This document shows positions 1 to 64,000 of a stretch of 64,000 nt of DNA, piece by piece; the first letter of the stretch is position 1, and each line of letters begins with the position of its first letter. This DNA comes from Blautia sp. (GTDB lineage: Bacteria > Bacillota > Clostridia > Lachnospirales > Lachnospiraceae): the NCBI GenBank assembly GCA_023667395.1, contig JAMPAC010000005.1:47261-111260 (forward strand). Direction: 5' to 3'. The position numbers and the translations under genes are program-made. Under the pieces are notes generated by a model. The model was not told the origin of the DNA. It was given only the letters and a program-made list of their open reading frames with translations, and ran no database searches.

Positions 1-1512
1 TGTCCGTCCTGTAATCTCCTCGTAGGCATCCAGTATACCGTCCAGTGGAACGCACCAGTATCTGATGGGATCGGTGGAATAGGCGTAGGCCATGGAGATC
101 AGGTTGCCGCGCCCGTCCAGTATGGCGGAACCGGAATCCCCGTGTTCCAGTTCCACCGTCACCTCGGTGTGATCCTTTCCGTCATACCACTCAAAAAGCT
201 GTTTGACCTTGACCAGGTTCCCGGTGGTCACATGCAGGATACCGCCTTTTCTGTCCACCCTCTCCAGCCCCAGTTCCAGTGTCTGGTCGTCCAGCCCGTC
301 CCAGTAAGACCTGTCAATATGTACCGTCATCAGCTGTTCCTGCAGTTCTTCCGGGATATCCTCCCTGCTGACGGTGACCACGCCCACATCATATCCCTCG
401 CTGCTGCCCAGATGCCTGCCGTCCACCCTGGTCCCATCGTAGAAAAACACATCCCAGTCGTCATACTTTTCCGCCACATGGCGGTTACTGCAGATGTAGA
501 CCGTATCCTCCGTGATCTCCATGATGTAACCGGAACCGGCGCTGTACCCGTTGTCCCGTTCATGATACAGCTGTACCAGCGCAGGGCGCATATAGGCAAG
601 AGCCTCCTCCAGGTCATCCTCCTGCATGGCGCCCGCGTCATAGGGATTGGGCGCCCCCAGGATCACGTCCTCCCAGCGGTTGATCCGTCTGGTCCCGATC
701 ATCTTCTGCAGTTCCCCGGGGGACACCACAGTGACCGTAGCCTGCTTCTCCGTCACCAGACCGCAGTCGTCCTCCACGCTGTAACTCAGTTCATAGACGC
801 CCTCCCTGCCCAGATGAATCCCGGAATCGTCCAGGATGATACTGGCTGTCAGGTCGCTGTCCGCCTTGTCAGCCGCCGTCACGCTTTCCAGGAAGTCCGG
901 CTCGCTGCCAGGGGTGACATAGAAATCCCTGACGCCCACGATCTCGGGAGGGATGTCCACCCTTACCGTCAGCGCGGTCCTGGACTGATTGCCCGAGGAA
1001 TCCCTGGCGCCGACCTCCAGGATGTACTCGCCTGGTTCCTCGAAAGTGATGGCATCCTTTTCCTGGCCGTCCTGGATAAAATACACTTCCGTGTCGCGGT
1101 CCTTGTCCACGATCCTGTCCACCGCGTCCTCCGGCCGGATCTCCGCCCCCGCCGCCAGAAACACCTGCCCTTCCTTTTCCCGTATCTCGGGCGGCGTGGT
1201 ATCTTCTATGATGATCGTATAGAAAAAGACTTCCCTGCCATGATAGAGCGCCGCCTCATAAACGCCCGTATGCCTGCGGTCCACCTCGGACAGGTCAAGC
1301 TGCGACAGCCCCCGGGACCATTCGGTACCACCCGAGATGTAATCCTCCATATCGCGGCTGACGCGCTCTCCCAGTTCATAGGTGGCGGTGCTGAACACCG
1401 GCTCCACCAGGTATATCTCCCGGTAAAAGACTACTGCCATCACAACCGCCGCCGCGATCACGCCAGCAGCGGTCAGGATCGCTTTCCCTTTCCTGCGCTT
1501 CCCTGTCTTCAT
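1..1512 (-). CDS. membrane-anchored trypsin-like serine protease (C-terminus off the window edge)
   Basis: The reading frame opens at an ATG preceded by AAGGGGAA and stays open for 504 codons to the window edge, so the C-terminus is missing. The N-terminus is a basic stretch followed by one membrane helix at about residues 11-30. Residues about 100-265 look like two beta-sandwich (Ig/cadherin-like) repeats that start after DTTPPEI and DIPPEI. The rest is a chymotrypsin-fold protease. H345 lies in CSNRHVAEKY, D375 in GYDVGVVTV and S460 in HGDSGSAIL, so the catalytic triad is complete. This layout suggests an HtrA/trypsin_2-type protease held outside the membrane. A zinc-ribbon/LRR membrane protein gene ends 18 bases upstream, so the two are probably co-transcribed. 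The substrate is unknown. Confidence 0.85.
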   Translation of the reverse strand, partial: MKTGKRRKGKAILTAAGVIAAAVVMAVVFYREIYLVEPVFSTATYELGERVSRDMEDYISGGTEWSRGLSQLDLSEVDRRHTGVYEAALYHGREVFFYTIIIEDTTPPEIREKEGQVFLAAGAEIRPEDAVDRIVDKDRDTEVYFIQDGQEKDAITFEEPGEYILEVGARDSSGNQSRTALTVRVDIPPEIVGVRDFYVTPGSEPDFLESVTAADKADSDLTASIILDDSGIHLGREGVYELSYSVEDDCGLVTEKQATVTVVSPGELQKMIGTRRINRWEDVILGAPNPYDAGAMQEDDLEEALAYMRPALVQLYHERDNGYSAGSGYIMEITEDTVYICSNRHVAEKYDDWDVFFYDGTRVDGRHLGSSEGYDVGVVTVSREDIPEELQEQLMTVHIDRSYWDGLDDQTLELGLERVDRKGGILHVTTGNLVKVKQLFEWYDGKDHTEVTVELEHGDSGSAILDGRGNLISMAYAYSTDPIRYWCVPLDGILDAYEEITGRT

Positions 1513-1530
1513 TTCCCCTTGCAACACCCC

Positions 1531-3660
1531 TTATTTAATGATAATCACGTTTTTCAGCGCTGCCATATCCCGTATCGGATTATTTGCACAGACCAGCACC
1601 TTGAACTGTTCCAGTCCCGCCAGCGGGGACAGATCAGTGACATAATTGTCCGTTATGTCCAGATAGGTAAGCTGCGTCAGATTCCCCGCAAACTCCACGT
1701 CCTGCAGTTCCTGTCCGGGCGCTTTCAGCACGGCCAGGTTCGGCATATGCTCAAAGAACTCCGTGTAGCCGCCCAGCATGATCCGGGTGCTGCCCGCGCC
1801 GTAATCCCAGCTTCCGTCCTCTTTCAACTGATGGACGTTGGCGTCCCGCATATCCAGTTCCTGCAGGCTCTCGCTGACAGGCATCCCCTCAAGCCTTAAG
1901 CCAAAGTCGGCGTCCTCCAGGATCAGCGTCTTCAGGTTGGGCAGCCCGAAAGCCGCGTTGAGATCCCCCCAGATAAAGCTGTCCGTCAGATCCAGCGTCT
2001 CCAGCGAGGGCACGCTGGCAAAGGATTCCAGCAGCCTAGACTCCATGGACATATCGATGAAAGAAAGCGTTTTCAGGCTGGTAAGATTCTCCAGGCTTTC
2101 CAGATCCCCGTCGCTTCCAAAAGATCCCACCCCCGCCAATGTCAGGCTCTCCAGCGCCGTCAGGTTCCCAAGGCCGGGATACCTTTCGTAATTGCCCAGC
2201 GTCAACACTTTCAGCCCGGGCATCATGGAGAGATCCGGCATCACCATCTCTTGATCAAAATCATAATCCACATACAGCTCCAGTTCTTCCAGCCCCGTGC
2301 ACTCGAATACCGGGCTGTAATCCTCCAGCGAATAATTCTGATGCAGCCGGAGGCATTTCAGGGTGTCCGCACGGTCCGCTATGGCGGCTGCCTGCAGCAG
2401 TCCGGTACTGACCAGTTCCAGGCTCTCCAGGCCGGGCATCTCCCGAATAAAACCGATATCACGGAGCCCGTCCGACTCAATGGACAGTTCTTTCAGCTGC
2501 GTCATATCGTAAAGTTCCCCGAAGTCCGTGATGAAGTCCCCGTCTTCAATAATAAGCGTCTCCAGGGAAGATGCCTGGGAAACGCCGTCCAGCGCCATCC
2601 CATGATCGCCGCAGTCCAGCTTCAGATATTTCAGGCCACTGTACGCTCCCAGTCCGCTGCAGTCGTCCATCATGAAATCACAGGTCAGACTTAACAATGT
2701 CAGTTGGGAAACGTCCATATATTCCTCCAGATCTTCCAGAGAAGAATCACAGGAAAGCGAGGTCAGGGAGGTCAGGTTATGCCAGTCCGTATCCCAGTCC
2801 AGGGATTCCCTGCCCAGATCCAGAGTCTGTATCCCGGGGAAACACTTGAAATCCCCGGAATCCACATAGGTATTCGTCAGGTAGGCGGTTCCGACGGTTC
2901 CGTCAGACAGTTCATAGGCGACTTCCACGCCGCTGTAATTGTACATATCCCGGACTTTCAGCCCGACTACGCTGTTCAGTTCCTCCCTGGTCACCGACGA
3001 CGCGGGCTTGCCAAACAGCTGGCTCACAAATTCCTGCAGGAGTTTACTCTCCGGCTGGTGAAACGTCAGATGGCTGACATCGCTGACGCTGCTCTGCACT
3101 GACGACGGCACGGAGTACTCCTCAAAGGAGGAAATGGCGGAAGCCGTATCCCGATGGCTGCTCCCTTCTTCCTCCTGACCATTCCGGGTCGCTGCGGAAT
3201 AGAGCCGGGTTCCCAGCACTGATATGAGCACCACCACCGCCGTCACGGTCATAGTGGCAATGATCACAACCGCAGCAACGTTACCTTTCTTTTTCTCCTT
3301 GCCGGAGGGCTGGACCACCGCCGCATAGGGACCCATTTTCGGCTGCTGGCCATAACCCGGCTGCTGATGGCTGGTGTCCGACCGGGACGGCTGCCATCCA
3401 TTGTCCGACCGGGACGGCTGCCATCCATTGTTCGTCTGGGGCTGCTGCCAGCCGCTGTTCGTCTGGGGCTGCTGCCAGCCGCTGTTCGTCTGGGACTGCT
3501 GTCCATAATTCATCCGGGGCGGCTGACTCTGATCCGCCTGGGACTGTGCGCCGCCTGAACGGTAGGGATCACGGTAGCCGCAGTCCGGGCAGGTGGGAAC
3601 ACCGTCCTTCATCACCAGCCTCTTATTACACAGTGGACATTTGTTTTTCTTCTCTTCCAT
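1531..3660 (-). CDS. zinc-ribbon, single-pass membrane protein with leucine-rich-repeat domain
   Basis: This 709-residue protein starts at an ATG with a GGAGG-type site. Residues 8-28 form a zinc ribbon (CPLCNKR then CPDCGY). A Gln/Asn/Ser-rich low-complexity stretch with tandem 9-residue units follows at about 35-105, then one membrane helix at about 130-150. The remainder is a leucine-rich-repeat domain with recurrent L..L.L units from about residue 270 to the end, so the LRR is expected outside the cell. The cytoplasmic zinc ribbon plus one helix plus extracellular domain is a common Firmicute design for proteins of unknown function. It lies 18 bases upstream of the protease gene and follows the ABC exporter genes on the same strand. 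No catalytic site is visible, and a protein-binding role is inferred from the LRR. Confidence 0.8.
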   Translation of the reverse strand: MEEKKNKCPLCNKRLVMKDGVPTCPDCGYRDPYRSGGAQSQADQSQPPRMNYGQQSQTNSGWQQPQTNSGWQQPQTNNGWQPSRSDNGWQPSRSDTSHQQPGYGQQPKMGPYAAVVQPSGKEKKKGNVAAVVIIATMTVTAVVVLISVLGTRLYSAATRNGQEEEGSSHRDTASAISSFEEYSVPSSVQSSVSDVSHLTFHQPESKLLQEFVSQLFGKPASSVTREELNSVVGLKVRDMYNYSGVEVAYELSDGTVGTAYLTNTYVDSGDFKCFPGIQTLDLGRESLDWDTDWHNLTSLTSLSCDSSLEDLEEYMDVSQLTLLSLTCDFMMDDCSGLGAYSGLKYLKLDCGDHGMALDGVSQASSLETLIIEDGDFITDFGELYDMTQLKELSIESDGLRDIGFIREMPGLESLELVSTGLLQAAAIADRADTLKCLRLHQNYSLEDYSPVFECTGLEELELYVDYDFDQEMVMPDLSMMPGLKVLTLGNYERYPGLGNLTALESLTLAGVGSFGSDGDLESLENLTSLKTLSFIDMSMESRLLESFASVPSLETLDLTDSFIWGDLNAAFGLPNLKTLILEDADFGLRLEGMPVSESLQELDMRDANVHQLKEDGSWDYGAGSTRIMLGGYTEFFEHMPNLAVLKAPGQELQDVEFAGNLTQLTYLDITDNYVTDLSPLAGLEQFKVLVCANNPIRDMAALKNVIIIK
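3370..3505. repeat. tandem 27-bp coding repeat (Gln/Trp-rich linker)
   Basis: About five imperfect copies of a 27-bp unit encode nine-residue repeats of the type NSGWQQPQT or NGWQPSRSD. They lie in the cytoplasmic linker of the zinc-ribbon/LRR protein. Copies are near-identical at DNA level, so copy number may vary between strains. Confidence 0.8.
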
Positions 3661-3678
3661 TCTGACCTCCTGAATTTA

Positions 3679-5301
3679 CTAACCGATCGTTATCAGCCTT
3701 CCCTGCTGCATTTTTTCATGTATCCTGTGGGAAATGGAGATCACGGTCCTGCCTTCGGACGCTTTCTTAAGCACCTCCAGCACCCTTGCCTCCGTCACGC
3801 TGTCCAGATTGGCAGTGATCTCATCCAGCAGCATGATCCTGGGCTTCGCCACCACCGCCCTGGCGATGGACAGAAGCTGCAATTCCCCCTGGGAAAAATC
3901 AGCGTGTTCCATGGGCGTGTCATAGCCCTGGGGCAGCGACAGTATCTTCTCATGAAGCCCCACCATCCGGGCGGTCTCCTCTACGGCCTTCCTGTCAAAA
4001 ACGGGATCAAACAGAGCGATCTGATCCTCCACCGTTCCCATGCAGGGATGGAACTGCTGTTCCACATACCCCAGGAAATAACGCCGCTTTTCCCCGGAAA
4101 GACGGCCTGCGGCCACTCCCCCTATGGTAACGCTTCCCTCCTGGGGCTCGTACAGCCCCAGGAGCAGCCGGAACACGGTGCTCTTGCCCGCCCCTGTCCT
4201 GCCGACCAGCGTCACGGTTTCCCCCTCTTCCACGGTAAAACTTAAATGTTCCAGCACCGGATGGGAGGGCTCGTAGGCGAAGCTGACATTCTCAAACCTG
4301 ACATCCGTGCCCCGGGTCTCCTGTTCCCCGTACAGGGGCGCCTCCTCTTCCTCCAGGAACTCATCGATCCGTTTGATACCGGCGATGGCGGTCTGGATAT
4401 TCTGGATCTCCATGCCGATGCTTTCAATGGGGTTGAACACCTTTCCCACATAGGCGATAATGGCCACCGCGCTGCCCACCGTGATGCCGAAGAACCGCTG
4501 CATGGCGCTGCCCATGGAAGAGCACACCATCATCACGGCGATGACGCAGGAACTGAGGCTGACCACGATGGGGGAATAGATGGCGTTGTAAAAGTTGGTC
4601 TTTTCCAGCGCCCGGTAGCTTTCCTCTATGTAAACGTCATATTTCCTTTCCATATACTTCTGGATGGAAAGGGTGCGGATACTCCGCATATTGCGGATGG
4701 TCTCCGGCACATGGTTGTTCACCTTTCCGATGGCCGCCCGGTTGGCCATCTGGGCTTTCAGCATCCGCTTCTGGATATGGCGGGTCATGACGAACAGGCC
4801 GGGCATGATGCACAGGAGCAGGATTCCCAGCCCCAGGCTCTTATAGAAAATCACCCCAAGGATCCCCACCACCTTACAGGCATTGGCGAACATTCCCACG
4901 ATCCCGTTGGAGAAAAGGGTGTCCACCGCGTCCACGTCATTGACAAACCGGGAGGTAATCTTGCCAGGCTCCACTTTTGTGAAATACCCTGCCTGCATCC
5001 GGGAAAGCTTTCCGCACATCTCGCTGCGCACGCTGTGGGTCAGTTTCTGCCCCATCACCGTCAGCATCACGTTCTGCAGGGACTCCAGCAGGTTGGACAC
5101 TGCCAGCATACCCAGATAGGCAAAGGCAACGCTTAAGACCAATGTCTCTTTTTCCGTCAGCCGGTTGACGATCTCCTCCAGGATCAGGGGCGGTATCAGC
5201 GTCATGATCACGGACACCAGGATCACCAGCAGCGTCACCGCCACGGTCTTCCTGGACTTTCTCACCAGCTTCCAGAGGATTGCAATCATATTATTGTTCA
5301 T
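3679..5301 (-). CDS. ABC exporter half-transporter, permease plus ATPase (partner 2)
   Basis: I place the start at the ATG at 5301 (MNNNMIAILW) because the in-frame sequence before it overlaps the upstream partner gene. The two coding regions overlap by 11 bases, which implies translational coupling. The N-terminal half has six hydrophobic segments (type 1 exporter domain). The C-terminal half is an ATPase with Walker A GRTGAGKST, a divergent signature FSQGE in place of LSGGQ, and Walker B IMLLDE followed by TANLD. With the gene just upstream it forms a heterodimeric exporter of the MdlAB/LmrCD kind. The degenerate signature suggests one composite ATP site is weak. The cargo (drug, peptide or lipid) cannot be read from the sequence. 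Confidence 0.88.
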   Translation of the reverse strand: MNNNMIAILWKLVRKSRKTVAVTLLVILVSVIMTLIPPLILEEIVNRLTEKETLVLSVAFAYLGMLAVSNLLESLQNVMLTVMGQKLTHSVRSEMCGKLSRMQAGYFTKVEPGKITSRFVNDVDAVDTLFSNGIVGMFANACKVVGILGVIFYKSLGLGILLLCIMPGLFVMTRHIQKRMLKAQMANRAAIGKVNNHVPETIRNMRSIRTLSIQKYMERKYDVYIEESYRALEKTNFYNAIYSPIVVSLSSCVIAVMMVCSSMGSAMQRFFGITVGSAVAIIAYVGKVFNPIESIGMEIQNIQTAIAGIKRIDEFLEEEEAPLYGEQETRGTDVRFENVSFAYEPSHPVLEHLSFTVEEGETVTLVGRTGAGKSTVFRLLLGLYEPQEGSVTIGGVAAGRLSGEKRRYFLGYVEQQFHPCMGTVEDQIALFDPVFDRKAVEETARMVGLHEKILSLPQGYDTPMEHADFSQGELQLLSIARAVVAKPRIMLLDEITANLDSVTEARVLEVLKKASEGRTVISISHRIHEKMQQGRLITIG

Positions 5302-7174
5302 GACGCTCACCTCCAAGCTGCTGGGTCCGGTAAAGGGAGGCATACTCCGCGTTTCCCTCCAGAAGTTCCCCGTGAGTACCGAAAGTCCCCGTGCCGTCAT
5401 GGAGATACAGCACGCCGTCCGTCTCCGGGAACAGCGCCAGCCTGTGGGACAGCAGCAGGATGATCCTGTCCGCCGCCAGCTTTCTCAGTTCCGCAAAAAT
5501 CTCCCGCTCCGTCCGCTGATCCACTGCGGAAAACGGGTCGTCCAATATCATGACGCTCCTGCTGTGGCAGAGGGTACGGGCAAGGGAAATCCTGGCCTGC
5601 TGGCCGCCGGACAGCTGCTGGCCGCCGCTTCCCACATAGGTATCCTCCCCATCGGGCATAAGCCCCACTTCCCCATCCATATGTACCATCCTTAACAGGG
5701 ACGCCGTATCCGCCTGCTCTCCCAAAAGGATGTTTTCGCGGACACTGTCGCTCATCAGTTCCGGCTCATGCCCCATATAGGCGATAAGCCCGCTCTTTTC
5801 CACATCATTCAGGTCACGGAGATCACACCCCGTTCTCTGTGAGCTTTTTTCCTCTGCATCACTCCTGCCACAAAAAGCCTGTCCCGCCGCCGGGATCCGG
5901 GAATGGGCGCCTGTCTTTTTCCCCTCGTCCGCGCCGCAAAGAGCGTTTCCGTACAGCCGGATATTTCCCTCATAGACAACATCCCCGATAAAAGACTTTC
6001 CCAGCGCCGTCTTTCCGCAGGCCACAGCCCCCGTGACGCCGATCACCTGCCCCTTTGCCGCCTCAAAGGAAATACCCCGCAGAACCGGCTCACAGCCGGG
6101 GTAGGCCAGGGTTACATTTTCCACCTTTATCTGATCGACAGAAAGCCCCTGGTCAGGCCGGGACAGTTCCACATACTCCCTGAACAACGGTTTGATGCGC
6201 CGCCAGGACACCAGCGCCCTCTGCATGTTGTTGAACATCCGGGCGGAGGAGGATACCTTCTGCGCAAATTTGGTAAAACAGGATACAAAAGTGGTAAACA
6301 TACCAATGTCCCACACGGTCCAGCCCGTGCCCAGCACGTTTTTCCCGCCAAACCATATGATGAACAGGACGCCGCCCATGGCAATGGTGTTGTAAATGGG
6401 AGTGGTAGCGCTTCCCCACAGGTTGGAAACCACGGCGTTTTTCTCATATTCCGTCAGAATCTTCTCATAGGATCGATCCCTGTCCTGTTCCCTTCCGTAC
6501 ACCCGGTAGGTAACGGCATTGTTCACCCGGTCCAGGGTCTCCTGGTTCAGCCGCCCCGCCGTCTGCTTGAACCTCTCGTTGATCCTCGTCACAGGCCCTT
6601 TCAGGCTGAGGGCGATCACATACGCAATGGGAATGAACAGGCAGGCCAGCAGCGTCAGCCGCCAGTCGTAGACCAGAAGCATCCCCAGATAGGAACCCAG
6701 CAGCACGCCCGTATCGAAAATCTCCGTGGTCACCTGCTGCATTCCCTGTGCGCTGGCGTCCACGTCCGCCACCGCCTTGGTCATCATGGCCCCGGTGCTC
6801 TCCCGCTCCACCTCTTCCCTGCTCATGTGGACAATGCCGTTGTAAAGCATGTGCCGCATGTTGCGGCTAAGGTCGTTCCGCAGCCTGGCGCCCGAAAACC
6901 TTTTTAACGTGCGCATCAGCTGTACAAAGAAGATAACCGATAAGTATACGCCGGCAAGCTTCAGCATATCCCTGCCTGTGGCCTGTCCCTGTATACATTC
7001 ATAGAGGCACTGCGCCAGACGTCCCTCGAAATAGGGTCCGGCGATCATGCCCCCGTTAAAACCGATCCCCCCTACGGCGATCAGCAATAAGATTTTTTTC
7101 TCCGGCTTAAAATAGGACAGCGCCCTGTCCGGGTGCTCAATCTTCCTGATCCCCGCCGTCTTTTTTTGCAGCAT
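5291..7174 (-). CDS. ABC exporter half-transporter, permease plus ATPase (partner 1)
   Basis: This 627-residue half-transporter starts at an ATG after GAGGAAGCGG. It has an N-terminal six-helix exporter domain and a C-terminal ATPase. Walker A is GAVACGKTA, the signature is LSGGQQARISLAR and Walker B is SVMILDDPFSAVD. Between Walker A and the signature there is a polar insertion of roughly 35 residues, rich in Gly, Ala, Lys and Asp, that ordinary exporters lack. It sits where the Q-loop region would be and might change nucleotide handling. It is the first gene of the exporter pair and overlaps the next gene by 11 bases. Proteins of this layout usually function as heterodimers in multidrug or peptide export; the substrate here is not known. 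Confidence 0.88.
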   Translation of the reverse strand: MLQKKTAGIRKIEHPDRALSYFKPEKKILLLIAVGGIGFNGGMIAGPYFEGRLAQCLYECIQGQATGRDMLKLAGVYLSVIFFVQLMRTLKRFSGARLRNDLSRNMRHMLYNGIVHMSREEVERESTGAMMTKAVADVDASAQGMQQVTTEIFDTGVLLGSYLGMLLVYDWRLTLLACLFIPIAYVIALSLKGPVTRINERFKQTAGRLNQETLDRVNNAVTYRVYGREQDRDRSYEKILTEYEKNAVVSNLWGSATTPIYNTIAMGGVLFIIWFGGKNVLGTGWTVWDIGMFTTFVSCFTKFAQKVSSSARMFNNMQRALVSWRRIKPLFREYVELSRPDQGLSVDQIKVENVTLAYPGCEPVLRGISFEAAKGQVIGVTGAVACGKTALGKSFIGDVVYEGNIRLYGNALCGADEGKKTGAHSRIPAAGQAFCGRSDAEEKSSQRTGCDLRDLNDVEKSGLIAYMGHEPELMSDSVRENILLGEQADTASLLRMVHMDGEVGLMPDGEDTYVGSGGQQLSGGQQARISLARTLCHSRSVMILDDPFSAVDQRTEREIFAELRKLAADRIILLLSHRLALFPETDGVLYLHDGTGTFGTHGELLEGNAEYASLYRTQQLGGERHEQ

Positions 7175-7289
7175 TTTCCGCTTCCTCTTTTCCGGAACCG
7201 TTTTTCTCTCTTAATTCTCTCTCATACATTATACTAATAATCACGCTTTTCCGCAACGGCATTCCTTCGCTTAGCTGCATATGACATTT

Positions 7290-8264
7290 TCAATTCTCCG
7301 CCCCTGCCATCAGCAGCTTCTCCACAATATCGTTATTGCCCGCTTCCGTTGCGTAGTAGAGGGCCGTATGCCCCGCCAGATCCGTGTAGGCAACGTCCGC
7401 GCCGTTCGCCAGCAGGGTTTCCACGATATAATTGCTGCCTTTCCTCGCCGCGATGATCAGCGCCGTCTCCCCGTCCTCGTCCCGCTCGTCGATCCGGGCG
7501 CCGCTCTCAAGCAGCTTCTTTACAAGGTGCTCGTTTACGTTGCCCGCCGCCATGTGCAGCGGAGAGTAGCCGTTATTGCCGCTGATGTTGGGATCCGCCC
7601 CCGCCTCCAGCAGCAGTTCCGCGATCAGCAGGTTATCCTCCGCGACCGCCACATAGAGCGGGGTCTGCTTGCTGTCGTTGCGGGCGTTGATGTCCATATC
7701 CCCCTTTGCCAGCATGGCCTTTACCACCTCGCCCTGTTCGTTATAGCAGGCCTGATGGAGCGGGGTGTTGCCATAGGCGTCCGCATTCCCCGCACTCTCC
7801 TTTGAAAGGATCTCGATCAGCTGTACCAGCCCCAGGGCATTGGCGTAATCCAGCGCCGTATGGTTCTCGTTATCCATAACGGAGCTATCCGCCCCAATCT
7901 CCATCAGATATCTTGCCGCTTCCGCTTTCTTAGCCTCCACCGCATAAATCAGCGGCGTCTTTCCGTTCTTGTCGGTGGCGTCGATGTCCGCTCCCGCGTC
8001 CGCCAAAAGTTTTATGATCTCCTTATTTCCCGAATGCACCGCCATGTGCAGCGGGGTCACGCTGGTATTGGATATCAGGTTCACATCCGCATCCTTTTCC
8101 AGCAGCATTTTTACAATGTCCCTGTAACCCTTATTGCAGGCATAATGGAGCGGCGCCATCCCCCGTTCGTCCACCGCGTTGACATTGATCCCATCCTTTT
8201 TCAGGAATGCCGTCACTACCCCTTTTTGTCCGTTCTGGCAGGCTTTCAATAACAGTTTTTCCAT
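7290..8264 (-). CDS. ankyrin-repeat protein
   Basis: The 324 residues are almost entirely ankyrin repeats, about nine units of 33 residues. The consensus pieces GxTPLHxA, LLEAGADPN and ADVNLI recur throughout. There is no signal peptide or membrane segment, so it is a cytoplasmic protein-interaction module. It stands alone between the ABC exporter genes and the ABC-F gene, with its own upstream gap. Bacterial ankyrin proteins often serve as binding partners or inhibitors for a neighbouring enzyme, but no partner is obvious here. The function is unknown. Confidence 0.85.
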   Translation of the reverse strand: MEKLLLKACQNGQKGVVTAFLKKDGINVNAVDERGMAPLHYACNKGYRDIVKMLLEKDADVNLISNTSVTPLHMAVHSGNKEIIKLLADAGADIDATDKNGKTPLIYAVEAKKAEAARYLMEIGADSSVMDNENHTALDYANALGLVQLIEILSKESAGNADAYGNTPLHQACYNEQGEVVKAMLAKGDMDINARNDSKQTPLYVAVAEDNLLIAELLLEAGADPNISGNNGYSPLHMAAGNVNEHLVKKLLESGARIDERDEDGETALIIAARKGSNYIVETLLANGADVAYTDLAGHTALYYATEAGNNDIVEKLLMAGAEN

Positions 8265-8404
8265 TTAATACCTCCCCGTTTGCAATCTGAAATGTATACT
8301 AATAACTATATAACAATTTCCGCAGGTTGTCGAGATTTTTCAGGCGGTTTCTTCCCTGCGGGACGGGGCGCACGCCACCATCGTCCCTTTTCCCGGCTGC
8401 AGGT

Positions 8405-9949
8405 TCACTCCCTCTCCAGCCGCAGTCCGCTCCCGGTCAACCGGTAAACTTTCCGGCATACTTCATCAATATACTTCCTGTCATGGGAAATACTGATGAT
8501 GGCCCCGGGAAATTCCGCCAACATCCGGCGGATGACCGGACCGGACAACGGCGAGAAATTCCGCGTGGGTTCGTCCAGCAGAAGCACGTTTGCCCCCGAC
8601 AGGCTCATCTTCAGCAGCAGCGCTTTCGCTTTCTGTCCCCCCGACAACTGCGCCATGGGATGATCCATCTCATCGGCGGTATATTTCAGCGAACCCAGAT
8701 ATGTCCGGATCCTGGTGCGCTCCTCTTTCTCCCCGGAAGCGTCAAGATAGTCCACCGGGGTCAACGCCAAATCCAGCAGTTCCCCATAATCCTGGGGCAT
8801 GTATTCCGCATGGATATCCTCCCTGTCCAGGAGTTCCTCCGCCATCCGCTTTAAGAGCGTGGTCTTCCCCACCCCGTTGCTTCCCACAATGCATATCTTC
8901 TCCGGGCCCCTGACCTGGAGCCGGATATTTTCCGCCAGGACTCTCCCCTCCCCCGGCGCGCATAATCTGTCCAGCGCAAAGTCAATGACGCCCTTTCCCG
9001 CCGGGATTGCGGCGCTTTGATCCCCCAGCCGGAAATAGATGGCGTTTTCTTCCTCCGGCACTTCCGTCATCTCCCGGTCTTCCCTGACAAACCGTTTCTC
9101 CATGGACTTTACCACGTGCATCTTCTTTTTCAGAAGCCTGCCTTCCCCCGGACTCTGCCTGGAAACGTTGGCCTGGGCGTATTCCACGCTCTGGTAGATC
9201 CTCTGGAACTTTTCATCCCGGATCTTCTTTTCCCGCCGCTCCTCCAGCGCCTGCTGTTCCTGCTTCGCGAACTGGCTCTGACGCGCCTCCAGATACTTTC
9301 TGTAAGGCAGGCGCGCAACCGTGTGTCTGGTCCTGGTCTTTCTCCGAATCTGCTCTATATGGATCACCAGATTGGCGGTGTTTTCGATCAGCGTCTCGTC
9401 ATGGGATATGAAAAGGACGATATGCTCCCAGCCATCGATCATTTTCTCCATCCGCTCCAGCGTCTCCACATCGATATCGTTGGACGGCTCGTCCAGCAGG
9501 AGCACGGTGGGATCCGCCAGAAGCAGCCGCATCAGCTGCGCTTTCACCTTCTCCCCTCCGGACAAGGTTCCCATAAGCTGTTCCCCGTAAAAGAACTCCG
9601 GGGAAACGTTAAAATCCCTTGCCAACATTCCCAGTTCTTTCGGCGTTTTTTCATAAAAGGACGGTTCCTCCGCGAAAAATTCACAGACCGTCTTTCCCGC
9701 GTCTTTCCCCGGCAGTTCCTGGGGCAGATATGCCAGCCGCTCCCCGCCTGTGATCCTCTCCCCTGCGGCTTCCGTGTAATCTTCTATGAGTCCGGGATCA
9801 TGGATCCACTTTAACAGCGTGGATTTCCCGTCCCCTTCCTCCCCGATGATCACCGCCTTATCCCCCGCGTTCAGCACGCAGGAAAAATCCTGCAGCAGGA
9901 CGCGCAGATCCTTTTTGTGTGTTATCGTTAAATTCTTAATCTGTAACAT
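8405..9949 (-). CDS. ABC-F family ATPase, candidate ribosome-protection factor
   Basis: The start is the ATG at 9949 (MLQIKNLTIT), which follows AGGAGGGATTT; upstream in-frame sequence overlaps a repeat element and is not coding. The 514-residue protein has two fused ATPase domains and no membrane segments, the hallmark of ABC-F proteins. Domain 1 has GEEGDGKST, LSGGEKVKAQL and LLLDEPSNDID. Domain 2 has GSNGVGKTT, LSGGQKAKAL and LLLDEPTRNFSPLSGPVIR. A charged linker of about 90 residues joins them, the region that reaches the ribosomal peptidyl-transferase centre in antibiotic-resistance ABC-F proteins. The DEPTRNFSPLS variant is typical of Vga/Lsa/CplR-like groups. Whether it gives resistance or has a housekeeping translation role cannot be decided from sequence. 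Confidence 0.85.
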   Translation of the reverse strand: MLQIKNLTITHKKDLRVLLQDFSCVLNAGDKAVIIGEEGDGKSTLLKWIHDPGLIEDYTEAAGERITGGERLAYLPQELPGKDAGKTVCEFFAEEPSFYEKTPKELGMLARDFNVSPEFFYGEQLMGTLSGGEKVKAQLMRLLLADPTVLLLDEPSNDIDVETLERMEKMIDGWEHIVLFISHDETLIENTANLVIHIEQIRRKTRTRHTVARLPYRKYLEARQSQFAKQEQQALEERREKKIRDEKFQRIYQSVEYAQANVSRQSPGEGRLLKKKMHVVKSMEKRFVREDREMTEVPEEENAIYFRLGDQSAAIPAGKGVIDFALDRLCAPGEGRVLAENIRLQVRGPEKICIVGSNGVGKTTLLKRMAEELLDREDIHAEYMPQDYGELLDLALTPVDYLDASGEKEERTRIRTYLGSLKYTADEMDHPMAQLSGGQKAKALLLKMSLSGANVLLLDEPTRNFSPLSGPVIRRMLAEFPGAIISISHDRKYIDEVCRKVYRLTGSGLRLERE

Positions 9950-10498
9950 GAAATCCCTCCTATTCCAGTTCCGGCTCTGCGTTTCTGACTCTGCTTGAAT
10001 AAGCAGGCTCGAAAGGCTTTGCCTTTCTCGCTCGCGTTGCTCGTCATAACCGCCCTCTCCCATCTGCCCATGCAAGCATGGCAGATGGGAGAGGCCGTTT
10101 CTGACTCTGCTTATTCGCGAAAATGAGCCTGTTTCCGTTTCCGGAAACAGACTCATGCACAAACAAAACCTATATATTTGCCAAAAGAAAACAAACCTCT
10201 GACAAGATCAACGGTTCTGAAATGAGCGGGATAATCTGAATCCGGAGTACGCAAACTTAACCAGGCTGGCATTCCAGCCTCTGTCACCATAAATGTCTGC
10301 TTTTTCCCATCCAAACTATCTGCTGCTCATCCTCTCACCTTACACAATCCTGTGCCTTTCTCTTTTATGCATCCATACCGCCATATGCACAGACCGCACA
10401 CGGCGCTTATGGCCATTCGGCCGCCAACGACCTTAAATATGGACTCATTTTACCACAGGGGGCGGACGTTTGCAAGAAAAAGATAGGGAATATCATTT
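9950..10498. other. 549-base intergenic region, no gene seen
   Basis: The part next to the ABC-F gene holds a structured repeat described separately. The remainder (about 10140-10498) shows stop codons in all frames and no ribosome binding site with an open frame. A short palindrome GGCC-ATTC-GGCC lies near 10417. It probably carries the promoter of the ABC-F gene and the 3' end of the lipoprotein operon. Confidence 0.5.
9978..10130. repeat. structured intergenic repeat (copy A of a dispersed family)
   Basis: A 16-bp direct repeat (GTTTCTGACTCTGCTT) occurs at 9981-9996 and 10097-10112. Between the copies are two hairpins: GAAAGGC-TTT-GCCTTTC at 10011-10027, and a longer one at 10054-10094 with a 14-bp outer stem and an inner CATGC-AA-GCATG stem. 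An inverted pair GAATAAGCAG/CTGCTTATTC brackets the unit. The elements CTTATTC...AATGAGCC and ATGCAAGCATG recur near 62.4 kb and partly near 48.9 kb, so this is one copy of a dispersed family of structured repeats. Confidence 0.65.
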
Positions 10499-12850
10499 TC
10501 AACCATTCTCACTCACATACAGCTGAACCCGGTTCTGTATGACGCCGACCACATCATCTATCCCCTTCTGCCCGCTGTAATAGCCGGAAGCCTCCTCATT
10601 GATGATATTGATCACATCGTCATTTTCCACGGAGAAAGCGGGCATCGCCTCTTTCAGCAGATCCAGTATTACATCGATCTCCTCCCGGGTAACGGCGTGA
10701 TACTGGAAAAACCATCCGTCCTCCTCAAAGAAGGTTCCATGGAACCTGTCGCTTTGGCGCTGGCTGTCGCTCGCCATCTTGTATGCTGTCATCGCATCCC
10801 AGGTGTCCTTTAAAACGGGGAATCTGCTGGGGAACGTATATTCCATATAAATCTCCTCCCCGCTCATCCCGTCCGGTTCTATCCGGGTCAGGACATCCTC
10901 TATGAATTCCCATGCCCCGTCCTTGTTCTCCGACACTGCAGTGATCCCATAGGCATTCTCCGCAAACAGCAGCGCCTTTCCCTTTCCGCCCTGGGCAGGG
11001 AATCCCACGCAGGCCGCATTTTCCCCAAAGATTCCCTGATAAAGCTGGAAATCATCCAGCCGCCGCAGATCCGCCAGGGCGAACAGTACCTGACCGTTCT
11101 GCACCTTGGTGGGCATGGAAACGTCTCCCTTCCCGGCTCCCAGGGAATCCGGGAAGCGGCTCATGTACTCCAATACGTCCTTGAACTGCTGCGAATCAAA
11201 ATGGCACTCCCCCGCCTCCCAGTCGATAAAGACGTCCTCGTTGAACATCATGAGATACCGCATCATCTCTTCCCTTGTCATTCCGTCAAAGGGCAGCGCC
11301 CCGGGATTTCGTTCCGCCGCTGCCAGCAGCCCCTCCAGGGACAGGGCGGTTCCGCCTCCCAGGAGCGTACTGTCCGCCGCCACGGTCTGCAAGGTAAAAG
11401 AATCCGGGATCCCGGTCAGCGTACCGTCAAAGGTATATGCCTCCAGAATTCCCTCCAGGAAATCAGCGGCATCAAACGCTTCCGACTGTTCCAGATAAGG
11501 GGTCAGGTCGGCGAAGACATCCTGCCCGGCAAGCTTTTCCACATCCACCCCGGACAGGTCGATGATATCTATAGTCTCTTTCGCCAGCAATGCATTATAC
11601 AGGTCTGTCAGGGAATCGTAATTTTTCACCGTCAGATGATACCGGTCGCTGCTCCTGCCAAACCCCACCGCCAGGGCGGACAGACTGCCTCCCCCGCCCA
11701 CGGTGGCAAGGACCAGGTTCTCCCGTTTCGGAGCCTCCTCCGCCCTGGTTTTGGTCAACAGCACAATGCCCAGGTCATCATGCTCCCAGTCCTCCACCGT
11801 GCAGAAATATCTGCCATCCTCCAGCACGCCAAACTTTTCCACAAAGTATCCGTTGACGTCGCTGTCCCCCCAGGCGAATAACTCTACCGCCGCCTCTTTC
11901 TGTGCGGAGAGGTCATAGCCATACGCAGAAATATCATCATACAGCAGGAAATCATACTGCCCCGCCGGGTCTGTGGAAATGCCGCTGACCTCCGGGAACT
12001 CTTTCGTCAGTTCCACCAGCTGCCCTTTCTCAAAATCCACTTCCATCAGCGTGCACCGGGCCGAGTCATCCCTCGAACCGACGCAGGCATAGAACCTGCC
12101 ATCCTTTCCCTCTGCGGTTCCCCTGATCAGGACGTTTTCCGCAGATCCAAACCGTATGGAGCCATGATAGCTTCCATCCGCCGTATACAGCCAGATACCC
12201 GCCTCATCGGTATATGCATCGGTGTAAACATAGAGACGTCCCTGGCTGTCAAGCGCTATGGCTTCTATGGAAATCTCCCGCCCCAGCTGCTCCGTGACCT
12301 CCTGGGAAAACAGATTCTTTCCCTCCGGGTCAAACTTGCACAGATACCGGCTCAACTTGCTGTAATCCGCAGGGTAAGCGTTTACGATCAGCCATACGCT
12401 GCCATCCTGGTCAAAGGCATAAGCACAGATCTCCCGCTGGGGCTCCGCCAGGGTCCATTGGATGGCGGTGCGGCTCAACTCCCCGTTGGTCAGGGAATAC
12501 CGACAGATGCCCTGCGATTCCCCCTCCGCCTCCCCGTTCATGGAAATATAACAGGCATTGTCGCCAACCTGCTGCATCCCGCCGTAATCGGCCCGGTGGT
12601 CATTCACCCTGATCAGTTCCGGCACATAGACATATTCCGGCCCCTGCGCCAGATCCACGGCAGTCAGGTCACTTCCCGCAGATACCTTGCTATCGCTGCG
12701 GCCGGCGCCGACTGCAGCGCCATCAGCCGCGTTCCCCTGACCGCATGCGGTCAGGAGCAGGGCTGCGCACATGGCCAGACAACATACCAGGCAGCCCCAT
12801 CCGCCATGCCTGCCAGAAACCGGAAACTCTTTTCTTCTCATCTTATTCAT
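10499..12850 (-). CDS. lipoprotein with N-terminal propeller-like region and C-terminal solute-binding-protein domain
   Basis: The chosen start is the ATG at 12850, eight bases inside the end of the anti-sigma gene and downstream of GGAGGAGG. The 783-residue product has a lipoprotein signal with lipobox LLLTAC near residue 37. Residues about 55-375 contain repeated short beta units ending in GxxxxYxxD, like a propeller. Residues about 380-720 resemble a type 1 ABC solute-binding protein, with LYNALLAKETIDIIDL, a TLTGIPDSF segment and DEVWEFI-like blocks near the end. It is the third gene of an ECF sigma/anti-sigma operon, so it is probably made in response to envelope signals. No permease is encoded nearby, so a sensor role is as likely as transport. 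Confidence 0.8.
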   Translation of the reverse strand: MNKMRRKEFPVSGRHGGWGCLVCCLAMCAALLLTACGQGNAADGAAVGAGRSDSKVSAGSDLTAVDLAQGPEYVYVPELIRVNDHRADYGGMQQVGDNACYISMNGEAEGESQGICRYSLTNGELSRTAIQWTLAEPQREICAYAFDQDGSVWLIVNAYPADYSKLSRYLCKFDPEGKNLFSQEVTEQLGREISIEAIALDSQGRLYVYTDAYTDEAGIWLYTADGSYHGSIRFGSAENVLIRGTAEGKDGRFYACVGSRDDSARCTLMEVDFEKGQLVELTKEFPEVSGISTDPAGQYDFLLYDDISAYGYDLSAQKEAAVELFAWGDSDVNGYFVEKFGVLEDGRYFCTVEDWEHDDLGIVLLTKTRAEEAPKRENLVLATVGGGGSLSALAVGFGRSSDRYHLTVKNYDSLTDLYNALLAKETIDIIDLSGVDVEKLAGQDVFADLTPYLEQSEAFDAADFLEGILEAYTFDGTLTGIPDSFTLQTVAADSTLLGGGTALSLEGLLAAAERNPGALPFDGMTREEMMRYLMMFNEDVFIDWEAGECHFDSQQFKDVLEYMSRFPDSLGAGKGDVSMPTKVQNGQVLFALADLRRLDDFQLYQGIFGENAACVGFPAQGGKGKALLFAENAYGITAVSENKDGAWEFIEDVLTRIEPDGMSGEEIYMEYTFPSRFPVLKDTWDAMTAYKMASDSQRQSDRFHGTFFEEDGWFFQYHAVTREEIDVILDLLKEAMPAFSVENDDVINIINEEASGYYSGQKGIDDVVGVIQNRVQLYVSENG

Positions 12851-14069
12851 TTTCAAATAATTCCTCCTCCATTTTCTCAAAAAACAGTTCAACCGTGATC
12901 TCCTCCTTACGTCCGTATTCCTCCCTCCATTGCGTGGATTTCTTTATCTTTTCATATTCCTCCTGCCAGGATGAGAACAGATACTTCTGGAAACGGCGGA
13001 AAGTTCCGTCCCAGGAATATTCCAGGATAAACGCGCTGCTGCCCTCATCCACAAAATAGAACGTAACCGTGGAATGCAGGACACCGTTGACGGTGTAATA
13101 CGCAGGGTAAACCTCCTCATACGCCAGCCCCAGCCGTTCCGTTGCAAAAGAGGCCGCCGTCCGCGCCAGCCCCGGCAGAAGGGCCTCCGCTTCCCCCATA
13201 TCCCACAGCGTTTCCTCCCCGCTTTCATCATATCTCCCCGCGCTGTCCAGACTGCCATCCTCCACATCGATATGGAGGGCATAGTAAGGCTGATTCTCAC
13301 TGCCCATATAAAGCATCCGGTAAAATACCTGTTTATCCCCTATGGGCACATTTTCCGAAAGGAAACTCTGGCATTCCAGGCTGCCTGCATCGACGCCGTA
13401 TATCTCCAGAAGCCATTCATCCGCGATCTCCCTCGCTCCCTCCTCCGAGAGCCCGCCGTCCGCCACGATCTCCTCTTTCTTCTGCTCCAGATCCCTCTTC
13501 GGATCCACGATCCACTCCGGATGATTTTCCTCCACATACTGTCTCAGTGAATAATCCCTTTTCACATAAAAATCAATGACCTGCAGCATTTCTTCCTCCG
13601 TCAGTTCCCTGTCGGGCAGATAAAACCTGCATACCGGTATCAGGAAGCAAAATCCCAGCTTTTCCGCCTCCCCCTCGGTTTCCACCTGGGCCAGTTCGCC
13701 TTTGGGGAACCTGCCCTCCTTATATTGGGCGAAAAGTTCATTAAATTTTCTTTTTTCCTCTTCCGTGTAAGGCCTGGTCTGGCTGTCCGCGTTTACCGTT
13801 CCGCGATTCAGATTGTCCAGCATGGTCGTCCGTTCTTCTTCCGTCATATCCTCCACCCGCGCCTGCAGGAAGGACTGTACAACCGCCCGCCCCGGAATGC
13901 TGACTGTCCCCAGCAAAAGGAGCGCCAGCACGGCTGCGGCAGCCCTGGGGAAACGACGCCTTTTCCCCTTTACTCCCGCTTTCACATTCTGAAGGATCTC
14001 CCTCTGCATTGTCTCCGAAATATGTATGGAATTGACTGCATCCTGCAGATCTTTTACCTTTCTTTGCAC
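12843..14069 (-). CDS. membrane-bound anti-sigma-type protein
   Basis: This 408-residue protein starts at a GTG preceded by AAAGGATG. About 35 cytoplasmic residues (helical, beginning QRKVKDLQDAVNSIHI) are followed by one membrane helix at about 42-62 and a large extracytoplasmic part. That topology and its place 31 bases downstream of an ECF sigma gene support an anti-sigma role: the N-terminus would bind the sigma factor and the outer domain would sense envelope state. The outer domain is acidic with several Glu-rich helices (YTEEEKRKFNELF, DREL-TEEEM). It has no HExxH motif, so it is not a protease. It overlaps the following lipoprotein gene by eight bases. Confidence 0.75.
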   Translation of the reverse strand: MQRKVKDLQDAVNSIHISETMQREILQNVKAGVKGKRRRFPRAAAAVLALLLLGTVSIPGRAVVQSFLQARVEDMTEEERTTMLDNLNRGTVNADSQTRPYTEEEKRKFNELFAQYKEGRFPKGELAQVETEGEAEKLGFCFLIPVCRFYLPDRELTEEEMLQVIDFYVKRDYSLRQYVEENHPEWIVDPKRDLEQKKEEIVADGGLSEEGAREIADEWLLEIYGVDAGSLECQSFLSENVPIGDKQVFYRMLYMGSENQPYYALHIDVEDGSLDSAGRYDESGEETLWDMGEAEALLPGLARTAASFATERLGLAYEEVYPAYYTVNGVLHSTVTFYFVDEGSSAFILEYSWDGTFRRFQKYLFSSWQEEYEKIKKSTQWREEYGRKEEITVELFFEKMEEELFENE

Positions 14070-14100
14070 AATATCACATCCTTTCCCTGATCCATCCGCA

Positions 14101-14547
14101 TCACAACATCAACCGCAGTTCTTCCCTGCCCCTCTGCATACGCTTTTTGACCGCCTGGGCGGATATGCCCAGCATTTCAGCGATCTCGGAACATTGATAC
14201 CCTTCGATATAATGCAGGTAGATCACGATCTTCAGCTTGTCCGGCAGCCTGACCAGGGCTTCCAGCACCTCGCTCTGTTCCGGCATCTCGCAGGACGCGG
14301 TCACCTTTTCCAGATCGGTGCAGGGATGCCTCATCCGCTGCCTGTGAATGTCACGGCAGCGATTGGTCGCCACTTTGATCAGCCATGCTTTTTCATGTTC
14401 CCTGTCATGAAAATCCACCGCTTTTTCCATATAACGGCAGAACGTATCCTGTAATACGTCCTGCGCGTCCTGTTCATTACACAGCATCACCATGCAGATC
14501 TTAAAGAGCATGTTGCTGTATTCCATTACCAGGTTCTCTACTGACAT
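14101..14547 (-). CDS. ECF-family RNA polymerase sigma factor
   Basis: This 148-residue protein has the two-domain ECF layout. Region 2 runs from about residue 5 to 70 and includes EQDAQDVLQDTFCRYME and KAWLIKVATNRCRDIHR. Region 4 runs from about 95 to 146 with an HTH around CSEIAEMLGISAQAVKKRMQR. It heads an operon with a membrane anti-sigma protein and a lipoprotein, the usual arrangement for an envelope-stress regulon. A candidate autoregulated promoter TGTCAC-N17-CGTGTA lies about 90 bases upstream. The target regulon outside this operon is not known. Confidence 0.92.
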   Translation of the reverse strand: MSVENLVMEYSNMLFKICMVMLCNEQDAQDVLQDTFCRYMEKAVDFHDREHEKAWLIKVATNRCRDIHRQRMRHPCTDLEKVTASCEMPEQSEVLEALVRLPDKLKIVIYLHYIEGYQCSEIAEMLGISAQAVKKRMQRGREELRLML

Positions 14548-14633
14548 GTCCTCACCTCTATATCATAAATCTTCGATTTATGACGAACGGCCATTGAGCC
14601 GCTGAATGCCTCAAATAAGTTCACACTATTATA

Positions 14634-14662
14634 TACACGCGGGAACGGGGCGGAAGGTGACA
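14634..14662 (-). promoter_or_regulatory. candidate ECF-type promoter of the sigma operon
   Basis: Reading the minus strand, TGTCAC (14657-14662) is 17 bases from CGTGTA (14634-14639), followed by TATAATAG. TGTCAC and CGT-type elements at this spacing are common in autoregulated ECF promoters of Clostridia. The site lies just downstream of the terminator of the preceding operon. Confidence 0.45.
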
Positions 14663-14670
14663 AAAAAAGT

Positions 14671-14704
14671 AAAAAAAGCACTAAAACCGCCTGGCTTCAG
14701 TGCT
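14671..14704 (-). terminator. Rho-independent terminator
   Basis: On the minus strand a 12-bp stem (AGCACTGAAGCC with GGTTTTAGTGCT, two G-U pairs, loop AGGC) is followed by seven T residues. It ends the two-gene operon at 14717-16713 and separates it from the ECF operon. Confidence 0.85.
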
Positions 14705-14716
14705 GTAAAACATAGT

Positions 14717-16147
14717 TTATATGTTGATCTGTCTTTCATTAAACAATGCATCTATTTCTGCTATTTCTTTTTCAAGCTGACCAGATATTTCGCTCTCGAC
14801 ATATTCTTGTTTTATTCTGGCCATAAATTTTAAATCAGAAAACAAATGCGTCACTGTATTTAACAAACTTCCGATATCGAGATTTTCAGGATTACCTGTA
14901 ATCGCCGCGTTTATAACCGTACTTGTGGATGCGATGGAACTGGAGATCAACAATATTTTTCTGGTTCTGACTTCATATAAATCTTTATTTTCATCTTCTC
15001 TTCTAAATAATCCATGCGTCAATGAGATAATTATATCAAAAAACTTCGATATCACAAAAGACGCACCCACAATTTTTACATCTCTGCCAAAACATAGGGC
15101 ATCATAATTTTCACTATATAATTTACTCGCAAAATTTTCATTTATACATGAAAGCACCGGAACCGGTAATCCCAGTTTCGTAAATTCATCCGATTTTAAA
15201 TGCTGGGCCTGTGCGAACAATGCAGCTGGAAGATTTAAGCGATCCGCTTTCACCTCATCATAACATTCCCTGAACATTGTACCGATCAAAACCGTCTCAG
15301 GAGTTATGATCATCCTGCTTTTCCCCGTTACGGGATCCATCCTGGAAATTCTGTTTGTGCGAAAATCATTGAATGTAATGCAGTCAGTTAAAATATTCGC
15401 GGTGCCAAATACCCAGCCCAAAACAGGGTCATGGCCTAACGTATACATTCTGTGATATTTTCCGCCCATGTTTTTCCCTATGTCCCTGGAGCCTTTTGTA
15501 ATGTCATATGGCACAGTCTGATATAAAAGATTGATCCAATGTCCGGTTCCATGCTTTTCAAGGCGCTTATCTCTAAATTTATCGTTTGCATTTCTATGGG
15601 TTTCTTCTATTTTTTTATCATTATAAGCCAGCCGCTCTGACGGGTCAAAGCTTTTCCCATAATCATATTTCTCCGCAACATACGGGAACACCAATGCTTT
15701 CGCTACCTGTAATGCCGTGGCAACCGCCAAAAACGATAAATCCGTTTTATTTGCTATGCCTGTCTTTTTTAAGAACCGCCTGTTTATCTCATCCAGTTCC
15801 TGAAACGCACTCCTGATTTCCCCCTCAGACAAAATATCCTCAAGAACAACCCTGCCAGGTTCATGCAGATCTGCCTGTTCCGCAATCTCATTCCATGCCT
15901 CGGTCCGTGGTTTGCAGTCAGATTTTCCGCCCCTGTCTTTTCCTGTTGTTTCCACGGATAACCCTGCCAGTTCTTCGTCCTTTCCCAAAGAATGCAGCAG
16001 TTTAACAGAAGATCCAATGCTGCTGTCCGCAGATGCCCTTATCGTATCCATATCGGTGTCATTTAATAATAAAGCGGCTTTATCCTGATTCATCTTCAGA
16101 ACCTTATTGATTTCCATTTCATCCTCTGAATATTGAAATCTGCCCAT
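14717..16147 (-). CDS. unrecognised 476-residue protein
   Basis: I do not recognise this family. The start follows AAAAGGA. The C-terminal half is rich in hydrophobic helices: about 345-375 (ASFVISKFFDIIISLTHGLF) and 395-415 (ILLISSSIASTSTVINAAI) could be membrane-associated. A central block at about 220-265 is rich in His, Gly and aromatic residues (MGGKYHRMYTLGHDPVLGW followed by VFGTANILTDC). The gene is clearly richer in A+T than the flanking sigma and exporter operons, which suggests acquisition. It is 14 bases downstream of a gene for a glycine-rich membrane protein and shares its terminator, so the two probably act together. An anti-phage or membrane-acting role is a guess from context only. 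Confidence 0.6.
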   Translation of the reverse strand: MGRFQYSEDEMEINKVLKMNQDKAALLLNDTDMDTIRASADSSIGSSVKLLHSLGKDEELAGLSVETTGKDRGGKSDCKPRTEAWNEIAEQADLHEPGRVVLEDILSEGEIRSAFQELDEINRRFLKKTGIANKTDLSFLAVATALQVAKALVFPYVAEKYDYGKSFDPSERLAYNDKKIEETHRNANDKFRDKRLEKHGTGHWINLLYQTVPYDITKGSRDIGKNMGGKYHRMYTLGHDPVLGWVFGTANILTDCITFNDFRTNRISRMDPVTGKSRMIITPETVLIGTMFRECYDEVKADRLNLPAALFAQAQHLKSDEFTKLGLPVPVLSCINENFASKLYSENYDALCFGRDVKIVGASFVISKFFDIIISLTHGLFRREDENKDLYEVRTRKILLISSSIASTSTVINAAITGNPENLDIGSLLNTVTHLFSDLKFMARIKQEYVESEISGQLEKEIAEIDALFNERQINI

Positions 16148-16161
16148 TCCTTTTCCATCCC

Positions 16162-16713
16162 TTATGAAGTAATGCCCAGATCGTGCTGCAGATCCTTGAT
16201 TGCGGACTGCAGCAGGATATTCAATCCGTTCAGATACTCAATCCTTTTCCTGTCCGCAGCACGCTCTTCATTTAATGCCTTAATAATTGCCGTCTGTTTT
16301 GCCAGGGCATTTTTATATACCAGCTGTTTTGCCTCATGAAGCTTTTTGTTCTTAATACGAGTTGCTATTCCTGCCCCCGCCCCTCCCAAAATTACCGCAG
16401 GCGCCGCCAGGACTGCTATCCCTGCAGCCATCCCTCCTCCGATCAGACTGCCTGCGGCAGCCAGACCGCTTGTAATTCCGGCAGCGCTTAATCCGGTCAC
16501 GGAACCGCCCAGATATAAACCGGCAAAGCCAATCCCCGCCCCCACGCCTACCCCGACAGCGCCCGCAATCGCCTCGCCGATCGGAGCGTCCTCCATACGC
16601 CGTGATTTATCCTTTAGCGCCCTGTCCGCTTCATCAATAACGGACTGCACCGTCTTTAAGGCATCCTGACTTTGAAATTTCATATTCTTCTTATTTTTCA
16701 CGTACCCGCCCAT
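16162..16713 (-). CDS. glycine-rich membrane hairpin protein
   Basis: The start follows AAGGAGG. About 45 polar residues precede a long Gly/Ala-rich hydrophobic stretch at about 45-120 (AGAVGVGVGAGIGFAGLYLG, then a second run around GGGMAAGIAVLAAPAVILGG). The C-terminus is basic and helical, with coiled-coil potential at about 125-183. Such GxxxG-rich double-helix regions occur in pore-forming or membrane-inserting proteins. It is the first gene of a two-gene operon with the unrecognised 476-residue protein. The function is unknown; a membrane-disrupting effector with a partner is one reading of the layout. Confidence 0.6.
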   Translation of the reverse strand: MGGYVKNKKNMKFQSQDALKTVQSVIDEADRALKDKSRRMEDAPIGEAIAGAVGVGVGAGIGFAGLYLGGSVTGLSAAGITSGLAAAGSLIGGGMAAGIAVLAAPAVILGGAGAGIATRIKNKKLHEAKQLVYKNALAKQTAIIKALNEERAADRKRIEYLNGLNILLQSAIKDLQHDLGITS

Positions 16714-16887
16714 CGCCCAAAACCTCCTTCGACAGATATGTTTTATTATATCACTGTCCGTACTTTACTGACAATAACGGATATCGAAATCCATAATTGA
16801 AAAATGGATTCCCGATTACTATTAATTTACAAAATCAGGATTATCTGCTATACTGTTTTTATCCCAAACAGAGAAAGGAAGCCGGAA

Positions 16888-17124
16888 ATGAAAGAATGGG
16901 ATGAAATAGCAATCGTAACAGACCCTATGAAACATATGGTTTCAAAAGTAATCAGTAAAATTGTGAAGAAAAATTTGGACTGCGATGCGGATGTTCAGCT
17001 TAATGAATTGAACGTTACGGATGAAAATGAAAAGTTACATGTTCATTTAAACATTGATGCGGAAATCAGTATAAGCGAATTGGAGCACCTCCTGGAATCC
17101 ATGCTGACAGACGGAGAACAGTAG
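16888..17124 (+). CDS. small unrecognised protein, first of a plus-strand operon
   Basis: The start is the ATG at 16888 (MKEWDEIAIV), which follows AAAGGAAGCCGG; the longer open frame has no ribosome site. The 78 residues form one small alpha/beta unit: a Lys-rich helix (HMVSKVISKIVKKNL), a strand pair (VQLNELNV and LHVHLNIDAEI) and an acidic helix (SELEHLLESM). The same unit appears twice in the next gene, so the operon carries three copies. It is divergent from the 16713-14717 operon. No known family is recognised. Confidence 0.65.
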   Translation: MKEWDEIAIVTDPMKHMVSKVISKIVKKNLDCDADVQLNELNVTDENEKLHVHLNIDAEISISELEHLLESMLTDGEQ

Positions 17125-17143
17125 ACGCTGAGGAGAACACGGA

Positions 17144-17602
17144 ATGCAGGGACAGGACATATTGGCGGTCAGGACAGAATTCGCCAGAAAAATGATCTGC
17201 AATCAGATCAAAAAAGTCTTAAAAGAAAAGGCAGGATACCTCGTTGACATTCAATTTGATCAGCTGGAAATCATAAGCGCCAATGAAAACGTATCTCTTC
17301 ATTTGACTGGAACCGCTGAAACAGACTCCAAAGAGTTAAAAAGAATATGCGGGAATTCCGTTGTTTTAAAGAATATCGTTTCCATGCTTTTAAACGTTTC
17401 GTGGGCGTTCCTGGATCGACGCGTGGAAAAGTTCATAACCGAAAAGCTGAAAAGCAGGTATGGGGCACAGGTCATTCTTCAGATCAAAGACAGAAAATAC
17501 CGCGAGGAACGCGGCAGATCATCCATTTACCTGGATGTTGACGCTGAAATAAAAACAACGGAACTTGAGAAAATCCTGAAAGCTGTTGAATTAATTGAAT
17601 GA
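17144..17602 (+). CDS. unrecognised protein with two copies of a small alpha/beta domain
   Basis: It follows GAGGAGAACACGGA, 19 bases after the previous gene. The 152 residues contain two units that resemble the 78-residue neighbour. The first (about 8-70) has MICNQIKKVLKEK, then VSLHLTGTAET and SKELKRI. The second (about 95-152) has KFITEKLKSRYG, then SIYLDVDAEIKTTELEKIL. The shared pattern is a Lys-rich helix, a strand, an xLxLxxDAEI strand and an ELxxIL helix. No signal peptide is seen. Function unknown. Confidence 0.65.
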   Translation: MQGQDILAVRTEFARKMICNQIKKVLKEKAGYLVDIQFDQLEIISANENVSLHLTGTAETDSKELKRICGNSVVLKNIVSMLLNVSWAFLDRRVEKFITEKLKSRYGAQVILQIKDRKYREERGRSSIYLDVDAEIKTTELEKILKAVELIE

Positions 17603-17633
17603 TTCCTGCCCGGAGAGGAAAATAATTCACATT

Positions 17634-18299
17634 ATGAACGAACGCAGTTATGCACAATACAAAAGGAACCGATTCCGTGAACAGAAGAAACGCGAAGGCC
17701 TCCTGGACGGAAAAATCCAGCTGATAGCCGGAATATGCCTTTTACTGTATACTTTCTGGATACTCCCGTTCCACGCGGACAACATCAGCGCAATTTCCGG
17801 GGATGAGGTGCAAGCCGGGGATAATTATGCCCCAAGGCAGGTTTATTATATGGAAAACCTGCAGCTTCTGTGCGCGGATACGGATGACGACGAGATTTAC
17901 TGTATCGCAAGATTTCCCGACTGTGGCCTGAATGACTGGATCGTCTGCTTTACCCCCGGCAGAAACAGGGAACTGGCGGCGCAGATCAGGCTGGCGGCCC
18001 AGGACGGCATGGAGATCGACCTGACCGTGGGCGGATATTTCCAGATGAGGGTTCTGGATGATCTACCTTTCTCGGCGGATTCGTTTCTTTCCGTATATGG
18101 CAGGAAGTACGCGGATGCCGATGCCGGGAACCTGTTGGAAATGGACGCGGAATACCTGTGCGAAAGGAACGACAACTATACCCTGCGGACGCTCCTGCGC
18201 CCCGGCATCCCCCTCGTCAGCATTCTGGTGGGCGCAGGCGGAGTGATATCCGGCGGGATCCTGCTGATCCGGAACCGTCCGCGCAAAGCTTTTCGATAA
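17634..18299 (+). CDS. unrecognised two-helix membrane protein
   Basis: I prefer the ATG at 17634 (MNERSYAQYK) because the earlier in-frame ATG at 17595 has no ribosome site; the spacing to GGAGAGG is long, so this is not certain. One membrane helix lies at about residues 30-50 (LIAGICLLLYTFWILPF) and another near the C-terminus (LVSILVGAGGVISGGILLI). The roughly 140 residues between them would be extracytoplasmic. It is the third gene of the plus-strand operon. No family recognised. Confidence 0.65.
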   Translation: MNERSYAQYKRNRFREQKKREGLLDGKIQLIAGICLLLYTFWILPFHADNISAISGDEVQAGDNYAPRQVYYMENLQLLCADTDDDEIYCIARFPDCGLNDWIVCFTPGRNRELAAQIRLAAQDGMEIDLTVGGYFQMRVLDDLPFSADSFLSVYGRKYADADAGNLLEMDAEYLCERNDNYTLRTLLRPGIPLVSILVGAGGVISGGILLIRNRPRKAFR

Positions 18300-18338
18300 A
18301 AAATAAAATGCCGCTTATGCGGCGGAATGGAGAACAAA

Positions 18339-19043
18339 ATGATTACATCCACAGAACACAAGGACTACCAGGCATTATTGAAGAAAGGAAACGGAAGCAT
18401 CCTGAAAGCCCTCCGCGCCGACAAGGGCGGCGGAAAAGGCCTGATCGCCGGGGGAATCGTCCTCTTAGCCGCCGGGCTCCTGCTCAGTATTTTCGGATTG
18501 TTTTTCATCTTTGGGATCCCGGGTCTCATACTTCTTGTGATCGGCATTGTACTGAAAAATAAAAGGGATTCTTCCTGGATCTCCTATTATCGGGAAACCA
18601 CCGGTTATTCGGAGGGGGAAATCCAACAGATCGACCGTGAACTGGCTTCATCCTCCGTTACGCTGGTGGTAACGCCCAGCGCATCGGTAAACAACTGCGT
18701 ATCCTGCTTCTTCACGGAACACTATATGGTCATGAACGGTATGGAGCCCTATGTCCGCCGTTTGGAGGACTTCATCGCTGTGGCGTTCTCTGACAGCACG
18801 GACCGCTGGTATATGGCCAGTCTGACAAAACAGGACAAAGAGACCAGGGCGGTTGGCCTTTTTACCGACACGGACAAAAAGCCCACCCTCTGCAAGGAGG
18901 TCATGGAGGAACTGTGCCGCCGCAATCCGGATGTGCTCTGCGGCCAGGCGATCGTCTGCGAGGGCAGGAACTACATATTGGAGCGCGACGGCGCACAGAT
19001 CCTGCGCCTGTATCAGGAAGGGCGCAGGCTGGAACTGGCATAA
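18339..19043 (+). CDS. unrecognised membrane-hairpin protein with C-terminal soluble domain
   Basis: The ATG at 18339 has GGAG six bases upstream; the ATG at 18327 does not. Two adjacent helices at about 35-85 (GLIAGGIVLLAAGLLLSIFG and FGIPGLILLVIGIVL) form a hairpin. A cytoplasmic domain follows, with about 150 residues of alternating strands and helices (VTLVVTPSASVNN, HYMVMNGMEPYVRRLEDFIA). The layout resembles small PH-like-domain membrane proteins, but that is not established. It is the last gene of the operon and ends at a strong terminator. Confidence 0.65.
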   Translation: MITSTEHKDYQALLKKGNGSILKALRADKGGGKGLIAGGIVLLAAGLLLSIFGLFFIFGIPGLILLVIGIVLKNKRDSSWISYYRETTGYSEGEIQQIDRELASSSVTLVVTPSASVNNCVSCFFTEHYMVMNGMEPYVRRLEDFIAVAFSDSTDRWYMASLTKQDKETRAVGLFTDTDKKPTLCKEVMEELCRRNPDVLCGQAIVCEGRNYILERDGAQILRLYQEGRRLELA

Positions 19044-19048
19044 TGGCA

Positions 19049-19087
19049 AGACCGCCCCGGTTTTCCGCAGGAAGACCGGGGCGGTCT
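19049..19087 (+). terminator. terminator of the plus-strand operon
   Basis: A perfect 13-bp stem (AGACCGCCCCGGT at 19049-19061 with ACCGGGGCGGTCT at 19075-19087) lies five bases after the stop codon at 19043. The downstream arm plus eight bases is repeated 1.3 kb away (see the direct repeat). Confidence 0.8.
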
Positions 19088-19154
19088 CAATTAGGGCTTA
19101 TATAATGAACTACTGCTGTCCCACAATTACATAATATCAGGATTATTTTCTCAT

Positions 19155-19785
19155 TTACTGCTTATCTATTGTTCTATCAAACAGCGGCATCCATTCCCTT
19201 TGCTTATATTTACCTCCATCCAACCAGATTGGCGTGAGCGTATAGGTCGGAACATTGGATTTTAAAACAACCAACTGTTGTGCATCATTATATCCCAATT
19301 TTCCCTCTTCGATTCTTTCCTGCGTCCATTTTTCCTTTAATTTTCCGTCTTCATCACTTTTCGCCGTCTTTAAAATTTCTCTTCCTATTTCACTGAAATA
19401 TTTCTGTACAATCTGCTTTTGCCTTTGATCTTTAAATACCGCCGAATGGTCAGAAAATACTTTTTCTGTCATATCAAAACCAAACTTAATCTCGACATTT
19501 TCTATTCCCAACTCTTTTAAGCGCGTTAAAATTTCTGTTTCTTTCTCCTGGTTAAAACATATATATGCCAAAATTATTTTCTGACCTTTTAATTTTTCTT
19601 TTTCCTTTGCAGTCAATTCTTTTACATGTGACTCCTGCGTCTCCCTTTCCCCTATAGGTATTCCCATATACTCCTGAAAGATAGAAATAACCTGCCTACC
19701 GGAATATGCACCGTCATCAAAAAAAAATAATAGCTTCTTTCTTTCCGTTTTCCCTTAACGATTCAAATTTCTCTTGACATATCAT
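19155..19785 (-). pseudogene. frameshifted phosphoribosyltransferase-like gene (PRTase-CE type)
   Basis: The main open frame (to 19155) can be followed upstream of its first ATG at 19667 through DDGAYSGRQVISIFQEY, but it hits a stop upstream. An adjacent frame supplies QEKFESLRENGKKEAIIFF and joins the first exactly at a run of nine T residues on the coding strand (19719-19727). Adding one T restores a single frame. The joined segment, a hydrophobic strand then DDGAYSG, fits the PRPP-binding loop of phosphoribosyltransferases. The C-terminal half with WLDGGKYKQREWMPLF fits the PRTase-CE group seen in defence islands. The total is only about 210 residues, so the N-terminus is also missing, or the upstream 139-residue gene was part of it. 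Phase variation or a sequencing error at the T9 run are alternatives to decay. Confidence 0.5.
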
Positions 19786-19793
19786 CAGAATAC

Positions 19794-20213
19794 TCAATCT
19801 ACCATGCCCACTGAAACCGAAACGCCAGCCCCCTTACAAAATGCCAACGTCAATTCCCTGATAGCATCATTGGACAGCTTCAAGGATTTATCCGACAATA
19901 TATAATCTGCGTCTGCCGACTCTATCTTGATAGAAGCCTTTTCATAATAAGGATTCTTTAGCTCAAACGAAATCATATTTCCGTCATTGCAATCCATAAT
20001 ACCCTTTGCTAAATCTCCTTCTCCCCCATCGATAAACAGTAACTCTATATCATAAAGGCTTTTGTCCAATAACGACTGCATTTCCAAAAAATGCTTCTTC
20101 ATCTCATAAACACCATTCCTATATTCATCATTACGAAACGGGATCTGAGAAACGCCCAGTTTTTTAAGCATTGACAAGAATTTGTCAATGAATAGTATTT
20201 CATTATTGTACAT
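19794..20213 (-). CDS. unrecognised 139-residue protein
   Basis: It starts at MYNNEILFID after GGAGGAATACGA, a good ribosome site. It is a soluble alpha/beta protein with an acidic centre (ELLFIDGGEGDLAKGIMD) and no recognisable motif. The stop codon lies nine bases before the first plausible start of the frameshifted gene downstream, so the two were probably one operon or even one gene. It could be an antitoxin or immunity-type partner; nothing in the sequence proves it. Confidence 0.55.
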   Translation of the reverse strand: MYNNEILFIDKFLSMLKKLGVSQIPFRNDEYRNGVYEMKKHFLEMQSLLDKSLYDIELLFIDGGEGDLAKGIMDCNDGNMISFELKNPYYEKASIKIESADADYILSDKSLKLSNDAIRELTLAFCKGAGVSVSVGMVD

Positions 20214-20450
20214 TCGTATTCCTCCATGATAGACAACTACCTATATACTTAGCAAAATTTTATCAACTATACGGCTTAAAATCAAGAACTTTTTTATTTG
20301 ATTAGGCTTTGATTCCCATTACAAAAATTTTCTCCCTGCTATGGACTCTGCTGGCTTCTCACAGTTCGTTGTTACTCGGCTAAGGGAACTGCTGCAGGAA
20401 GACCGGGGCGGTCTTCACTTTTACCCTTTCCACTTTATCATTCTAACCTT
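20214..20450. other. intergenic gap with a possible group II intron scrap and a hairpin
   Basis: No open frame with a ribosome site is seen. Around 20340-20395 the minus strand reads a GTAACAACGAACTG...AAGCCAGCAGAG-like stretch that resembles pieces found in bacterial group II introns; this is a weak, memory-based similarity. A hairpin GAAGACCG-GGG-CGGTCTTC at 20398-20416 ends the gap. Confidence 0.25.
20398..20416. terminator. hairpin between convergent units, likely terminator
   Basis: A perfect 8-bp stem (GAAGACCG with CGGTCTTC, loop GGG) lies 34 bases past the stop of the minus-strand gene at 20451. On the plus strand it is followed by ACTTTT. It contains most of the 21-bp repeat. Confidence 0.5.
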
Positions 20451-20900
20451 TCACGGAATAGCATCTTTCATGGAATAAAAGACCATACTCCGCACGGTTT
20501 CAAACAGCCTGGCGGCTTCGTACATCAACTCTGTTTTGTCCGCGTCATTCTCCTCCGGACGCAGGCTGGCGATCCTTTTCAGGCCTGTTGTCACCCTGTT
20601 TTCCAGTTCCTGCGCATCTTCGATATACGCGACGGTGAAGCGGTACTTCCTCTCCAGCTGCGGGTAAAGTTCCTCGAATTTTGCGGAGATCGGGTCGAAA
20701 AACTTATAGTAAAAGAAGCTGAATACATCGAAGGGCCGGTTCCAGCCGTCCTCCCCGTGAAAGACCTCATCCACGTAACCCAGCATGACTTCCGCATAAT
20801 ACCGTAATTTCAGCCCAATACTGTCCCTGGGCTCACCCTCAATGATTTCCCTGTATTCCTGTCTGATCTCCTCGTCCAGGGAAAGCTCTTTTTCTCCCAT
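20451..20900 (-). CDS. unrecognised 149-residue acidic protein
   Basis: The start is the ATG at 20900 (MGEKELSLDE) after AGGAGGACGATAT; the longer open frame upstream is the overlapping previous gene region. The protein is acidic and mainly helical (EIRQEYREIIEGE, FDVFSFFYYKFFDPISAKF, ELMYEAARLFETVRSMVF). There are no membrane segments or known motifs. It lies 46 bases downstream of another unknown gene and shares its promoter, which carries the same ECF-like motif as the CRISPR CARF/sigma-like operon. A role in that response is only an inference from the promoter. Confidence 0.6.
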   Translation of the reverse strand: MGEKELSLDEEIRQEYREIIEGEPRDSIGLKLRYYAEVMLGYVDEVFHGEDGWNRPFDVFSFFYYKFFDPISAKFEELYPQLERKYRFTVAYIEDAQELENRVTTGLKRIASLRPEENDADKTELMYEAARLFETVRSMVFYSMKDAIP

Positions 20901-20946
20901 ATATCGTCCTCCTGTCTTTATTTTTCCCGCTTTGCTTTCGTCCTTT

Positions 20947-21450
20947 TCACGACACCCTGCACAGGCCGCCGTATCCGTATGTAATGCCGATCCGCATGAT
21001 CTCGCCGTGCCCGCCGGAGAGGTCCTGCGCATTCCGCATTACAAAACCGGCGCTGTACACATAGGCCTCCGGATACAGGATATACGTTTCAATGCCCGAA
21101 ATATCCTCCCGTTCACGCTCCCATTCCGATTCCCTGTCGGAGACATACAGGAAAGAATACTGCACGTCAAAGGGTTCGGGCATCATCATTGTCAGGCACG
21201 TCATTTCATTGCGGATCACATGGTAGACAAGGTATCCGCTCTGCCGTTCAAATTCTTCCACCAGCCTCTTTTCCGCCTCTGACAGAGCATACAGCACCCC
21301 TACTCTGTTTCCCTTTCCCGCATAGCTGGCACACACCTTCCCCTCTTCTTGAAACATCCTGATCACGGACTCTTTCGGCTCATCATACAGCTGCAGCATC
21401 TGCATTCTTTTTACCGCTTCGTCGATCCATTTTTCTTTTCCTTCGTTCAT
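20947..21450 (-). CDS. unrecognised 167-residue protein with ECF-like promoter
   Basis: It starts at MNEGKEKWID after GGAGGATGGAAG. It is a soluble protein with an N-terminal helical part (WIDEAVKRMQMLQLY, ESVIRMFQEEGKV) and a mixed alpha/beta C-terminal part with several Tyr-rich strands. I do not recognise a family. About 120 bases upstream is TGCAAC-N16-CGCTAT, almost identical over 30 bases to the site before the CARF/sigma-like operon. It is the first gene of a two-gene unit with 20451-20900. Confidence 0.6.
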   Translation of the reverse strand: MNEGKEKWIDEAVKRMQMLQLYDEPKESVIRMFQEEGKVCASYAGKGNRVGVLYALSEAEKRLVEEFERQSGYLVYHVIRNEMTCLTMMMPEPFDVQYSFLYVSDRESEWEREREDISGIETYILYPEAYVYSAGFVMRNAQDLSGGHGEIMRIGITYGYGGLCRVS

Positions 21451-21570
21451 CTTCCATCCTCCCGTTTATGATCTGATTCTTTCAGACTCAGCTTTTTTTA
21501 TATCTGCCTTCGCAAAGCGCCCTCTCCACGGGTATCTCCTGCTCCGCCGCCTTGCCTTCCTGCTTTTACT

Positions 21571-21598
21571 ATAGCGTCGGTTTTCCTGCCCGGTTGCA
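21571..21598 (-). promoter_or_regulatory. candidate ECF-like promoter (copy 1 of shared motif)
   Basis: On the minus strand TGCAAC (21593-21598) is 16 bases from CGCTAT (21571-21576). The spacer CGGGCAGGAAAACCG is shared with the site at 27477-27504. It faces the gene starting at 21450. Confidence 0.45.
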
Positions 21599-21607
21599 AA
21601 AAAAGCG

Positions 21608-21744
21608 CAAAAAAATTCTGTAGATCTTTTCTACAGAACTTTTTGGTAATCGGAAATGAGGAAACCGTGTACGGATCAGTGTGTCAATGCCCTGTATCGG
21701 GCTCATTCCATTTCTATCCTGCCAATAGCGCCCCTCTTTCCCAC
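21608..21744 (-). ncRNA. candidate small RNA or one-repeat CRISPR unit, copy 1
   Basis: On the minus strand a promoter TTGCAG-N17-TATGCT (21751-21779) is followed by about 137 bases and a terminator hairpin (TTCTGTAG/CTACAGAA, 21616-21638) with a run of seven T. Inside is GCCC-GATACA-GGGC followed by ATTGACAC, which looks like the 3' end of a CRISPR repeat (stem plus 8-base tag). The next roughly 34 bases before the terminator block are unique to this copy and have the length of a spacer. A second unit with the same outer parts lies 1 kb away. No other repeats follow, so it is not a proven array. Confidence 0.5.
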
Positions 21745-21816
21745 GCCTTAAGCATAACACAATCCCATACTTTCTGCAAGAAAATCAATTCGATTTACAG
21801 CTTGCCAGATTTTCAT

Positions 21817-21891
21817 CTAACTTTTGCCCATACGTTTTCCTGTAAGTTTCAAATCTTGCTTAAACTGATTAGATGGAACAATTTTAAGCAT
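21817..21891 (-). pseudogene. remnant of a YafQ/RelE-type toxin gene (24 codons)
   Basis: The frame begins MLKIVPSNQFKQDLKLTG, the typical N-terminus of YafQ-type mRNA interferase toxins (about 90 residues when complete), and stops after 24 codons. Its ATG overlaps the stop of the antitoxin remnant, the normal coupling of these pairs. The break lies near the outer edge of the candidate small RNA unit, which suggests insertion or deletion there. Confidence 0.7.
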
Positions 21892-22048
21892 CGGTAAATA
21901 CCTCGTCTAACACTTCATCCAATGATTCATAGCGCTTGTAATTACCGGGATTCTTTTTCATTTCCTCATATTCATCCAACGCCGCCCTTGTTTCCGCATT
22001 TGGCGTAAGACGTTTGATAGATGCGTAAAAAACACTTGAAATCTGCAA
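21884..22048 (-). pseudogene. remnant of a RelB/DinJ-type antitoxin gene (C-terminal 54 residues)
   Basis: The frame reads TPNAETRAALDEYEEMKKNP then YKRYESLDEVLDEV to a stop that overlaps the toxin start. This matches the C-terminus of RelB/DinJ antitoxins. The N-terminal DNA-binding half and a start codon are absent; a stop codon lies in frame just upstream. The antisense RNA promoter of the type I module overlaps the broken end. Confidence 0.65.
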
Positions 22049-22064
22049 AAATCAATGCTATTAT
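22036..22064 (+). promoter_or_regulatory. promoter of the antisense antitoxin RNA
   Basis: TTGAAA (22036-22041), 17 bases, then TATTAT (22059-22064): a near-consensus SigA promoter on the plus strand, placed just before the structured antisense RNA. Confidence 0.8.
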
Positions 22065-22070
22065 ATACAT

Positions 22071-22176
22071 ATAAAAAGGGAAAGCACCCATTCCAAAGTG
22101 GATGCTCCTAAAAAGGGTTAAATGTCCTTACGGACACTGCCTCTCTCGTGGACCAGACGAGGGAGGCTTATTTTTT
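22071..22176 (+). ncRNA. antisense RNA antitoxin of the type I module
   Basis: From the promoter at 22036-22064 a transcript of about 105 bases would run to a strong terminator. That terminator is an 11-bp stem, GCCTCTCTCGT with ACGAGGGAGGC, at 22139-22167, followed by TTATTTTTT. Two further hairpins precede it (GCACCCATTCC/AAAGTGGATGC and TGTCC-TTAC-GGACA). It is complementary to the 3' end and 3' untranslated part of the toxin mRNA, as in the txpA/RatA type. This is inferred from signals; expression is not shown. Confidence 0.7.
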
Positions 22177-22287
22177 ACGCTTGTTCCTCTTATCGAGAAA
22201 GGCAAGCAACGCAATAACAAAGCTACCAAAGGCAATCAGCAAAGCCAATATGCCAATGAAAATCGATATGATTTCAAAAGCTGTCAT
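22168..22287 (-). CDS. holin-like type I toxin, 39 residues
   Basis: The gene starts at an ATG eight bases after GGAAGGAGGTGG and encodes a 39-residue peptide: MTAFEIIS, one hydrophobic helix (FIGILALLIAFGSFVIALLA) and a basic tail DKRNKRKK. This is the signature of the Firmicute holin-like toxin family (TxpA/BsrE relatives), which depolarises the membrane when unrepressed. The leader is about 110 bases long and contains two hairpins (CCCGGCTTGCCGG and CGTACATAGTACG) that may hide the ribosome site. The overlapping plus-strand RNA is the likely antitoxin. The module looks intact. Confidence 0.85.
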   Translation of the reverse strand: MTAFEIISIFIGILALLIAFGSFVIALLAFLDKRNKRKK

Positions 22288-22388
22288 AAGCGCCACCTCC
22301 TTCCAACGTACTATGTACGTTTTGTACTCCGGCAAGCCGGGATAAGCTAGGAGGCTACCACCCTGTCATGGATACTTTCCGTAAATAA

Positions 22389-22417
22389 ATTATACCATAT
22401 TTCTGATAATATGTATA
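22389..22417 (-). promoter_or_regulatory. promoter of the holin-like toxin
   Basis: On the minus strand TATACA, 17 bases, then TATAAT preceded by TGG (extended -10). It lies about 100 bases before the toxin start, giving the long leader typical of this family. Confidence 0.7.
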
Positions 22418-22626
22418 TGAAAACATAATTTGGAATTGAAATTGGTTGACATAATCCTTTACTTTCCCATCTATTTCCTTTTCGCTTTCAGCATCCAATA
22501 TTTGCAAAGAAGTTTCTGAAAATTCCACCCTGTCATATTGGTAATTTCTGCAAGGTACGCGCTCACCATGTAAAAGGGCATAGAATGAAGAAAACAGACA
22601 TCACCAGTAGAGTACAAGAAAAGCGC

Positions 22627-22853
22627 AAAAAAATTCTGTAGATCTTTTCTACAGAACTTTTTGGAACGGATTACCTTTCGGCTGCATCCGATTCCCTGTA
22701 AACGAGCTGGCTGGAAACCAGCTGACTGCCCAGCTGAACTATTGCCTACAAAATCTAAAAACACAAAAAAAGGGAGGAGTAAATTATGAGTGTCAATGCC
22801 CTGCATCGGGCTCATTCCATTTCTATCCTTCCAATAGCGCCCCGCTTTCCCAC
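22627..22853 (-). ncRNA. candidate small RNA or degenerate CRISPR unit, copy 2
   Basis: The promoter TTGCAG-N17-TATGCT (22860-22888), the GCCC-GATGCA-GGGC-ATTGACAC block and the terminator hairpin (22634-22656 with T7) match copy 1. About 118 bases at 22790-22908 match 21681-21799 with few changes, and 46 bases at 22619-22664 match 21601-21646 exactly. Only the middle differs: 125 bases here against 34 in copy 1. That middle contains GGGAGGAGTAAATTATG on the plus strand, like the start region of the CARF-HEPN gene, so it may hold a captured gene end. Conserved ends with an exchanged centre is the main point. Confidence 0.5.
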
Positions 22854-23055
22854 GCCTTAAGCATAACACAATCCCATACTTTCTGCAAGGAAATTAATTC
22901 GATTTACCACATTCCAAGTAACAGTTCAAACTCGTCTCACAAGAATGTCTTTTCCCCAGTATTCCAGTCTTTTTCTGTCCTTTTCGTCTCCAAAATCCAC
23001 TGAAATACACAGTTTCCATGCCGTTTTAACTACTTTTAGAACCAGACTGCAAAAC

Positions 23056-24024
23056 CTATATTTTGGCTTCCGACATTTCTGCAAGCAACTTATTTCTGTA
23101 GGCAACATCCTCTGTTACCCTTTTAATATCCTCATTCCGATTATTTGACAATAGATAACTTATCAGAGAAATGATAGCGTTTTCGCCTTGAACAATGCCT
23201 TTTTGAATCCCTCTATTTTCTACACGATCCAGCACTTCACACATAGTTGTCTCTCTCCTTTCCATTTCAATATTGTACGCATCTTCAAATCGATTATCTT
23301 TTGTCATAATAGACATCAACTGCAACAGTTCATGCACATGCCTTATCGTAGTATTCGATGGAATATAATTCTTATTTTTACGCATCTGCACGAAATAATC
23401 TGCTACAATCTTAAAATCACTTGTGAACATCTGCACTTGTTCATCAGTAAGGTATGCGATTTCATACAGATTCATGCGATAGTCATTCACAAACGGCTTT
23501 AACTCTTCCGGAACGTCCAGACATTCATATAATGTTCTTGGTTTTCTCCACTGCCTGTCATATCCGAAATACAATACCAGTGTCACCACAGGGTATCTCG
23601 CTGCAGTTTTCCCTGTCTTTTCCCGCATCTCCTTATCCGTCAAGAGCTGCGCCCGGTAAGCGGCTCCGTCATAAGAAAATAACCGAAAGGGCATGTCATT
23701 GTCAATATCCGTCTGGTTTTCCAATCCGTACAGTGCGATACGCACAAGCCCTTTCCGCCAATACTTGGCGACATCCCTTTCCTGCGCATGTAACTTCCCG
23801 TCTGCCTTGTAACTGGAATTAGGGCTTTCGTCATCCAATTCTTCCTCTTTCACAAGAAGTTTTCCGTCAAACAGCAGCACATTTATGATATCCGCAAACA
23901 CGTCATTGTAAGCTTCCTCAATCAATTTCTTACTTATCTGTATCTGTTCTGTATCTGTTGCATCCGTTTCCAGTGCATGACGGTACTGCTCTAATTCCAG
24001 TTCCGCTTTCCAGTTTCTCCGCAT
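23056..24024 (-). CDS. Rpn-family recombination-promoting nuclease/putative transposase
   Basis: The 322-residue protein has the PD-(D/E)XK-like N-terminal core of the Rpn/Transposase_31 family: NDVFADIINVLLFDGK, then HAQERDVAKYW and IRIALYGLENQTDIDNDMP. The C-terminal half has helical segments and ends in a GIQKGIVQGENAI-type linker common to these proteins. The start has no clear ribosome site, so the true N-terminus may lie at residue 30 or so. Short copies of GTAACAGTTCA face each other on both sides of the gene (22918 and 24148). It lies between Cas6 and the small RNA patch and is probably a passenger rather than a CRISPR component. Confidence 0.8.
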   Translation of the reverse strand: MRRNWKAELELEQYRHALETDATDTEQIQISKKLIEEAYNDVFADIINVLLFDGKLLVKEEELDDESPNSSYKADGKLHAQERDVAKYWRKGLVRIALYGLENQTDIDNDMPFRLFSYDGAAYRAQLLTDKEMREKTGKTAARYPVVTLVLYFGYDRQWRKPRTLYECLDVPEELKPFVNDYRMNLYEIAYLTDEQVQMFTSDFKIVADYFVQMRKNKNYIPSNTTIRHVHELLQLMSIMTKDNRFEDAYNIEMERRETTMCEVLDRVENRGIQKGIVQGENAIISLISYLLSNNRNEDIKRVTEDVAYRNKLLAEMSEAKI

Positions 24025-24144
24025 GGATGGTGGTTCTTTGGAAAACAGGTATGCCGCTCCGTCCGCTCAGAACAGGGCAGTGCGCCTCCGCCGTCCCTTT
24101 AGCTGCAAACCGACAAATCGCCGGAAACCATCGGGGCTGAACTG

Positions 24145-25119
24145 TTACCATTCCAAATGATATTTCCCAAACCCAAAGCTGGTATTTTTCCCGATCTGCG
24201 TCACCTCACCCGCCAGCAGCAGATCCAGCCACTTTTCTGAAATGTCCGTCAGTTCCGCCTTTCCCACAATGCCTTTCAGCATGATATTCTGTCCGTGTCT
24301 GGAGGAATACCTGGAAATCTCTTTCTGCCTGGCCCACCCGGAGGCCACGGTCAGCGCGGGCTGTTCCGGCGGTTGGAACAGCCTGTACCCGCCGCCCTCT
24401 TCCCCAATCACGTTTTCAAAACAGGACAGTATCCACAGCCTCCGCAGCACTCCGGCGCTCAGGGCTTCCCCTGTAAAAGACTGCTGGAACTGCCCCTGAT
24501 ATTTCAGACATAAAGGAGTCTCAAAGACAAGGGATCCTGCAAACGGCTCCCTGTTCCCCGGCTCCGTCTGTTCACAGGCCTGCAGCAGTTTTGTCCTCCT
24601 GTGAGCCACATACTCCCCCAGGGTTTCCCACCGGTACCGCTCCATATAGACATTCCGCCCCTCCAAAACGGGCTGTCCATACAGGTTGCGCACCGACAGG
24701 ACGCGGAACCGGCTGCCATGACTTCCCAGCCCGTTCTGCCCAAGGGCGTAAACCGCATTCAGATACTGGCTGAAATACACGATCGTCCTGCCAAACAGGG
24801 TCAGCGTAAATTCCAGGCGATCCCCCGCCGCAAACTCTTTTCTCCTGTCCGTGCAGCAGAGGGTATATCCCACGCTGTCCCCTGCATGGACGGACTCCGG
24901 CAGCTTTTCAAAGCGGGAATACATCGTCCTCTGGACAATGCATTCATCCCGGAACCCACAGCTTTCGCACTGCCTGTTGGCAATACAGTTGGCCCGCAGC
25001 AGCATTTCCCCGATCCCTCCGCGGATGGCGGAGACTTTCTCCCGGACTAACTCCGTCTCCTCCTCAAATTCGATTACAAACGTCAACCTTGTATACCTGA
25101 TCTTTTTATAATCCTCCAT
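24145..25119 (-). CDS. cas6: CRISPR pre-crRNA processing endoribonuclease Cas6
   Basis: This 324-residue RAMP protein ends with the glycine-rich loop IGKNTSFGFGKYHLEW, the C-terminal signature of the Cas6 family that cuts repeat RNA to make crRNAs. An N-terminal ferredoxin-like strand opens the protein (IRYTRLTFVIEFEEE). A four-cysteine cluster lies at about residues 45-60 (CIANRQCESCGFRDEC) and may bind zinc. A second Gly-rich segment (LGQNGLGSHGSRFRVLSV) is typical of the same family. The start follows GGGAG. It is the last gene of the CARF/sigma-like operon and is physically apart from the Cas10 operon. No array of usual size is present in the window for it to process. Confidence 0.88.
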   Translation of the reverse strand: MEDYKKIRYTRLTFVIEFEEETELVREKVSAIRGGIGEMLLRANCIANRQCESCGFRDECIVQRTMYSRFEKLPESVHAGDSVGYTLCCTDRRKEFAAGDRLEFTLTLFGRTIVYFSQYLNAVYALGQNGLGSHGSRFRVLSVRNLYGQPVLEGRNVYMERYRWETLGEYVAHRRTKLLQACEQTEPGNREPFAGSLVFETPLCLKYQGQFQQSFTGEALSAGVLRRLWILSCFENVIGEEGGGYRLFQPPEQPALTVASGWARQKEISRYSSRHGQNIMLKGIVGKAELTDISEKWLDLLLAGEVTQIGKNTSFGFGKYHLEW

Positions 25120-25181
25120 CCGGTCAACTCCCTCTCAGCGCCTGTTCCACAGCCTGGCGCCTTTCCTCACAACTCCCGTAC

Positions 25182-25544
25182 TCAGGCCGTTCCATACTCC
25201 CTGAACCGGACAAACTCAAATTCCACTTCTTTCTTCCCCGTTGCCGGATCTTCCTTCACTTTCCGCTCACTGCAGGCTGCGACTACCCTGATCCCTCTTG
25301 CCTTCAGTCTCGTGACCACGGCATAAGCCATGCAGAATTCCCCCTGGCACATGACAGCATCGGGACAATATTTCTCAATCTTTTTGCATTCTTTTTCCGC
25401 ACAGGCGGTCAATTCCGCAGTCCCCATATCCGGCGGCACATTGGGAAAAGGAATGTCCACGATATCCTTCCCCAGCTTCCGCGCCGCACGGATCTGTTTT
25501 TCTCCCCATGCACTGCTGGGATGATTCGAATAATTTACAAACAC
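25182..25544 (-). CDS. minimal Rossmann/CARF-like protein in type III locus, candidate ring nuclease
   Basis: The start is GTG, overlapping the end of the sigma-like gene, so translation is probably coupled. The 120 residues make one Rossmann-like unit: VNYSNHPSSAW, DIVDIPFPNVPP, PDAVMCQGEFCMAYAVVTRL and VVAACSERKV, ending in FEFVRFREY. Small single-domain proteins of this kind (Csx15/Csx16/Csx20 groups) sit in type III loci and some degrade cyclic oligoadenylate. Assignment to one of these groups is not certain. Its place between the sigma-like gene and Cas6, downstream of a CARF gene, supports a signalling or signal-removal role. Confidence 0.55.
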   Translation of the reverse strand: MFVNYSNHPSSAWGEKQIRAARKLGKDIVDIPFPNVPPDMGTAELTACAEKECKKIEKYCPDAVMCQGEFCMAYAVVTRLKARGIRVVAACSERKVKEDPATGKKEVEFEFVRFREYGTA

Positions 25545-26752
25545 TGGAACACATCCCTTTCTTTCACCAAAAGCGCTTTCACCAGTTCCACATACTTCTT
25601 CCGCTCCCTTGAGATCGTGCTCTTATCCTTTCCCTCCAGTTCCGCGATCACCTTGTCCGAAAAGTCAAAATCCCCCCGCAGAAGCTTCACGTACACCTCA
25701 TGGAAATCTTCCGGATATTCCGCCAGCGCCCTGTGCAGATACTTTTCATCCAGCAGCTTCCGGTACAGGAAACCGCCCCTGGGCTCCAGCAGCAGATAGA
25801 ATTCCACATCCCCCGCCGGTTCCGTGGGATAGGGCTGACCGTTGCCGTCCAGCTTCAGTTCCTTTAACAGGTTGGAGGAAAAAAACAGCTGAATGGTTCT
25901 CTTCTCCCGCAAGCCTTTTCCCGAGTCGATCAGTGCCCATTTCCTCTCGATATTCTCGCAGAAAGCTTTCAGCATATCCCGGGCCGCTTCCCGGTTCTCC
26001 GCCTCCTCCGTCCCGTTCCTCTCATCCGCCAGCTGAAATTCCACAGGATCGCCGTTCTCATCCGTTCCCCCGTCCATGGATATGCAGGAAACGGTATCGA
26101 ACACCAGCGTCCGCACCAGTTCCCGCGCCTTTGCCGTATACCAGTCTTTTCCCTGACACTCTTCCCGGATCTCGTCCATGATTTTGTCGGGAGACGCTTC
26201 TTTTCCCATCCTCTGCATCATATTTTTCCTACCGCGCGCCAGTTTCATGATCCTGCACAGATTCCGTTCCGGTATCTCCCCGTCGTATATGCCCATCCCG
26301 CTTAAGTCGTTTTTCGCCGCTCCCATCTGGGCGGCCTGCTTATAGAGCACCCCCAGACAGGCCAGGAAGCTGTATCGCTCTCCCTTCCCGTTCACTCCCG
26401 TGTAACTGCATACCGCCTTATTTATGGCTTCCGCAAAGGCCACGTTGTCAATATCCTGCCTGTTTTTCACCGACGCGATATCCTCGTCCATGCCATATCC
26501 TTTTTCCCGCTCCTTATGGGCGTCCGTCAGCCGTTCCTGAAACCGCCTGTATGCTCCCGGCCTGTAAGCCTGCATGGCTTCCGTCCAGAAGTCGTCCCGC
26601 ATGGGATACCTCCGGAACAGATCCAGGCGCTGCTCCTTTCCTTCCCCTCCGCCGGTTCCCACAGGCATCCGGGCAAGCTTTCCCAGAAAATCCCCATGCC
26701 TGGCCTCAAATTCTCCGGCAAGTTCCTCTTTGATATCCTCTCTTCCGTCCAT
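25535..26752 (-). CDS. sigma-70-like protein linked to a CARF protein
   Basis: The ATG follows GGAGGACGAAAGG, 16 bases after the CARF gene. The 405 residues follow the order of a sigma-70 factor. Residues about 103-142 look like a helical region 2 core. At 160-195 IPERNLCRIMKLARGRKNM and GKEASPDKIMDEI mirror the region 3 pattern P...L.KI..AR.......GR.PT..EIA. At 224-262 SMDGGTDENGDPVEF and LADERNGTEEAENREA mirror the acidic SLD...DE...PEE linker. At 360-392 SDKVIAELEGKDKSTISRER fits a region 4 HTH. This is pattern reading, not a database hit. An N-terminal extension and a 50-residue insertion before the HTH are unusual. It is not the CalpS ECF type. A role as a CRISPR-triggered transcription factor is inferred. 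Confidence 0.55.
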   Translation of the reverse strand: MDGREDIKEELAGEFEARHGDFLGKLARMPVGTGGGEGKEQRLDLFRRYPMRDDFWTEAMQAYRPGAYRRFQERLTDAHKEREKGYGMDEDIASVKNRQDIDNVAFAEAINKAVCSYTGVNGKGERYSFLACLGVLYKQAAQMGAAKNDLSGMGIYDGEIPERNLCRIMKLARGRKNMMQRMGKEASPDKIMDEIREECQGKDWYTAKARELVRTLVFDTVSCISMDGGTDENGDPVEFQLADERNGTEEAENREAARDMLKAFCENIERKWALIDSGKGLREKRTIQLFFSSNLLKELKLDGNGQPYPTEPAGDVEFYLLLEPRGGFLYRKLLDEKYLHRALAEYPEDFHEVYVKLLRGDFDFSDKVIAELEGKDKSTISRERKKYVELVKALLVKERDVFQCL

Positions 26753-26768
26753 CCTTTCGTCCTCCGGC

Positions 26769-27374
26769 TTATGATCTGATCATCTTTTGCAGCGCTTCCT
26801 GCATTTTCTCGATTCCCAGTCCATGCATTTCATCGATCACATTCCCCAGCAGCTGGAATACCGTCAGATCGTACAGGCAGGCTCCGGTCATTCTCCCGGC
26901 CTCCCTTTTCACCTCTCCGTAATAGATGCCGTCCACCTCACAGTCCTTTATTTTGGGGAGAAAACTCAGGGCATACAACAGCACGGCGGACATGGGCTTC
27001 GTTCCAAAGGTGATATCCCCATAGACCAGCGATCCCTCCGGTATTTCCTCCAGAATACGCATGAGCAGTTCAAGGCTCACGGCGTCGCTCTGCTCCTCCG
27101 CCACGGAGATCACCCTGACTTTCTCTTCCCCTATGCCAAGTTCCGCCAGTTCGCCCAGAAACGCCGCGTAATTATCCGGCGTATCCGCAGTATCCGGACG
27201 CACGGCCAGCACCGTTACGTCGTCTCCCGGATCCTGATGACCGGCAATCACCGGAATAATGGGAAAGCTGGACTCCCGGTTATGCTCCAGCGCAAAGCCC
27301 TTGGGCTCATACAACAGCTTCAGCAGATCTCCCCTTGCCTGGAGGGAGATATTGGTAAGATAGGTTTTTTTCAA
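26769..27374 (-). CDS. CARF-domain protein (sensor of cyclic oligoadenylate)
   Basis: The start is TTG after GGAGG. The 201 residues are one Rossmann-like CARF domain: VTVLAVRPDTA near residue 53, KVRVISVAEE near 85, and the signature YGDITFGTKPMSAVLLYAL at 118-136, which corresponds to the D-T-H-G loop of TM1812-type CARF domains. No HEPN, nuclease or HTH domain is attached. CARF-only proteins either cleave the ring signal or pass it to a partner. Here the next gene, 16 bases away, encodes the sigma-like protein, so control of that protein is plausible. The operon has a divergent promoter region shared with the CARF-HEPN gene. Confidence 0.78.
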   Translation of the reverse strand: MKKTYLTNISLQARGDLLKLLYEPKGFALEHNRESSFPIIPVIAGHQDPGDDVTVLAVRPDTADTPDNYAAFLGELAELGIGEEKVRVISVAEEQSDAVSLELLMRILEEIPEGSLVYGDITFGTKPMSAVLLYALSFLPKIKDCEVDGIYYGEVKREAGRMTGACLYDLTVFQLLGNVIDEMHGLGIEKMQEALQKMIRS

Positions 27375-27476
27375 TGTCTGCGGCCTCCTTTCCGATGTAC
27401 ACCACCTTAATTTTAAGACAGAAAGCCAAAATATGCAAGCGCCATACGCTTCCTTCTTTGCCCTCCTGCTCTTTCC

Positions 27477-27504
27477 ATAGCGCCGGTTTTCCTGCCCGGT
27501 TGCA
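27477..27504 (-). promoter_or_regulatory. candidate ECF-like promoter of the CARF/sigma-like/Cas6 operon (copy 2 of shared motif)
   Basis: On the minus strand TGCAAC (27499-27504), 16 bases, CGCTAT (27477-27482). The -35 AAC and -10 CG features are those of ECF-type promoters. It lies about 100 bases before the TTG start at 27374 and overlaps the plus-strand promoter. Confidence 0.5.
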
Positions 27505-27528
27505 AAAAGACAATATTTCTGCTATACT
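27500..27528 (+). promoter_or_regulatory. SigA-type promoter of the CARF-HEPN gene
   Basis: TTGCAA (27500-27505), 17 bases, TATACT (27523-27528), about 32 bases before AACGAGGGG and the ATG at 27566. Its -35 box overlaps the -35 of the divergent promoter, so the two units may compete. Confidence 0.7.
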
Positions 27529-27565
27529 TTTTTCAAAATCTAAAAAGAAAAACGAGGGGAAACAT

Positions 27566-29131
27566 ATGAGCAGACACTTTATCACCGTACTGGGTACGGG
27601 CAACTATTCGGAATGTGTTTATGAGATGGAAGACGGACAGTTTGCATGTAAGACGCCCTTTGTGCAGATCGCCGTTTTAAAGTATGTCATGCCCGACTTC
27701 AAGCGCGGCGATAAGATCACCGTCTTTGCCACGGAGAAAGCGGAAGAAAAAAACTGGAATACCACCATAACGGCAACGCCCCAAAATAATGGCGGCAAAT
27801 CCAAGCCTGTACAGAAAAAACTGCGTTTCGGGAAAAAGACCTTTCACCTGCAGTTCCAGATGGAATCAGCAGCCGAAGCCGACAGCCTGTCCTCCGGCGG
27901 GACGGAGAGAAAAGGGCTGGACGCTTTATTGCAGGAAGAATTTCCCGAAGTGCAGAGAACGATAGTGCGGATACCCGAGGGCAGGAACGCCCGGGAACTG
28001 AACCAGATCTTTGAATGTATTTACGGAGCGCTTTCCAACGGTGAAACCATATTCTTTGACTTTACGCACGGCCTTCGCAATCTTCCCATGCAGGCGCTGG
28101 CAGTGGTAAACTATGCCAAGGTATTAAAAAGGGTCAAGGTCAGGGGACTCTACTATGGCGCTTTTGAACTGGGAACACTACAGGACGACGGCCTGCGGCA
28201 TGTGCAGATTCTGGACATGTCTTTCTGCAGTACGCTGCAGGACTGGACCAGCGCGGCTGAAGCTTTCGTGAAAACTGGCAGCAGCAATCAGATCAAGACT
28301 CTGTACCAGCGGCTGAACGACACAGACAATGCAGATTCCGGATACAAGAACATTCTGAACAGTCTCTATGATCTGACAAACTGCCTGGAGACCTCAAGGG
28401 GAACCATCGATTCCGCAAACCGGACGGACGCCACCCCTCCAAACAGCCGAAACAGTATCTATTGCGCCTGCAAAACTTTTCAGGATCAATATAAGGAACT
28501 GTATTCCGGGCGTCTTTCCACCCAGGATCATCCTGCCACCGACCAGCCCATAGAGCGTCTGATCGAATATATCTACAGGGATGTGAAGATCTTAAGCAGC
28601 AGAAAGCTTTTCCTGGAAAGGGACGGACGACAGGTCAAGATGAGATATACTGCCCTGGGAATGTCGGCGGTACAATGGGCGCTGGACAAAAACCTGATCC
28701 AGCAGGGCTTTACTGCCCTGAATGAAACGATCATCAGCTATATATGTGAGTTGTACAATGTTCCGGCAAAATTCTGGCTCTGGCGGGAAGACGTCAGGAG
28801 AACGGTTCGAAGCGTGTCCGTGGACTACGAGGACGAGCGGTATCCGCGGGATGTCAGGGAAACATATTGGATCCCGGACTGGAAAAAGAAGAATCCGGAC
28901 CTTGTTGAAAAATTCGGGGAACAGGCGAAAGAAATATTGCTCACCCTTCCCGAAAGTGTGTTTATGCTTGTCAAACAGATAGCCAATGACCGAAATTCCC
29001 TGAACCACTTCGGCTTTTCGAACGATGGGACACTGCTCGCCTATGATGTTCTCAGACGCCGTCTTGTGGACAGATACCAGCGGATGAACCAGATTCTGGA
29101 AAATACCCCCGGTATCACAGGTTCCGTCTGA
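27566..29131 (+). CDS. CARF-HEPN ribonuclease (Csx1/TM1812 family)
   Basis: The start is the ATG at 27566 (MSRHFITVLG) after GAGGGG; the longer frame upstream covers promoter sequence. The 521-residue protein begins with a Rossmann-like CARF domain of the TM1812 type: ITVLGTGNYSE at 6-16 and FFDFTHGLRNLPMQAL at 163-178. The C-terminal HEPN domain carries RNSLNH at 476-481, the R-x4-H active site. In type III systems such proteins bind cyclic oligoadenylate made by Cas10 and cut RNA without sequence preference. It is the only plus-strand gene of the locus and converges on the J-domain gene 31 bases away. Confidence 0.9.
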   Translation: MSRHFITVLGTGNYSECVYEMEDGQFACKTPFVQIAVLKYVMPDFKRGDKITVFATEKAEEKNWNTTITATPQNNGGKSKPVQKKLRFGKKTFHLQFQMESAAEADSLSSGGTERKGLDALLQEEFPEVQRTIVRIPEGRNARELNQIFECIYGALSNGETIFFDFTHGLRNLPMQALAVVNYAKVLKRVKVRGLYYGAFELGTLQDDGLRHVQILDMSFCSTLQDWTSAAEAFVKTGSSNQIKTLYQRLNDTDNADSGYKNILNSLYDLTNCLETSRGTIDSANRTDATPPNSRNSIYCACKTFQDQYKELYSGRLSTQDHPATDQPIERLIEYIYRDVKILSSRKLFLERDGRQVKMRYTALGMSAVQWALDKNLIQQGFTALNETIISYICELYNVPAKFWLWREDVRRTVRSVSVDYEDERYPRDVRETYWIPDWKKKNPDLVEKFGEQAKEILLTLPESVFMLVKQIANDRNSLNHFGFSNDGTLLAYDVLRRRLVDRYQRMNQILENTPGITGSV

Positions 29132-29162
29132 TACCCCGGCGTAAAAGGGGGATGAAGTATGG

Positions 29163-29882
29163 CTACTCCGCTTTTGCATACCTTAAGAGCAGATTGTAAG
29201 CCGTGTTGATCCTCTTGCACATTTCTTCATCCCCTCCGCCTGTATTATCCGGATGAAACTGTTTTATCAGCGCATTTCTGGCTTTTTTCAGTTCCACCCT
29301 TGTATAGGACTCTTTCACCCGCATCAGCTGTCTTGCCTGCTGAAGGGAAGAGGTCTGTTTCTGCTTCCGCTGCTGCGCTTTCTCCCTCTCCGCTCGTTCT
29401 CTTTCCGCTTTCTCCCGTTCCGCTCTTTCTCTCTCCGCTTTCTCCCTCTCCAGGCGCTCTCTCCACAGCCTCTCCTGCTCGGCTCTCTCCCGCCGGATCT
29501 TCTCCTGCTCTTCTTTCTCCTTTTGTATTTTTTCCCATTCCATCCCACAGGCCGTCTTTTCCCTTTTCCGCCTGTCATACAGCTGGGCGTAGGGCCTGGA
29601 CTTTCTCTTGATGGCGACGATAACGCTCGTCATAAGGGCGTCCGCTATGTAGGCGGAAGCCGCCCAGGCAAAGCGCAGCAGGAGGTACGCCCACACCAGG
29701 CTTCCAAAGCTGCCGACCGGCCACATTTTGACCACGATAACCAGTGTCAGGACAACATCCATAAACAGCATCAGCAGGACGCCCTGACAATCAGCCTGTA
29801 ATTTTTTCTCCGCCGCCCTGTAAACGGCGTTTCCCAGAAACGCGGCGCACCCTGTTTTCCATTCCTTTATCCGTTTCGTCAT
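29163..29882 (-). CDS. membrane-anchored J-domain protein
   Basis: The ATG at 29882 has GGAGG seven bases before it. Two membrane helices lie at about residues 36-85 (GVLLMLFMDVVLTLVIVV and LVWAYLLLRFAWAASAYI). A long charged coiled coil follows at about 112-180, built of RERAEREKAE repeats. A C-terminal J domain at about 185-239 has the HPD motif in KQFHPDNTGGGDE. J domains recruit Hsp70 (DnaK), so this protein would bring DnaK to a membrane site. It lies between the type III-D RAMP operon and the CARF-HEPN gene and carries its own promoter with the locus motif. A functional link to the CRISPR system is suggested only by that context. Confidence 0.82.
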   Translation of the reverse strand: MTKRIKEWKTGCAAFLGNAVYRAAEKKLQADCQGVLLMLFMDVVLTLVIVVKMWPVGSFGSLVWAYLLLRFAWAASAYIADALMTSVIVAIKRKSRPYAQLYDRRKREKTACGMEWEKIQKEKEEQEKIRRERAEQERLWRERLEREKAERERAEREKAERERAEREKAQQRKQKQTSSLQQARQLMRVKESYTRVELKKARNALIKQFHPDNTGGGDEEMCKRINTAYNLLLRYAKAE

Positions 29883-29963
29883 GACCATTCCTCCTCCCGC
29901 AGGAGCGGTTCCATAGTACCGCTTCCCGTTCAGCCAGGGCTTTCCTGCCCTCCTGTCAGTACT

Positions 29964-29991
29964 ATAGGGCTGGTCTTTGCGAACAGTTGCA
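29964..29991 (-). promoter_or_regulatory. candidate ECF-like promoter of the J-domain gene (copy 3 of shared motif)
   Basis: On the minus strand TGCAAC (29986-29991), 16 bases, CCCTAT (29964-29969), followed by AGTACTG. It has the same elements and spacing as the sites at 21571 and 27477, but the spacer sequence differs, so it is not simply a duplication. Confidence 0.4.
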
Positions 29992-30021
29992 TGAAATGAA
30001 AAACTTTTTTATTTTATTTCT

Positions 30022-31908
30022 TTATTCCGGTTTTACCACCGACCGGATCTCCGGGAGCGCCGCTTTTCTGCTCTGGTACTCCCTTGCATTGATATTCATG
30101 TATCTGGTCTTTCCGTCCTCCGGGATCCTCCGGGAATCTTTCATCAGAAAGAACTCCTGGATATGTGGCAGCCGGTCTATGGTCCTGCTGCCCAGATATC
30201 GGTTTATCTCCTCCTTATAACACTCTATGGCCTGATCGATCTCTATCCCGCAGAAAGGATCCGCCGCCAATTCTTCCGACTGATAGGCGCGCTGCATATC
30301 CAGCTTCCCGGCTTTTGTGATCCGCACGGATATTCTCCCGTAGCCGTAGGATTTTGCCTTGCCCACGTTCATCTGGGAACCCTCGTTCAGCCTCACCGCC
30401 CATAACAGCAGACCCAGTTCGTCCTCCGTCAGGTTCCGGAAACGGATCTTCCCGGCAAATTTCGCCCCTGCCGCCAGAGGCCGCATGGCTGACGCCATTA
30501 TGTCATTTCCGCCAAAGTCCTCTGCCACTGGCGCTTTATGAAGCCAGTACTGCTTCGCCCCGCGCAGCTGAAAACCATCCGTATTATATGTTTTCTCCGC
30601 TTTCCCGTCCTGCTTCAGATAATCGAGATAGCTGGAAGGCTTGGGCTCCGCCAGGATCAGCTTCCGCTCCGCCCCGCATCCCGCATCATTCTGCAGTACC
30701 GCATCCGAAAAGGAAAGCTTGGACTTATAGCTTTTTTCCGGCGAAGCGTATCCGAACAGCGCCTTGGCATAGTCCACGCCGCCTGCTTTCCCTATCTGCT
30801 TCAGCCCCTCCTTCACGCTATGGTCATAAAACAGCCGCAGTCTGGGCGTAAAGCCGAAATATAATCTGCCCCCTGACCGGATATAGAAAACGGGACGCAT
30901 CTCTCCCTCTTCGGGCAGATCAAAGCACTGTTTTCCCCCAAACTGCTTCAGCGAATTTTCCCGCTTTTTCATATCGATCCGAAACACCCTGATGTCCTCA
31001 TCAGGGATACGGAGACTGTCCTTTCCCTTATCCACTTCCGGAATGATATAGACCGCTTTTTTCTCATTCATCCTGCCTGTGCTGACAGCGTATCCCTGAT
31101 TTTTGTACTCTCCGGGATATCCTACCGCCGTAACGTCTTTCCCATGGCTCACTTCATAGGACACGGGCAAGTAATAGGGAAGATACTCATCGTTGGGCGT
31201 TCCCTCATAATGCACCCTGCCGTTCCGTTCACTGCGTCTGAACGCACGAAACTCATGCTGCAGAATACTCCTGCCTTTCTGGAGGAAAAAGCCATAGGAA
31301 AACCGATCCCCGTGTTTCAGATAATCATTGATGATTTTCCTCTCACTTAAGACATAATAATTCATTTTGTGAAAATCCCGATCAACAGAATCTATTTTTG
31401 TCTGATAGATCACATACTCTCCGCCTTCATTGAACACATACCCTGCCTGTACATTCTGCAATACGCTGAACCGATAACTTTTATTCCCCTCCCGGAGTAC
31501 CAGCTGCTTCGCCCCCAGGATATTGTTATACCGCGCTTTCTCCGCCCCATATGCCACAGTGCGGTACATCAGCGCGTAATCGTCAATATCCTCCTCATAG
31601 CCGCACAGCCCCAGCACCTGCACATTATTCCGGATCAATCCCCGCATGGTGCTGCCGGGAATCGCGAATCTGCCTTTTGCATCCCGGTAAAAATGCCCTG
31701 TCCCGTCGTCGATCATGACGGGGGTCTCCGCAGTGACCTCATAGGAAATCTCCCCCGTGACCAGATTCTCCTCCATGGAATCATGGTCGGTAAGTTTTCC
31801 TGCCGGATATTGATAGGGCTTATCATAAAAAGAGATAAAATTATAGGGGGCGCCCACGTATTTCTGATTCCCGCCGCTGTTTGCCTGATATGATTTTCTG
31901 TCTCCCAT
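30022..31908 (-). CDS. type III-D CRISPR RAMP protein, TIGR03986-like
   Basis: The 628-residue protein starts after GGAGGCAGAAGGG. It has the N-terminal YNFISFYDK segment and the RAMP motif FAIPGSTMRGLIRN at about 80-95. The C-terminal glycine loop reads MNVGKAKSYGYGRISVRI at about 515-532. Size and motifs fit the TIGR03986 family of large RAMP proteins found in type III-D complexes, where they form part of the backbone or cap of the effector. It is the last gene of the seven-gene operon, 12 bases after Csx19. Confidence 0.85.
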   Translation of the reverse strand: MGDRKSYQANSGGNQKYVGAPYNFISFYDKPYQYPAGKLTDHDSMEENLVTGEISYEVTAETPVMIDDGTGHFYRDAKGRFAIPGSTMRGLIRNNVQVLGLCGYEEDIDDYALMYRTVAYGAEKARYNNILGAKQLVLREGNKSYRFSVLQNVQAGYVFNEGGEYVIYQTKIDSVDRDFHKMNYYVLSERKIINDYLKHGDRFSYGFFLQKGRSILQHEFRAFRRSERNGRVHYEGTPNDEYLPYYLPVSYEVSHGKDVTAVGYPGEYKNQGYAVSTGRMNEKKAVYIIPEVDKGKDSLRIPDEDIRVFRIDMKKRENSLKQFGGKQCFDLPEEGEMRPVFYIRSGGRLYFGFTPRLRLFYDHSVKEGLKQIGKAGGVDYAKALFGYASPEKSYKSKLSFSDAVLQNDAGCGAERKLILAEPKPSSYLDYLKQDGKAEKTYNTDGFQLRGAKQYWLHKAPVAEDFGGNDIMASAMRPLAAGAKFAGKIRFRNLTEDELGLLLWAVRLNEGSQMNVGKAKSYGYGRISVRITKAGKLDMQRAYQSEELAADPFCGIEIDQAIECYKEEINRYLGSRTIDRLPHIQEFFLMKDSRRIPEDGKTRYMNINAREYQSRKAALPEIRSVVKPE

Positions 31909-31920
31909 CCCTTCTGCCTC

Positions 31921-32295
31921 CTATGCGATTCCCATGAGTCTTGTGAGCGCTACCGATGCCTGCCCATCCTCGTCATATTCCAGATGTTCGCAGACACACA
32001 GGTATTTTCCCGGTCCGAAATAACGATCCTGCAGCGCATATTTCCTGACCAGACAGTCCTCATCCATGGTTCCTGTTACCCGCACCGCCCGCCATTCGCC
32101 CTCTTCCCCGTAGAGATGCATTTCCTTATCCTCGCCGAAAAACCGCGCTTCCAGACATTCATCCCAGTCAGGCTCCTTCAGATCCGCTGTCCTGCAAAAG
32201 GTAATGCCGCTCATCCCGTATACCAGGGCATACGGATACTCCCCTATATGCTCCAGGGCCTTACCCGCATCCATCCTCTCCGCTGTGTAACTCAT
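31921..32295 (-). CDS. csx19: type III-D accessory protein Csx19
   Basis: The start is the ATG at 32295 (MSYTAERMDA), seven bases after GGGGGGAGG, and it overlaps the stop of the double-RAMP gene in an ATGA. The 124 residues contain ALVYGMSGITFCRTAD and a conserved-looking LQDRYFGPGKYLCVCEHLEY, in line with the small Csx19 group that occurs between RAMP genes of type III-D operons. Its exact role in the complex is not established. Family assignment rests mainly on size, order and context. Confidence 0.65.
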   Translation of the reverse strand: MSYTAERMDAGKALEHIGEYPYALVYGMSGITFCRTADLKEPDWDECLEARFFGEDKEMHLYGEEGEWRAVRVTGTMDEDCLVRKYALQDRYFGPGKYLCVCEHLEYDEDGQASVALTRLMGIA

Positions 32296-33638
32296 CCTGC
32301 CGCCTCCCCCCTGTGTACTGCCTTCATGCACCTTAAAACGATTCCCGCCGTATCCGTCACGACGCCCTTTTTCCATTCGACCGTGGCGGTATCATGGTTT
32401 TTATGATCCCGGATCACTATGCGTTCCACGTCGATAAAGCCTTTCCCCACGCCATATCCGCTGCCCACGCTCATCAAACCTGCTGCCATATCCCGAAGCG
32501 CCAGCAGGAGCAGCCCGCAGGTACTGTCCGGATGATTCCGGTCATTCACCAGCATATGGAACTCGACCCTGCCGGACACATTTTTCTCGTTAAACAGCCC
32601 GCCGTGGATGACCCCTCCCGTAAACTTGTCGAGATGGATCCTGCTCCTCACAGGTGCCTGATCGTTGTCCTCCCTGTTCCCCACTACCGCATCAAAAAAC
32701 ACAATATTGCCTGTCTCTCCGAAAGTTTCTTCCATGACGCTGCCATTGCCCAGATAGGAGGCGATCTTTTCCATCTGGCTCCTGACGGCACCCTTGAGCG
32801 AACTTCCCGGCACGATATATTCTTTTGCCGCGTTCCTGATATTCATACTGTCAGGCGCGTCCTTCCCATAATCCTGCACCGCGATGCTTTTCACAAGCAG
32901 TTCGCCCTCCGTGCTTCCCGTCACCGTCACTTCATATGCCGCCGCAGACGCTGCAGGAGTCTGCATCTCGTGGAAAATATCCTCATAAGCATCGTCCCCA
33001 AGGGAGTCCTCATCCGCCCATTGTCTGCGGTCCTCCGCCTTTTTCATATCAAAGGCCCTTCTTTTCAGGCTCTTCAGTTCCATAAAGCCGCAGCCGTTGC
33101 TCTTCTGCCCGCCGAACTGTACGTTTCCCTGATGAACCGCCGAAAACGTCTCCTCCAGTTCCTCCCGGAAGCCGTCGTCGTAGAGATATACGGAAAACCC
33201 GAATTCCGCGCCTGCCCCGATATATCCCGTGCTAAATCTATGACCCGCCTGCCTGTCCGTTCCCTTGATCGTACTGCCTGCACAGGCTCCGGTCTTTGGG
33301 TCGATACTGACCCGGGGGCGGAGTTCCAGGATCAGGTGTTCCTCTGAAAACAGCCCGTCGCTGAACCTGACCCTGCTGGCGCCGCTGCCGGAATCCGTGT
33401 TTTCCCCGGAACGAATATCGCCAAAAAGTCTCGCCGCCTGCGCTTCACCGTGAATCTTCCCGTAATACTGCCGCAGCACGCCGGCCAGGCCGGAAGCCTG
33501 TATAAAGGGAACGTTGGATACCGGATGCACCAGCACTTCCTCCTGATCCCCGGATGCGCTTCCGATGTGGAAAGGCTGCGTGCAGACTGCAGTCACCAGA
33601 TATTTTATCACTTTCTGATATTTCATGTTTCCTGTCAT
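32292..33638 (-). CDS. double RAMP protein (fused Csm3/Csx7-like domains), type III-D
   Basis: The ATG follows GGAGG and directly abuts the Csx10 stop. The 448 residues hold two RAMP folds. The first has FIQASGLAGVLRQYYG at about 45-60 and FGGQKSNGCGFMEL at about 173-186. The second has YIVPGSSLKGAVRSQ at about 272-286 and the glycine loop SVGSGYGVGKGFIDVE at about 393-408. Fused Csm3-like units form the crRNA-binding backbone in type III-D complexes and often carry the Asp residues that cut target RNA; several Asp residues in the second domain (such as SRIHLDKFTGG) are candidates. Confidence 0.85.
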   Translation of the reverse strand: MTGNMKYQKVIKYLVTAVCTQPFHIGSASGDQEEVLVHPVSNVPFIQASGLAGVLRQYYGKIHGEAQAARLFGDIRSGENTDSGSGASRVRFSDGLFSEEHLILELRPRVSIDPKTGACAGSTIKGTDRQAGHRFSTGYIGAGAEFGFSVYLYDDGFREELEETFSAVHQGNVQFGGQKSNGCGFMELKSLKRRAFDMKKAEDRRQWADEDSLGDDAYEDIFHEMQTPAASAAAYEVTVTGSTEGELLVKSIAVQDYGKDAPDSMNIRNAAKEYIVPGSSLKGAVRSQMEKIASYLGNGSVMEETFGETGNIVFFDAVVGNREDNDQAPVRSRIHLDKFTGGVIHGGLFNEKNVSGRVEFHMLVNDRNHPDSTCGLLLLALRDMAAGLMSVGSGYGVGKGFIDVERIVIRDHKNHDTATVEWKKGVVTDTAGIVLRCMKAVHRGEAAG

Positions 33639-35168
33639 TTACGCGCCTCCTGTTTCTGTCCCTGCTGTTTTTTTGTCATACCGTATCATTCTTATGAGCA
33701 GCTCCAGCTTATATTTCAGTTCCTCCTCTTCGGTGAGCAGCCTGGATTTCGGAACTCCCATAACACTCTCTTTCCGCTTCGTACTGACGGACAGCAAGGT
33801 TTCCAAATCAGTGTCAAATACGCGGTGTATATACTTTTTCAGTTCTCCGATACTGTTTCTGGCTTTCTGTATATTGCTGTTCTCTTCCTTGTCAAGGGCA
33901 TGGCTCAGATACCCGTCGATATATCTCACAGCCTCACGGGATTCATATTGATATGCGGCTGCAAAGGATTCCAGGATATCCAGCTGACTGTTCGCGATCT
34001 TTCCTTTCGGAAACGGATGCTCTACCACATACGCATTTATTTTCCTGTCCAGCAGATTGCGGTAATAGCATCCCGCAGCAATCTGCAGGGTTTCCCCATC
34101 TTCCGCATATCCCTCCTCTGCGGCGGGAACCATCCTTTCTACGGGCAGTGCGGCTTCCTTATATCGGATTTTTTCATATCCGCCCAGGAACATGACCCTC
34201 CCCAGACCTTCGTTCAGACGGATGCCGATTCCCCGGTGGCAGAGCGCAAGCATTCTTTCCCTTGTAAACGTTCCGTTATATTTTAAGTGGAACACGCTGC
34301 CCTGCTCATACATGACCGCCGACGGCGTCCTGGTCCTCCATGTGTTGTTGAATCCCCTTACATCCACCGTGGATGTGGCGCAAAAAGCTGCCTCCAGACC
34401 GGTCACATCCATCTTTTCCGCCAGCGCGGCACAGTCCAGTCCGCACAGTTCTCCCTTTTCATCCCGCATGACCGTATTGGATAAGAGCATCATATAACAT
34501 TCATTTTCCAGATCCTCTGCGGGCAGATACTCCTCAAAGGGAAGCCTGTCCGTATATTCACAGCGGATCACCCTGCATTTGCCAAGTCCTGCGGTGCGGG
34601 CGTTTCCCACTGTGAAATCTCCCGCAAACACATCCCGTATCCTCTCCCTGAGGCTGTCATCCTCCAGGGCGATATAGCCTGTAAAAGTATAGCCCGCGCA
34701 GATATGCTCGCTTCGGAATACATTCCGCTTTTCCTCATTGATCGTGATCTTAAGGTCTGAACCGGTATCCACATTATAATAGTAAATGCAGTCCCCCTCC
34801 ATACGGCAGAATCTCCCCAGGGACGCCCGCTTTTTCCCTTCCTCAAACTCCCCCCGGATCACCACGTTGTCTATTTCTTTCTTCCCCCGCTGTTCCGTCT
34901 TGTCCTCATAGAATCCTTTCGGCGAAGGAATCAGTTCTTTCTCCCCGTCTGTCAGATAGGCGTTCAGATACCTGACCCTGGTGGAAAGCAGACTCTTTTT
35001 CATGGTCTCAAAATCCGCTTCCCGCGCCAGCGCATTCATCACAACGCCCCTTAACGCCGTTCCCGGTATGTATCGCAGCGTCACAGTCTGTCCGCTCTGG
35101 CTGCTGCTGTCATCGGCAATCCGCACCGGCTCCAGGTTCTGAAAAACGATTTTTAAATATTCCCCCAT
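33639..35168 (-). CDS. csx10: type III-D RAMP protein Csx10
   Basis: The 509-residue protein begins EYLKIVFQNLEPVRIADDSS and has the RAMP motif YIPGTALRGVVMNALA at about 33-48, the usual N-terminus of Csx10. A glycine segment FTVGNARTAGLGKCRVIRCE occurs near 195-214 and RLNEGLGRVMFLG near 315. Csx10 is the marker subunit of type III-D complexes and takes the Csm4/Cmr3-like place next to Cas10 at the 5' end of the crRNA. It lies 12 bases downstream of the small RAMP gene. Confidence 0.88.
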   Translation of the reverse strand: MGEYLKIVFQNLEPVRIADDSSSQSGQTVTLRYIPGTALRGVVMNALAREADFETMKKSLLSTRVRYLNAYLTDGEKELIPSPKGFYEDKTEQRGKKEIDNVVIRGEFEEGKKRASLGRFCRMEGDCIYYYNVDTGSDLKITINEEKRNVFRSEHICAGYTFTGYIALEDDSLRERIRDVFAGDFTVGNARTAGLGKCRVIRCEYTDRLPFEEYLPAEDLENECYMMLLSNTVMRDEKGELCGLDCAALAEKMDVTGLEAAFCATSTVDVRGFNNTWRTRTPSAVMYEQGSVFHLKYNGTFTRERMLALCHRGIGIRLNEGLGRVMFLGGYEKIRYKEAALPVERMVPAAEEGYAEDGETLQIAAGCYYRNLLDRKINAYVVEHPFPKGKIANSQLDILESFAAAYQYESREAVRYIDGYLSHALDKEENSNIQKARNSIGELKKYIHRVFDTDLETLLSVSTKRKESVMGVPKSRLLTEEEELKYKLELLIRMIRYDKKTAGTETGGA

Positions 35169-35180
35169 ACTGCGCCCCCT

Positions 35181-35753
35181 TTACCCGATCACCGTCAGTT
35201 TCACTTTACCGAAACCTCTGTTACGCATCGTTCCCACCCACTTGATCAGGGACAGAACCTCCTTCACGAGCGGTTCGTCTTTCCGGGAACATCTTAACTC
35301 GCTGTAAAAGTTCAGCCCCCTGTTAATACACCTGCACTGCCTCAGGGAACCCTCCTGTACGATTCCCTCCGGCGATATGGCGGTAAATGTCCTGATATGG
35401 GACAGCGCATCCAGCACCGTATCGGCCTGGTTCCCGCCCGTCTCTGACAGGATCTGCTGCTTTACATAGCCGGATAAGGCAAAGTCCGAAAACACAAGCC
35501 TGTCCTCCTTCCGGACCCCGTGGTCGCCGCCTGTTCCCAAGAGCCTGTCCATTTCCGCCCTGGCTGCTTTTTCATCCGGCATGGTCCATGCAAGGTAATT
35601 TCCCATTTCTTCCCTGAAGATCCCCTTGAATGTTCCGCCCTTATAATAAGGGAATCCATTCTCATCGCTGAGAATGGAAATATCCTCGCCTCCCGGCACG
35701 CTCTCCCCGCTGCCAAAGACAGCGTCCGATATCAACTGCATCCTTATCTTCAA
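35181..35753 (-). CDS. small Csm3/Csx7-like RAMP protein
   Basis: The start is TTG, seven bases after GGGAGGG. The 190 residues have the RAMP layout: strand KIRMQLISDAVFGSGES, motif YYKGGTFKGIFREEM at about 36-50, and glycine loop MRNRGFGKVKLTV at the end. Proteins of this size form single backbone subunits that bind the crRNA and may cleave target RNA. It follows Cas10 by 17 bases in the operon. Confidence 0.85.
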   Translation of the reverse strand: MKIRMQLISDAVFGSGESVPGGEDISILSDENGFPYYKGGTFKGIFREEMGNYLAWTMPDEKAARAEMDRLLGTGGDHGVRKEDRLVFSDFALSGYVKQQILSETGGNQADTVLDALSHIRTFTAISPEGIVQEGSLRQCRCINRGLNFYSELRCSRKDEPLVKEVLSLIKWVGTMRNRGFGKVKLTVIG

Positions 35754-35770
35754 TGTAAGTCCCTCCCATT

Positions 35771-37225
35771 TTACTCCAGCGCAAGAAACGTGTCTATCAG
35801 TTCGATGGCGTCAAACAGCAGCTTATGGTCGTTGCCCAGATCCCGTCTCAACAGTTCCTCTATCTTATGGAACCGAATAAAATACCGGGTCTCATCCTGC
35901 CCCCGCTTTAAAACCGTTCTAAGTTCCTTGATCGTTCCCCTTGCGCAGCTTTCATCCTTCTGAAGCTTCCGGAGCAGTTCCCTGACCTCCCGGTAGTTTC
36001 GGAATTCTTTCTCTCCCGCTGCGGCCTGCTCCGCCCTGACAACATAGGGACGCCCTGACACCGGATTCCCGTCCGCATCGAAATAATGCCGCCTGATCTC
36101 CTCCAGCGTGTCTCCGATCTCGCCGAACTCAATATGCCAGTCCATGGCCGATACATCGCTCCCGGAGCCGTCGCCGCTTAGGGACGCCCCGTACTTTTTC
36201 GCATTGCTGCACAGCATCTCCGCCAGTTCATACGCCTTGTAGAACGGATACTTCCGGTGTACAATGGCAACCCCCGCACAGGCGGCATAGCCTTCTCTGT
36301 CCACGCTGTTTCTCCTGCTGCCAAGTTTATCGATAAATGCGGCCGCACATTCCAGCCCAATCCTTCCCTCCGCCACGAAGCAGATATCGTCTCCCGCAGT
36401 GATGATCCTGCGGACAGGGAAATTGTTCCCCTCCAGGCTTAATTCCGCCAGCCTTCCGCCCCTGATATTGTCCGCCACATACTCGGACATCTCCTGATAT
36501 GCCGCCTTAAAATCCCTGTCAATGGATTCGCTGAATTCCCGCAGCTTCTTTTTATAGTCCTCCCAGTCCAGATCCCCGCATTTTTGCTGCAGCTTTTCCA
36601 CACGTTTTCCCATTGCGTTGCCGTCGATATGAACCACCGCGATAAAGCCGGATTCCCCTTTTGTACAGCCTAATTCCTCAAATTGAAACACCCGCCGGAA
36701 CCCCGCCGCCATCAGGCTTTCGTCCACCTTTTCCTCTTTCTTAGGCATCCCGGAATCCTTTCCCTGGTCATACAGAATCGGCTCACGGGTATTCACATCC
36801 GTCTGTTCCACCCCAAAACTCCCCTGGTGAAAGGCGGCGCGGCGCAGGGATTTCTTTTTTTCCAGCGCTCTTGTCAGTTCTTTCAGGTTTTCCGCCGGAG
36901 TTTTGTCCTCTTCGTACCGGATCGTTTTCCCAAAGATCTCTATGCCGGGATACTCTTTCCGGATGGCTGCCGTGACCACTCCGGTAAAGCGTACCGCCTG
37001 TTCCAGGGTGGGAAATTCCAGCACGGTGTGGCCGCCGCCGGAATAGACCAGGTGGTTCTCCCTGTTGAATACTTGCCGATCTCCCACGGTCTGTTCCAGA
37101 TAATCCGCATCCGTGACCCAGGCTATCACCGCCGAATTCAGAATATTCTCCTTCAGTTTGTTGCTCTGAAATATGTATGCCTGTTTCTGCGATACCTCTA
37201 AAATTGTCAGGTAACGTTCGCCCAT
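35771..37225 (-). CDS. cas10: type III-D Cas10 with AGDD palm motif and no HD domain
   Basis: The start is the ATG at 37225 (MGERYLTILE) after GAGGAGG. The 484 residues lack an N-terminal HD nuclease and begin at the first palm domain (YSGGGHTVLEF at 61-71). The second palm carries HIDGNAMGK at 199-207 and IITAGDDICFV at 274-284. The catalytic GGDD therefore reads AGDD; both Asp residues are kept, so cyclic oligoadenylate synthesis remains likely, and the two CARF proteins nearby support it. Without HD the protein should not cut DNA. It is the second gene of the operon, 59 bases after the deaminase gene. Confidence 0.88.
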   Translation of the reverse strand: MGERYLTILEVSQKQAYIFQSNKLKENILNSAVIAWVTDADYLEQTVGDRQVFNRENHLVYSGGGHTVLEFPTLEQAVRFTGVVTAAIRKEYPGIEIFGKTIRYEEDKTPAENLKELTRALEKKKSLRRAAFHQGSFGVEQTDVNTREPILYDQGKDSGMPKKEEKVDESLMAAGFRRVFQFEELGCTKGESGFIAVVHIDGNAMGKRVEKLQQKCGDLDWEDYKKKLREFSESIDRDFKAAYQEMSEYVADNIRGGRLAELSLEGNNFPVRRIITAGDDICFVAEGRIGLECAAAFIDKLGSRRNSVDREGYAACAGVAIVHRKYPFYKAYELAEMLCSNAKKYGASLSGDGSGSDVSAMDWHIEFGEIGDTLEEIRRHYFDADGNPVSGRPYVVRAEQAAAGEKEFRNYREVRELLRKLQKDESCARGTIKELRTVLKRGQDETRYFIRFHKIEELLRRDLGNDHKLLFDAIELIDTFLALE

Positions 37226-37284
37226 CTTCCGCCTCCTCTGATTCCTTTTCCATAACCTGTATCCGCCAGGCTGCAAGCCGGAAT

Positions 37285-38256
37285 TCAATCATCTGTTCTT
37301 AACCCATTTTCCCGGATCTCTTCCAGCTGATCTGCAGTTAATACCCCTGCCCGATAAAGCAATAAATACTCGTTTTCAATTGAACTGTCAAATATCAACA
37401 GATCATCGGTATTGACAGTAACCCTTACCCCGTTCCCATATAGGATCTTTATCGGATGATCCTTATAATCTGCCGTAATCCCAAGCATTACGTTACTGCT
37501 TGGACAGACATTCAGCTGTATCCGGTTTTCAGCCAGAAATCTCATGACATCATCTGACAGAACGGCTTTAATCCCATGATGAACTTCACTGAGCCCTAAA
37601 ACTTCAACCGCCCGTCTTACATCCTCCGCCGAACCGCTTTCGCCAACATGCATTTTCCTGGTCAGATGATAGTTCTCTGCTTTTCGATATAATGGCAGAT
37701 AAGCCTCAAATGGCTGTACATTCTCGCCGCCGCATACATCTATGGACTTAAAAAAGCCTGATGAAAGATACTGATCAATTCTGTCTGCCTCCTGCTTGGC
37801 ATCACAGGAGGACACATACGTTATCTCAGGCTCAAAATCAATGCCAGGACAGTATTTGAGACGATACCCCTCAATAATCGCCTTAAAAGCAGCCATCCCG
37901 CCAACAAGTTCAATTTCCGGAACTCCAAAGTTCATTGCAAACCTTGTGATATTGTTTCTCCTGGCTTCCGCAAAAGCTCCCTCCCATCTTAAGATGATTC
38001 CCTCTCGGCCACTGCAATATGGTTTGATGAATGAAGTAAACCATTCCCGCATTCCTTCCAGTCCGTTGAATTTTTCAGGCGGTTTTGGGAAATCGCGTTT
38101 TAAGCGTTCTTCCAGCCAGACCCTTCTGCATCCCTTTGTGGAATGGTTATGAATATCACTCTTGGGAACCCTCAGGAGTTTAGCGGTATCATTTTCTATC
38201 AGTCCCTCATAAAAAAGCAGGCAAGCCTGCTTGCGATCTTGCTCATCATCACCCAT
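37285..38256 (-). CDS. stand-alone adenosine deaminase-family protein at the head of the Cas10 operon
   Basis: The ATG lies seven bases after GAGG. The 323-residue TIM-barrel protein keeps every residue of the adenosine deaminase active site. H36 and H38 lie in DIHNHST, H203 and E206 in KMHVGESG, H227 in VHHG, and D284 with D285 in TVNTDDLLIF. It is at the normal length for the family and has no CARF domain. It is 59 bases upstream of Cas10 on the same strand, with no terminator or promoter between, so it is probably the first gene of the type III-D operon. Known Cad1 effectors join CARF and deaminase domains to turn ATP into ITP; here the sensor would have to be separate. It could also be a metabolic enzyme that happens to be adjacent. 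Confidence 0.8.
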   Translation of the reverse strand: MGDDEQDRKQACLLFYEGLIENDTAKLLRVPKSDIHNHSTKGCRRVWLEERLKRDFPKPPEKFNGLEGMREWFTSFIKPYCSGREGIILRWEGAFAEARRNNITRFAMNFGVPEIELVGGMAAFKAIIEGYRLKYCPGIDFEPEITYVSSCDAKQEADRIDQYLSSGFFKSIDVCGGENVQPFEAYLPLYRKAENYHLTRKMHVGESGSAEDVRRAVEVLGLSEVHHGIKAVLSDDVMRFLAENRIQLNVCPSSNVMLGITADYKDHPIKILYGNGVRVTVNTDDLLIFDSSIENEYLLLYRAGVLTADQLEEIRENGLRTDD

Positions 38257-38338
38257 TTCATATCCTCACGATCCCTGTCTTCATTGAGACTATTCTAACC
38301 TGTTACTTTCCCACTTCCGCATTCAGGTCAAAATCTGT

Positions 38339-38659
38339 TTATACATCACTTTTCCGATGAAATAACTTTGTATATTCCGTCTGTGTATCCGCAATATGGT
38401 AAACATAAACGGCCTTGCCGATCTGTCGATAAATCGCAATATGTTTTTTACATATAACCATTCGATACCCTTGCCGGTTCAACCATTCATCCGGAGTTAA
38501 GGAACCGGAATTCGGAAATTCTTCCAACCGTTGTATGGCATCCAGCATATGTTCACTCACCTTTAAGGCTGTTTCCACACCAAATTGTACTGCATACCAA
38601 TCTTCAATACGTTTTAAACCATCCCATGCAGCAGGGAGAATTTCAACCCTACATACCAT
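38339..38659 (-). CDS. RelE/ParE-family toxin
   Basis: The 106-residue protein has the RelE/ParE fold pattern: VEILPAAWDGLKRIEDWY, a middle FPNSGSLTPDEW and YRMVICKKHIAIYRQIGKAVYVYHIADTQ near the end. Its start overlaps the antitoxin gene by 11 bases. Toxins of this family cut mRNA or poison gyrase; which applies here is not clear. It forms a type II module with the Phd-like gene just upstream. Confidence 0.85.
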   Translation of the reverse strand: MVCRVEILPAAWDGLKRIEDWYAVQFGVETALKVSEHMLDAIQRLEEFPNSGSLTPDEWLNRQGYRMVICKKHIAIYRQIGKAVYVYHIADTQTEYTKLFHRKSDV

Positions 38660-38915
38660 CTGCCCTCTCCCTTAACCGTCTTCGTGCTTCCGAGACACTG
38701 ATTGTTTCTGCTCCATCCAGGCGCTCCTGCTCTGCCTGAAGTACTTTTGCACGAAGCTGCAGAACCTGTTCCCTCTTTTCAAAGGCTTCAATGCTCATAA
38801 GGACCAGATCACCTTCACCATTTTTTGTTATATAAATTGGCTCCTGTGTTTCTTTTGCCATATTGGAAATCGCTGCATAGTCATTTCTCAATGCTGCTGA
38901 AGCTTTTATAATCAT
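38649..38915 (-). CDS. Phd/YefM-family antitoxin
   Basis: The 88-residue protein starts after GAGGTGACATAA. Its N-terminal part (IKASAALRNDYAAISNMAKE and PIYITKNGEGDLVLMSIEAF) is the Phd/YefM DNA-binding fold, followed by a charged helix (RLDGAETISVSEARRRL) that would wrap the toxin. It is first in the module and expected to repress its own promoter at 38947-38975. Confidence 0.85.
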   Translation of the reverse strand: MIIKASAALRNDYAAISNMAKETQEPIYITKNGEGDLVLMSIEAFEKREQVLQLRAKVLQAEQERLDGAETISVSEARRRLRERADGM

Positions 38916-38946
38916 TTATGTCACCTCATATCATTATTTTGGCATA

Positions 38947-38975
38947 ATTATAACTTTATTTTTGTATTGTGTAAA
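38947..38975 (-). promoter_or_regulatory. promoter of the toxin-antitoxin module
   Basis: On the minus strand TTTACA (38970-38975), 17 bases, TATAAT (38947-38952). A near-consensus SigA promoter about 32 bases before the antitoxin start. Confidence 0.8.
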
Positions 38976-39291
38976 GCGTTTTTACAAAATCCCATATGAT
39001 CATTTGTTCTATGAAATTCTTCTTCCGTAATGATGGGGGCGTGCATACCGCTGACACAGATCCTTTCCTCATCAGGCTGGTAACACGCTTTCAGTTCATA
39101 GTCCTGTTTCCCTTCCTCTGCTCCCCCAATCGAATATTTGTCACCCTCGAACGGAGCGTAAGTTTTGGTCAGCTTACTGAGGAAATTGTGCTCATACTTT
39201 GCGGTATTTCACATAGCGTCAGTCTGGCTTTCCAGCATCCTCAACCTTGTATAGTCATTCTGCTTAAAAATGAAAAAATCCGGCGAGCAAA
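38948..39291 (-). pseudogene. decayed gene fragment with one in-frame stop
   Basis: The 386-base gap before the toxin-antitoxin module holds a frame of about 114 codons on the minus strand, interrupted by a single TGA. It reads QNDYTRLRMLESQTDAM, stop, then NTAKYEHNFLSKLTKTYAPF and, further on, ERICVSGMHAPIITEEEFH. There is no start codon with a ribosome site. The amino-acid pattern looks coding (charged, no low complexity) and the last segment resembles the P-x-I-I-x-x-E-x-F pattern of recombinase or mobile-element proteins. The family is not identified. Confidence 0.35.
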
Positions 39292-39301
39292 ACTACGTTT
39301 A

Positions 39302-42300
39302 TTATGTATTTTGTTGCAACAATTTCTTATTGTTTATAACATACCTTATCTCTTGGCACAGTTTATCCATATCCACAGGCTTTGCGACATGACCGTCCAT
39401 TCCGGCGGCGAGGCAGGCCTCAATATCCTCGGCAAAAGCGTCCGCCGTCATAGCTATGATTGGAATATTCTTAACATAATCCCGGGATGACCTGCGTATT
39501 TCCATCGCCGCTTCCCTGCCGTTCATGACGGGCATTTGAACGTCCATTAATATAAGGTCATATTTGCCGTCATCTGCGCTTTGTATCATGGATACGGCTT
39601 CTTTCCCGTTTTCCGCATGGTCGGAAGCGATTCCGTACATATCGAGCAGTTCTCTTATAACTTCCCAGTTAATGTCGTTATCTTCGGCTACCAGCGCGTT
39701 CAGCCCCCTGAGATCGCTGTTCCCAGCTTCATCCGCATCGCTTTTCCTATCCTCATCATTGGCTGCAAGCCCTATCCTTTCGGATAAGTATGATTTAAAC
39801 AATGGCTTGCTGATAAATCCATCGGCGCCGCTGTTTTTGGCATCGTCCTCTATATCGGACCAGTCGTAGGCGCTTACAAGGATGATAGACGTATCGGTCC
39901 CAGCGATGCTGCGTATAGCCTGTACAGTTTCCGCGCCGCTCATCCCAGGCATTTTCCAATCAACTACCGCAATGTCATAATCGCTGTTCGTTTCGTGCCG
40001 CTTTTTTACAAGTTCGAGCGCTTCCTCTCCGCTGCATGCCGTTTCCGCATTCGCGCCCATTTCCTCTACCGTATCTTCCGTTATAGCAAGGAATATTTCG
40101 TCATCGTCCACAAACAGTATATCGATCGGGGGAAGCGTATAGGCCCGGCTTGCATCCTCTCCTATGGGAAGCTCAAGTTTTACCGTGAACATAGTTCCCT
40201 TATCCAGTTCGCTGTCGCAGTCTATTGTACCGTTCATAAGCATGACCATCTGCCTGACGATCGCAAGGCCAAGCCCCGTACCCTGTACTTTATTCGTGCG
40301 GCTGTCGTCCGCACGGGTAAATGTATCATACATATGCTCCATATATTCATGGCTCATGCCGATACCGTTGTCTTTTACGACATAGGTAAGGCGTACCCTC
40401 TGCCCGTCTAAGCATTCCTCATAAAGGTCGAGTATGATTTTGCCTCCGTTTGGCGTATATTTTACGGCATTGCTCAGAATATTGATAAAAACCTGGCTGA
40501 TGCGCAGTTCGTCACCATACAGCATCTCATAATTTACATCATGGATACGTACATCGAATTCCTGCTCCTTGGATTTTATCATAGGACGTACAATATTAAC
40601 GAGATTATCCATCGTTTTGCGGAGAGAAAAATTGATGGGGTTAAGTGCGAACTTTCCGCTTTCTATTTTGGAAATATCAAGGACATCGTTTATAAGCGTT
40701 AAAAGATGCTGGCTCGACAATGTTATTTTATCAAGGCAGTCATCCAGTTTTTCCTTATCGTCCGTATGCTTTTTCGCAATATCCGTCATCCCGACAATAG
40801 CGTTCATAGGGGTGCGTATATCGTGGCTCATGCTTGAAAGGAAATTAGTCTTCGCCTTGTTTGCCGAATCCGCCGCATCGAGAGCGTCCTGGAGCGAGAT
40901 CTGCATCTGTTCCAGCCGTCTGGTATATGCTCGGGCTTTTTTGATGTAGATAACGAATGTCAGCACGATCAAAGCGACAAAAACGGCAAGCGCCATGATA
41001 ATAAAATAAGCATACTGTTTTAAAAAGTCTTTCAAGGTAAAAGATTTGTCAATACTTACATATTGAAGCAGTGTGCCTGTTATTTCCTCGCTGTTAATCT
41101 GATTTATCAGCTTATCGAGTATTACGGATAAAACAGCGGAGTCCTGATCTACCAACAGGCAAAGCTCCTCTGTTTTGTCAAGATAGCTTACCTTAAGCTC
41201 ATTAGCCTTATCATAACCGCTCAGCTGACGCTGGACTATGCTTGAATAGGCAATAAAAGCGCCAGCCCTGTCATTATACACAGCGTCGAATGTATCCTGA
41301 AAATTATCATATTCCGTTACAGCCGCATCCGGATAATTGGTCGGAAGATAGTCCCTTAATCCGAGCGACATTTTGGGCATAGCCAAGCTTGAAGTAGTAT
41401 CACTTGAGTATTCACCATGATAAACGATCATCATTCTGTCGGTAACAACAGCTTTCGTCTGGAGCAAGCCCTTGCTCTCGGCAAGCCATGGGTCTGAATA
41501 CATCGGAAATCCTATATCAATCGTATGATCCTTCAATGCATTCTCCATATCCCAGACATAATCGAAACACACCGGAACGACTTCTATATCCGCAAACTCT
41601 TCAAGCTCGCGTATCAGCTCGCCTGCAAGTCCGACAGGATTGCCATCATCGTCCTGGCCCGAAAATGGAAGATGATAGCGCGTATATCCGAACGTCAGGG
41701 TGTCCTTCTGCTGCAGCCACTGCTCCTCTTGCTCTGTCAGAGACCAATCAGACGATTTATTAAAATATTTCTGATGCAGTTCGATCGTAAATGTCGGAGA
41801 AACCGTATCTATCTGCGTCATCGCATAATTCAATTCATCAAGCAGCTTAGGATCGGATTTGCTGACAGCGAAATACCTGCCGTCGTCCAAGCCCATATCC
41901 AACGATGAAAAATCAACCTTGTCCGCAAGGGTACTGTCTGTTTTATAGGCTCCCGCCATGATATCAATGTCGCCGCTGGTAAGCATTTGGCATATTTCTT
42001 CTTTACTTCCATATACATATTCATATTTCCAGCCTGCAAACCGCGCCAGCATCTGATAATAATCGTACGCGTATCCCGATTTTCTCACATCATCTGAAAA
42101 ACCATCCTGAAATCCGGGCTCATCATTATCATAGTATCCGACACGCACCGTAACAGCATTTGTTCTGAGGATCGAATCAGGATTTTCATATGTATCAGTA
42201 TTATTAAGTACTGCAAGAGCCCCGCTTGATTCTTTGGCAAAAACAGGCACGGACAACGGTGCAAAAACATTTGCGCATATCGCCGAACCAAGAATAAGAG

Positions 42301-42328
42301 TGATAATAGACATTATAATTTTTTTCAA
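39302..42328 (-). CDS. hybrid sensor histidine kinase with two periplasmic-binding domains and two receivers
   Basis: The start is a TTG at 42328 (LKKIIMSIIT) eight bases after AGGAGG; the ATG upstream at 42358 has no ribosome site. The 1008-residue protein has a signal helix and two tandem SBP_bac_3-type sensor domains (about 45-185 with VRVGYYDNDEPGF, and 200-420 with LTFGYTRYHLPFSG). A membrane helix at about 435-460 is followed by HisKA with the phospho-acceptor SMSHDIRTPMNAI and HATPase with DNGIGMS and GTGLGLAI. Two receiver domains end the protein (DILFVDDDE...VVDWKMPG and ALVAEDND...LMDVQMPVMNG). No Hpt domain or separate regulator is encoded nearby. The ligand is probably a small amino-acid-like molecule, from the sensor type. 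Confidence 0.9.
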   Translation of the reverse strand: MKKIIMSIITLILGSAICANVFAPLSVPVFAKESSGALAVLNNTDTYENPDSILRTNAVTVRVGYYDNDEPGFQDGFSDDVRKSGYAYDYYQMLARFAGWKYEYVYGSKEEICQMLTSGDIDIMAGAYKTDSTLADKVDFSSLDMGLDDGRYFAVSKSDPKLLDELNYAMTQIDTVSPTFTIELHQKYFNKSSDWSLTEQEEQWLQQKDTLTFGYTRYHLPFSGQDDDGNPVGLAGELIRELEEFADIEVVPVCFDYVWDMENALKDHTIDIGFPMYSDPWLAESKGLLQTKAVVTDRMMIVYHGEYSSDTTSSLAMPKMSLGLRDYLPTNYPDAAVTEYDNFQDTFDAVYNDRAGAFIAYSSIVQRQLSGYDKANELKVSYLDKTEELCLLVDQDSAVLSVILDKLINQINSEEITGTLLQYVSIDKSFTLKDFLKQYAYFIIMALAVFVALIVLTFVIYIKKARAYTRRLEQMQISLQDALDAADSANKAKTNFLSSMSHDIRTPMNAIVGMTDIAKKHTDDKEKLDDCLDKITLSSQHLLTLINDVLDISKIESGKFALNPINFSLRKTMDNLVNIVRPMIKSKEQEFDVRIHDVNYEMLYGDELRISQVFINILSNAVKYTPNGGKIILDLYEECLDGQRVRLTYVVKDNGIGMSHEYMEHMYDTFTRADDSRTNKVQGTGLGLAIVRQMVMLMNGTIDCDSELDKGTMFTVKLELPIGEDASRAYTLPPIDILFVDDDEIFLAITEDTVEEMGANAETACSGEEALELVKKRHETNSDYDIAVVDWKMPGMSGAETVQAIRSIAGTDTSIILVSAYDWSDIEDDAKNSGADGFISKPLFKSYLSERIGLAANDEDRKSDADEAGNSDLRGLNALVAEDNDINWEVIRELLDMYGIASDHAENGKEAVSMIQSADDGKYDLILMDVQMPVMNGREAAMEIRRSSRDYVKNIPIIAMTADAFAEDIEACLAAGMDGHVAKPVDMDKLCQEIRYVINNKKLLQQNT

Positions 42329-42507
42329 ATGCCTGCCCTCCTGATAGTTTATTAACATAGTGCTCGATCATTCGTTAAAATCATTCGACAAACAATCTCA
42401 ACTATAACATAATCAGACAACTTTTTCAATCACTCAAGCCTCAAAAACAGGATAAACTTATAAACAGTTATCTCGACCAACACCGATTGGTGTTACTTTG
42501 AAAAATA

Positions 42508-43041
42508 CTAAGAATTACGCTGTTTTATAGTCAATTTTCCTTTGAATTCAATACCATTTTTACACTCTCCATATCCAGCATGGACAACATCCTTTTCAAA
42601 TACCGTCAGAAGGTTATCCCAGACAGTACCGGCCACATCAATGTCCAACCCCTGGTAAGCCTCTGCCAGATCCTGGTTGATTCCATCCTGGATGCGTTTG
42701 ATATACTGCCCATAGCAGCTACAATCCCTTGGCGCCCTGCTAAAGTCAATAAAGATTACATTGTGCTGGCCGCGGTGCCTTTTGCAGTTTATCTTTTCCG
42801 CAACCGCAAGATTATGGAACATGCTGCTGTCTGAGGCTTTTCCCAAAAAGGCCCCGATCATATTGGCCATTACGCTTTTCCCAAAACGGCGCGGTCTTGT
42901 GATGCACAGATATTTCTGTCCGTCTGTTTCAACTGCATCAATAACCTCCCCCAGCAGCTGGGTCTTATCTACAAAAAACCGTGTCCCGGCTATTTGTCTC
43001 CATGTTTCAAAAGGAACCATGCTGTTTAAATATCTTCCCAT
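42508..43041 (-). pseudogene. truncated AAA-ATPase-like gene (N-terminal third)
   Basis: The 177 residues match the N-terminus of the AAA-ATPase-like/PD-(D/E)XK nuclease family found widely in gut anaerobes: VPFETWRQIAGTRFFVDKTQ, then a Walker A-type RPRRFGKSVM and VIFIDFSRA. Complete members are over 500 residues and end in a nuclease domain, which is absent. The reading frame ends in an unrelated tail (FKGKLTIKQRNS) and no continuation is found downstream. It is probably a broken remnant. Confidence 0.7.
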
Positions 43042-43303
43042 ATCCTACCCACATCCCCCTTTCCTGAAATAAACCGTTCCCTCTATCCCAAAGCATCCTT
43101 ACCGATAGAAAAACCTGCCAACACCACTGGCAACTCCTATAATATGGTCTTATTGTACCATAAAACAGACGGAAATAAAATCATTTTCGCCTGTTTTATT
43201 CTTCCCGCCATATTCTTTTATGATTTTGCTTTCAAATATTTCCTATACAAAAAAGACCAATTTCTTCCAACTCATTTTTCTCAAAACGCAATACCATTTT
43301 AAC
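43042..43303. other. intergenic A+T-rich gap, no gene seen
   Basis: No open frame with a ribosome site is present. A TACAAT box preceded by TATGG near 43150 on the minus strand could be the promoter of the truncated ATPase gene. Confidence 0.4.
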
Positions 43304-45079
43304 TCACTCCGGCAAACTGGAACTGACACACAACCCGCCCCAGCCAACCCGTGCATTGGGATACTCCGTCTCCCCTCTAAGCGGCTTCGCCCCTTTCCTT
43401 AAATACGCTTTCACTTTCTCCCCGTACAAAAACACATCATTCCCCCGCACGATCCCCCACTCCATCAAAAGCGCCGCGCTGCCGCTTACAATGGGGGTAG
43501 CAAAGGAAGTCCCCGTGACAGGGCCATAGCCGCCATAGATATCCGGCGCCAGTATATTGACCCCCGGCGCTACCAGGTCCGGCTTGGCCAATCCGGAAGT
43601 CACCACGCCCACCGTCCTCGCGGCATCCGCATAGCCCCTTCCTGAGAAGTCCGCATAGGCGTCGTATAGGCTGTTATAGGCTCCCACGGTGACCACCTTG
43701 GACGCGGTGGATGGTATGGTCAGCGTGACTTCCGGGGTAGGCCTGTAGAAGCCCGTGTTCTCGCTCCTTACCGCAGCGGATGGCAGGTATAGGTAAAAGT
43801 TCCCCGTGACCACCTCCACCGGTACCAGCCGGATCGTCCAGATGCCGCTGTCAATGTAGGGTGTCCCCACAGGCAGCAGATCCAGATAAATCTCCTGCGC
43901 CGCTGAATAAGGCAGCGGCTCCCCTATATAAACCAGGATATCCGTCCCTCCCAGCCTTAACGTATATTTCCCGCCCTCAATGCCGGGTGGCAGTTCCGCC
44001 TCCTGCCCGCCGGGAGCCCGCAAATAAATCCGGTAGACGTCGCTGTAATTTTTCCACAGCTGCACATTCAGGGATCGTTCATACTGCGCCACCGCCAGTT
44101 CCGCCTCCGCCGGGCGGTATGTCCCGCCCGCCGTCCGTTCCAGGCTGCCTGCCAGGTGTCCGCCGTTTGCCCCCTCGTTTCCGCTGCCCACACAGATCAC
44201 GGTACGCCCAATCTCGGAAACATTATCCAGGAACCGTTCCAGCAGGGAACTGCCGTCATGGGCGCCGTAGGTATTTCCGAAACTCAGGTTCACCACCAGG
44301 GGCATCTGCAGTTCCACCGCTTTATTGACCACATAAGTCATTGCTCGCATGATCTCCGTGGTACGGGGGAATCCCAGGGCATCCGCCACCCCCAGCTTCA
44401 CCACCAGAAGTTCCGCCTCCCTGGCCACGCCCCGGTATCCCGTGCTGTCACCCGCCGCGATCCCTGCCACCGCCGTCCCATGTCCGCTGGTGTCCACGCT
44501 GGGCAAAAGGGTAAACTGCTGCTGCCTGGAGCCTGCTGCCAGCGCCTCGTCGATCTGTTCCGCCGTAAATTCCACTCCCACGGAAAAGCCCTGGGGCGGG
44601 CGGCGCGTTTCGTCCGGACGCAGGGTCTGGTCCCAAAAGAAACGGATCCGGGTGTTTCCCTCGTTATCGCGGAATTCCGGCAAAGTATAGTCGATGCCGG
44701 AGTCAACCACCGCCACCAGTACGCCCCGCCCGGTAAGGTATGGGCTCCTGAATATCACCGGCTCCAGACAGGATCCCTCCGTGGGCGGTATCTGCTGGTA
44801 AAAGTATCGTTTCGGCTTCTCCACATATTCGATCTGCTCCAGTTCCACGATCAATTCCACCAACAATTCCGGCACGGTGAGTATGGCATATCCTGCAATC
44901 AGGTATTCGATCCCCACTCCCAGACTTCCCAGCGCATCCAGGCTGCCGTGATATTTCACAATCAGTTCCCAGGTGCGGGAATCACTGTTAAAACCGACGT
45001 TCAGGTCTTCCGTTTCTTCCCTGACCTCCTCCGGCGTCTGCAGGGCAAGCTGCAACAGATTTTCCAGTTTTTGGTTCAT
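43304..45079 (-). CDS. subtilisin-like serine protease (S8 family, Csp-like)
   Basis: The start is the ATG at 45079 (MNQKLENLLQ), five bases after GGAGG. The 591 residues lack a signal peptide. An N-terminal propeptide-like part (about 1-110) precedes the S8 domain with D126 in AVVDSGIDY, H200 in DTSGHGTAVAG, oxyanion N301 in GSGNEGANGG and S525 in GTSFATPIVSG. A roughly 130-residue beta-rich insertion lies between the oxyanion Asn and the Ser, as in the Csp germination proteases of Clostridia. The triad is intact, so it should be active. It stands alone between the truncated ATPase and the transporter operon. Whether it serves spore germination or another processing step cannot be told here. 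Confidence 0.88.
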   Translation of the reverse strand: MNQKLENLLQLALQTPEEVREETEDLNVGFNSDSRTWELIVKYHGSLDALGSLGVGIEYLIAGYAILTVPELLVELIVELEQIEYVEKPKRYFYQQIPPTEGSCLEPVIFRSPYLTGRGVLVAVVDSGIDYTLPEFRDNEGNTRIRFFWDQTLRPDETRRPPQGFSVGVEFTAEQIDEALAAGSRQQQFTLLPSVDTSGHGTAVAGIAAGDSTGYRGVAREAELLVVKLGVADALGFPRTTEIMRAMTYVVNKAVELQMPLVVNLSFGNTYGAHDGSSLLERFLDNVSEIGRTVICVGSGNEGANGGHLAGSLERTAGGTYRPAEAELAVAQYERSLNVQLWKNYSDVYRIYLRAPGGQEAELPPGIEGGKYTLRLGGTDILVYIGEPLPYSAAQEIYLDLLPVGTPYIDSGIWTIRLVPVEVVTGNFYLYLPSAAVRSENTGFYRPTPEVTLTIPSTASKVVTVGAYNSLYDAYADFSGRGYADAARTVGVVTSGLAKPDLVAPGVNILAPDIYGGYGPVTGTSFATPIVSGSAALLMEWGIVRGNDVFLYGEKVKAYLRKGAKPLRGETEYPNARVGWGGLCVSSSLPE

Positions 45080-45149
45080 ACTGACCTCCATGCCGTTCGT
45101 CTTTTTCCCTCTTCATAAGATATCCCCCACAGAATGTCCCTATGCCACC

Positions 45150-45914
45150 TCAGGGCAAGATTGTCAAGTGTCGATGCATTATCTCATCATAAAAGTCATC
45201 CTGATTCCCACCTTTGACACATGACCAGCCTATCTTTCCTTCATCTAAAAAATATATTTTCTTACAATAACTTGCAATATGAGGATCATGTGTCACCAAT
45301 ACAACCGCCCTATGCCCTTCGCTATTTATTTTCACAAAGCATTGCATAATGTTTAAGGCAGATGCCAAATCCAAATTACCAGTTGGCTCATCAGCAAAAA
45401 TAATTTCCGGATCATTTGACAACGCCCTTGCAATTGCAACCCTTTGTTTTTCCCCGCCAGAAAGTTCATAAATATTCTTTTTTAAAAGGTGTCCTATCCC
45501 TAAATTACGTGCATTCGTTTCAACAATCCTTTTCATATTTTTATAAGGCAGTTTATTCAACACCAACGGGAGTATTATGTTTTCCTCAACAGTTAAATGA
45601 TTCATCAGGTTAAAATCCTGAAATACAAACCCAATACGATTCCTTCGCAATTCAGCCAAATGATCGGCATTTAATTTTCGGATGTCCTTATCCCCATAAT
45701 ATATCTTTCCTCTTGTTGGTTTATCTATTGTCCCCAATATTTTCAGCAAAGTGGTCTTTCCACAGCCAGACCTCCCCATGATGCCAATGAAATCTTCTTT
45801 TTCGATATTTAAATCAATACCTTTCAGAACCGGATATTCTTTCTCTCCGTTTATTTTATTTGTTATTCCATGATTATAACTTTTTATAACCCCATCCGCT
45901 TTTACGATATGCAT
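45150..45914 (-). CDS. BceA-type ABC transporter ATPase
   Basis: The 254-residue ATPase has Walker A GRSGCGKTTLL, Q-loop VFQDFNLMNHLTVEENI, signature LSGGEKQRVAIARAL and Walker B IIFADEPTGNLD. It starts after AAAGGGGATTTAAT and overlaps the permease gene by 13 bases. It belongs to the MacB/BceA group that powers FtsX-like permeases and, in Firmicutes, usually handles bacitracin-like peptide antibiotics or their sensing. It is the last gene of a four-gene operon. Confidence 0.9.
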   Translation of the reverse strand: MHIVKADGVIKSYNHGITNKINGEKEYPVLKGIDLNIEKEDFIGIMGRSGCGKTTLLKILGTIDKPTRGKIYYGDKDIRKLNADHLAELRRNRIGFVFQDFNLMNHLTVEENIILPLVLNKLPYKNMKRIVETNARNLGIGHLLKKNIYELSGGEKQRVAIARALSNDPEIIFADEPTGNLDLASALNIMQCFVKINSEGHRAVVLVTHDPHIASYCKKIYFLDEGKIGWSCVKGGNQDDFYDEIMHRHLTILP

Positions 45915-47761
45915 ATTAAATCCCCTTTATTTTCTCTTGCTGCGTTTTTTATAATTTCTGCCAATACCATTTTCTTTACTGCCAAATAGTAAATCATGTT
46001 TATGGACAGAATGATCATCTGAAAAAGAAAATACTCCGCCAGATATTTGCTATACAGCATATTGCTATAAAACAGTTCCACCAGCATATAGAAGAAAGAC
46101 AACGCAATTGCAAAGGCAGCAGGCAGACACAATAATTGGCGGTATTCTTTTACAACAGTTTTTTGAATATCCGTTTCCGTCATTCCCAAAAACAAAAGGG
46201 TTTTACATTTGCGGACTATAAAGGGTTTATCTGCTTTTATCTTTAATGCCAAGATCCCAAAACAGGATAACTGGCAATATATCCCTAAAAACAGGCTTAT
46301 AATCTTTGTAAAAGTCATTGTTTCCTTTTCATTTCTTACAAATTCCGTTCTCCAGAAAATATTAACGTTTGGATCTGTTATATATTTATTGTACATTTCA
46401 TATTCCCTATCTAATTCTCCCTCTTTTACTATAATTTTCATGGTTGTATTTACTTCATCCATGATACTTTTCTCTGGTAAAACAACAAACTGATACAATG
46501 GCAAGGGCTGTTCAAGCCCAAATACGACCTCGTCCCATATCCCGCAAACAATAAATTCCTTTTCTCCTCCATCCTGTATCAAATATACTGCATCCGCCAT
46601 ATCAGCATCAGCCGTGGCTTCATTGATAATAACAGCCTCATTTTCATCAAGAATCAGTTCTTTACCGGTTAATTCAGAATAGCCCTTGTCAGAAATACAC
46701 ATATATTCCTTATTCGAGTACGCCACTCCACCTGCTTTTTTATAAGCTGTTACTGCTGGCAGCACCACAATATCCTCACCTAATATTTCCTTTACAACGT
46801 TCTCTGTTCTGCCATTATCCACAATTCCCACAAAGCCGTATGGGTATTCCGCACTGTCTGCATTATCCGGGGCATCTGAGAGAAACAGCCCTCCGGTAAA
46901 ATATAAAACAAGGAAATTCAACACAACCATGATAAACAGCATTTTACAATTACTTGAAAATTTATAGTAAAACTCATTTAGTGAAAGAACATGCCTAAAA
47001 TAATAACCCTTAAACACCTTTATCAGTTTTAATAAAAGGCTGCCCCCAAATGACATTAAAATATAAACGCCGCATAAGCATACCGCCATACTAAGGAAAC
47101 GGCTTGCTATATCTTTATTTTTTGTCAGATTCACAGCAAAGATAATCAAATAGAAGCCCAGGCCGCCAATGATCCATGTCCTTTCATGCTTTTTCTCCCT
47201 TTTTACCCCACGCAGCTGCATCTGCGTTAAATCCCACTTACGAAAATAGATAAAGGCAATGGCATATTCCAATACGGCCAGGATAAAACAGGTTTTTACA
47301 ACCGAACCCACAATCCATATAATATCCAGGGAAAGCAGAAGTTCTGATGAATAGCCCATCTTCCATAAAATGAGCAGAAGTATGGCTGCGACTATTCCGC
47401 CAAGCAGAATTCCAATCACCATTGAAAAAAAGGCAACCAGGAAAAATTCTCCTGAGAAAAAACGGAAAATATTTTTTCTGCTGCTCCCCAGCATAAGCAA
47501 AATGCTATAATCCCTATTCTTAGATCTGATAAAAAAACGTGTAGCGTATACCAGAAAAAGAAGCGACAGCATAAAAGCCACAGCAAAGAAAAAAAGGCAA
47601 AGTGCATGAATACCTCCCGCTTTTTGATCCAGGTTGTTTTGTATATTGATTTGATATACAGATAAAACAATTACCCAAAGAATGATCGAGAAAATAATAC
47701 TAAAAGAATAGACTATGCCATCCTTAAAATTCATATTTTTGTATATCAGTTTGAATAACAT
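45902..47761 (-). CDS. BceB/FtsX-type ABC permease
   Basis: The start is the ATG at 47761 (MLFKLIYKNM) after GGAGGATTCGT. The 619-residue protein has about ten hydrophobic segments and a large extracytoplasmic region of about 180 residues between helices 8 and 9, beginning SDAPDNADSAEY. That is the BceB layout, in which the loop detects the antibiotic complex. No BceRS two-component pair is next to it; the operon carries instead a small winged-helix regulator and a second membrane protein. Confidence 0.85.
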   Translation of the reverse strand: MLFKLIYKNMNFKDGIVYSFSIIFSIILWVIVLSVYQINIQNNLDQKAGGIHALCLFFFAVAFMLSLLFLVYATRFFIRSKNRDYSILLMLGSSRKNIFRFFSGEFFLVAFFSMVIGILLGGIVAAILLLILWKMGYSSELLLSLDIIWIVGSVVKTCFILAVLEYAIAFIYFRKWDLTQMQLRGVKREKKHERTWIIGGLGFYLIIFAVNLTKNKDIASRFLSMAVCLCGVYILMSFGGSLLLKLIKVFKGYYFRHVLSLNEFYYKFSSNCKMLFIMVVLNFLVLYFTGGLFLSDAPDNADSAEYPYGFVGIVDNGRTENVVKEILGEDIVVLPAVTAYKKAGGVAYSNKEYMCISDKGYSELTGKELILDENEAVIINEATADADMADAVYLIQDGGEKEFIVCGIWDEVVFGLEQPLPLYQFVVLPEKSIMDEVNTTMKIIVKEGELDREYEMYNKYITDPNVNIFWRTEFVRNEKETMTFTKIISLFLGIYCQLSCFGILALKIKADKPFIVRKCKTLLFLGMTETDIQKTVVKEYRQLLCLPAAFAIALSFFYMLVELFYSNMLYSKYLAEYFLFQMIILSINMIYYLAVKKMVLAEIIKNAARENKGDLICIS

Positions 47762-47801
47762 ACGAATCCTCCTGATCAAGACAGCTTATTATGACAACAC
47801 A

Positions 47802-48095
47802 TCATTCCCTGATACCCTTTAAAACTTTTTCCAATAATGTTACGTAGCCTTTAAATTCTGATAATCCCTTTTCTGTAAGTCGATATGTGCTTTGCGGTTT
47901 TCTGTTAATAAACTCTTTTTTACAGTTGATATATCCATATTCTTCCAGCTTCACAAGCTGAGCTCCAAGATTGCCCGATGTTGCGTCTGTAAGATGTTGA
48001 AGTTCCTTAAAATTTTTCTCACCCGCAACTAAAGCGGATATAATGGCAAGACGGAGTTTGTTGGTAAACGCCTCCGGTATTGAAAAAAACTCCAC
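47802..48095 (-). CDS. winged-helix transcriptional regulator
   Basis: The start is GTG and overlaps the ribosome site of the preceding gene's end. The 97 residues form a winged helix: LRLAIISALVAGEKNFKELQ, then TDATSGNLGAQLVKLEEYG and a wing with YRLTEKGLSEF. This is the HTH_34/MarR-like group of small dimeric repressors. It lies within the transporter operon and is the likely local regulator of the promoter at 48800-48828. Confidence 0.85.
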   Translation of the reverse strand: MEFFSIPEAFTNKLRLAIISALVAGEKNFKELQHLTDATSGNLGAQLVKLEEYGYINCKKEFINRKPQSTYRLTEKGLSEFKGYVTLLEKVLKGIRE

Positions 48096-48096
48096 C

Positions 48097-48759
48097 CTAT
48101 TTTTCTCCTCTCCTCTTTCTTAAATAAAATCCCATTAAGATCATGCCGACTGACAGAATCACTTTTGTAAAAACAGTAATTGCATTTATCTTCACTGCAT
48201 TTCCGTGAAAATCCGCTACTGGTACTGCCAGATCAGTTCCCGCCAAAATAAGGAAAAGAATGGTCATTGCGAGGGAAACTTTTTGTATTAATTTGTCCTG
48301 CATAACAAACCCCATAACAAAACATCCAATGATCACAAAAGTAAAACTGAAAAGCGGTTGGATAAATTGATTATTGCCTGCCCTTTCATAGCTGGCAATA
48401 TTAATAAACATACGAAATAATTCTCCTCCAACCAACAACATCCCCCAGATGTTAATAAGGCTCATACTCAATTCATTTTTAAACTGTTTCAATTTGTAAT
48501 GATAGATAAGATAAACGATAAAATATCCCATGGTTGATACAAAGCTGATCCCCCAGAAAAGCCTCCACACCGCCAGGCTGATACTCTCCATACTTTTCAT
48601 GACTTCTAACATCAGTACATACAAAAAGCAAGTAAGTATTTGTACAGCCCCAATACCAATAAAAAAATTTGACACTTTAGAAAAATCATTTTGTGTCCTG
48701 TAGAGTACCTTTTTAATTAAATTAACATCCTCAAGCGCTTCCGTGATTTTTTGACTCAT
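48097..48759 (-). CDS. six-helix membrane protein of unknown function
   Basis: The 220-residue protein starts after GGAGGAATAAAAT. A 30-residue cytoplasmic N-terminus is followed by six hydrophobic segments (such as FFIGIGAVQILTCFLYVLML and VILSVGMILMGFYL) and a basic tail RKRRGEK. It opens the BceAB operon and is one base from the regulator gene. Its role is unknown; small membrane partners of this kind often accompany regulator/ABC units. Confidence 0.75.
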   Translation of the reverse strand: MSQKITEALEDVNLIKKVLYRTQNDFSKVSNFFIGIGAVQILTCFLYVLMLEVMKSMESISLAVWRLFWGISFVSTMGYFIVYLIYHYKLKQFKNELSMSLINIWGMLLVGGELFRMFINIASYERAGNNQFIQPLFSFTFVIIGCFVMGFVMQDKLIQKVSLAMTILFLILAGTDLAVPVADFHGNAVKINAITVFTKVILSVGMILMGFYLRKRRGEK

Positions 48760-48799
48760 ATTTTATTCCTCCATACTCTATTTTTTAGACTACTCTATC

Positions 48800-48828
48800 A
48801 TTTTATACTGTGCGAGGCATTTTGTCAA
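48800..48828 (-). promoter_or_regulatory. promoter of the BceAB-type operon
   Basis: On the minus strand TTGACA (48823-48828), 17 bases, TAAAAT (48800-48805): a near-consensus SigA promoter. Just downstream TAGAGTA occurs twice 17 bases apart, a possible binding site for the winged-helix regulator. Confidence 0.8.
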
Positions 48829-48839
48829 CGATAAATTCT

Positions 48840-48905
48840 AGCCAATAACCCCCCTGCAGGCAGCGGCGCAAAGCCCACTCGGCTGGCCTGGCTCATCGCC
48901 CGCGG
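48840..48905. repeat. structured intergenic repeat (copy B of the dispersed family)
   Basis: It shares CAATAACCCC-CTGCAGGCA-CGG and GGCTCAT-GC-CGCGG-AAT with the copy at 62333-62455, with a shorter centre. It lies between two convergently read transcripts' ends and a promoter. Confidence 0.6.
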
Positions 48906-48911
48906 AAATCA

Positions 48912-48945
48912 AATGCCCACGGAGTTTCCATCCTCCGTGGGCATT
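48912..48945. terminator. strong hairpin after the DUF4132 gene
   Basis: A perfect 13-bp stem (AATGCCCACGGAG at 48912-48924 with CTCCGTGGGCATT at 48933-48945) with an 8-base loop lies 20 bases past the stop of the DUF4132 gene. The T-run after it is short, so termination is likely but not certain. Confidence 0.6.
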
Positions 48946-48965
48946 GCCCATACTGAATTATCCTT

Positions 48966-51900
48966 TTATCTTCTCCCGCGTCTCCAGTTCTCGTCCCTGT
49001 CCTTGCTGGCCGCCGTGGCTCTGGCGATCTGCCGCACGATCTCGCTGAAATACCGCTCCGGCACATCTTTCAAAAGGTACGAGTTCGCATCCTCCGCCTC
49101 GTCATACATATAATTGCCCCGCTTGATGGTGCCAGCCTCATAAAACCTGGCTTCATACACCGTCACATCATCATTGGAGCCGCCCACATAGCTGCCGGAA
49201 AAGTGGAGTTCCACTCCCAGGGAAAGATCCGGGTCTTCCCTGTAAAAGGTATAAAATCCTCCTCCGTCCTGTGTGGAGCCGCGATACCAGCCGTCTCCCA
49301 TCAGCTTTCCGGCCAGGGACAGGTCGTTGACGATGCACCCCCCGAACCTCTCCATGCACTTCTGCTTTTCTTCCTCCTTCGTCCTGCGGTAAACGACCCT
49401 GTCCAGCTGCTCGATGGGCTGGGCAATCTCATAATCCTCCAGCTGCTGTTTCCAGACCTCCAGGGATTCCTTCGAGAGTTCAATGGGATGCACCAGGCCG
49501 ATGGAAGCGTTTTCCTCCGGCAATACAAACTCATCCTCGTCCGCCGTGTTAAAGGAGCCGTCCTCCATGTAGCGGAAGCTTTCTTTCAACTTCCCGCCCT
49601 CGTAGACGCCCCAGATCAGCCCGATGGCAAACTGGTGCATGATGGGATTCTTCACGAACAGGTCTTTCCATGCCGCCGCGCTCCACCGCCGCTCGGTGGA
49701 CAGCGCCATATCCAGGCGCATCTTCTGACTGCCCACGGTGGCTTTCATCTGCTTCTTCATCTGCTTGAAGTCCTCATACGCCGCAACGGCTTTCGCCTCA
49801 TCGTCCCGTTTGCCCGGCGCGGGGAGATTTTTCAGCTTCTTGCCGTTCTCGTCGAACACTTCCACCTCAAGGGCGGTGGTGATGGTCACGGTAAAGGTTC
49901 TCTCCCCGTAATCAAAATGCCGCTCCATCTTTTCGTCAAAGCCCAGATCCGGCACGATCCTGTCCGCCAGTTCCTCCTTGGTAATCCCCAGCTGGGACGC
50001 GGCAAACTCAAGCGCTTCCTCCGCTGCGGCTTTCACCTGCTTGAACTTGAATTTCCGGGAGATCCCGTCCACGATCAGGAGCGCCTGTGGTTTGGGATTC
50101 AGGGCCAGCGCCCGCACCGCCTCCGACGCGATGGCGCCACGGGCTGCCTGGGGCCATTCCTGGATCTGATGGCGCATCTTCTCCACAATGGCGTTTCCCC
50201 CATGGATGGCAGCGGCATAGAGCACCCAGCGCTTCTTGGACTCCGCCCCTGCCTCCAGCCATTTGTCGAACAGTTCGTTCACATAGACCGCCAGTTCGTC
50301 CTCCTGAAGAGCCTCTGCCAGCAGCGCCGCGCTGGGACTGATGCCACAGGGGGACATGCCGGAATAACTTAACAGGATAGCCTGCAGATACTCCTCCGCG
50401 GCCTCCCCGCCGTCCTTTTTATGCACTTTGGAAAAGGGCGTCTCATATGCCCATGCAATGGTGCGTTTCTTATTACCCTTGTGGATCTCTTTGACCAGAT
50501 CCTCCTGGGAAATGTTCCTTTCGCCGGACTGCCCGCTCTCCGCGTTCAGCGCACTGTCAAGGAGCGCCCTGACCTTTCCGTTCTTCTCTTTCTCCAAAGC
50601 CTCCGCGAAAAGAGACGCATATTTTTCGCTGTCCCATTTTGTCAGCACGCGGACAGCCACATCCCTGTCCGCCGCCTTTTTGGAGGAGAGCAGGGCAACG
50701 ATATCTTTCTCCCAGTCCGTCTGCCGGTACAAAAGTTCCAGAAGCGCCTCTTTCACCACTTTCGCCGTATCCTGGGCAAATCGCAGGATTTCCGCCTTAT
50801 TTGCCTTGGGATCTTCCGAAAAGAGTTTCAGTCCCAGGCTTCTCCCGGCGCTGTCTGCCTCCCGGATTGCCGCCGTCATTTCCTCCCGTCTGTCCGCCAG
50901 GTATTTGCGGAAGATCTTCAGCGCAGCGTCCTCGTAGACTTTCACTCCGTCCGGCCCCAGGCAGTAGGAGGCGTCGATATCCGAATAAGCGGCCAGCTGG
51001 TATCTTAAGGGCAGTTTCTCCGAATCAGCTGCCGAAAACAGTTTGTCCACATCCTCCGCTTTCACATAATTATAACCAAACACCGAGACATACTTCTCAA
51101 ACCCTCTGCCCAGCATCAACAGGGCAATGCACTTATTGGCAAGCGCATCATATCCAAATCCCCTGCGGTAACTGTCCAGCTGTTTCCAGAAACCCTGTAC
51201 AACCCCATAACTGTTCTTTCTGTTAGGATCAAGCAGCCTGTCCCCATAGGCGCAGAACGCCGCCATATCGTCAGTCTCACCCTGCAGGTAAGCCCTCACG
51301 CTGCTGCGGGCGCTGTTTTCCGTTATTTCCACAAAGGCATCGACCAATTTCACCTGCTGTCTGGAAGCGTCGGCTTTCCGCACCTCCTCATACTTCTTTG
51401 GATCCACGTTCTGCAGAATGGACATCATGTTGTTGTAAACCTCAAAGTCCGCCTGGGACATATAGTTCAGGTACTCCTCCCTGTTGCGCCTACACTGCGC
51501 CCCCAGGACATCCAGCGCTTTCTGCTGCGCCGCCCAGCATATGTATTCCCGGGGTTCGATGCCGAATATCTCGTCATATTCCCCGATCCTTTTCACCCGA
51601 TCGCCCCGTACATCCAGAAACATCATGATATTCTGCGTGGCAAAGAGATTTGCCCTGAGGCAGATCTTCACCACGTTTTTAAGCTTCGGGGACAGAAGGT
51701 AATTCATATAACTGATACCGCCGTAAAGCTGTATCATATATTGGTTGAAACCGGATTTTGTCTTCGCCATTTTCAGTATTCTCTGATCCACCCTGTCCTC
51801 GATGACGGCATTCTTTATCTCTTTCCAATGAGCCAGTACTGCCGGATCCGTGTAGATCGTGGAAAAGCCCTCCACAATCCCATCCTCATATTCTTTCATC

Positions 51901-52481
51901 AGCGGAACATCCTGCTCCTCCAGCAGAACGCCCTCCTGCCCCACATCAGGATATTTCGCCACAAAATATGCCCCAAGGAGAACCAGCCTGCCGCCGGGCG
52001 TTTTATCTTTCTGGTACGCAATGGCCTTTTTGAGATTCCCGGGATCATCGTCCGCCAGTTTGATCAGGTTGGGAATCACACTCATGCTGCGCAGGGATGT
52101 CCCCCGCACTATCTTTGGCGCATAAACAGCCGCTCTTTTCTCCGGTTCTGAAGGGAACATATCCTGTATATTGTTATAAAAAAAGTAGGAAGCGTCCGTC
52201 ATCAGTACCGACATGCTTGTGGACTGCCCGGCGGCGAAAAGGAACTGCGCCAGCCTCCGCGCCTCCTCTTTCCCGCCTCTGCCCGCCAGCTGATTGATAT
52301 AGTTTGCTTTTTCGGCGGGAATACCTGACAGATTCCTGAATGCCAGTTTCTCCACCTCCTGCTGTTCCACCCTTCCCAGCATAAAGTCCTCCGCCAGGGT
52401 CAGTTCGTCCCCTGTGAACAGATTCGTCTGCTGCAGGATCTCCATAATTTTCATGATGCGTTGTTCTTCCGGTTGAATCAT
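48966..52481 (-). CDS. DUF4132-domain protein (YehI/MolR-like), last gene of the MoxR/VWA cluster
   Basis: The start is the ATG at 52481 (MIQPEEQRIM), seven bases after AGGAGG. The 1171-residue cytoplasmic protein is made mostly of helical repeats (HEAT-like, about 30-830), with an acidic beta-rich C-terminal domain from about 850. The C-terminal part contains RRWSAAAWKDLFVKNPIMH, GLIWGVY and FRYMEDGSFNTADEDE. These are hallmarks of DUF4132, as in E. coli YehI/MolR. In many bacteria such genes travel with MoxR ATPase, VWA, SWIM and DUF5682 genes, all present upstream here. Its molecular activity is unknown; a large target-binding scaffold is inferred. Confidence 0.82.
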   Translation of the reverse strand: MIQPEEQRIMKIMEILQQTNLFTGDELTLAEDFMLGRVEQQEVEKLAFRNLSGIPAEKANYINQLAGRGGKEEARRLAQFLFAAGQSTSMSVLMTDASYFFYNNIQDMFPSEPEKRAAVYAPKIVRGTSLRSMSVIPNLIKLADDDPGNLKKAIAYQKDKTPGGRLVLLGAYFVAKYPDVGQEGVLLEEQDVPLMKEYEDGIVEGFSTIYTDPAVLAHWKEIKNAVIEDRVDQRILKMAKTKSGFNQYMIQLYGGISYMNYLLSPKLKNVVKICLRANLFATQNIMMFLDVRGDRVKRIGEYDEIFGIEPREYICWAAQQKALDVLGAQCRRNREEYLNYMSQADFEVYNNMMSILQNVDPKKYEEVRKADASRQQVKLVDAFVEITENSARSSVRAYLQGETDDMAAFCAYGDRLLDPNRKNSYGVVQGFWKQLDSYRRGFGYDALANKCIALLMLGRGFEKYVSVFGYNYVKAEDVDKLFSAADSEKLPLRYQLAAYSDIDASYCLGPDGVKVYEDAALKIFRKYLADRREEMTAAIREADSAGRSLGLKLFSEDPKANKAEILRFAQDTAKVVKEALLELLYRQTDWEKDIVALLSSKKAADRDVAVRVLTKWDSEKYASLFAEALEKEKNGKVRALLDSALNAESGQSGERNISQEDLVKEIHKGNKKRTIAWAYETPFSKVHKKDGGEAAEEYLQAILLSYSGMSPCGISPSAALLAEALQEDELAVYVNELFDKWLEAGAESKKRWVLYAAAIHGGNAIVEKMRHQIQEWPQAARGAIASEAVRALALNPKPQALLIVDGISRKFKFKQVKAAAEEALEFAASQLGITKEELADRIVPDLGFDEKMERHFDYGERTFTVTITTALEVEVFDENGKKLKNLPAPGKRDDEAKAVAAYEDFKQMKKQMKATVGSQKMRLDMALSTERRWSAAAWKDLFVKNPIMHQFAIGLIWGVYEGGKLKESFRYMEDGSFNTADEDEFVLPEENASIGLVHPIELSKESLEVWKQQLEDYEIAQPIEQLDRVVYRRTKEEEKQKCMERFGGCIVNDLSLAGKLMGDGWYRGSTQDGGGFYTFYREDPDLSLGVELHFSGSYVGGSNDDVTVYEARFYEAGTIKRGNYMYDEAEDANSYLLKDVPERYFSEIVRQIARATAASKDRDENWRRGRR

Positions 52482-52509
52482 ATCGTTGCCTCCTGTTTTA
52501 TATGAGTAT

Positions 52510-53421
52510 TTAAAAAAGATCCTCTGTAAACTCAAGATAGAATCTCTTCACCGTCTCGTAATCCAGCGTGTCAGAGATCAGCCTTACTGTCGTATCCGCA
52601 TAATCCTGCTTATAAAAGTCTTCTTCGCACATTTTCCGTATGATTTCTTGCAGATCTACGTCCGCCCTTGCAGCGGGCGCTATCCTTGCGTCCATTGTGC
52701 ACCTGTGCGCCCTCACGTCAGATACCAGCTTTTTGAAAGCGGCATCCTTATCAACATACCTGGATAGTTTGTAAATATCATACAGATGCCTGGAATTCCT
52801 GCTGGCCTTATCCTGCATATAGTAGTCGCATAAAGCAAACACTTTGTCGATCATTGTTCGCTCCAATGCCTGTACTTTCATTTTAAAGGGTATCAAGCCA
52901 TAGTTTTCCAGCAATTCCGGCTCTTCCTCCGCAAGCGCCTGGTACATATAATTGCCTATTTCCCTCTCCACTGTGGGAAACGCGTACGACATCAATGCCG
53001 TTTCCAGCTTCACAAAAGGAGGCAGACCGCCCAGGGAACTATCCAAAACAGAATCATAATAGTAATCATAATGATTATAATCTCTGTCGCTTTGAATATG
53101 ATCCCAATTCCTGATCTCAAGCCCCAATTCCTCCGAGATTGGCTTCAGGATCTCGTATTTCAGGCGTTTCCTCCTTTTGTCCCCAAGATATTCCATAAAT
53201 GTGATATCGATATCTTCTGAAAATCTGTCTATCACCCCGAAAGCCTTGGATAAAGATGTGCCGCCCTTAAAGACAACCGTATATTTTGCCGTTGACAGGA
53301 TACGCAGGATCATGGTCACATAGTAATCTTTCTCCACAATATCCGCAGCCACCCCTGTCCGCTCGGATACAAGCGTCACCATATCATGAAACAATTCCCT
53401 GTTTTCCTTATGCAAGTACAT
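52510..53421 (-). CDS. abiEii: AbiEii-type nucleotidyltransferase toxin
   Basis: The start is the ATG at 53421 (MYLHKENREL), inside the end of the antitoxin gene, so translation is coupled. The 303 residues have the nucleotidyltransferase core: VVFKGGTSLSKAF at about 47-59, then a DIDITF Asp pair at about 68-73, and a downstream KYEIL/RNWDHIQSDRDYN region. AbiEii toxins transfer nucleotides to tRNA or another acceptor and stop growth. With AbiEi it makes an AbiE abortive-infection toxin-antitoxin module. The module lies inside the MoxR/VWA/DUF4132 operon. Confidence 0.88.
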   Translation of the reverse strand: MYLHKENRELFHDMVTLVSERTGVAADIVEKDYYVTMILRILSTAKYTVVFKGGTSLSKAFGVIDRFSEDIDITFMEYLGDKRRKRLKYEILKPISEELGLEIRNWDHIQSDRDYNHYDYYYDSVLDSSLGGLPPFVKLETALMSYAFPTVEREIGNYMYQALAEEEPELLENYGLIPFKMKVQALERTMIDKVFALCDYYMQDKASRNSRHLYDIYKLSRYVDKDAAFKKLVSDVRAHRCTMDARIAPAARADVDLQEIIRKMCEEDFYKQDYADTTVRLISDTLDYETVKRFYLEFTEDLF

Positions 53422-54031
53422 GGTCAAGCTCCAGTTCATAATAATTTTTGAAGATAACAGCAGGATATTTACGGATATACTGATCGACATCAGCCCGCTT
53501 TATATCGTGCATCCGAATATATTCCGCAAATTTATCCCTTGCGACCTCGTAGGTATCGTCCAAATAGGTATCCAGACTCTTAAGCAGTTCCAGCATCTGG
53601 AGCACATACACATTCTCCGCCGTAACTTTCTCAATCGACTTTTTCACATAAAAACGCCTCCTGCCGATCTCTATCTCCCTGGGCGCTGAATTGGTATTGT
53701 TACTTACAATCTCAACCACCCTTGGCACCTGCGTAGATATCCCGATCTGGTTGGCAAAGGTATTTCCCGCATAGAATCCGTCTATCGTATCCCCTTTGGA
53801 GATAAATCTGTATTTCGCCACCATATCCGCGCTTGGACCTACCGCGGATTTGAGCAATGACTTTTTGGGGATGTAATATACGCCTGTGTCATATTTGACA
53901 AGCTTCCCATAATTGCACAAGGTCTTTAACTGCTGACTGACAGCAGGTTTCGAAATACCCTCTATTAAAAGATCCGCAAAGAATATGGGCTCGTTTTCTT
54001 TATAATTTTTAACAATATAATCATAAATCAT
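53408..54031 (-). CDS. abiEi: AbiEi-type antitoxin
   Basis: The ATG follows GGAGGCGGTCCT. The 207 residues start with a winged helix (FFADLLIEGISKPAVSQQLK) that would bind the promoter, followed by the AbiEi C-terminal domain with VYYIPKKSLLKSA and GDTIDGFYAGNTFANQIG. AbiEi proteins repress the operon and counter AbiEii. It overlaps the toxin gene by 14 bases. Confidence 0.88.
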   Translation of the reverse strand: MIYDYIVKNYKENEPIFFADLLIEGISKPAVSQQLKTLCNYGKLVKYDTGVYYIPKKSLLKSAVGPSADMVAKYRFISKGDTIDGFYAGNTFANQIGISTQVPRVVEIVSNNTNSAPREIEIGRRRFYVKKSIEKVTAENVYVLQMLELLKSLDTYLDDTYEVARDKFAEYIRMHDIKRADVDQYIRKYPAVIFKNYYELELDHVLA

Positions 54032-54123
54032 AGGACCGCCTCCTTAACGTTTTATTCGACCGACATTCATTTCGTTAAGTATATTATATCCTGTTTTCAA
54101 AATTTATCAACAGGAAATTTTTT

Positions 54124-54483
54124 CTACAGCAATGTCTCTTTCACATGAGCATACCGCTCCATCCCATAGTCATATGTCACTTTCTGTCTGCACAGGTACA
54201 AATATTCATTGATCTGTGTGTAAAGTTCCGCTGTCCGTTCCGTCTTTTTCTCCATCCGGTGGCGGCCTGCAGAAATTTCCTCCGTCAGTTCTTTCAACAA
54301 TCCCGACAGATATTTCATCCCATACCGCTCCGTCTTTGCCACGGTGCCCTCCAGACCCTGTATGGTACTGTCGTGAACCGTGTCAAAGCCGCTCTGGTAC
54401 AGATCCTCCATCAGGCTGAGAATGTCATCCGCTATCTTTCCGACCGCCGCGTATTTTGATTCGGAATCTCCTGTGACGCTCAT
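54124..54483 (-). CDS. unrecognised helical protein within the MoxR/VWA cluster
   Basis: The start is the ATG at 54483 (MSVTGDSESK) after AAAGGAG. The 119 residues are predicted helical throughout: KYAAVGKIADDILSLMEDLY, GMKYLSGLLKELTEEI, TERTAELYTQINEYLYLC. No motif is recognised. It lies between the SWIM gene and AbiE and is read in the same direction. It may be a small partner of the cluster. Confidence 0.6.
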   Translation of the reverse strand: MSVTGDSESKYAAVGKIADDILSLMEDLYQSGFDTVHDSTIQGLEGTVAKTERYGMKYLSGLLKELTEEISAGRHRMEKKTERTAELYTQINEYLYLCRQKVTYDYGMERYAHVKETLL

Positions 54484-54593
54484 ATATGCTCCTTTCTGTC
54501 CTGCCCCCTGTTCCATCCGGCAAATATTCAGGGTCCCACTTACCGTTTCATCCGGGCGCTTATCCGTCGAAAACGTGTCGCTATGCCTGATAT

Positions 54594-56705
54594 TTACCCC
54601 TCAAAAAACGCATTCTGCACCGCCACCGGATACATCCGCAGCCGTCCGTCTTTCAGATAAAGTTTTCCCACAAAGCAGGGCGGCTGTCCTTTCGAGATCC
54701 TTTCCAGATACCGGATGGTTCCGGCTTCCTCTTTGGAATAAGCGACCTCTATGGTGACCTCCCGCTCCTCCCCGTCGTACAGGGGCAGGGAAAGCTGCTG
54801 CCCGGTCTGGGAAAATTCCGCCGGTTCGCAGGAATCCGGCTGCACGAATACCAGTTCCGCCGCCTCCCGTGAACTGCCTCCTGCCAGCCAGGCTTTCCGC
54901 CGTTTCCCGATCTGCTCTGTGAAAAGCTTCCCGAAATCCCGGTAATACCAACCCTCTATGTCGGACAGCGAAAGCCTTTGTTCTCCCACGACCTCCCCCC
55001 GGGTGTCCTGGCTGGAGGAAAGGCGTCCCCTCTCGTCGCATTTCGCCCCGGCAAGCCTGATCCTGACTTTTGCAAGCTGCTCCATTGCAATGCCCAGTCC
55101 CCAGGGCGCCTGCGCTTTCTCCGTGAACTTCCTTTTTCGCCCTTTCTCGTAAAACACAGGCCTTGCGTTGGTATAGGTGTACCATTTTTTCGTAGTCTCT
55201 TCCAGAAAATATATGGTTTCTCCCTCGTAACCCGTGCCACTGTTAAAATGCTCCATTGCAATGCCGATCAGATCCAGACTGCCCACGGGAACATATTCCG
55301 CCCTGAATTCCCCCGCGTGCTGCTTTATTTCCGCATTGTCCTTTGCCTGCTGTAGAAGCCGCACCCTCCTGTAAAGCCTTGTGATCTGCCCCATCAGGTC
55401 TTCCGTCTTAAAGGCGGCTTTCCGTTTAAAATACCTGTCATAGGAATCAAAAAGCCCTCGAAACCACCCCTCAAAATTGGCCAGCCCCGCGTTGTGGCTG
55501 ATCACCGCAAGCCGCTCCATATGATCCAGCACGTCCGGGGAGGTTCTGGAAAGACCGGTGCCCAGCAGTTCCTCCAGAAACCGTTTCATCTGTCCCGCCG
55601 CATCCTGTACTCTGTCCATATCATAAGATGATACTTCCGATGCTTCCTCTGTCAGCTCCTCCCTGGTCAATTTTCCCGAATCCAGTTTACACCACAGGAT
55701 GGCGGCCGCTTTGTGTGCGCACAGTTCTTTCTTATGGCAGGTGCAGGAGGAATACTCCAGCGGGGACAGGAGTTTGACCACTATATCCGCTCCCGCTTCC
55801 CTGGCGGGAAGACGCACGGTGACGATGGAGGCGTACTGGATCTGAGGTCTTACCTCCGAGACAACCTGGCTGACAAATCTCTGGAACTGCCTGGTGCCGA
55901 GGGTCTTCTTAAGGACAGGCAGGGGATATGCGTCTATTTCCCGACGGACTTTATCGGAAACCACCGGATGCGGAAACGTTCCCAGCTGTGCCGTTTTCTC
56001 TTCTGATGACGGTTTTTCTCTCTTTGCCTGAACGGTTTCTTTTGTCTGTTTTAATTCTCCGGCCTGCGGCTGGGCTGCTTCTGCCTGGTTGGGTTCCCTG
56101 CCCTGCGGCTGGGTTGCTTCTGCCTGGTTGACTTCCCCGGCCTGCGGCTGGGTTGCTTCTGCCTGGTTGACTTCCCCAGCCTGCGGCTGGGTTGCTTCTG
56201 TCCGTTTAAGTTCCCGACCTTGCGACAGGGTTTCTGCTACCTGTTTGAGTTCCCACTTCGGCGGATTTCCCACCCATGCGGATGCTTCCTCTAATCCAGC
56301 CGCCTGTGCGGAACCCGGAGTTTCTTCGCAGGACAGCCCCTGCTGTAAGCCGGAATTGCCGGAGCAGCCAGCATCTCCCCCCGCACTTTCGCGCAGGGTC
56401 AATATGGCCTGCACCACATGGCGGCAGATGCTTCTGGACGGACAGCTGCACCTGCTTTCCCCAAGGGGAAAGCAGACCGTCACCATCTCCTCCCCCACTT
56501 TCACCACAGCCTCGTCCCCCAGGCTCTGCACCTCTGCGGCGGTCTCCTCTTTATCCTTATACGCCCGTTTTACGATTCCCTTATTACTGATGCCGATGAG
56601 ATAATCATCGTCCACATCGGCCAGCCTTTCTTTCCATTCACCCATCACATTGCCCATCCTGATCCACCATTCGTCCATCCCCCGGTTCATCCTGTATTCC
56701 GGCAT
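54594..56705 (-). CDS. SWIM zinc-finger protein of the MoxR/VWA cluster (YehQ-like)
   Basis: I use the ATG at 56705 (MPEYRMNRGM); a GTG at 56720 is also possible, and neither has a strong ribosome site. The protein of about 700 residues has a SWIM zinc finger at about 86-101 (CSCPSRSICRHVV). A repetitive Gln/Pro/Glu linker follows at about 155-230, then a second SWIM-like motif near 325 (CTCHKKELCAH). The C-terminal half is an uncharacterised alpha/beta domain (LDLIGIAMEHFNSGTGYEG). SWIM fingers usually bind nucleic acid or protein. It corresponds to YehQ of the E. coli yeh cluster. Two SWIM motifs in one chain is noteworthy. Confidence 0.78.
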   Translation of the reverse strand: MPEYRMNRGMDEWWIRMGNVMGEWKERLADVDDDYLIGISNKGIVKRAYKDKEETAAEVQSLGDEAVVKVGEEMVTVCFPLGESRCSCPSRSICRHVVQAILTLRESAGGDAGCSGNSGLQQGLSCEETPGSAQAAGLEEASAWVGNPPKWELKQVAETLSQGRELKRTEATQPQAGEVNQAEATQPQAGEVNQAEATQPQGREPNQAEAAQPQAGELKQTKETVQAKREKPSSEEKTAQLGTFPHPVVSDKVRREIDAYPLPVLKKTLGTRQFQRFVSQVVSEVRPQIQYASIVTVRLPAREAGADIVVKLLSPLEYSSCTCHKKELCAHKAAAILWCKLDSGKLTREELTEEASEVSSYDMDRVQDAAGQMKRFLEELLGTGLSRTSPDVLDHMERLAVISHNAGLANFEGWFRGLFDSYDRYFKRKAAFKTEDLMGQITRLYRRVRLLQQAKDNAEIKQHAGEFRAEYVPVGSLDLIGIAMEHFNSGTGYEGETIYFLEETTKKWYTYTNARPVFYEKGRKRKFTEKAQAPWGLGIAMEQLAKVRIRLAGAKCDERGRLSSSQDTRGEVVGEQRLSLSDIEGWYYRDFGKLFTEQIGKRRKAWLAGGSSREAAELVFVQPDSCEPAEFSQTGQQLSLPLYDGEEREVTIEVAYSKEEAGTIRYLERISKGQPPCFVGKLYLKDGRLRMYPVAVQNAFFEG
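56056..56215. repeat. tandem 39-bp coding repeat in the SWIM gene
   Basis: Four to five near-identical copies of a 39-bp unit encode the 13-residue repeat EVNQAEATQPQAG (with RTEATQPQAG and KQTKETV variants at the ends). It forms a flexible linker between the two SWIM motifs and is likely variable in copy number. Confidence 0.8.
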
Positions 56706-56727
56706 CCTGCTGCCACCCACGGCATTC

Positions 56728-56759
56728 GTAACAGTTCAGACAGGTCACTGAACTGTTAC
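56728..56759. repeat. 12-bp inverted repeat (GTAACAGTTCAG element) between the VWA and SWIM genes
   Basis: GTAACAGTTCAG and CTGAACTGTTAC face each other over an 8-base loop, exactly in the gap between the VWA stop and the SWIM start. Single copies of the arm also occur at 22918 and 24148 around the Rpn gene. It could fold in the mRNA and tune expression of the SWIM gene, or be a mobile repeat. Confidence 0.65.
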
Positions 56760-56767
56760 CTGCATTC

Positions 56768-57895
56768 CTATAAGATCGTCTTCCCCATCCATTCCGCCAG
56801 TTCCTCCGGTGTCATCGCCCCCACAAAGGCTCCCATATCGGCCAGATCCGCTGCGGCGTTCCTGTTATAATTGGGAACCGCTTCCATATCCAGCGCCGTC
56901 AGAACCACCAGCTTTGCACCGCTCTCTATGATTCCCTTTGCCACACTGTAAAGAGGCTGGCAGCTTCCGCCCTCATACAGATCGGTGACCAAGATCACCA
57001 TGGTGCGGTACGGAAAATCGATCAGCCCCTCGCAATAGGCCAGGGCTCCCGCGATATTGGTTCCCCCGCCCAGCTGAATGCTCATCAGCGTCTCCACCGG
57101 ATCCTCCACATAGCCGCTGAGATCCACCACGTTGGTGTCAAAGATCACCAGCCTGGTATCCAGCATGGGCAGCTTGGCGAAAATCCCTGCCATGATGGCG
57201 CTGTGGATCACGGAATCCAGCATGGAACCGCTTTCGTCCACACAGATCACCACCCGCCACTGATTATATTTTCTCATGCGGGAGTTGAAATAGACATTTT
57301 TCAGCACCAGCTGCTGGCGTTCCGCATCATAATTTTTCAGGTTCATGCGGATGGTCTTCTTCATATCCAGGTTCCTTGCCGATTTCACCGGACTGCTGGC
57401 GTTGCGGTTCAGCTGCCCGAAGAAGGACATCCTGACCTCCTGCTCCAGCTTCCTGGCTATCTCCTCCGCCACTTTCCTCACGATCTCCCTGGCAAGCTGC
57501 AGCACTTCGCCTTTCATCATATGCTTCAGTTCCAGTATGGTCTTCAGCAGTTCCTTGTTAGGTTCCAGCTTCCGCAGCACCTCCGGATCCGTCACCAGTT
57601 CCGTCATGCCATATTTTTCCAGCGCGTGACGTTCCATGATCTCCACCGTCCGCTTCGGGAACAGCGTCTTGATCTGGCGCAGCCAGTAGGGCACGGTAAG
57701 CTGGGAATCCCCGCTGCCTCCGGTTCTGTCCTTTCGTACCTCCTGCTCCTCGCCGTATTCCCTGGAGTAAAGGTAATCCAGCACATTTTCCATATCCATA
57801 TAGTTGATTCCGCCGGAAGAAAAGGAAATCTGTCCGGCGGCATATTTTCCCAGAACCAGCCGCCACCGGTTCAGGATCTCCTGTTCGTCAGCCAT
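56768..57895 (-). CDS. VWA-domain protein of the MoxR cluster (YehP-like)
   Basis: The start is the ATG at 57895 (MADEQEILNR) after GGAGGTTGAT. The 375 residues carry an N-terminal helical part and a C-terminal von Willebrand A domain. Its metal site is complete: DESGS in VVICVDESGSMLDS, T in GGGTNIAGAL and D in VTDLYEGG. Such VWA proteins are bound and remodelled by MoxR ATPases. It directly follows the DUF5682 gene in a one-base junction. It corresponds to YehP. Confidence 0.88.
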   Translation of the reverse strand: MADEQEILNRWRLVLGKYAAGQISFSSGGINYMDMENVLDYLYSREYGEEQEVRKDRTGGSGDSQLTVPYWLRQIKTLFPKRTVEIMERHALEKYGMTELVTDPEVLRKLEPNKELLKTILELKHMMKGEVLQLAREIVRKVAEEIARKLEQEVRMSFFGQLNRNASSPVKSARNLDMKKTIRMNLKNYDAERQQLVLKNVYFNSRMRKYNQWRVVICVDESGSMLDSVIHSAIMAGIFAKLPMLDTRLVIFDTNVVDLSGYVEDPVETLMSIQLGGGTNIAGALAYCEGLIDFPYRTMVILVTDLYEGGSCQPLYSVAKGIIESGAKLVVLTALDMEAVPNYNRNAAADLADMGAFVGAMTPEELAEWMGKTIL

Positions 57896-57896
57896 A

Positions 57897-60431
57897 TCAA
57901 CCTCCATACCGCTCTGCTTTCACATAAGCGTCCACTTCCGCCCCGTAAGAATACCACTCGGGCAGTATCTCCTCCCGCTCCAGGATATCGCCCCGCTTCT
58001 TTCCGTGGAGCGCCGCCGCCATCCCAGCGATCCTGTCCGTCTCCCTGGGGGTAAAATAGGTGAATGCCATACGCAGTTCCGGCAAAAGTTCCATAAATTC
58101 CCCCGCCGTCACCTGCCCAAAGAAAGCGTCCAGCATCTTCAGGAAAGCGTCCCCGATAAACACCAGATCCCTTGCGGTGTAAAACAGTCCTTTGAAAAAC
58201 TGTGCCGTTCCCAGCAGCTGTTCCCTGGTACCCGTCAGATACCCCCGGCAAGCCATTTCCACTTCCGCCGCCGTCTCCCGTCCGCTGCCATAAAGGATGC
58301 CGTGAATACAGCCGTTCAGCCCCGGGTGGATCTGGCTGTTCCGGATCATTTTTGACAGGGCGTCATAATAGGCCTGACGCTCCTGACTGCTGTCCCCGAC
58401 ATCTTCCGCGGCTCCGACCCTGTCCCGTCCAGTGACCTGGTACAGAAGTTTCAGCGCGTTCATGCAGGCCGTCAGATCCTCATCCTTGATCCTTGCCATG
58501 GAGGGCAGCAGGCCAATCAGCTTCCTGCACCCTATCCGGATCAGGCTTCCGAATTCCATGGAGGAACCGTACAATTCCCCCAACTCCTCCATCATCAGGA
58601 AAGACCGCAGCGCTTCCGCCAGGGAATAGAAATCCGTGTCCTGCAGCATCAATTCATGCACCCTCTCATAGACCGGCTGCAGCTGTTCATCCAGGTTCAT
58701 CTCAAACACATGGGTCAAAAGGACAGCGCCCTCTTTCGCGCCCATCTCCGCCGCAAGCCTTTCCTTTACAATGCCATTGGCCGCCTCCTCTATGCTGCCG
58801 CCGTAGACGGACACATCGATCAGGGCCGCATCCACCTGTGCGCTCCATTTATATTTCCAGATCTCCCGCATCAGGTTCTTGTCCCTTTTCAGCTGCAGAT
58901 TCGGCCCCTTTACCATTCTGGCAAAGGCCGTGCCCAGGAAAGCAGTCCGGTTGAAAAAGATGCTCTCCTGCCTGTGCTTCGGATTGGAAAAAATGGTCAG
59001 GGTGGTCTCGGATTCCAGCGTGGAGCCCGTCTTTAGCCGGAATTTCCTGCACTGCGCCTGGAAATCATGGATAATAGGCGGGACGTCGGCCTGTTCGCAC
59101 AGTTTTCCCACCCTTTTCCCCGTCATGCGCTTTTGCAGGATCCGCATGGGGGTGTCCGAGGCCATGTTATACTCCCCTTTGACAAAAGAGGACAGAACCG
59201 CGTCCATCAACTCATAGGCTCCCGGCTCCCGCTTGCCCCGCAGTGCCGCCAACCCTTTCGCCATGGAACAGGCGCAGATCTCATCATAGGTGGACAGGTA
59301 GCCTTCCCTCCGCCGGGTCTCCTTGCCGGAGGAGACAATCAGATCCAGAACCGCTCCGCCGTATGGGGCGTCCATGCCCCCCGCCTCCAGCGCCTCCCAT
59401 ATCTTCTGGTAAAATCCGGGAAAAGGCATACCGCTGGCGTAGCCGTTCAGCGCGTCCGCTGCCTCCATGGAATAGGGCATGAGGTAAACGCCCTGATCCT
59501 TGGCGGGCACTTTGGCAGTGTCGGGACGCTTTCCCACAGCGGCGGTCAACCCTGTGGCGGGACGTTCCGCCGTCGTTCCGGCATCCGCCGCCATCGCTTC
59601 GGCGTTCTTCGCCACTGTTTCGGCGCTTTTCACCGTCATCCCGGCATTCCCCGCCACCGTTTCGGCGTTCTTCCCGGTCAGCAGCGCTTTCAGCGCCGGT
59701 GTGTGGAATCCTCCCGTGACCACCAGGACCGTATCCCGTCCGGGGACTGCCGCTTCTGCATACTCCCTGATCCGTTCCGCCATATACCACTCCCTGGCAA
59801 GGCAGCCTTCCTCCTCCAGCGTCTCCTGCCGGGTGTTCTCCCTTGCCAGCGTGCAGTAGGTGAGCAGGTTGGAAAACCACTCTTCATCCTCCTGCGCCAG
59901 TCCGTCCAGTTCAAAATACTTTTCCCAGAATTCGTCGAAACTGCGCAGCCCCGTCTTCTCGCACAACTGCTTCAGGTACTCGTTCCGCGAGAGCAGATAA
60001 TCGTCATTGTAATTATTTTTCTCCGCCTCCCTGTTCAGCAGACCCTTTCCCGCCACGGACGCCGCCAGGATGTCCCCGTAAGGCAGGTCGATGAACGCCG
60101 TCCTGATCTCAAGCTTTTCCCCCTCCCGCAGAGCCGCCAGTTCGGGGGAATAGTCCAGAAAAGGATAATAACATTTATACCGCTCCTTTTCCTCAGAGAT
60201 CCGCCCGGCCTCGTCATGATAGGAGTAATAAATGGCAAAGGGCGCCTCCGTATCCTTATGTACCATGACCGGGATCAGGGAACCGGCATTATCCGGCCCC
60301 TCCACAAGTATGGCGCAGGGACGGACGCGCCCGATCATCCGCCTTACATGGAAAGCGCAGGCCGGGCTGTGGTGGCGGACGGGAAGCAGGATTATCTCAG
60401 CCATTTCCTCGCTTCGTAATATTTTTTCCAT
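57897..60431 (-). CDS. DUF5682-family protein of the MoxR cluster (YehM-like)
   Basis: The 844-residue protein overlaps the MoxR gene by 40 bases; I keep the first ATG (after GGAAGG), though MAEIILLPVR nine codons later is the more typical N-terminus. The N-terminal domain has LLPVRHHSPACAFHV and LVEGPDNAG, then TGGFHTPAL, the conserved blocks of DUF5682, which resemble TraB/EreA-like folds with His and Glu at a putative metal site. A variable Ala/Glu/Val repeat (about 265-310) precedes a long helical C-terminal region. The activity is unknown. It corresponds to YehM. Confidence 0.8.
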   Translation of the reverse strand: MEKILRSEEMAEIILLPVRHHSPACAFHVRRMIGRVRPCAILVEGPDNAGSLIPVMVHKDTEAPFAIYYSYHDEAGRISEEKERYKCYYPFLDYSPELAALREGEKLEIRTAFIDLPYGDILAASVAGKGLLNREAEKNNYNDDYLLSRNEYLKQLCEKTGLRSFDEFWEKYFELDGLAQEDEEWFSNLLTYCTLARENTRQETLEEEGCLAREWYMAERIREYAEAAVPGRDTVLVVTGGFHTPALKALLTGKNAETVAGNAGMTVKSAETVAKNAEAMAADAGTTAERPATGLTAAVGKRPDTAKVPAKDQGVYLMPYSMEAADALNGYASGMPFPGFYQKIWEALEAGGMDAPYGGAVLDLIVSSGKETRRREGYLSTYDEICACSMAKGLAALRGKREPGAYELMDAVLSSFVKGEYNMASDTPMRILQKRMTGKRVGKLCEQADVPPIIHDFQAQCRKFRLKTGSTLESETTLTIFSNPKHRQESIFFNRTAFLGTAFARMVKGPNLQLKRDKNLMREIWKYKWSAQVDAALIDVSVYGGSIEEAANGIVKERLAAEMGAKEGAVLLTHVFEMNLDEQLQPVYERVHELMLQDTDFYSLAEALRSFLMMEELGELYGSSMEFGSLIRIGCRKLIGLLPSMARIKDEDLTACMNALKLLYQVTGRDRVGAAEDVGDSSQERQAYYDALSKMIRNSQIHPGLNGCIHGILYGSGRETAAEVEMACRGYLTGTREQLLGTAQFFKGLFYTARDLVFIGDAFLKMLDAFFGQVTAGEFMELLPELRMAFTYFTPRETDRIAGMAAALHGKKRGDILEREEILPEWYSYGAEVDAYVKAERYGG

Positions 60432-61504
60432 AATCCACCTTCCCTGTCGCTCTTGTCCCGGATGACCGTGTTAAAATATTCCTTCACCTTTTCCAGGTCA
60501 TCCCTGTTCTCCTTGGAGACCGCTCCCACCAGATTCTGCACCAGACAGTCCATATCGATCCGGGCGTCCCCGTAATAGTAGCCCGTGATCATGGCCTGAT
60601 AGTACACCGACACCGCCTCCGCCGTGCTCATCACCGCCGAGGGCTTATCGATCCTGTGTCCGTAGGAGGAAACGCCCTCCCGCAGTTCGTGGTAGGTAGA
60701 CGCCAGTATCTCCGCCACATCCTCCTCCGCCTGCATCCGGATATGGCTCTCCTCCGCCAGCTTGTTCACCTCATTCATGATGATCATCTTTTCCATGGCC
60801 GCTTCCCGCACAGGCATCACGGTCTCGAAGTTAAAACGCCGTTTCAGGGCGCTGCTCATCTCGTTGACGCCCTTGTCCCTGGTATTCGCCGTACCGATCA
60901 CGTTGAAGCCCGCTTTCGCGAACAGGAAACCGTCGTCCCCCAGTTCCGGCACATTCAAAACCTTGTCGCTGAGCACGCTGATCAGGCTGTCCTGGATCTC
61001 CGCCGGGGTTCTGGTGATCTCCTCGAACCTGGTCAGGATCCCCTTTTCCATCCCCACATATAAAGGCGCGGGCACCAACGCTTCCCGGCTGGGCCCCTTG
61101 GCCAGCAGCATGGCGTAATTCCAGGAATATTTGATCATATCCTCGGTGGTTCCGGCGGTTCCCTGTATGGTGTTAGTGCTGACACCGCTGATGGCCGCCG
61201 AAAGCAGTTCCGAGAGCATGGTCTTGGCCGTCCCCGGCTCTCCCACCAGCATCAGCCCCCGGTTCCCCGCCAGCGTCACAATGCAGCGCTCCACCAGGGC
61301 GTCGTTGCCGAAATACTTTTTCTCGATGCGATATTCCTTTCCCTCATATTCCAGGGGCTTCTGGCTCCCCAGGATAAACGTCCTCACCGCCCGGGGCGAC
61401 ATCTGCCAGTTTTCCGGCCGAAGTCCCGTGTCGGTTCCCTTCAATGCTTTCAATTCCTCCTGATAGCGCACCTCTACCGGGGGTTTGATCAATGCCTGTT
61501 CCAT
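60392..61504 (-). CDS. MoxR-type AAA ATPase, first gene of the VWA/DUF5682 cluster (YehL-like)
   Basis: The start is the ATG at 61504 (MEQALIKPPV) after GAGGTG. The 370-residue AAA+ protein has Walker A GEPGTAKTML, a MoxR-type insert, the sensor block NVIGTANTRDKGVNE and an arginine-finger region LKRRFNFETV. MoxR ATPases use ATP to insert metals into, or remodel, VWA partners. It opens an operon with DUF5682, VWA, SWIM and DUF4132 genes, the set known as yehLMPQ plus yehI in E. coli and described as an NTP-dependent conflict system type. A promoter and palindromic operator-like site precede it. Confidence 0.9.
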   Translation of the reverse strand: MEQALIKPPVEVRYQEELKALKGTDTGLRPENWQMSPRAVRTFILGSQKPLEYEGKEYRIEKKYFGNDALVERCIVTLAGNRGLMLVGEPGTAKTMLSELLSAAISGVSTNTIQGTAGTTEDMIKYSWNYAMLLAKGPSREALVPAPLYVGMEKGILTRFEEITRTPAEIQDSLISVLSDKVLNVPELGDDGFLFAKAGFNVIGTANTRDKGVNEMSSALKRRFNFETVMPVREAAMEKMIIMNEVNKLAEESHIRMQAEEDVAEILASTYHELREGVSSYGHRIDKPSAVMSTAEAVSVYYQAMITGYYYGDARIDMDCLVQNLVGAVSKENRDDLEKVKEYFNTVIRDKSDREGGLWKKYYEARKWLR

Positions 61505-61621
61505 ATCCACACCTCTTCCTAACAGATTATTTATTTGCAAAGAGGAACATTGCCATATACAGCGATAATGTTATCTCCACATCACTTACTCCTATATTTT
61601 CCGTCTCAGCATCCACATACC

Positions 61622-61634
61622 TACCAGTCTGGTA
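61622..61634. promoter_or_regulatory. operator-like palindrome at the MoxR promoter
   Basis: TACCAG-T-CTGGTA is a perfect 13-bp palindrome, flanked more loosely by ACATACC and GGTATGT. It lies just downstream of the -10 box, at the expected transcription start, where a TetR-type repressor would block. No matching regulator gene is in the window. Confidence 0.55.
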
Positions 61635-61640
61635 TGTTCT

Positions 61641-61670
61641 ATTTTACCGAACAAGATATTCTTTCGTCAA
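61641..61670 (-). promoter_or_regulatory. promoter of the MoxR/DUF5682/VWA/SWIM operon
   Basis: On the minus strand TTGACG (61665-61670), 18 bases, TAAAAT (61641-61646), about 137 bases before the MoxR start. Confidence 0.7.
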
Positions 61671-61756
61671 TAGCGCGTGCATCTTTTTGGAGTATATATG
61701 ATTCCGGATTTGTACTTTTTGACAATCAGATTACGCCCATGCCGGACGAACCGGAG

Positions 61757-61792
61757 AAAGAGCGCAGACCCTTTTTCCGGACTGCGCTCTTT
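61757..61792. terminator. bidirectional-looking terminator hairpin
   Basis: A perfect 11-bp stem (AAAGAGCGCAG at 61757-61767 with CTGCGCTCTTT at 61782-61792), 37 bases beyond the stop of the gene at 61830, with TTT on each side. Confidence 0.75.
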
Positions 61793-61829
61793 GGTGAAGC
61801 AATGTATTGTTTTATGATGACACCTGAAA

Positions 61830-62300
61830 TCACTTTTCAAATAATTCCAACCAAAAATTTTTCACTGTGACCATCGCCAGGTTATCTCCTGAATAAAGTT
61901 CCTTTGCCCATTTATAAGGAGTAAAATCTTGAAAGAAATCTTTCACCTTTTGTTGCTGATCTTCATTCACCTCTACTTCCCACGCTATTTTACCGCCTGT
62001 ACCTGCATGAAGACAGGTAATCTTGTGGTCCGTAAAATATGTCAGATATATTTTTCCGTCTTCCGGATTTTTGGAGGATACAATCTGATTTACAACCGGT
62101 ATCTGATTTAATTTAAATTTGCCACTGTAAAATATATCTGCAAATGACAAACCCTTAACTTCCTCCTGCTCCTTTTGAAGCGTTTTCTCAGGTTCTTCCT
62201 GTATCCCTATGGAAAAGGGTTCTTCTACCCTTGTATTGGAGGTGGCATCTTTGTAATATTCCACACTACCGCTATTACTGTTTACACTTGTTACTGACAT
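61830..62300 (-). CDS. unrecognised 156-residue protein
   Basis: It starts after AAAGGAGAAGAAT. The first 45 residues are polar and disordered-looking (SVTSVNSNSGSVEYYKDA). The rest is a compact alpha/beta domain with VVNQIVSSKNPEDGKIYLTY, KITCLHAGTGGKIAWEVEV and a helix DQQQKVKDFFQDF. No membrane segment is seen. It is a single-gene unit followed by a terminator. No family is recognised. Confidence 0.65.
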   Translation of the reverse strand: MSVTSVNSNSGSVEYYKDATSNTRVEEPFSIGIQEEPEKTLQKEQEEVKGLSFADIFYSGKFKLNQIPVVNQIVSSKNPEDGKIYLTYFTDHKITCLHAGTGGKIAWEVEVNEDQQQKVKDFFQDFTPYKWAKELYSGDNLAMVTVKNFWLELFEK

Positions 62301-62332
62301 ATTCTTCTCCTTTCATTCACAATAACGAAGTC

Positions 62333-62455
62333 AATAACCCCGCTGCAGGCAACGGGGTATTGACCCTCGCGGCATTCGCCAAGTCAGCTTGCTGACTTTA
62401 TGTCCTATGCAAGCATGACCGTTTGGCTCATTGCTCGCGGGAATAAGTGACCCCA
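62333..62455. repeat. structured intergenic repeat (copy C of the dispersed family)
   Basis: It contains a long inverted repeat CAATAACCCCG/CGGGGTATTG around CTGCAGGCAA, a hairpin AGTCAGC-TT-GCTGACT, and TATGCAAGCATGACC followed by GGCTCATTGCTCGCGGGAATAAG. The last two blocks match the element at 9978-10130 in the opposite orientation, and the first block matches 48840-48905. Confidence 0.65.
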
Positions 62456-62457
62456 TT

Positions 62458-63141
62458 TCAATCTACTGCAACACTGTCGAATATCCGGCATACTTCATCA
62501 ATGCTCAAATCGTCTGCTGTGAGCAGATAAACATATTTGCCATGTTCACAATATGCATTTACGCTTCCGTTAAGGTACAGTGAAATCATAATTTTTTTTC
62601 CACTGCTCTCTTTTATAACCTGCTGATCCCATTCTATATCTACTGTTAATTTTCCTTCATCCTGAACCAGCATTTGATCCCATGTGATTGTATTTCCATC
62701 TCCATCCGTATATATTACGCTGAACCAATGCTCCAATATGATCTTCTCCGTTTCCTGATATCCCTCCGGGAGATAACCGGGCTCATTCCACTGAATGGTT
62801 CCCGGATTCTGGTCTACAAAATAGGTATATAAAACAGAATCTTCCCAAATAGACTTAACAGTCTCAAAAAACCGAATCCTATATGCCTGCACACTCATTG
62901 TTATTACAAATAACGTACTCATCACACATGCAAATAAGATAGCGGCCTTCTTAGACCACCTGTAAAATGCGCCTATCCACGGATGCGTTTCCCACCTTAT
63001 CAGTTTTTTCATCCGATGTTCAAACCTGCCTGTAAACGGATACTCATAATCGATTCCATTCTCAAGTTCCCTTATAATTGCTTCATCAACCACCGGCATA
63101 TATTTATATAGCCACTCGTCAGTCACGGTTATTTTTTTCAT
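62458..63141 (-). CDS. membrane anti-sigma-type protein with DUF4367-like outer domain
   Basis: The start is the ATG at 63141 (MKKITVTDEW) after GGAGG, inside the end of the sigma gene. About 75 cytoplasmic residues are followed by one membrane helix (AAILFACVMSTLFVITMSVQ) at about 77-96. The outer domain has GYLPEGYQETEKI and a C-terminal YCEHGKYVYLLTADDLSIDE strand-helix pattern, like DUF4367. Overlap with the ECF gene indicates an anti-sigma role; the outer domain would sense the envelope signal. Confidence 0.78.
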   Translation of the reverse strand: MKKITVTDEWLYKYMPVVDEAIIRELENGIDYEYPFTGRFEHRMKKLIRWETHPWIGAFYRWSKKAAILFACVMSTLFVITMSVQAYRIRFFETVKSIWEDSVLYTYFVDQNPGTIQWNEPGYLPEGYQETEKIILEHWFSVIYTDGDGNTITWDQMLVQDEGKLTVDIEWDQQVIKESSGKKIMISLYLNGSVNAYCEHGKYVYLLTADDLSIDEVCRIFDSVAVD

Positions 63142-63670
63142 GTCCCTTTTCCTCCCATTTCTGCAACGCATCCTCAAGTAATCTTTTCCCCCTGGCTATC
63201 CGCTGCCTCACTGTGCCCTCCTGAATTCCACATAATTTTGCAATTTCACTGTTTTCCAAATTCGCGGAATATTTCAGCAGAAAAATATCCCTGTATTTTA
63301 CAGGCAGTTTTTTTAAGGCATCCAGTACATCATTATCCAAATCTGTTTCCATATAAGCCATTGGCTGGTCTTCTTCCCCCAATTCATCCATATATATTTC
63401 TTTCTGCATCTGTACATTTTTCTTTCTATAGATATCAATGGCGGCATTTTTTACAATCGTTACTAAATACCTTTTTGTCTGCAGACTTTCCGGCTCCCCT
63501 ATATTGTCCATATGCATTGCCAACTTAATAAACGCGTTATGTACTGCATCCTCCGCCAAAAAATAATCATGGAGTATATCCAATGCAACTTTCCTCATCA
63601 AATATCTGTATTTTTCATAAAGGATGGCAAATTTTCCCTTGTCCTCCAGTGTATCCAACAAAAATATCAT
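63119..63670 (-). CDS. ECF-family RNA polymerase sigma factor
   Basis: The 183-residue protein has ECF region 2 at about 15-85 (YFLAEDAVHNAFIKLAMHM, TKRYLVTIVKNAAIDIYRK) and region 4 at about 115-170 with YRDIFLLKYSANLENSEIAK and GIQEGTVRQRIARGKRLLE. The ribosome site is weak (GAGG at a long distance). It is the first gene of a sigma/anti-sigma pair, separate from the one at 12.8-14.5 kb. A possible autoregulatory site TGTAAC-N18-CGTTAT lies about 70 bases upstream; this is tentative. Confidence 0.9.
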   Translation of the reverse strand: MIFLLDTLEDKGKFAILYEKYRYLMRKVALDILHDYFLAEDAVHNAFIKLAMHMDNIGEPESLQTKRYLVTIVKNAAIDIYRKKNVQMQKEIYMDELGEEDQPMAYMETDLDNDVLDALKKLPVKYRDIFLLKYSANLENSEIAKLCGIQEGTVRQRIARGKRLLEDALQKWEEKGHEKNNRD

Positions 63671-64000
63671 ATGCAGGCATTCCTCACTATAACCACATGT
63701 ACTGACCGGATAACTTTAAATATTTTCTGCTTCCCTGTCCCTCTATTAATTATAACGAAATTCAGACGCCTATTTGTTACATTTTCTCACACTGTACTTC
63801 TTTTTTTGTTTTATAGCTGCTTTTCACTTTTTAAGGAAATGGGAAAAACACAGTACCATGAATCATCCCGGATCAAGATCCGTATAATCTGGAATGAATA
63901 AAAAATTCAAAAAGATGAAAGGAATCCGCCTTGTCGGACGTATTACTTACTCAAACTTCCCACATTAAAAATGGGATTCGCACCTTGAAAAATCAATATT
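63671..64000. other. upstream region of the ECF operon, no gene seen
   Basis: A+T-rich intergenic sequence. It holds the candidate ECF promoter and two small hairpins (TCCGCCTTGTCGGA near 63930 and CCCACATTAAAAATGGG near 63965). No supported open frame. Confidence 0.4.

Follow-up and report, generated by a model that had tools for sequence, protein, structure and literature searches.

Results

A CARF gene and a sigma-like gene sit together in a type III-D locus

The window, which is the whole 64,000-nt stretch of Blautia sp. DNA analysed here, carries two closely spaced genes on its minus strand: an upstream gene with a TTG start (26769..27374) that encodes a 201-aa CARF protein (PADLOC CARF2--CARF, E 7.8e-56) and, after a gap of 16 nt, a gene with an ATG start (25535..26752) whose 405-aa product we call sigma-70-like from its translation, an NCBIfam RpoD_Cterm match and profile comparisons. 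Both frames and their spacing are as the original prediction gave them, and its description of the first gene as CARF-only is borne out, with the PADLOC model spanning residues 1-194 of 201 and no effector domain present.

The same strand encodes Csx20, a predicted ring nuclease (25182..25544; PADLOC E 1.7e-35; NCBIfam CAS_Csx20 E 7.5e-10, below cut-off), and Cas6 (24145..25119; Pfam CRISPR_Cas6 E 2.2e-11), and the plus strand encodes the CARF-HEPN protein Csx1 (27566..29131; PADLOC CARF2--CARF_HEPN E 1.5e-80), whose ORF opens at 27374 with a likely start at 27566 by comparison with locus L002. The minus strand then carries genes for a TIGR03986-type Cas7 (30022..31908; NCBIfam E 5.3e-89), the III-D protein Csx19 (31921..32376; NCBIfam E 1.1e-8, at the cut-off of 35 bits), a III-D-type Cas7 (32292..33638; PADLOC E 1.4e-49), a III-D-type Csx10/Cas5 (33639..35168; PADLOC Cas5_IIId E 4.1e-42), another III-D-type Cas7 (35181..35753; PADLOC E 1.9e-55) and a III-D-type Cas10 (35771..37288; PADLOC Cas10d E 2.1e-114). 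With Cas10d, Csx10, Csx19 and III-D Cas7 genes all present, this is a type III-D CRISPR-Cas locus. Neither the window, which runs to the contig end on its right, nor the 20 kb to its left showed a CRISPR array. The 13 genes annotated across positions 24145-38256 include no SAVED protein and, in agreement with the original prediction, no Lon-type protease. A promoter scan of positions 24000-30500 returned 5 sites where 3.9 were expected, and we therefore make no claim about promoters.

The 201-aa protein belongs to the CARF superfamily. It also matches the NCBIfam cas_TM1812 model (E 8.3e-9, below cut-off), and nine aligned CARFs share 12 invariant residues, including D120, T122 and K126. Its family, its setting and these residues suggest that it binds a cyclic oligoadenylate. 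The Csx20 gene in the locus is counted in favor of a switch that responds to such a signal; a Csx20 was found to degrade cA4, and cA3 as well at higher protein level (PMC12409355). A PDB sequence search with the CARF protein gave no match. When the CARF profile A2 was compared with the PDB, it gave pentatricopeptide rows (to E 3.3e-8), in which no single stretch passes, and pterin-enzyme rows (E 0.19); both were taken as artefacts.

The partner is a diverged relative of sigma-70

Along the 405-aa protein we distinguish five minus-strand segments, the region names being our own assignments: a region 2-like block (residues 92-142, 26327..26479) from profile alignment; a region 3-like block (residues 160-223, 26084..26275) from comparison of the protein's family with 19 sigma factors; an acidic linker like sigma 3.2 (residues 224-262, 25967..26083), aligned with the sigma linker; an insert of variable length (residues 300-359, 25676..25855), evident in the alignments and as a gap against sigma; and a region 4.2-like helix-turn-helix (residues 360-394, 25571..25675), from comparison of the family with other sigma factors (columns 367-396, score 31.4). 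The blocks that the original prediction had assigned to region 3, the linker and the region 4 helix-turn-helix (160-195, 224-262 and 360-392) match those parts by profile alignment; the region 2-like block was absent from its list.

For these comparisons, family A denotes the family of the window protein (five members), and family B a second CARF-partnered family of four proteins. The sigma set drew on 27 of 30 loci, with 19 in the main set and 8 ECF-like ones kept apart; L041, L046 and L058 were excluded because no clear sigma frame was apparent at the match. Using hhalign, family A aligned with family B at a score of 59.8 (prob 93.9; maximum of 100 column shuffles, 24.4), and family B with the 19 sigma factors at 73.1 (prob 96.4, E 1.3e-9, 221 columns; shuffle maximum 21.3), colinearly across the stretches from region 2 to region 4. 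None of the 100 shuffles reached the observed score in either comparison, and nine unrelated decoy alignments scored at most 18.8. Families A and B combined match the sigma factors at prob 96.0, a score partly carried by family B. Thus the 405-aa protein is, as judged from sequence profiles, a diverged sigma-70 relative, as the original prediction held, and this is established mainly via the bridge of family B.

The direct likeness of the window protein to sigma factors is weak. Its NCBIfam sigma matches lie between E 0.0042 and 0.12, the best of them, RpoD_Cterm, at 16.7 bits where the cut-off is 354, and the four other family A members (L003, L004, L005 and L024) match no NCBIfam sigma model. 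As no curated sigma model is matched above its cut-off, we speak of a sigma-70 relative and refrain from classing the protein as a sigma factor. The direct alignment of family A with sigma spans just 76 columns (window-protein residues 163-245 when made against the 19 sigma factors), and its score depends on direction: with family A as query it is 40.5 (prob 51.5), whereas a sigma query gives 30.6 (prob 8.6). For comparison, a reversed sigma alignment scores 23.9. HMMER finds sigma matches for three of the family's four counterparts in family B (L026, RpoS, E 1.2e-7; L027, sigma70-ECF, E 6.7e-4; L060, RpoD_Cterm, E 3e-6), and the Treponema one has no NCBIfam sigma match. Pfam sigma models matched none of the seven family A or B proteins scanned, the window protein included, and the four sigma-like proteins tried in PADLOC have no model there; the helix-turn-helix of L027 matches an iron-dependent repressor model in Pfam (E 1.9e-4, below cut-off). 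Other weak Pfam matches of family A (Inhibitor_I36, E 0.097; Agglutinin_C, E 0.0075; others weaker still) are mutually unrelated and were set aside. Single-sequence structure models were of low quality (mean pLDDT 40.8 and 52.0), with residues 160-223 as their best portion, and fold searches with them were uninformative, giving no clear sigma match. A PDB sequence search with the protein returned just two fluorescent-protein rows (E about 1), and a PDB search with its family profile gave no match up to E 10.

These weak direct matches, their lack in the four relatives and the unclear fold searches are what one would expect if the resemblance were merely the chance likeness of helical, acidic proteins that bear a helix-turn-helix. 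The margins of the A-B and B-sigma scores over shuffles and decoys, together with the colinearity of three regions, make that scarcely credible. The pair recurs in three other genomes, where the sigma-like protein is 25-29% identical, and a 98%-identical copy of the 405-aa protein, the only relative returned by one scan of genome contigs, is under purifying selection (dN/dS 0.104); taken with the profile scores, this recurrence and selection indicate that the pair is more than chance.

Region 2, which the original prediction had singled out as a check, gave a divided answer. A region 2-like block does align, from residue 92 when families A and B combined are compared with sigma and from residue 101 in the A-B alignment, but the core-binding 2.2 stretch aligns with a seven-column gap against the sigma factors, which makes binding to RNA polymerase uncertain. 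The protein may instead have ceased to be a sigma factor and act as a DNA-binding regulator with two sites, assembled from sigma parts, with the CARF protein as its ligand-sensing subunit; such a split version of the CARF-HTH design of Csa3 would raise or lower cas operon expression from outside the holoenzyme. The gapped 2.2 stretch beside a retained helix-turn-helix, the variable insert of about 60 residues ahead of it, the pair's place at the head of cas genes in L113, L114 and L115, and the commonness of CARF-winged HTH fusions as a regulator design (PMC4012209) all fit this alternative. However, an ordinary DNA binder would have no need of the colinear region 2-3-4 layout seen in family B, and we regard the alternative as unlikely, if worth keeping in mind.

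The pairing is conserved within and beyond CRISPR loci

All 12 CARF-only genes that could be judged have a same-strand partner at a distance of -11 to +38 nt. Ten of these partners are sigma-like by profile, one is so only locally (G1060) and one is without demonstrated likeness (G1327). Seen from the other side, all five real family A proteins found adjoin a CARF gene. Within the data searched, this pairing is a conserved and nearly exclusive one. The trees of the two genes correlate (mirror-tree r 0.87, reached in 0 of 10000 permutations), which shows that the genes travel together and nothing beyond that.

Comparisons for three of the 12 partners used 25 shuffles each. The 642-aa partner in G1327 scores 14.8 against sigma (shuffle maximum 16.8) and, across 51 columns, 28.9 against family B (maximum 19.7); that in G1060 scores 28.2 against sigma across 21 columns only (maximum 14.7) and 24.0 against A+B across 37 columns (maximum 20.4). 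The partner in G1435 scores 49.4 against family A and 78.2 against A+B, its direct sigma score of 21.4 falling below the shuffle maximum of 22.0. NCBIfam gave no match for the first two, and for the third a single effector model (E 6.8e-4, far below cut-off).

Several candidates were excluded from these counts. A would-be family A member in G188 (E 8.4e-5) lies in a ribosomal-protein operon with a stop inside the match, a CARF-HEPN-like gene in G1285 is split over two frames, and the G272 row, a 505-aa frame, was dropped. G1337 has a 207-aa CARF ORF at a contig end, and its Csx1-like start and lack of a visible partner place it outside the 12. The remaining CARF matches, in frames of more than 400 aa, were counted as fusions by length alone. 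Relatives of the 405-aa protein were found in no viral contigs, plasmids or phage records, and family B proteins, the CARF profile A4 and the family B profile A5 had no match among viral sequences.

Eight of the 12 pairs have a III-D Cas10 no more than 10 kb away, and four do not. The pair stands directly before cas10 in L009, L010, L113 and L114, in L009 within the cas operon, and before cas6 and cas10 in L115; in the window, L008 and L024 it follows effector genes and does not head the cas operon. Two of the four pairs away from III-D Cas10 head vWA-phosphatase-kinase gene sets (L027 and L060, with vWA, PP2C, kinase and SF1 helicase genes). A pair without detected Cas10 was seen in G304 and two further records; for G304 this is based on model PDLC01529, two marginal PF22335 matches having been rejected as Cas10 (one is GGDEF-FIST by Pfam, the other GGDEF-FIST-like by eye). 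The long proteins of L009, L113 and L115 resemble each other by reading; Pfam finds a weak CARF match in that of L113, and no CARF match was obtained for the other two.

These positions bear on two further explanations. Since several CARF proteins are ring nucleases (PMC12409355), the CARF protein could act on its own, as a ring nuclease or as a sponge for the ligand, with the sigma-like gene a mere co-traveler; yet the spacing is tight in all 12 pairs, the window and L113 already contain a Csx20, and the pair occurs where Cas10 was not detected, so this is very unlikely. Alternatively, the sigma-like protein could be an effector, a decoy that, once a second messenger signals, sits on RNA polymerase and stops host and phage transcription, leading to dormancy. 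A diverged promoter-contacting part would suit a sigma that binds core without initiating, and other type III ancillary proteins degrade nucleic acids or proteins or halt translation (PMC11229360). Against this, the pair takes the position typical of a regulator in L027, L060, L113, L114 and L115, where it heads its gene set. In addition, a CARF-HEPN protein is already encoded in the window, and a long TM1812-type CARF protein in L008. We consider a decoy improbable.

Discussion

We lean, by a modest margin over even chances, towards the two genes forming a switch that links second-messenger signaling to transcription. The identity of the CARF protein, the sigma-70 homology of its partner, their tight and repeated pairing, the III-D setting and the ring-nuclease-family gene in the locus are what we observed, and from them we can present a rough proposal. 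Foreign RNA would trigger Cas10 to make a cyclic oligoadenylate, most likely cA4, which would be bound by an effector-free CARF dimer and alter its grip on the sigma-70-like partner. In the favored form, ligand-free CARF would hold the partner by direct contact, as the original prediction also envisaged, and the ligand would release it to guide RNA polymerase to defense promoters, possibly including those of the cas genes. The reverse direction of signal, with the ligand-bound CARF-sigma complex as the active species, seems almost as likely.

A broader and more tentative idea, to which we give rather less than an even chance, is that CARF and sigma-70-like proteins form a general two-gene signaling module independent of CRISPR. 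Nucleotide second messengers from Cas10, and perhaps from CD-NTases, would then redirect RNA polymerase to a defense program through direct CARF-sigma contact, serving both III-D CRISPR loci and kinase-phosphatase-vWA defense gene sets. Because the pair also heads such non-CRISPR gene sets, it could offer a small, testable module connecting nucleotide signals to RNA polymerase.

The prevailing picture of type III CRISPR effectors is that of toxic enzymes. If our reading is correct, the pair would be the second case, after CalpL/CalpT/CalpS, of an alarm molecule wired to a sigma-type protein, here apparently without a protease and perhaps through direct contact, and transcriptional reprogramming would be a repeated answer to infection.

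We found no pair of a CARF and a sigma-like protein in the literature searched, but several known systems resemble it in part. In CalpL/CalpT/CalpS, a type III CRISPR second messenger likewise leads to a sigma factor, through a SAVED-Lon protease sensor, an anti-sigma protein that is separate from it and an ECF sigma (PMC11417357); the window instead has a CARF-only sensor, neither protease nor anti-sigma protein among the 13 genes annotated, and a sigma-like protein larger than CalpS, with region 3-like and 4-like parts and an insert. Csx1 has a related CARF domain, and one adjoins the pair, whereas the 201-aa CARF protein lacks HEPN or any other effector. The MZA sigma-70 protein MzaA (NCBIfam NF041931) is also linked to defense, and L026 matches its model (E 8.2e-5) as one among several general sigma matches; MZA is not known to include a CARF partner. 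Csa3 couples a CARF sensor to transcription control in CRISPR loci, as a single chain of CARF and winged HTH (PMC8699464, PMC4012209), whereas the window has two chains and a sigma-related partner. Finally, CoCoNuT operons of the vWA-PP2C-kinase-helicase kind, to which the gene sets of L027 and L060 are similar in type, often have RtcR, a CARF activator that works with sigma-54, at their 5' end (PMC11090510). RtcR is thus a CARF regulator heading a defense operon, as here, but it is a single CARF-ATPase-HTH chain that relies on sigma-54, whereas the partner of our CARF protein is itself sigma-70-like.

The CARF and sigma-like genes

The original prediction placed a 405-residue sigma-like protein 16 nt downstream of a CARF-only protein, and both frames lie on the - strand where it put them: the CARF-only protein (201 aa, TTG start) at 27374-26769 and the sigma-like protein (405 aa) at 26752-25535. 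The CARF match (PADLOC CARF2--CARF, E 7.8e-56) spans residues 1-194 of 201 and so leaves no space for an effector domain. The pair sits in a type III-D CRISPR locus (Cas10d, Csx10, three Cas7, Csx19, Cas6), with a CARF-HEPN Csx1 encoded on the + strand and csx20 directly 3' of the 405-aa gene; neither the window nor the 20 kb to its left showed a CRISPR array. The window genes recur at 98% identity in a publicly deposited assembly (L002, MAG Bacillota bacterium NALB_7961_10), and the dN/dS values between the two (sigma-like gene 0.104, CARF 0.217, Cas6 0.109) indicate that all three genes are under purifying selection.

Other genes of the window deserve mention. An adenosine deaminase-family gene (37285-38256, -; Pfam A_deaminase E 3.5e-32) shares 4 nt with the 5' end of the cas10 frame and could belong to the CRISPR operon; type III systems are known to include a CARF-fused deaminase (PMC12669630). 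Between the cas operon and csx1, the product of 29163-29888 (-) begins, as judged by eye, with a hydrophobic stretch and ends in a DnaJ-like domain (Pfam E 1.7e-5, just under the cut-off). Farther away are a cluster at 54594-61540 (-), in which a DUF5682 protein (Pfam E 4.2e-99) is surrounded by frames recognized by reading as ATPase, vWA-like and zinc-finger-like, a 1189-aa protein with a DUF4132 domain (48966-52535, -; Pfam E 2.1e-50) and a PRTase-CE domain protein (19155-19667, -; Pfam E 2e-16), of a family known from conflict systems. Two repeat pairs at 21597-22916 (50 nt at 98% and 127 nt at 93%, spaced about 1.0-1.1 kb) may mark where a mobile element ends on either side.

Relatives of the pair

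Among 397 genomes of the same taxonomic family, the 405-aa protein as query (P0001) matched four (its own, G007, G198 and G368). A profile of those four, searched at the order level, matched 4 of 392: its own, G198, the new G677, and G188, whose match sits in a ribosomal-protein operon and was rejected as false. The five real cases form family A, and a CARF-only gene lies directly upstream in all five. Identity to the window proteins is 25-29% (sigma-like) and 42-55% (CARF) in G007, G368 and G198, and 57% and 73%, respectively, in G677.

The window CARF as query matched 7/397 genomes of the taxonomic family. In G118 and G304 the gene after the CARF encodes a shorter product (294 and 292 aa, respectively) that is sigma-70-related by HMMER (RpoS E 1.2e-7 and sigma70-ECF E 6.7e-4, all under the model cut-offs). 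The G118 sigma-like protein in turn had one plasmid match, Treponema saccharophilum pTS2 (NZ_AP025290.1; E 1e-7), beside which the G304 CARF (E 2e-22) and the window CARF (E 4e-6) also match, and it matched MT835511.1 (E 2e-64), an unverified record titled Bacteriophage sp. In both records, again, the CARF gene comes first and the sigma-like gene second. The MT835511.1 protein matches RpoD_Cterm (E 3e-6, residues 65-219); the Treponema protein has zero NCBIfam matches. These four sigma-like proteins (G118, G304, pTS2, MT835511.1) constitute family B.

Kinship with sigma-70

By itself the window protein reaches a best NCBIfam E of 0.0042, and its four family A relatives have no NCBIfam match. 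Profile-profile comparison bore out the predicted sigma-70 kinship. With hhalign, family A aligned to family B over 227 columns (score 59.8, prob 93.9), and family B aligned to 19 sigma factors over 221 columns, with regions 2 to 4 colinear (73.1, prob 96.4, E 1.3e-9); the sigma set, RpoD-like and alternative by our own labels, was drawn from five of these genomes via Pfam Sigma70_r2. None of 100 column shuffles reached the real scores (maxima 24.4 for A-B and 21.3 for B-sigma), and against nine alignments of unrelated proteins of these loci, a HEPN one of which forms part of another, the maxima were 17.6 (A), 18.8 (B) and 18.1 (sigma set). Compared directly, family A and the sigma set scored 40.5 with A as query (prob 51.5) and 30.6 with sigma as query (prob 8.6); both families combined scored 72.2 (prob 96.0). 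We conclude from these alignments that the window protein is a diverged sigma-70 relative, a case that leans on family B; that the likeness arose by chance is scarcely credible.

The alignments also recover the predicted order of a region 3-like block (residues 160-223), an acidic 3.2 linker-like stretch (224-262) and a region 4.2-like helix-turn-helix (360-394), and they add a region 2-like stretch (about 92-142) and a variable-length insert (300-359); the region names follow common usage. By eye, F129 to Q139 in family A occupies the position of the sigma F...RQ of region 2.3; the stretch corresponding to core-binding region 2.2 is gapped against the sigma factors. A sigma-derived DNA-binding regulator, which we think unlikely, and a polymerase-blocking effector, which we think more unlikely still, are alternative roles for such a protein. 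Single-sequence AlphaFold2 models were poor, with a mean pLDDT of 40.8 over the full length and 52.0 over residues 93-264 and the best values in the region 3-like block, and fold searches with these low-pLDDT models were uninformative as to fold.

Exclusiveness and genomic setting

A CARF profile (A7) was searched over two partly overlapping draws, 391 genomes at the class level and 388 at the phylum level, and matched 17 and 37 genomes, respectively; matches in frames >400 aa were counted as fusions by length. Beyond the known cases it gave three CARF-only genes (G1060, G1435, G1327), all in III-D Cas10 loci with a same-strand downstream partner. The G1435 partner scored 78.2 against the combined families (maximum of 25 shuffles 19.1) and 21.4 against sigma directly, not exceeding the shuffle maximum of 22.0; support for the G1060 partner is limited to 21-37 columns; and the sigma comparison of the 642-aa G1327 partner was without support. 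This last protein, encoded before cas10 (L114 10782-12710, +), has what by eye appear to be repeated region 2-like stretches. In total, 12/12 CARF-only genes have a partner, spaced by -11 to +38 nt, of which 10 are sigma-like, one is so only locally and one (G1327) has no sigma support; a thirteenth short CARF frame, at a contig end (G1337), was left out. That the CARF is an unrelated ring nuclease is, beside this pairing, very improbable.

A III-D Cas10 lies <10 kb from the pair in 8/12 cases. In five of these (L009, L010, L113, L114, L115) the pair comes before cas10 or cas6-cas10, and in two (L008, L024) after the effector genes; that of the window stands apart, before csx20 and cas6. The cas10 of G007 reads as two frames separated by a stop (L008 10567-12117, -). 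In G118, Cas10 is on another contig than the pair; none was found in G304 by the model PDLC01529, nor in the NZ_AP025290.1 and MT835511.1 records. Two PF22335 matches in G304 were rejected as Cas10: Pfam identifies one as a GGDEF protein, and the other reads as one by eye. G304 also has a CD-NTase (SMODS E 2.2e-6) beside a Cap15 receptor-domain protein (E 1.4e-24) at L119 523-2031 (-), likely a CBASS locus.

Downstream of the pair are vWA, PP2C, protein kinase and SF1 helicase genes in MT835511.1 (with BrxL and WYL genes upstream), vWA, 415-aa protein, FtsK, PP2C, kinase and SF1 helicase genes in G304, a conjugation-type ATPase gene in G118 and, beyond two opposite-strand genes of the Treponema plasmid, MoxR-type ATPase and vWA genes. 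PMC11090510 describes the vWA-phosphatase-kinase set as the TerY-P triad of CoCoNuT systems, whose operons often have an RtcR-type CARF activator at the 5' end; this 5' activator offers the best precedent for taking the pair to be a regulator.

Possible mechanism and known systems

An effector-less CARF tied to one partner would most simply act via that partner, and its ligand would either free or arm the sigma-like protein. Csx20 was found in both loci checked for it (the window and L113), and since one Csx20 was shown to degrade cA4 (PMC12409355), this points to cA4 as the probable ligand. A CARF-controlled sigma-type switch is the reading to which we incline, with moderate confidence.

No CARF and sigma-70 pair was found in the literature searched, mainly the main texts of open-access journal papers. 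The main text of the 2025 CRISPR classification (PMC12669027) does not contain the word 'sigma', and its section 8 names transcriptional regulators only in general terms. Nearest in logic is CalpL/CalpT/CalpS (PMC11417357): the original prediction contrasted the pair with it on protease and sigma type, and both do differ, as do the sensor and the anti-sigma.
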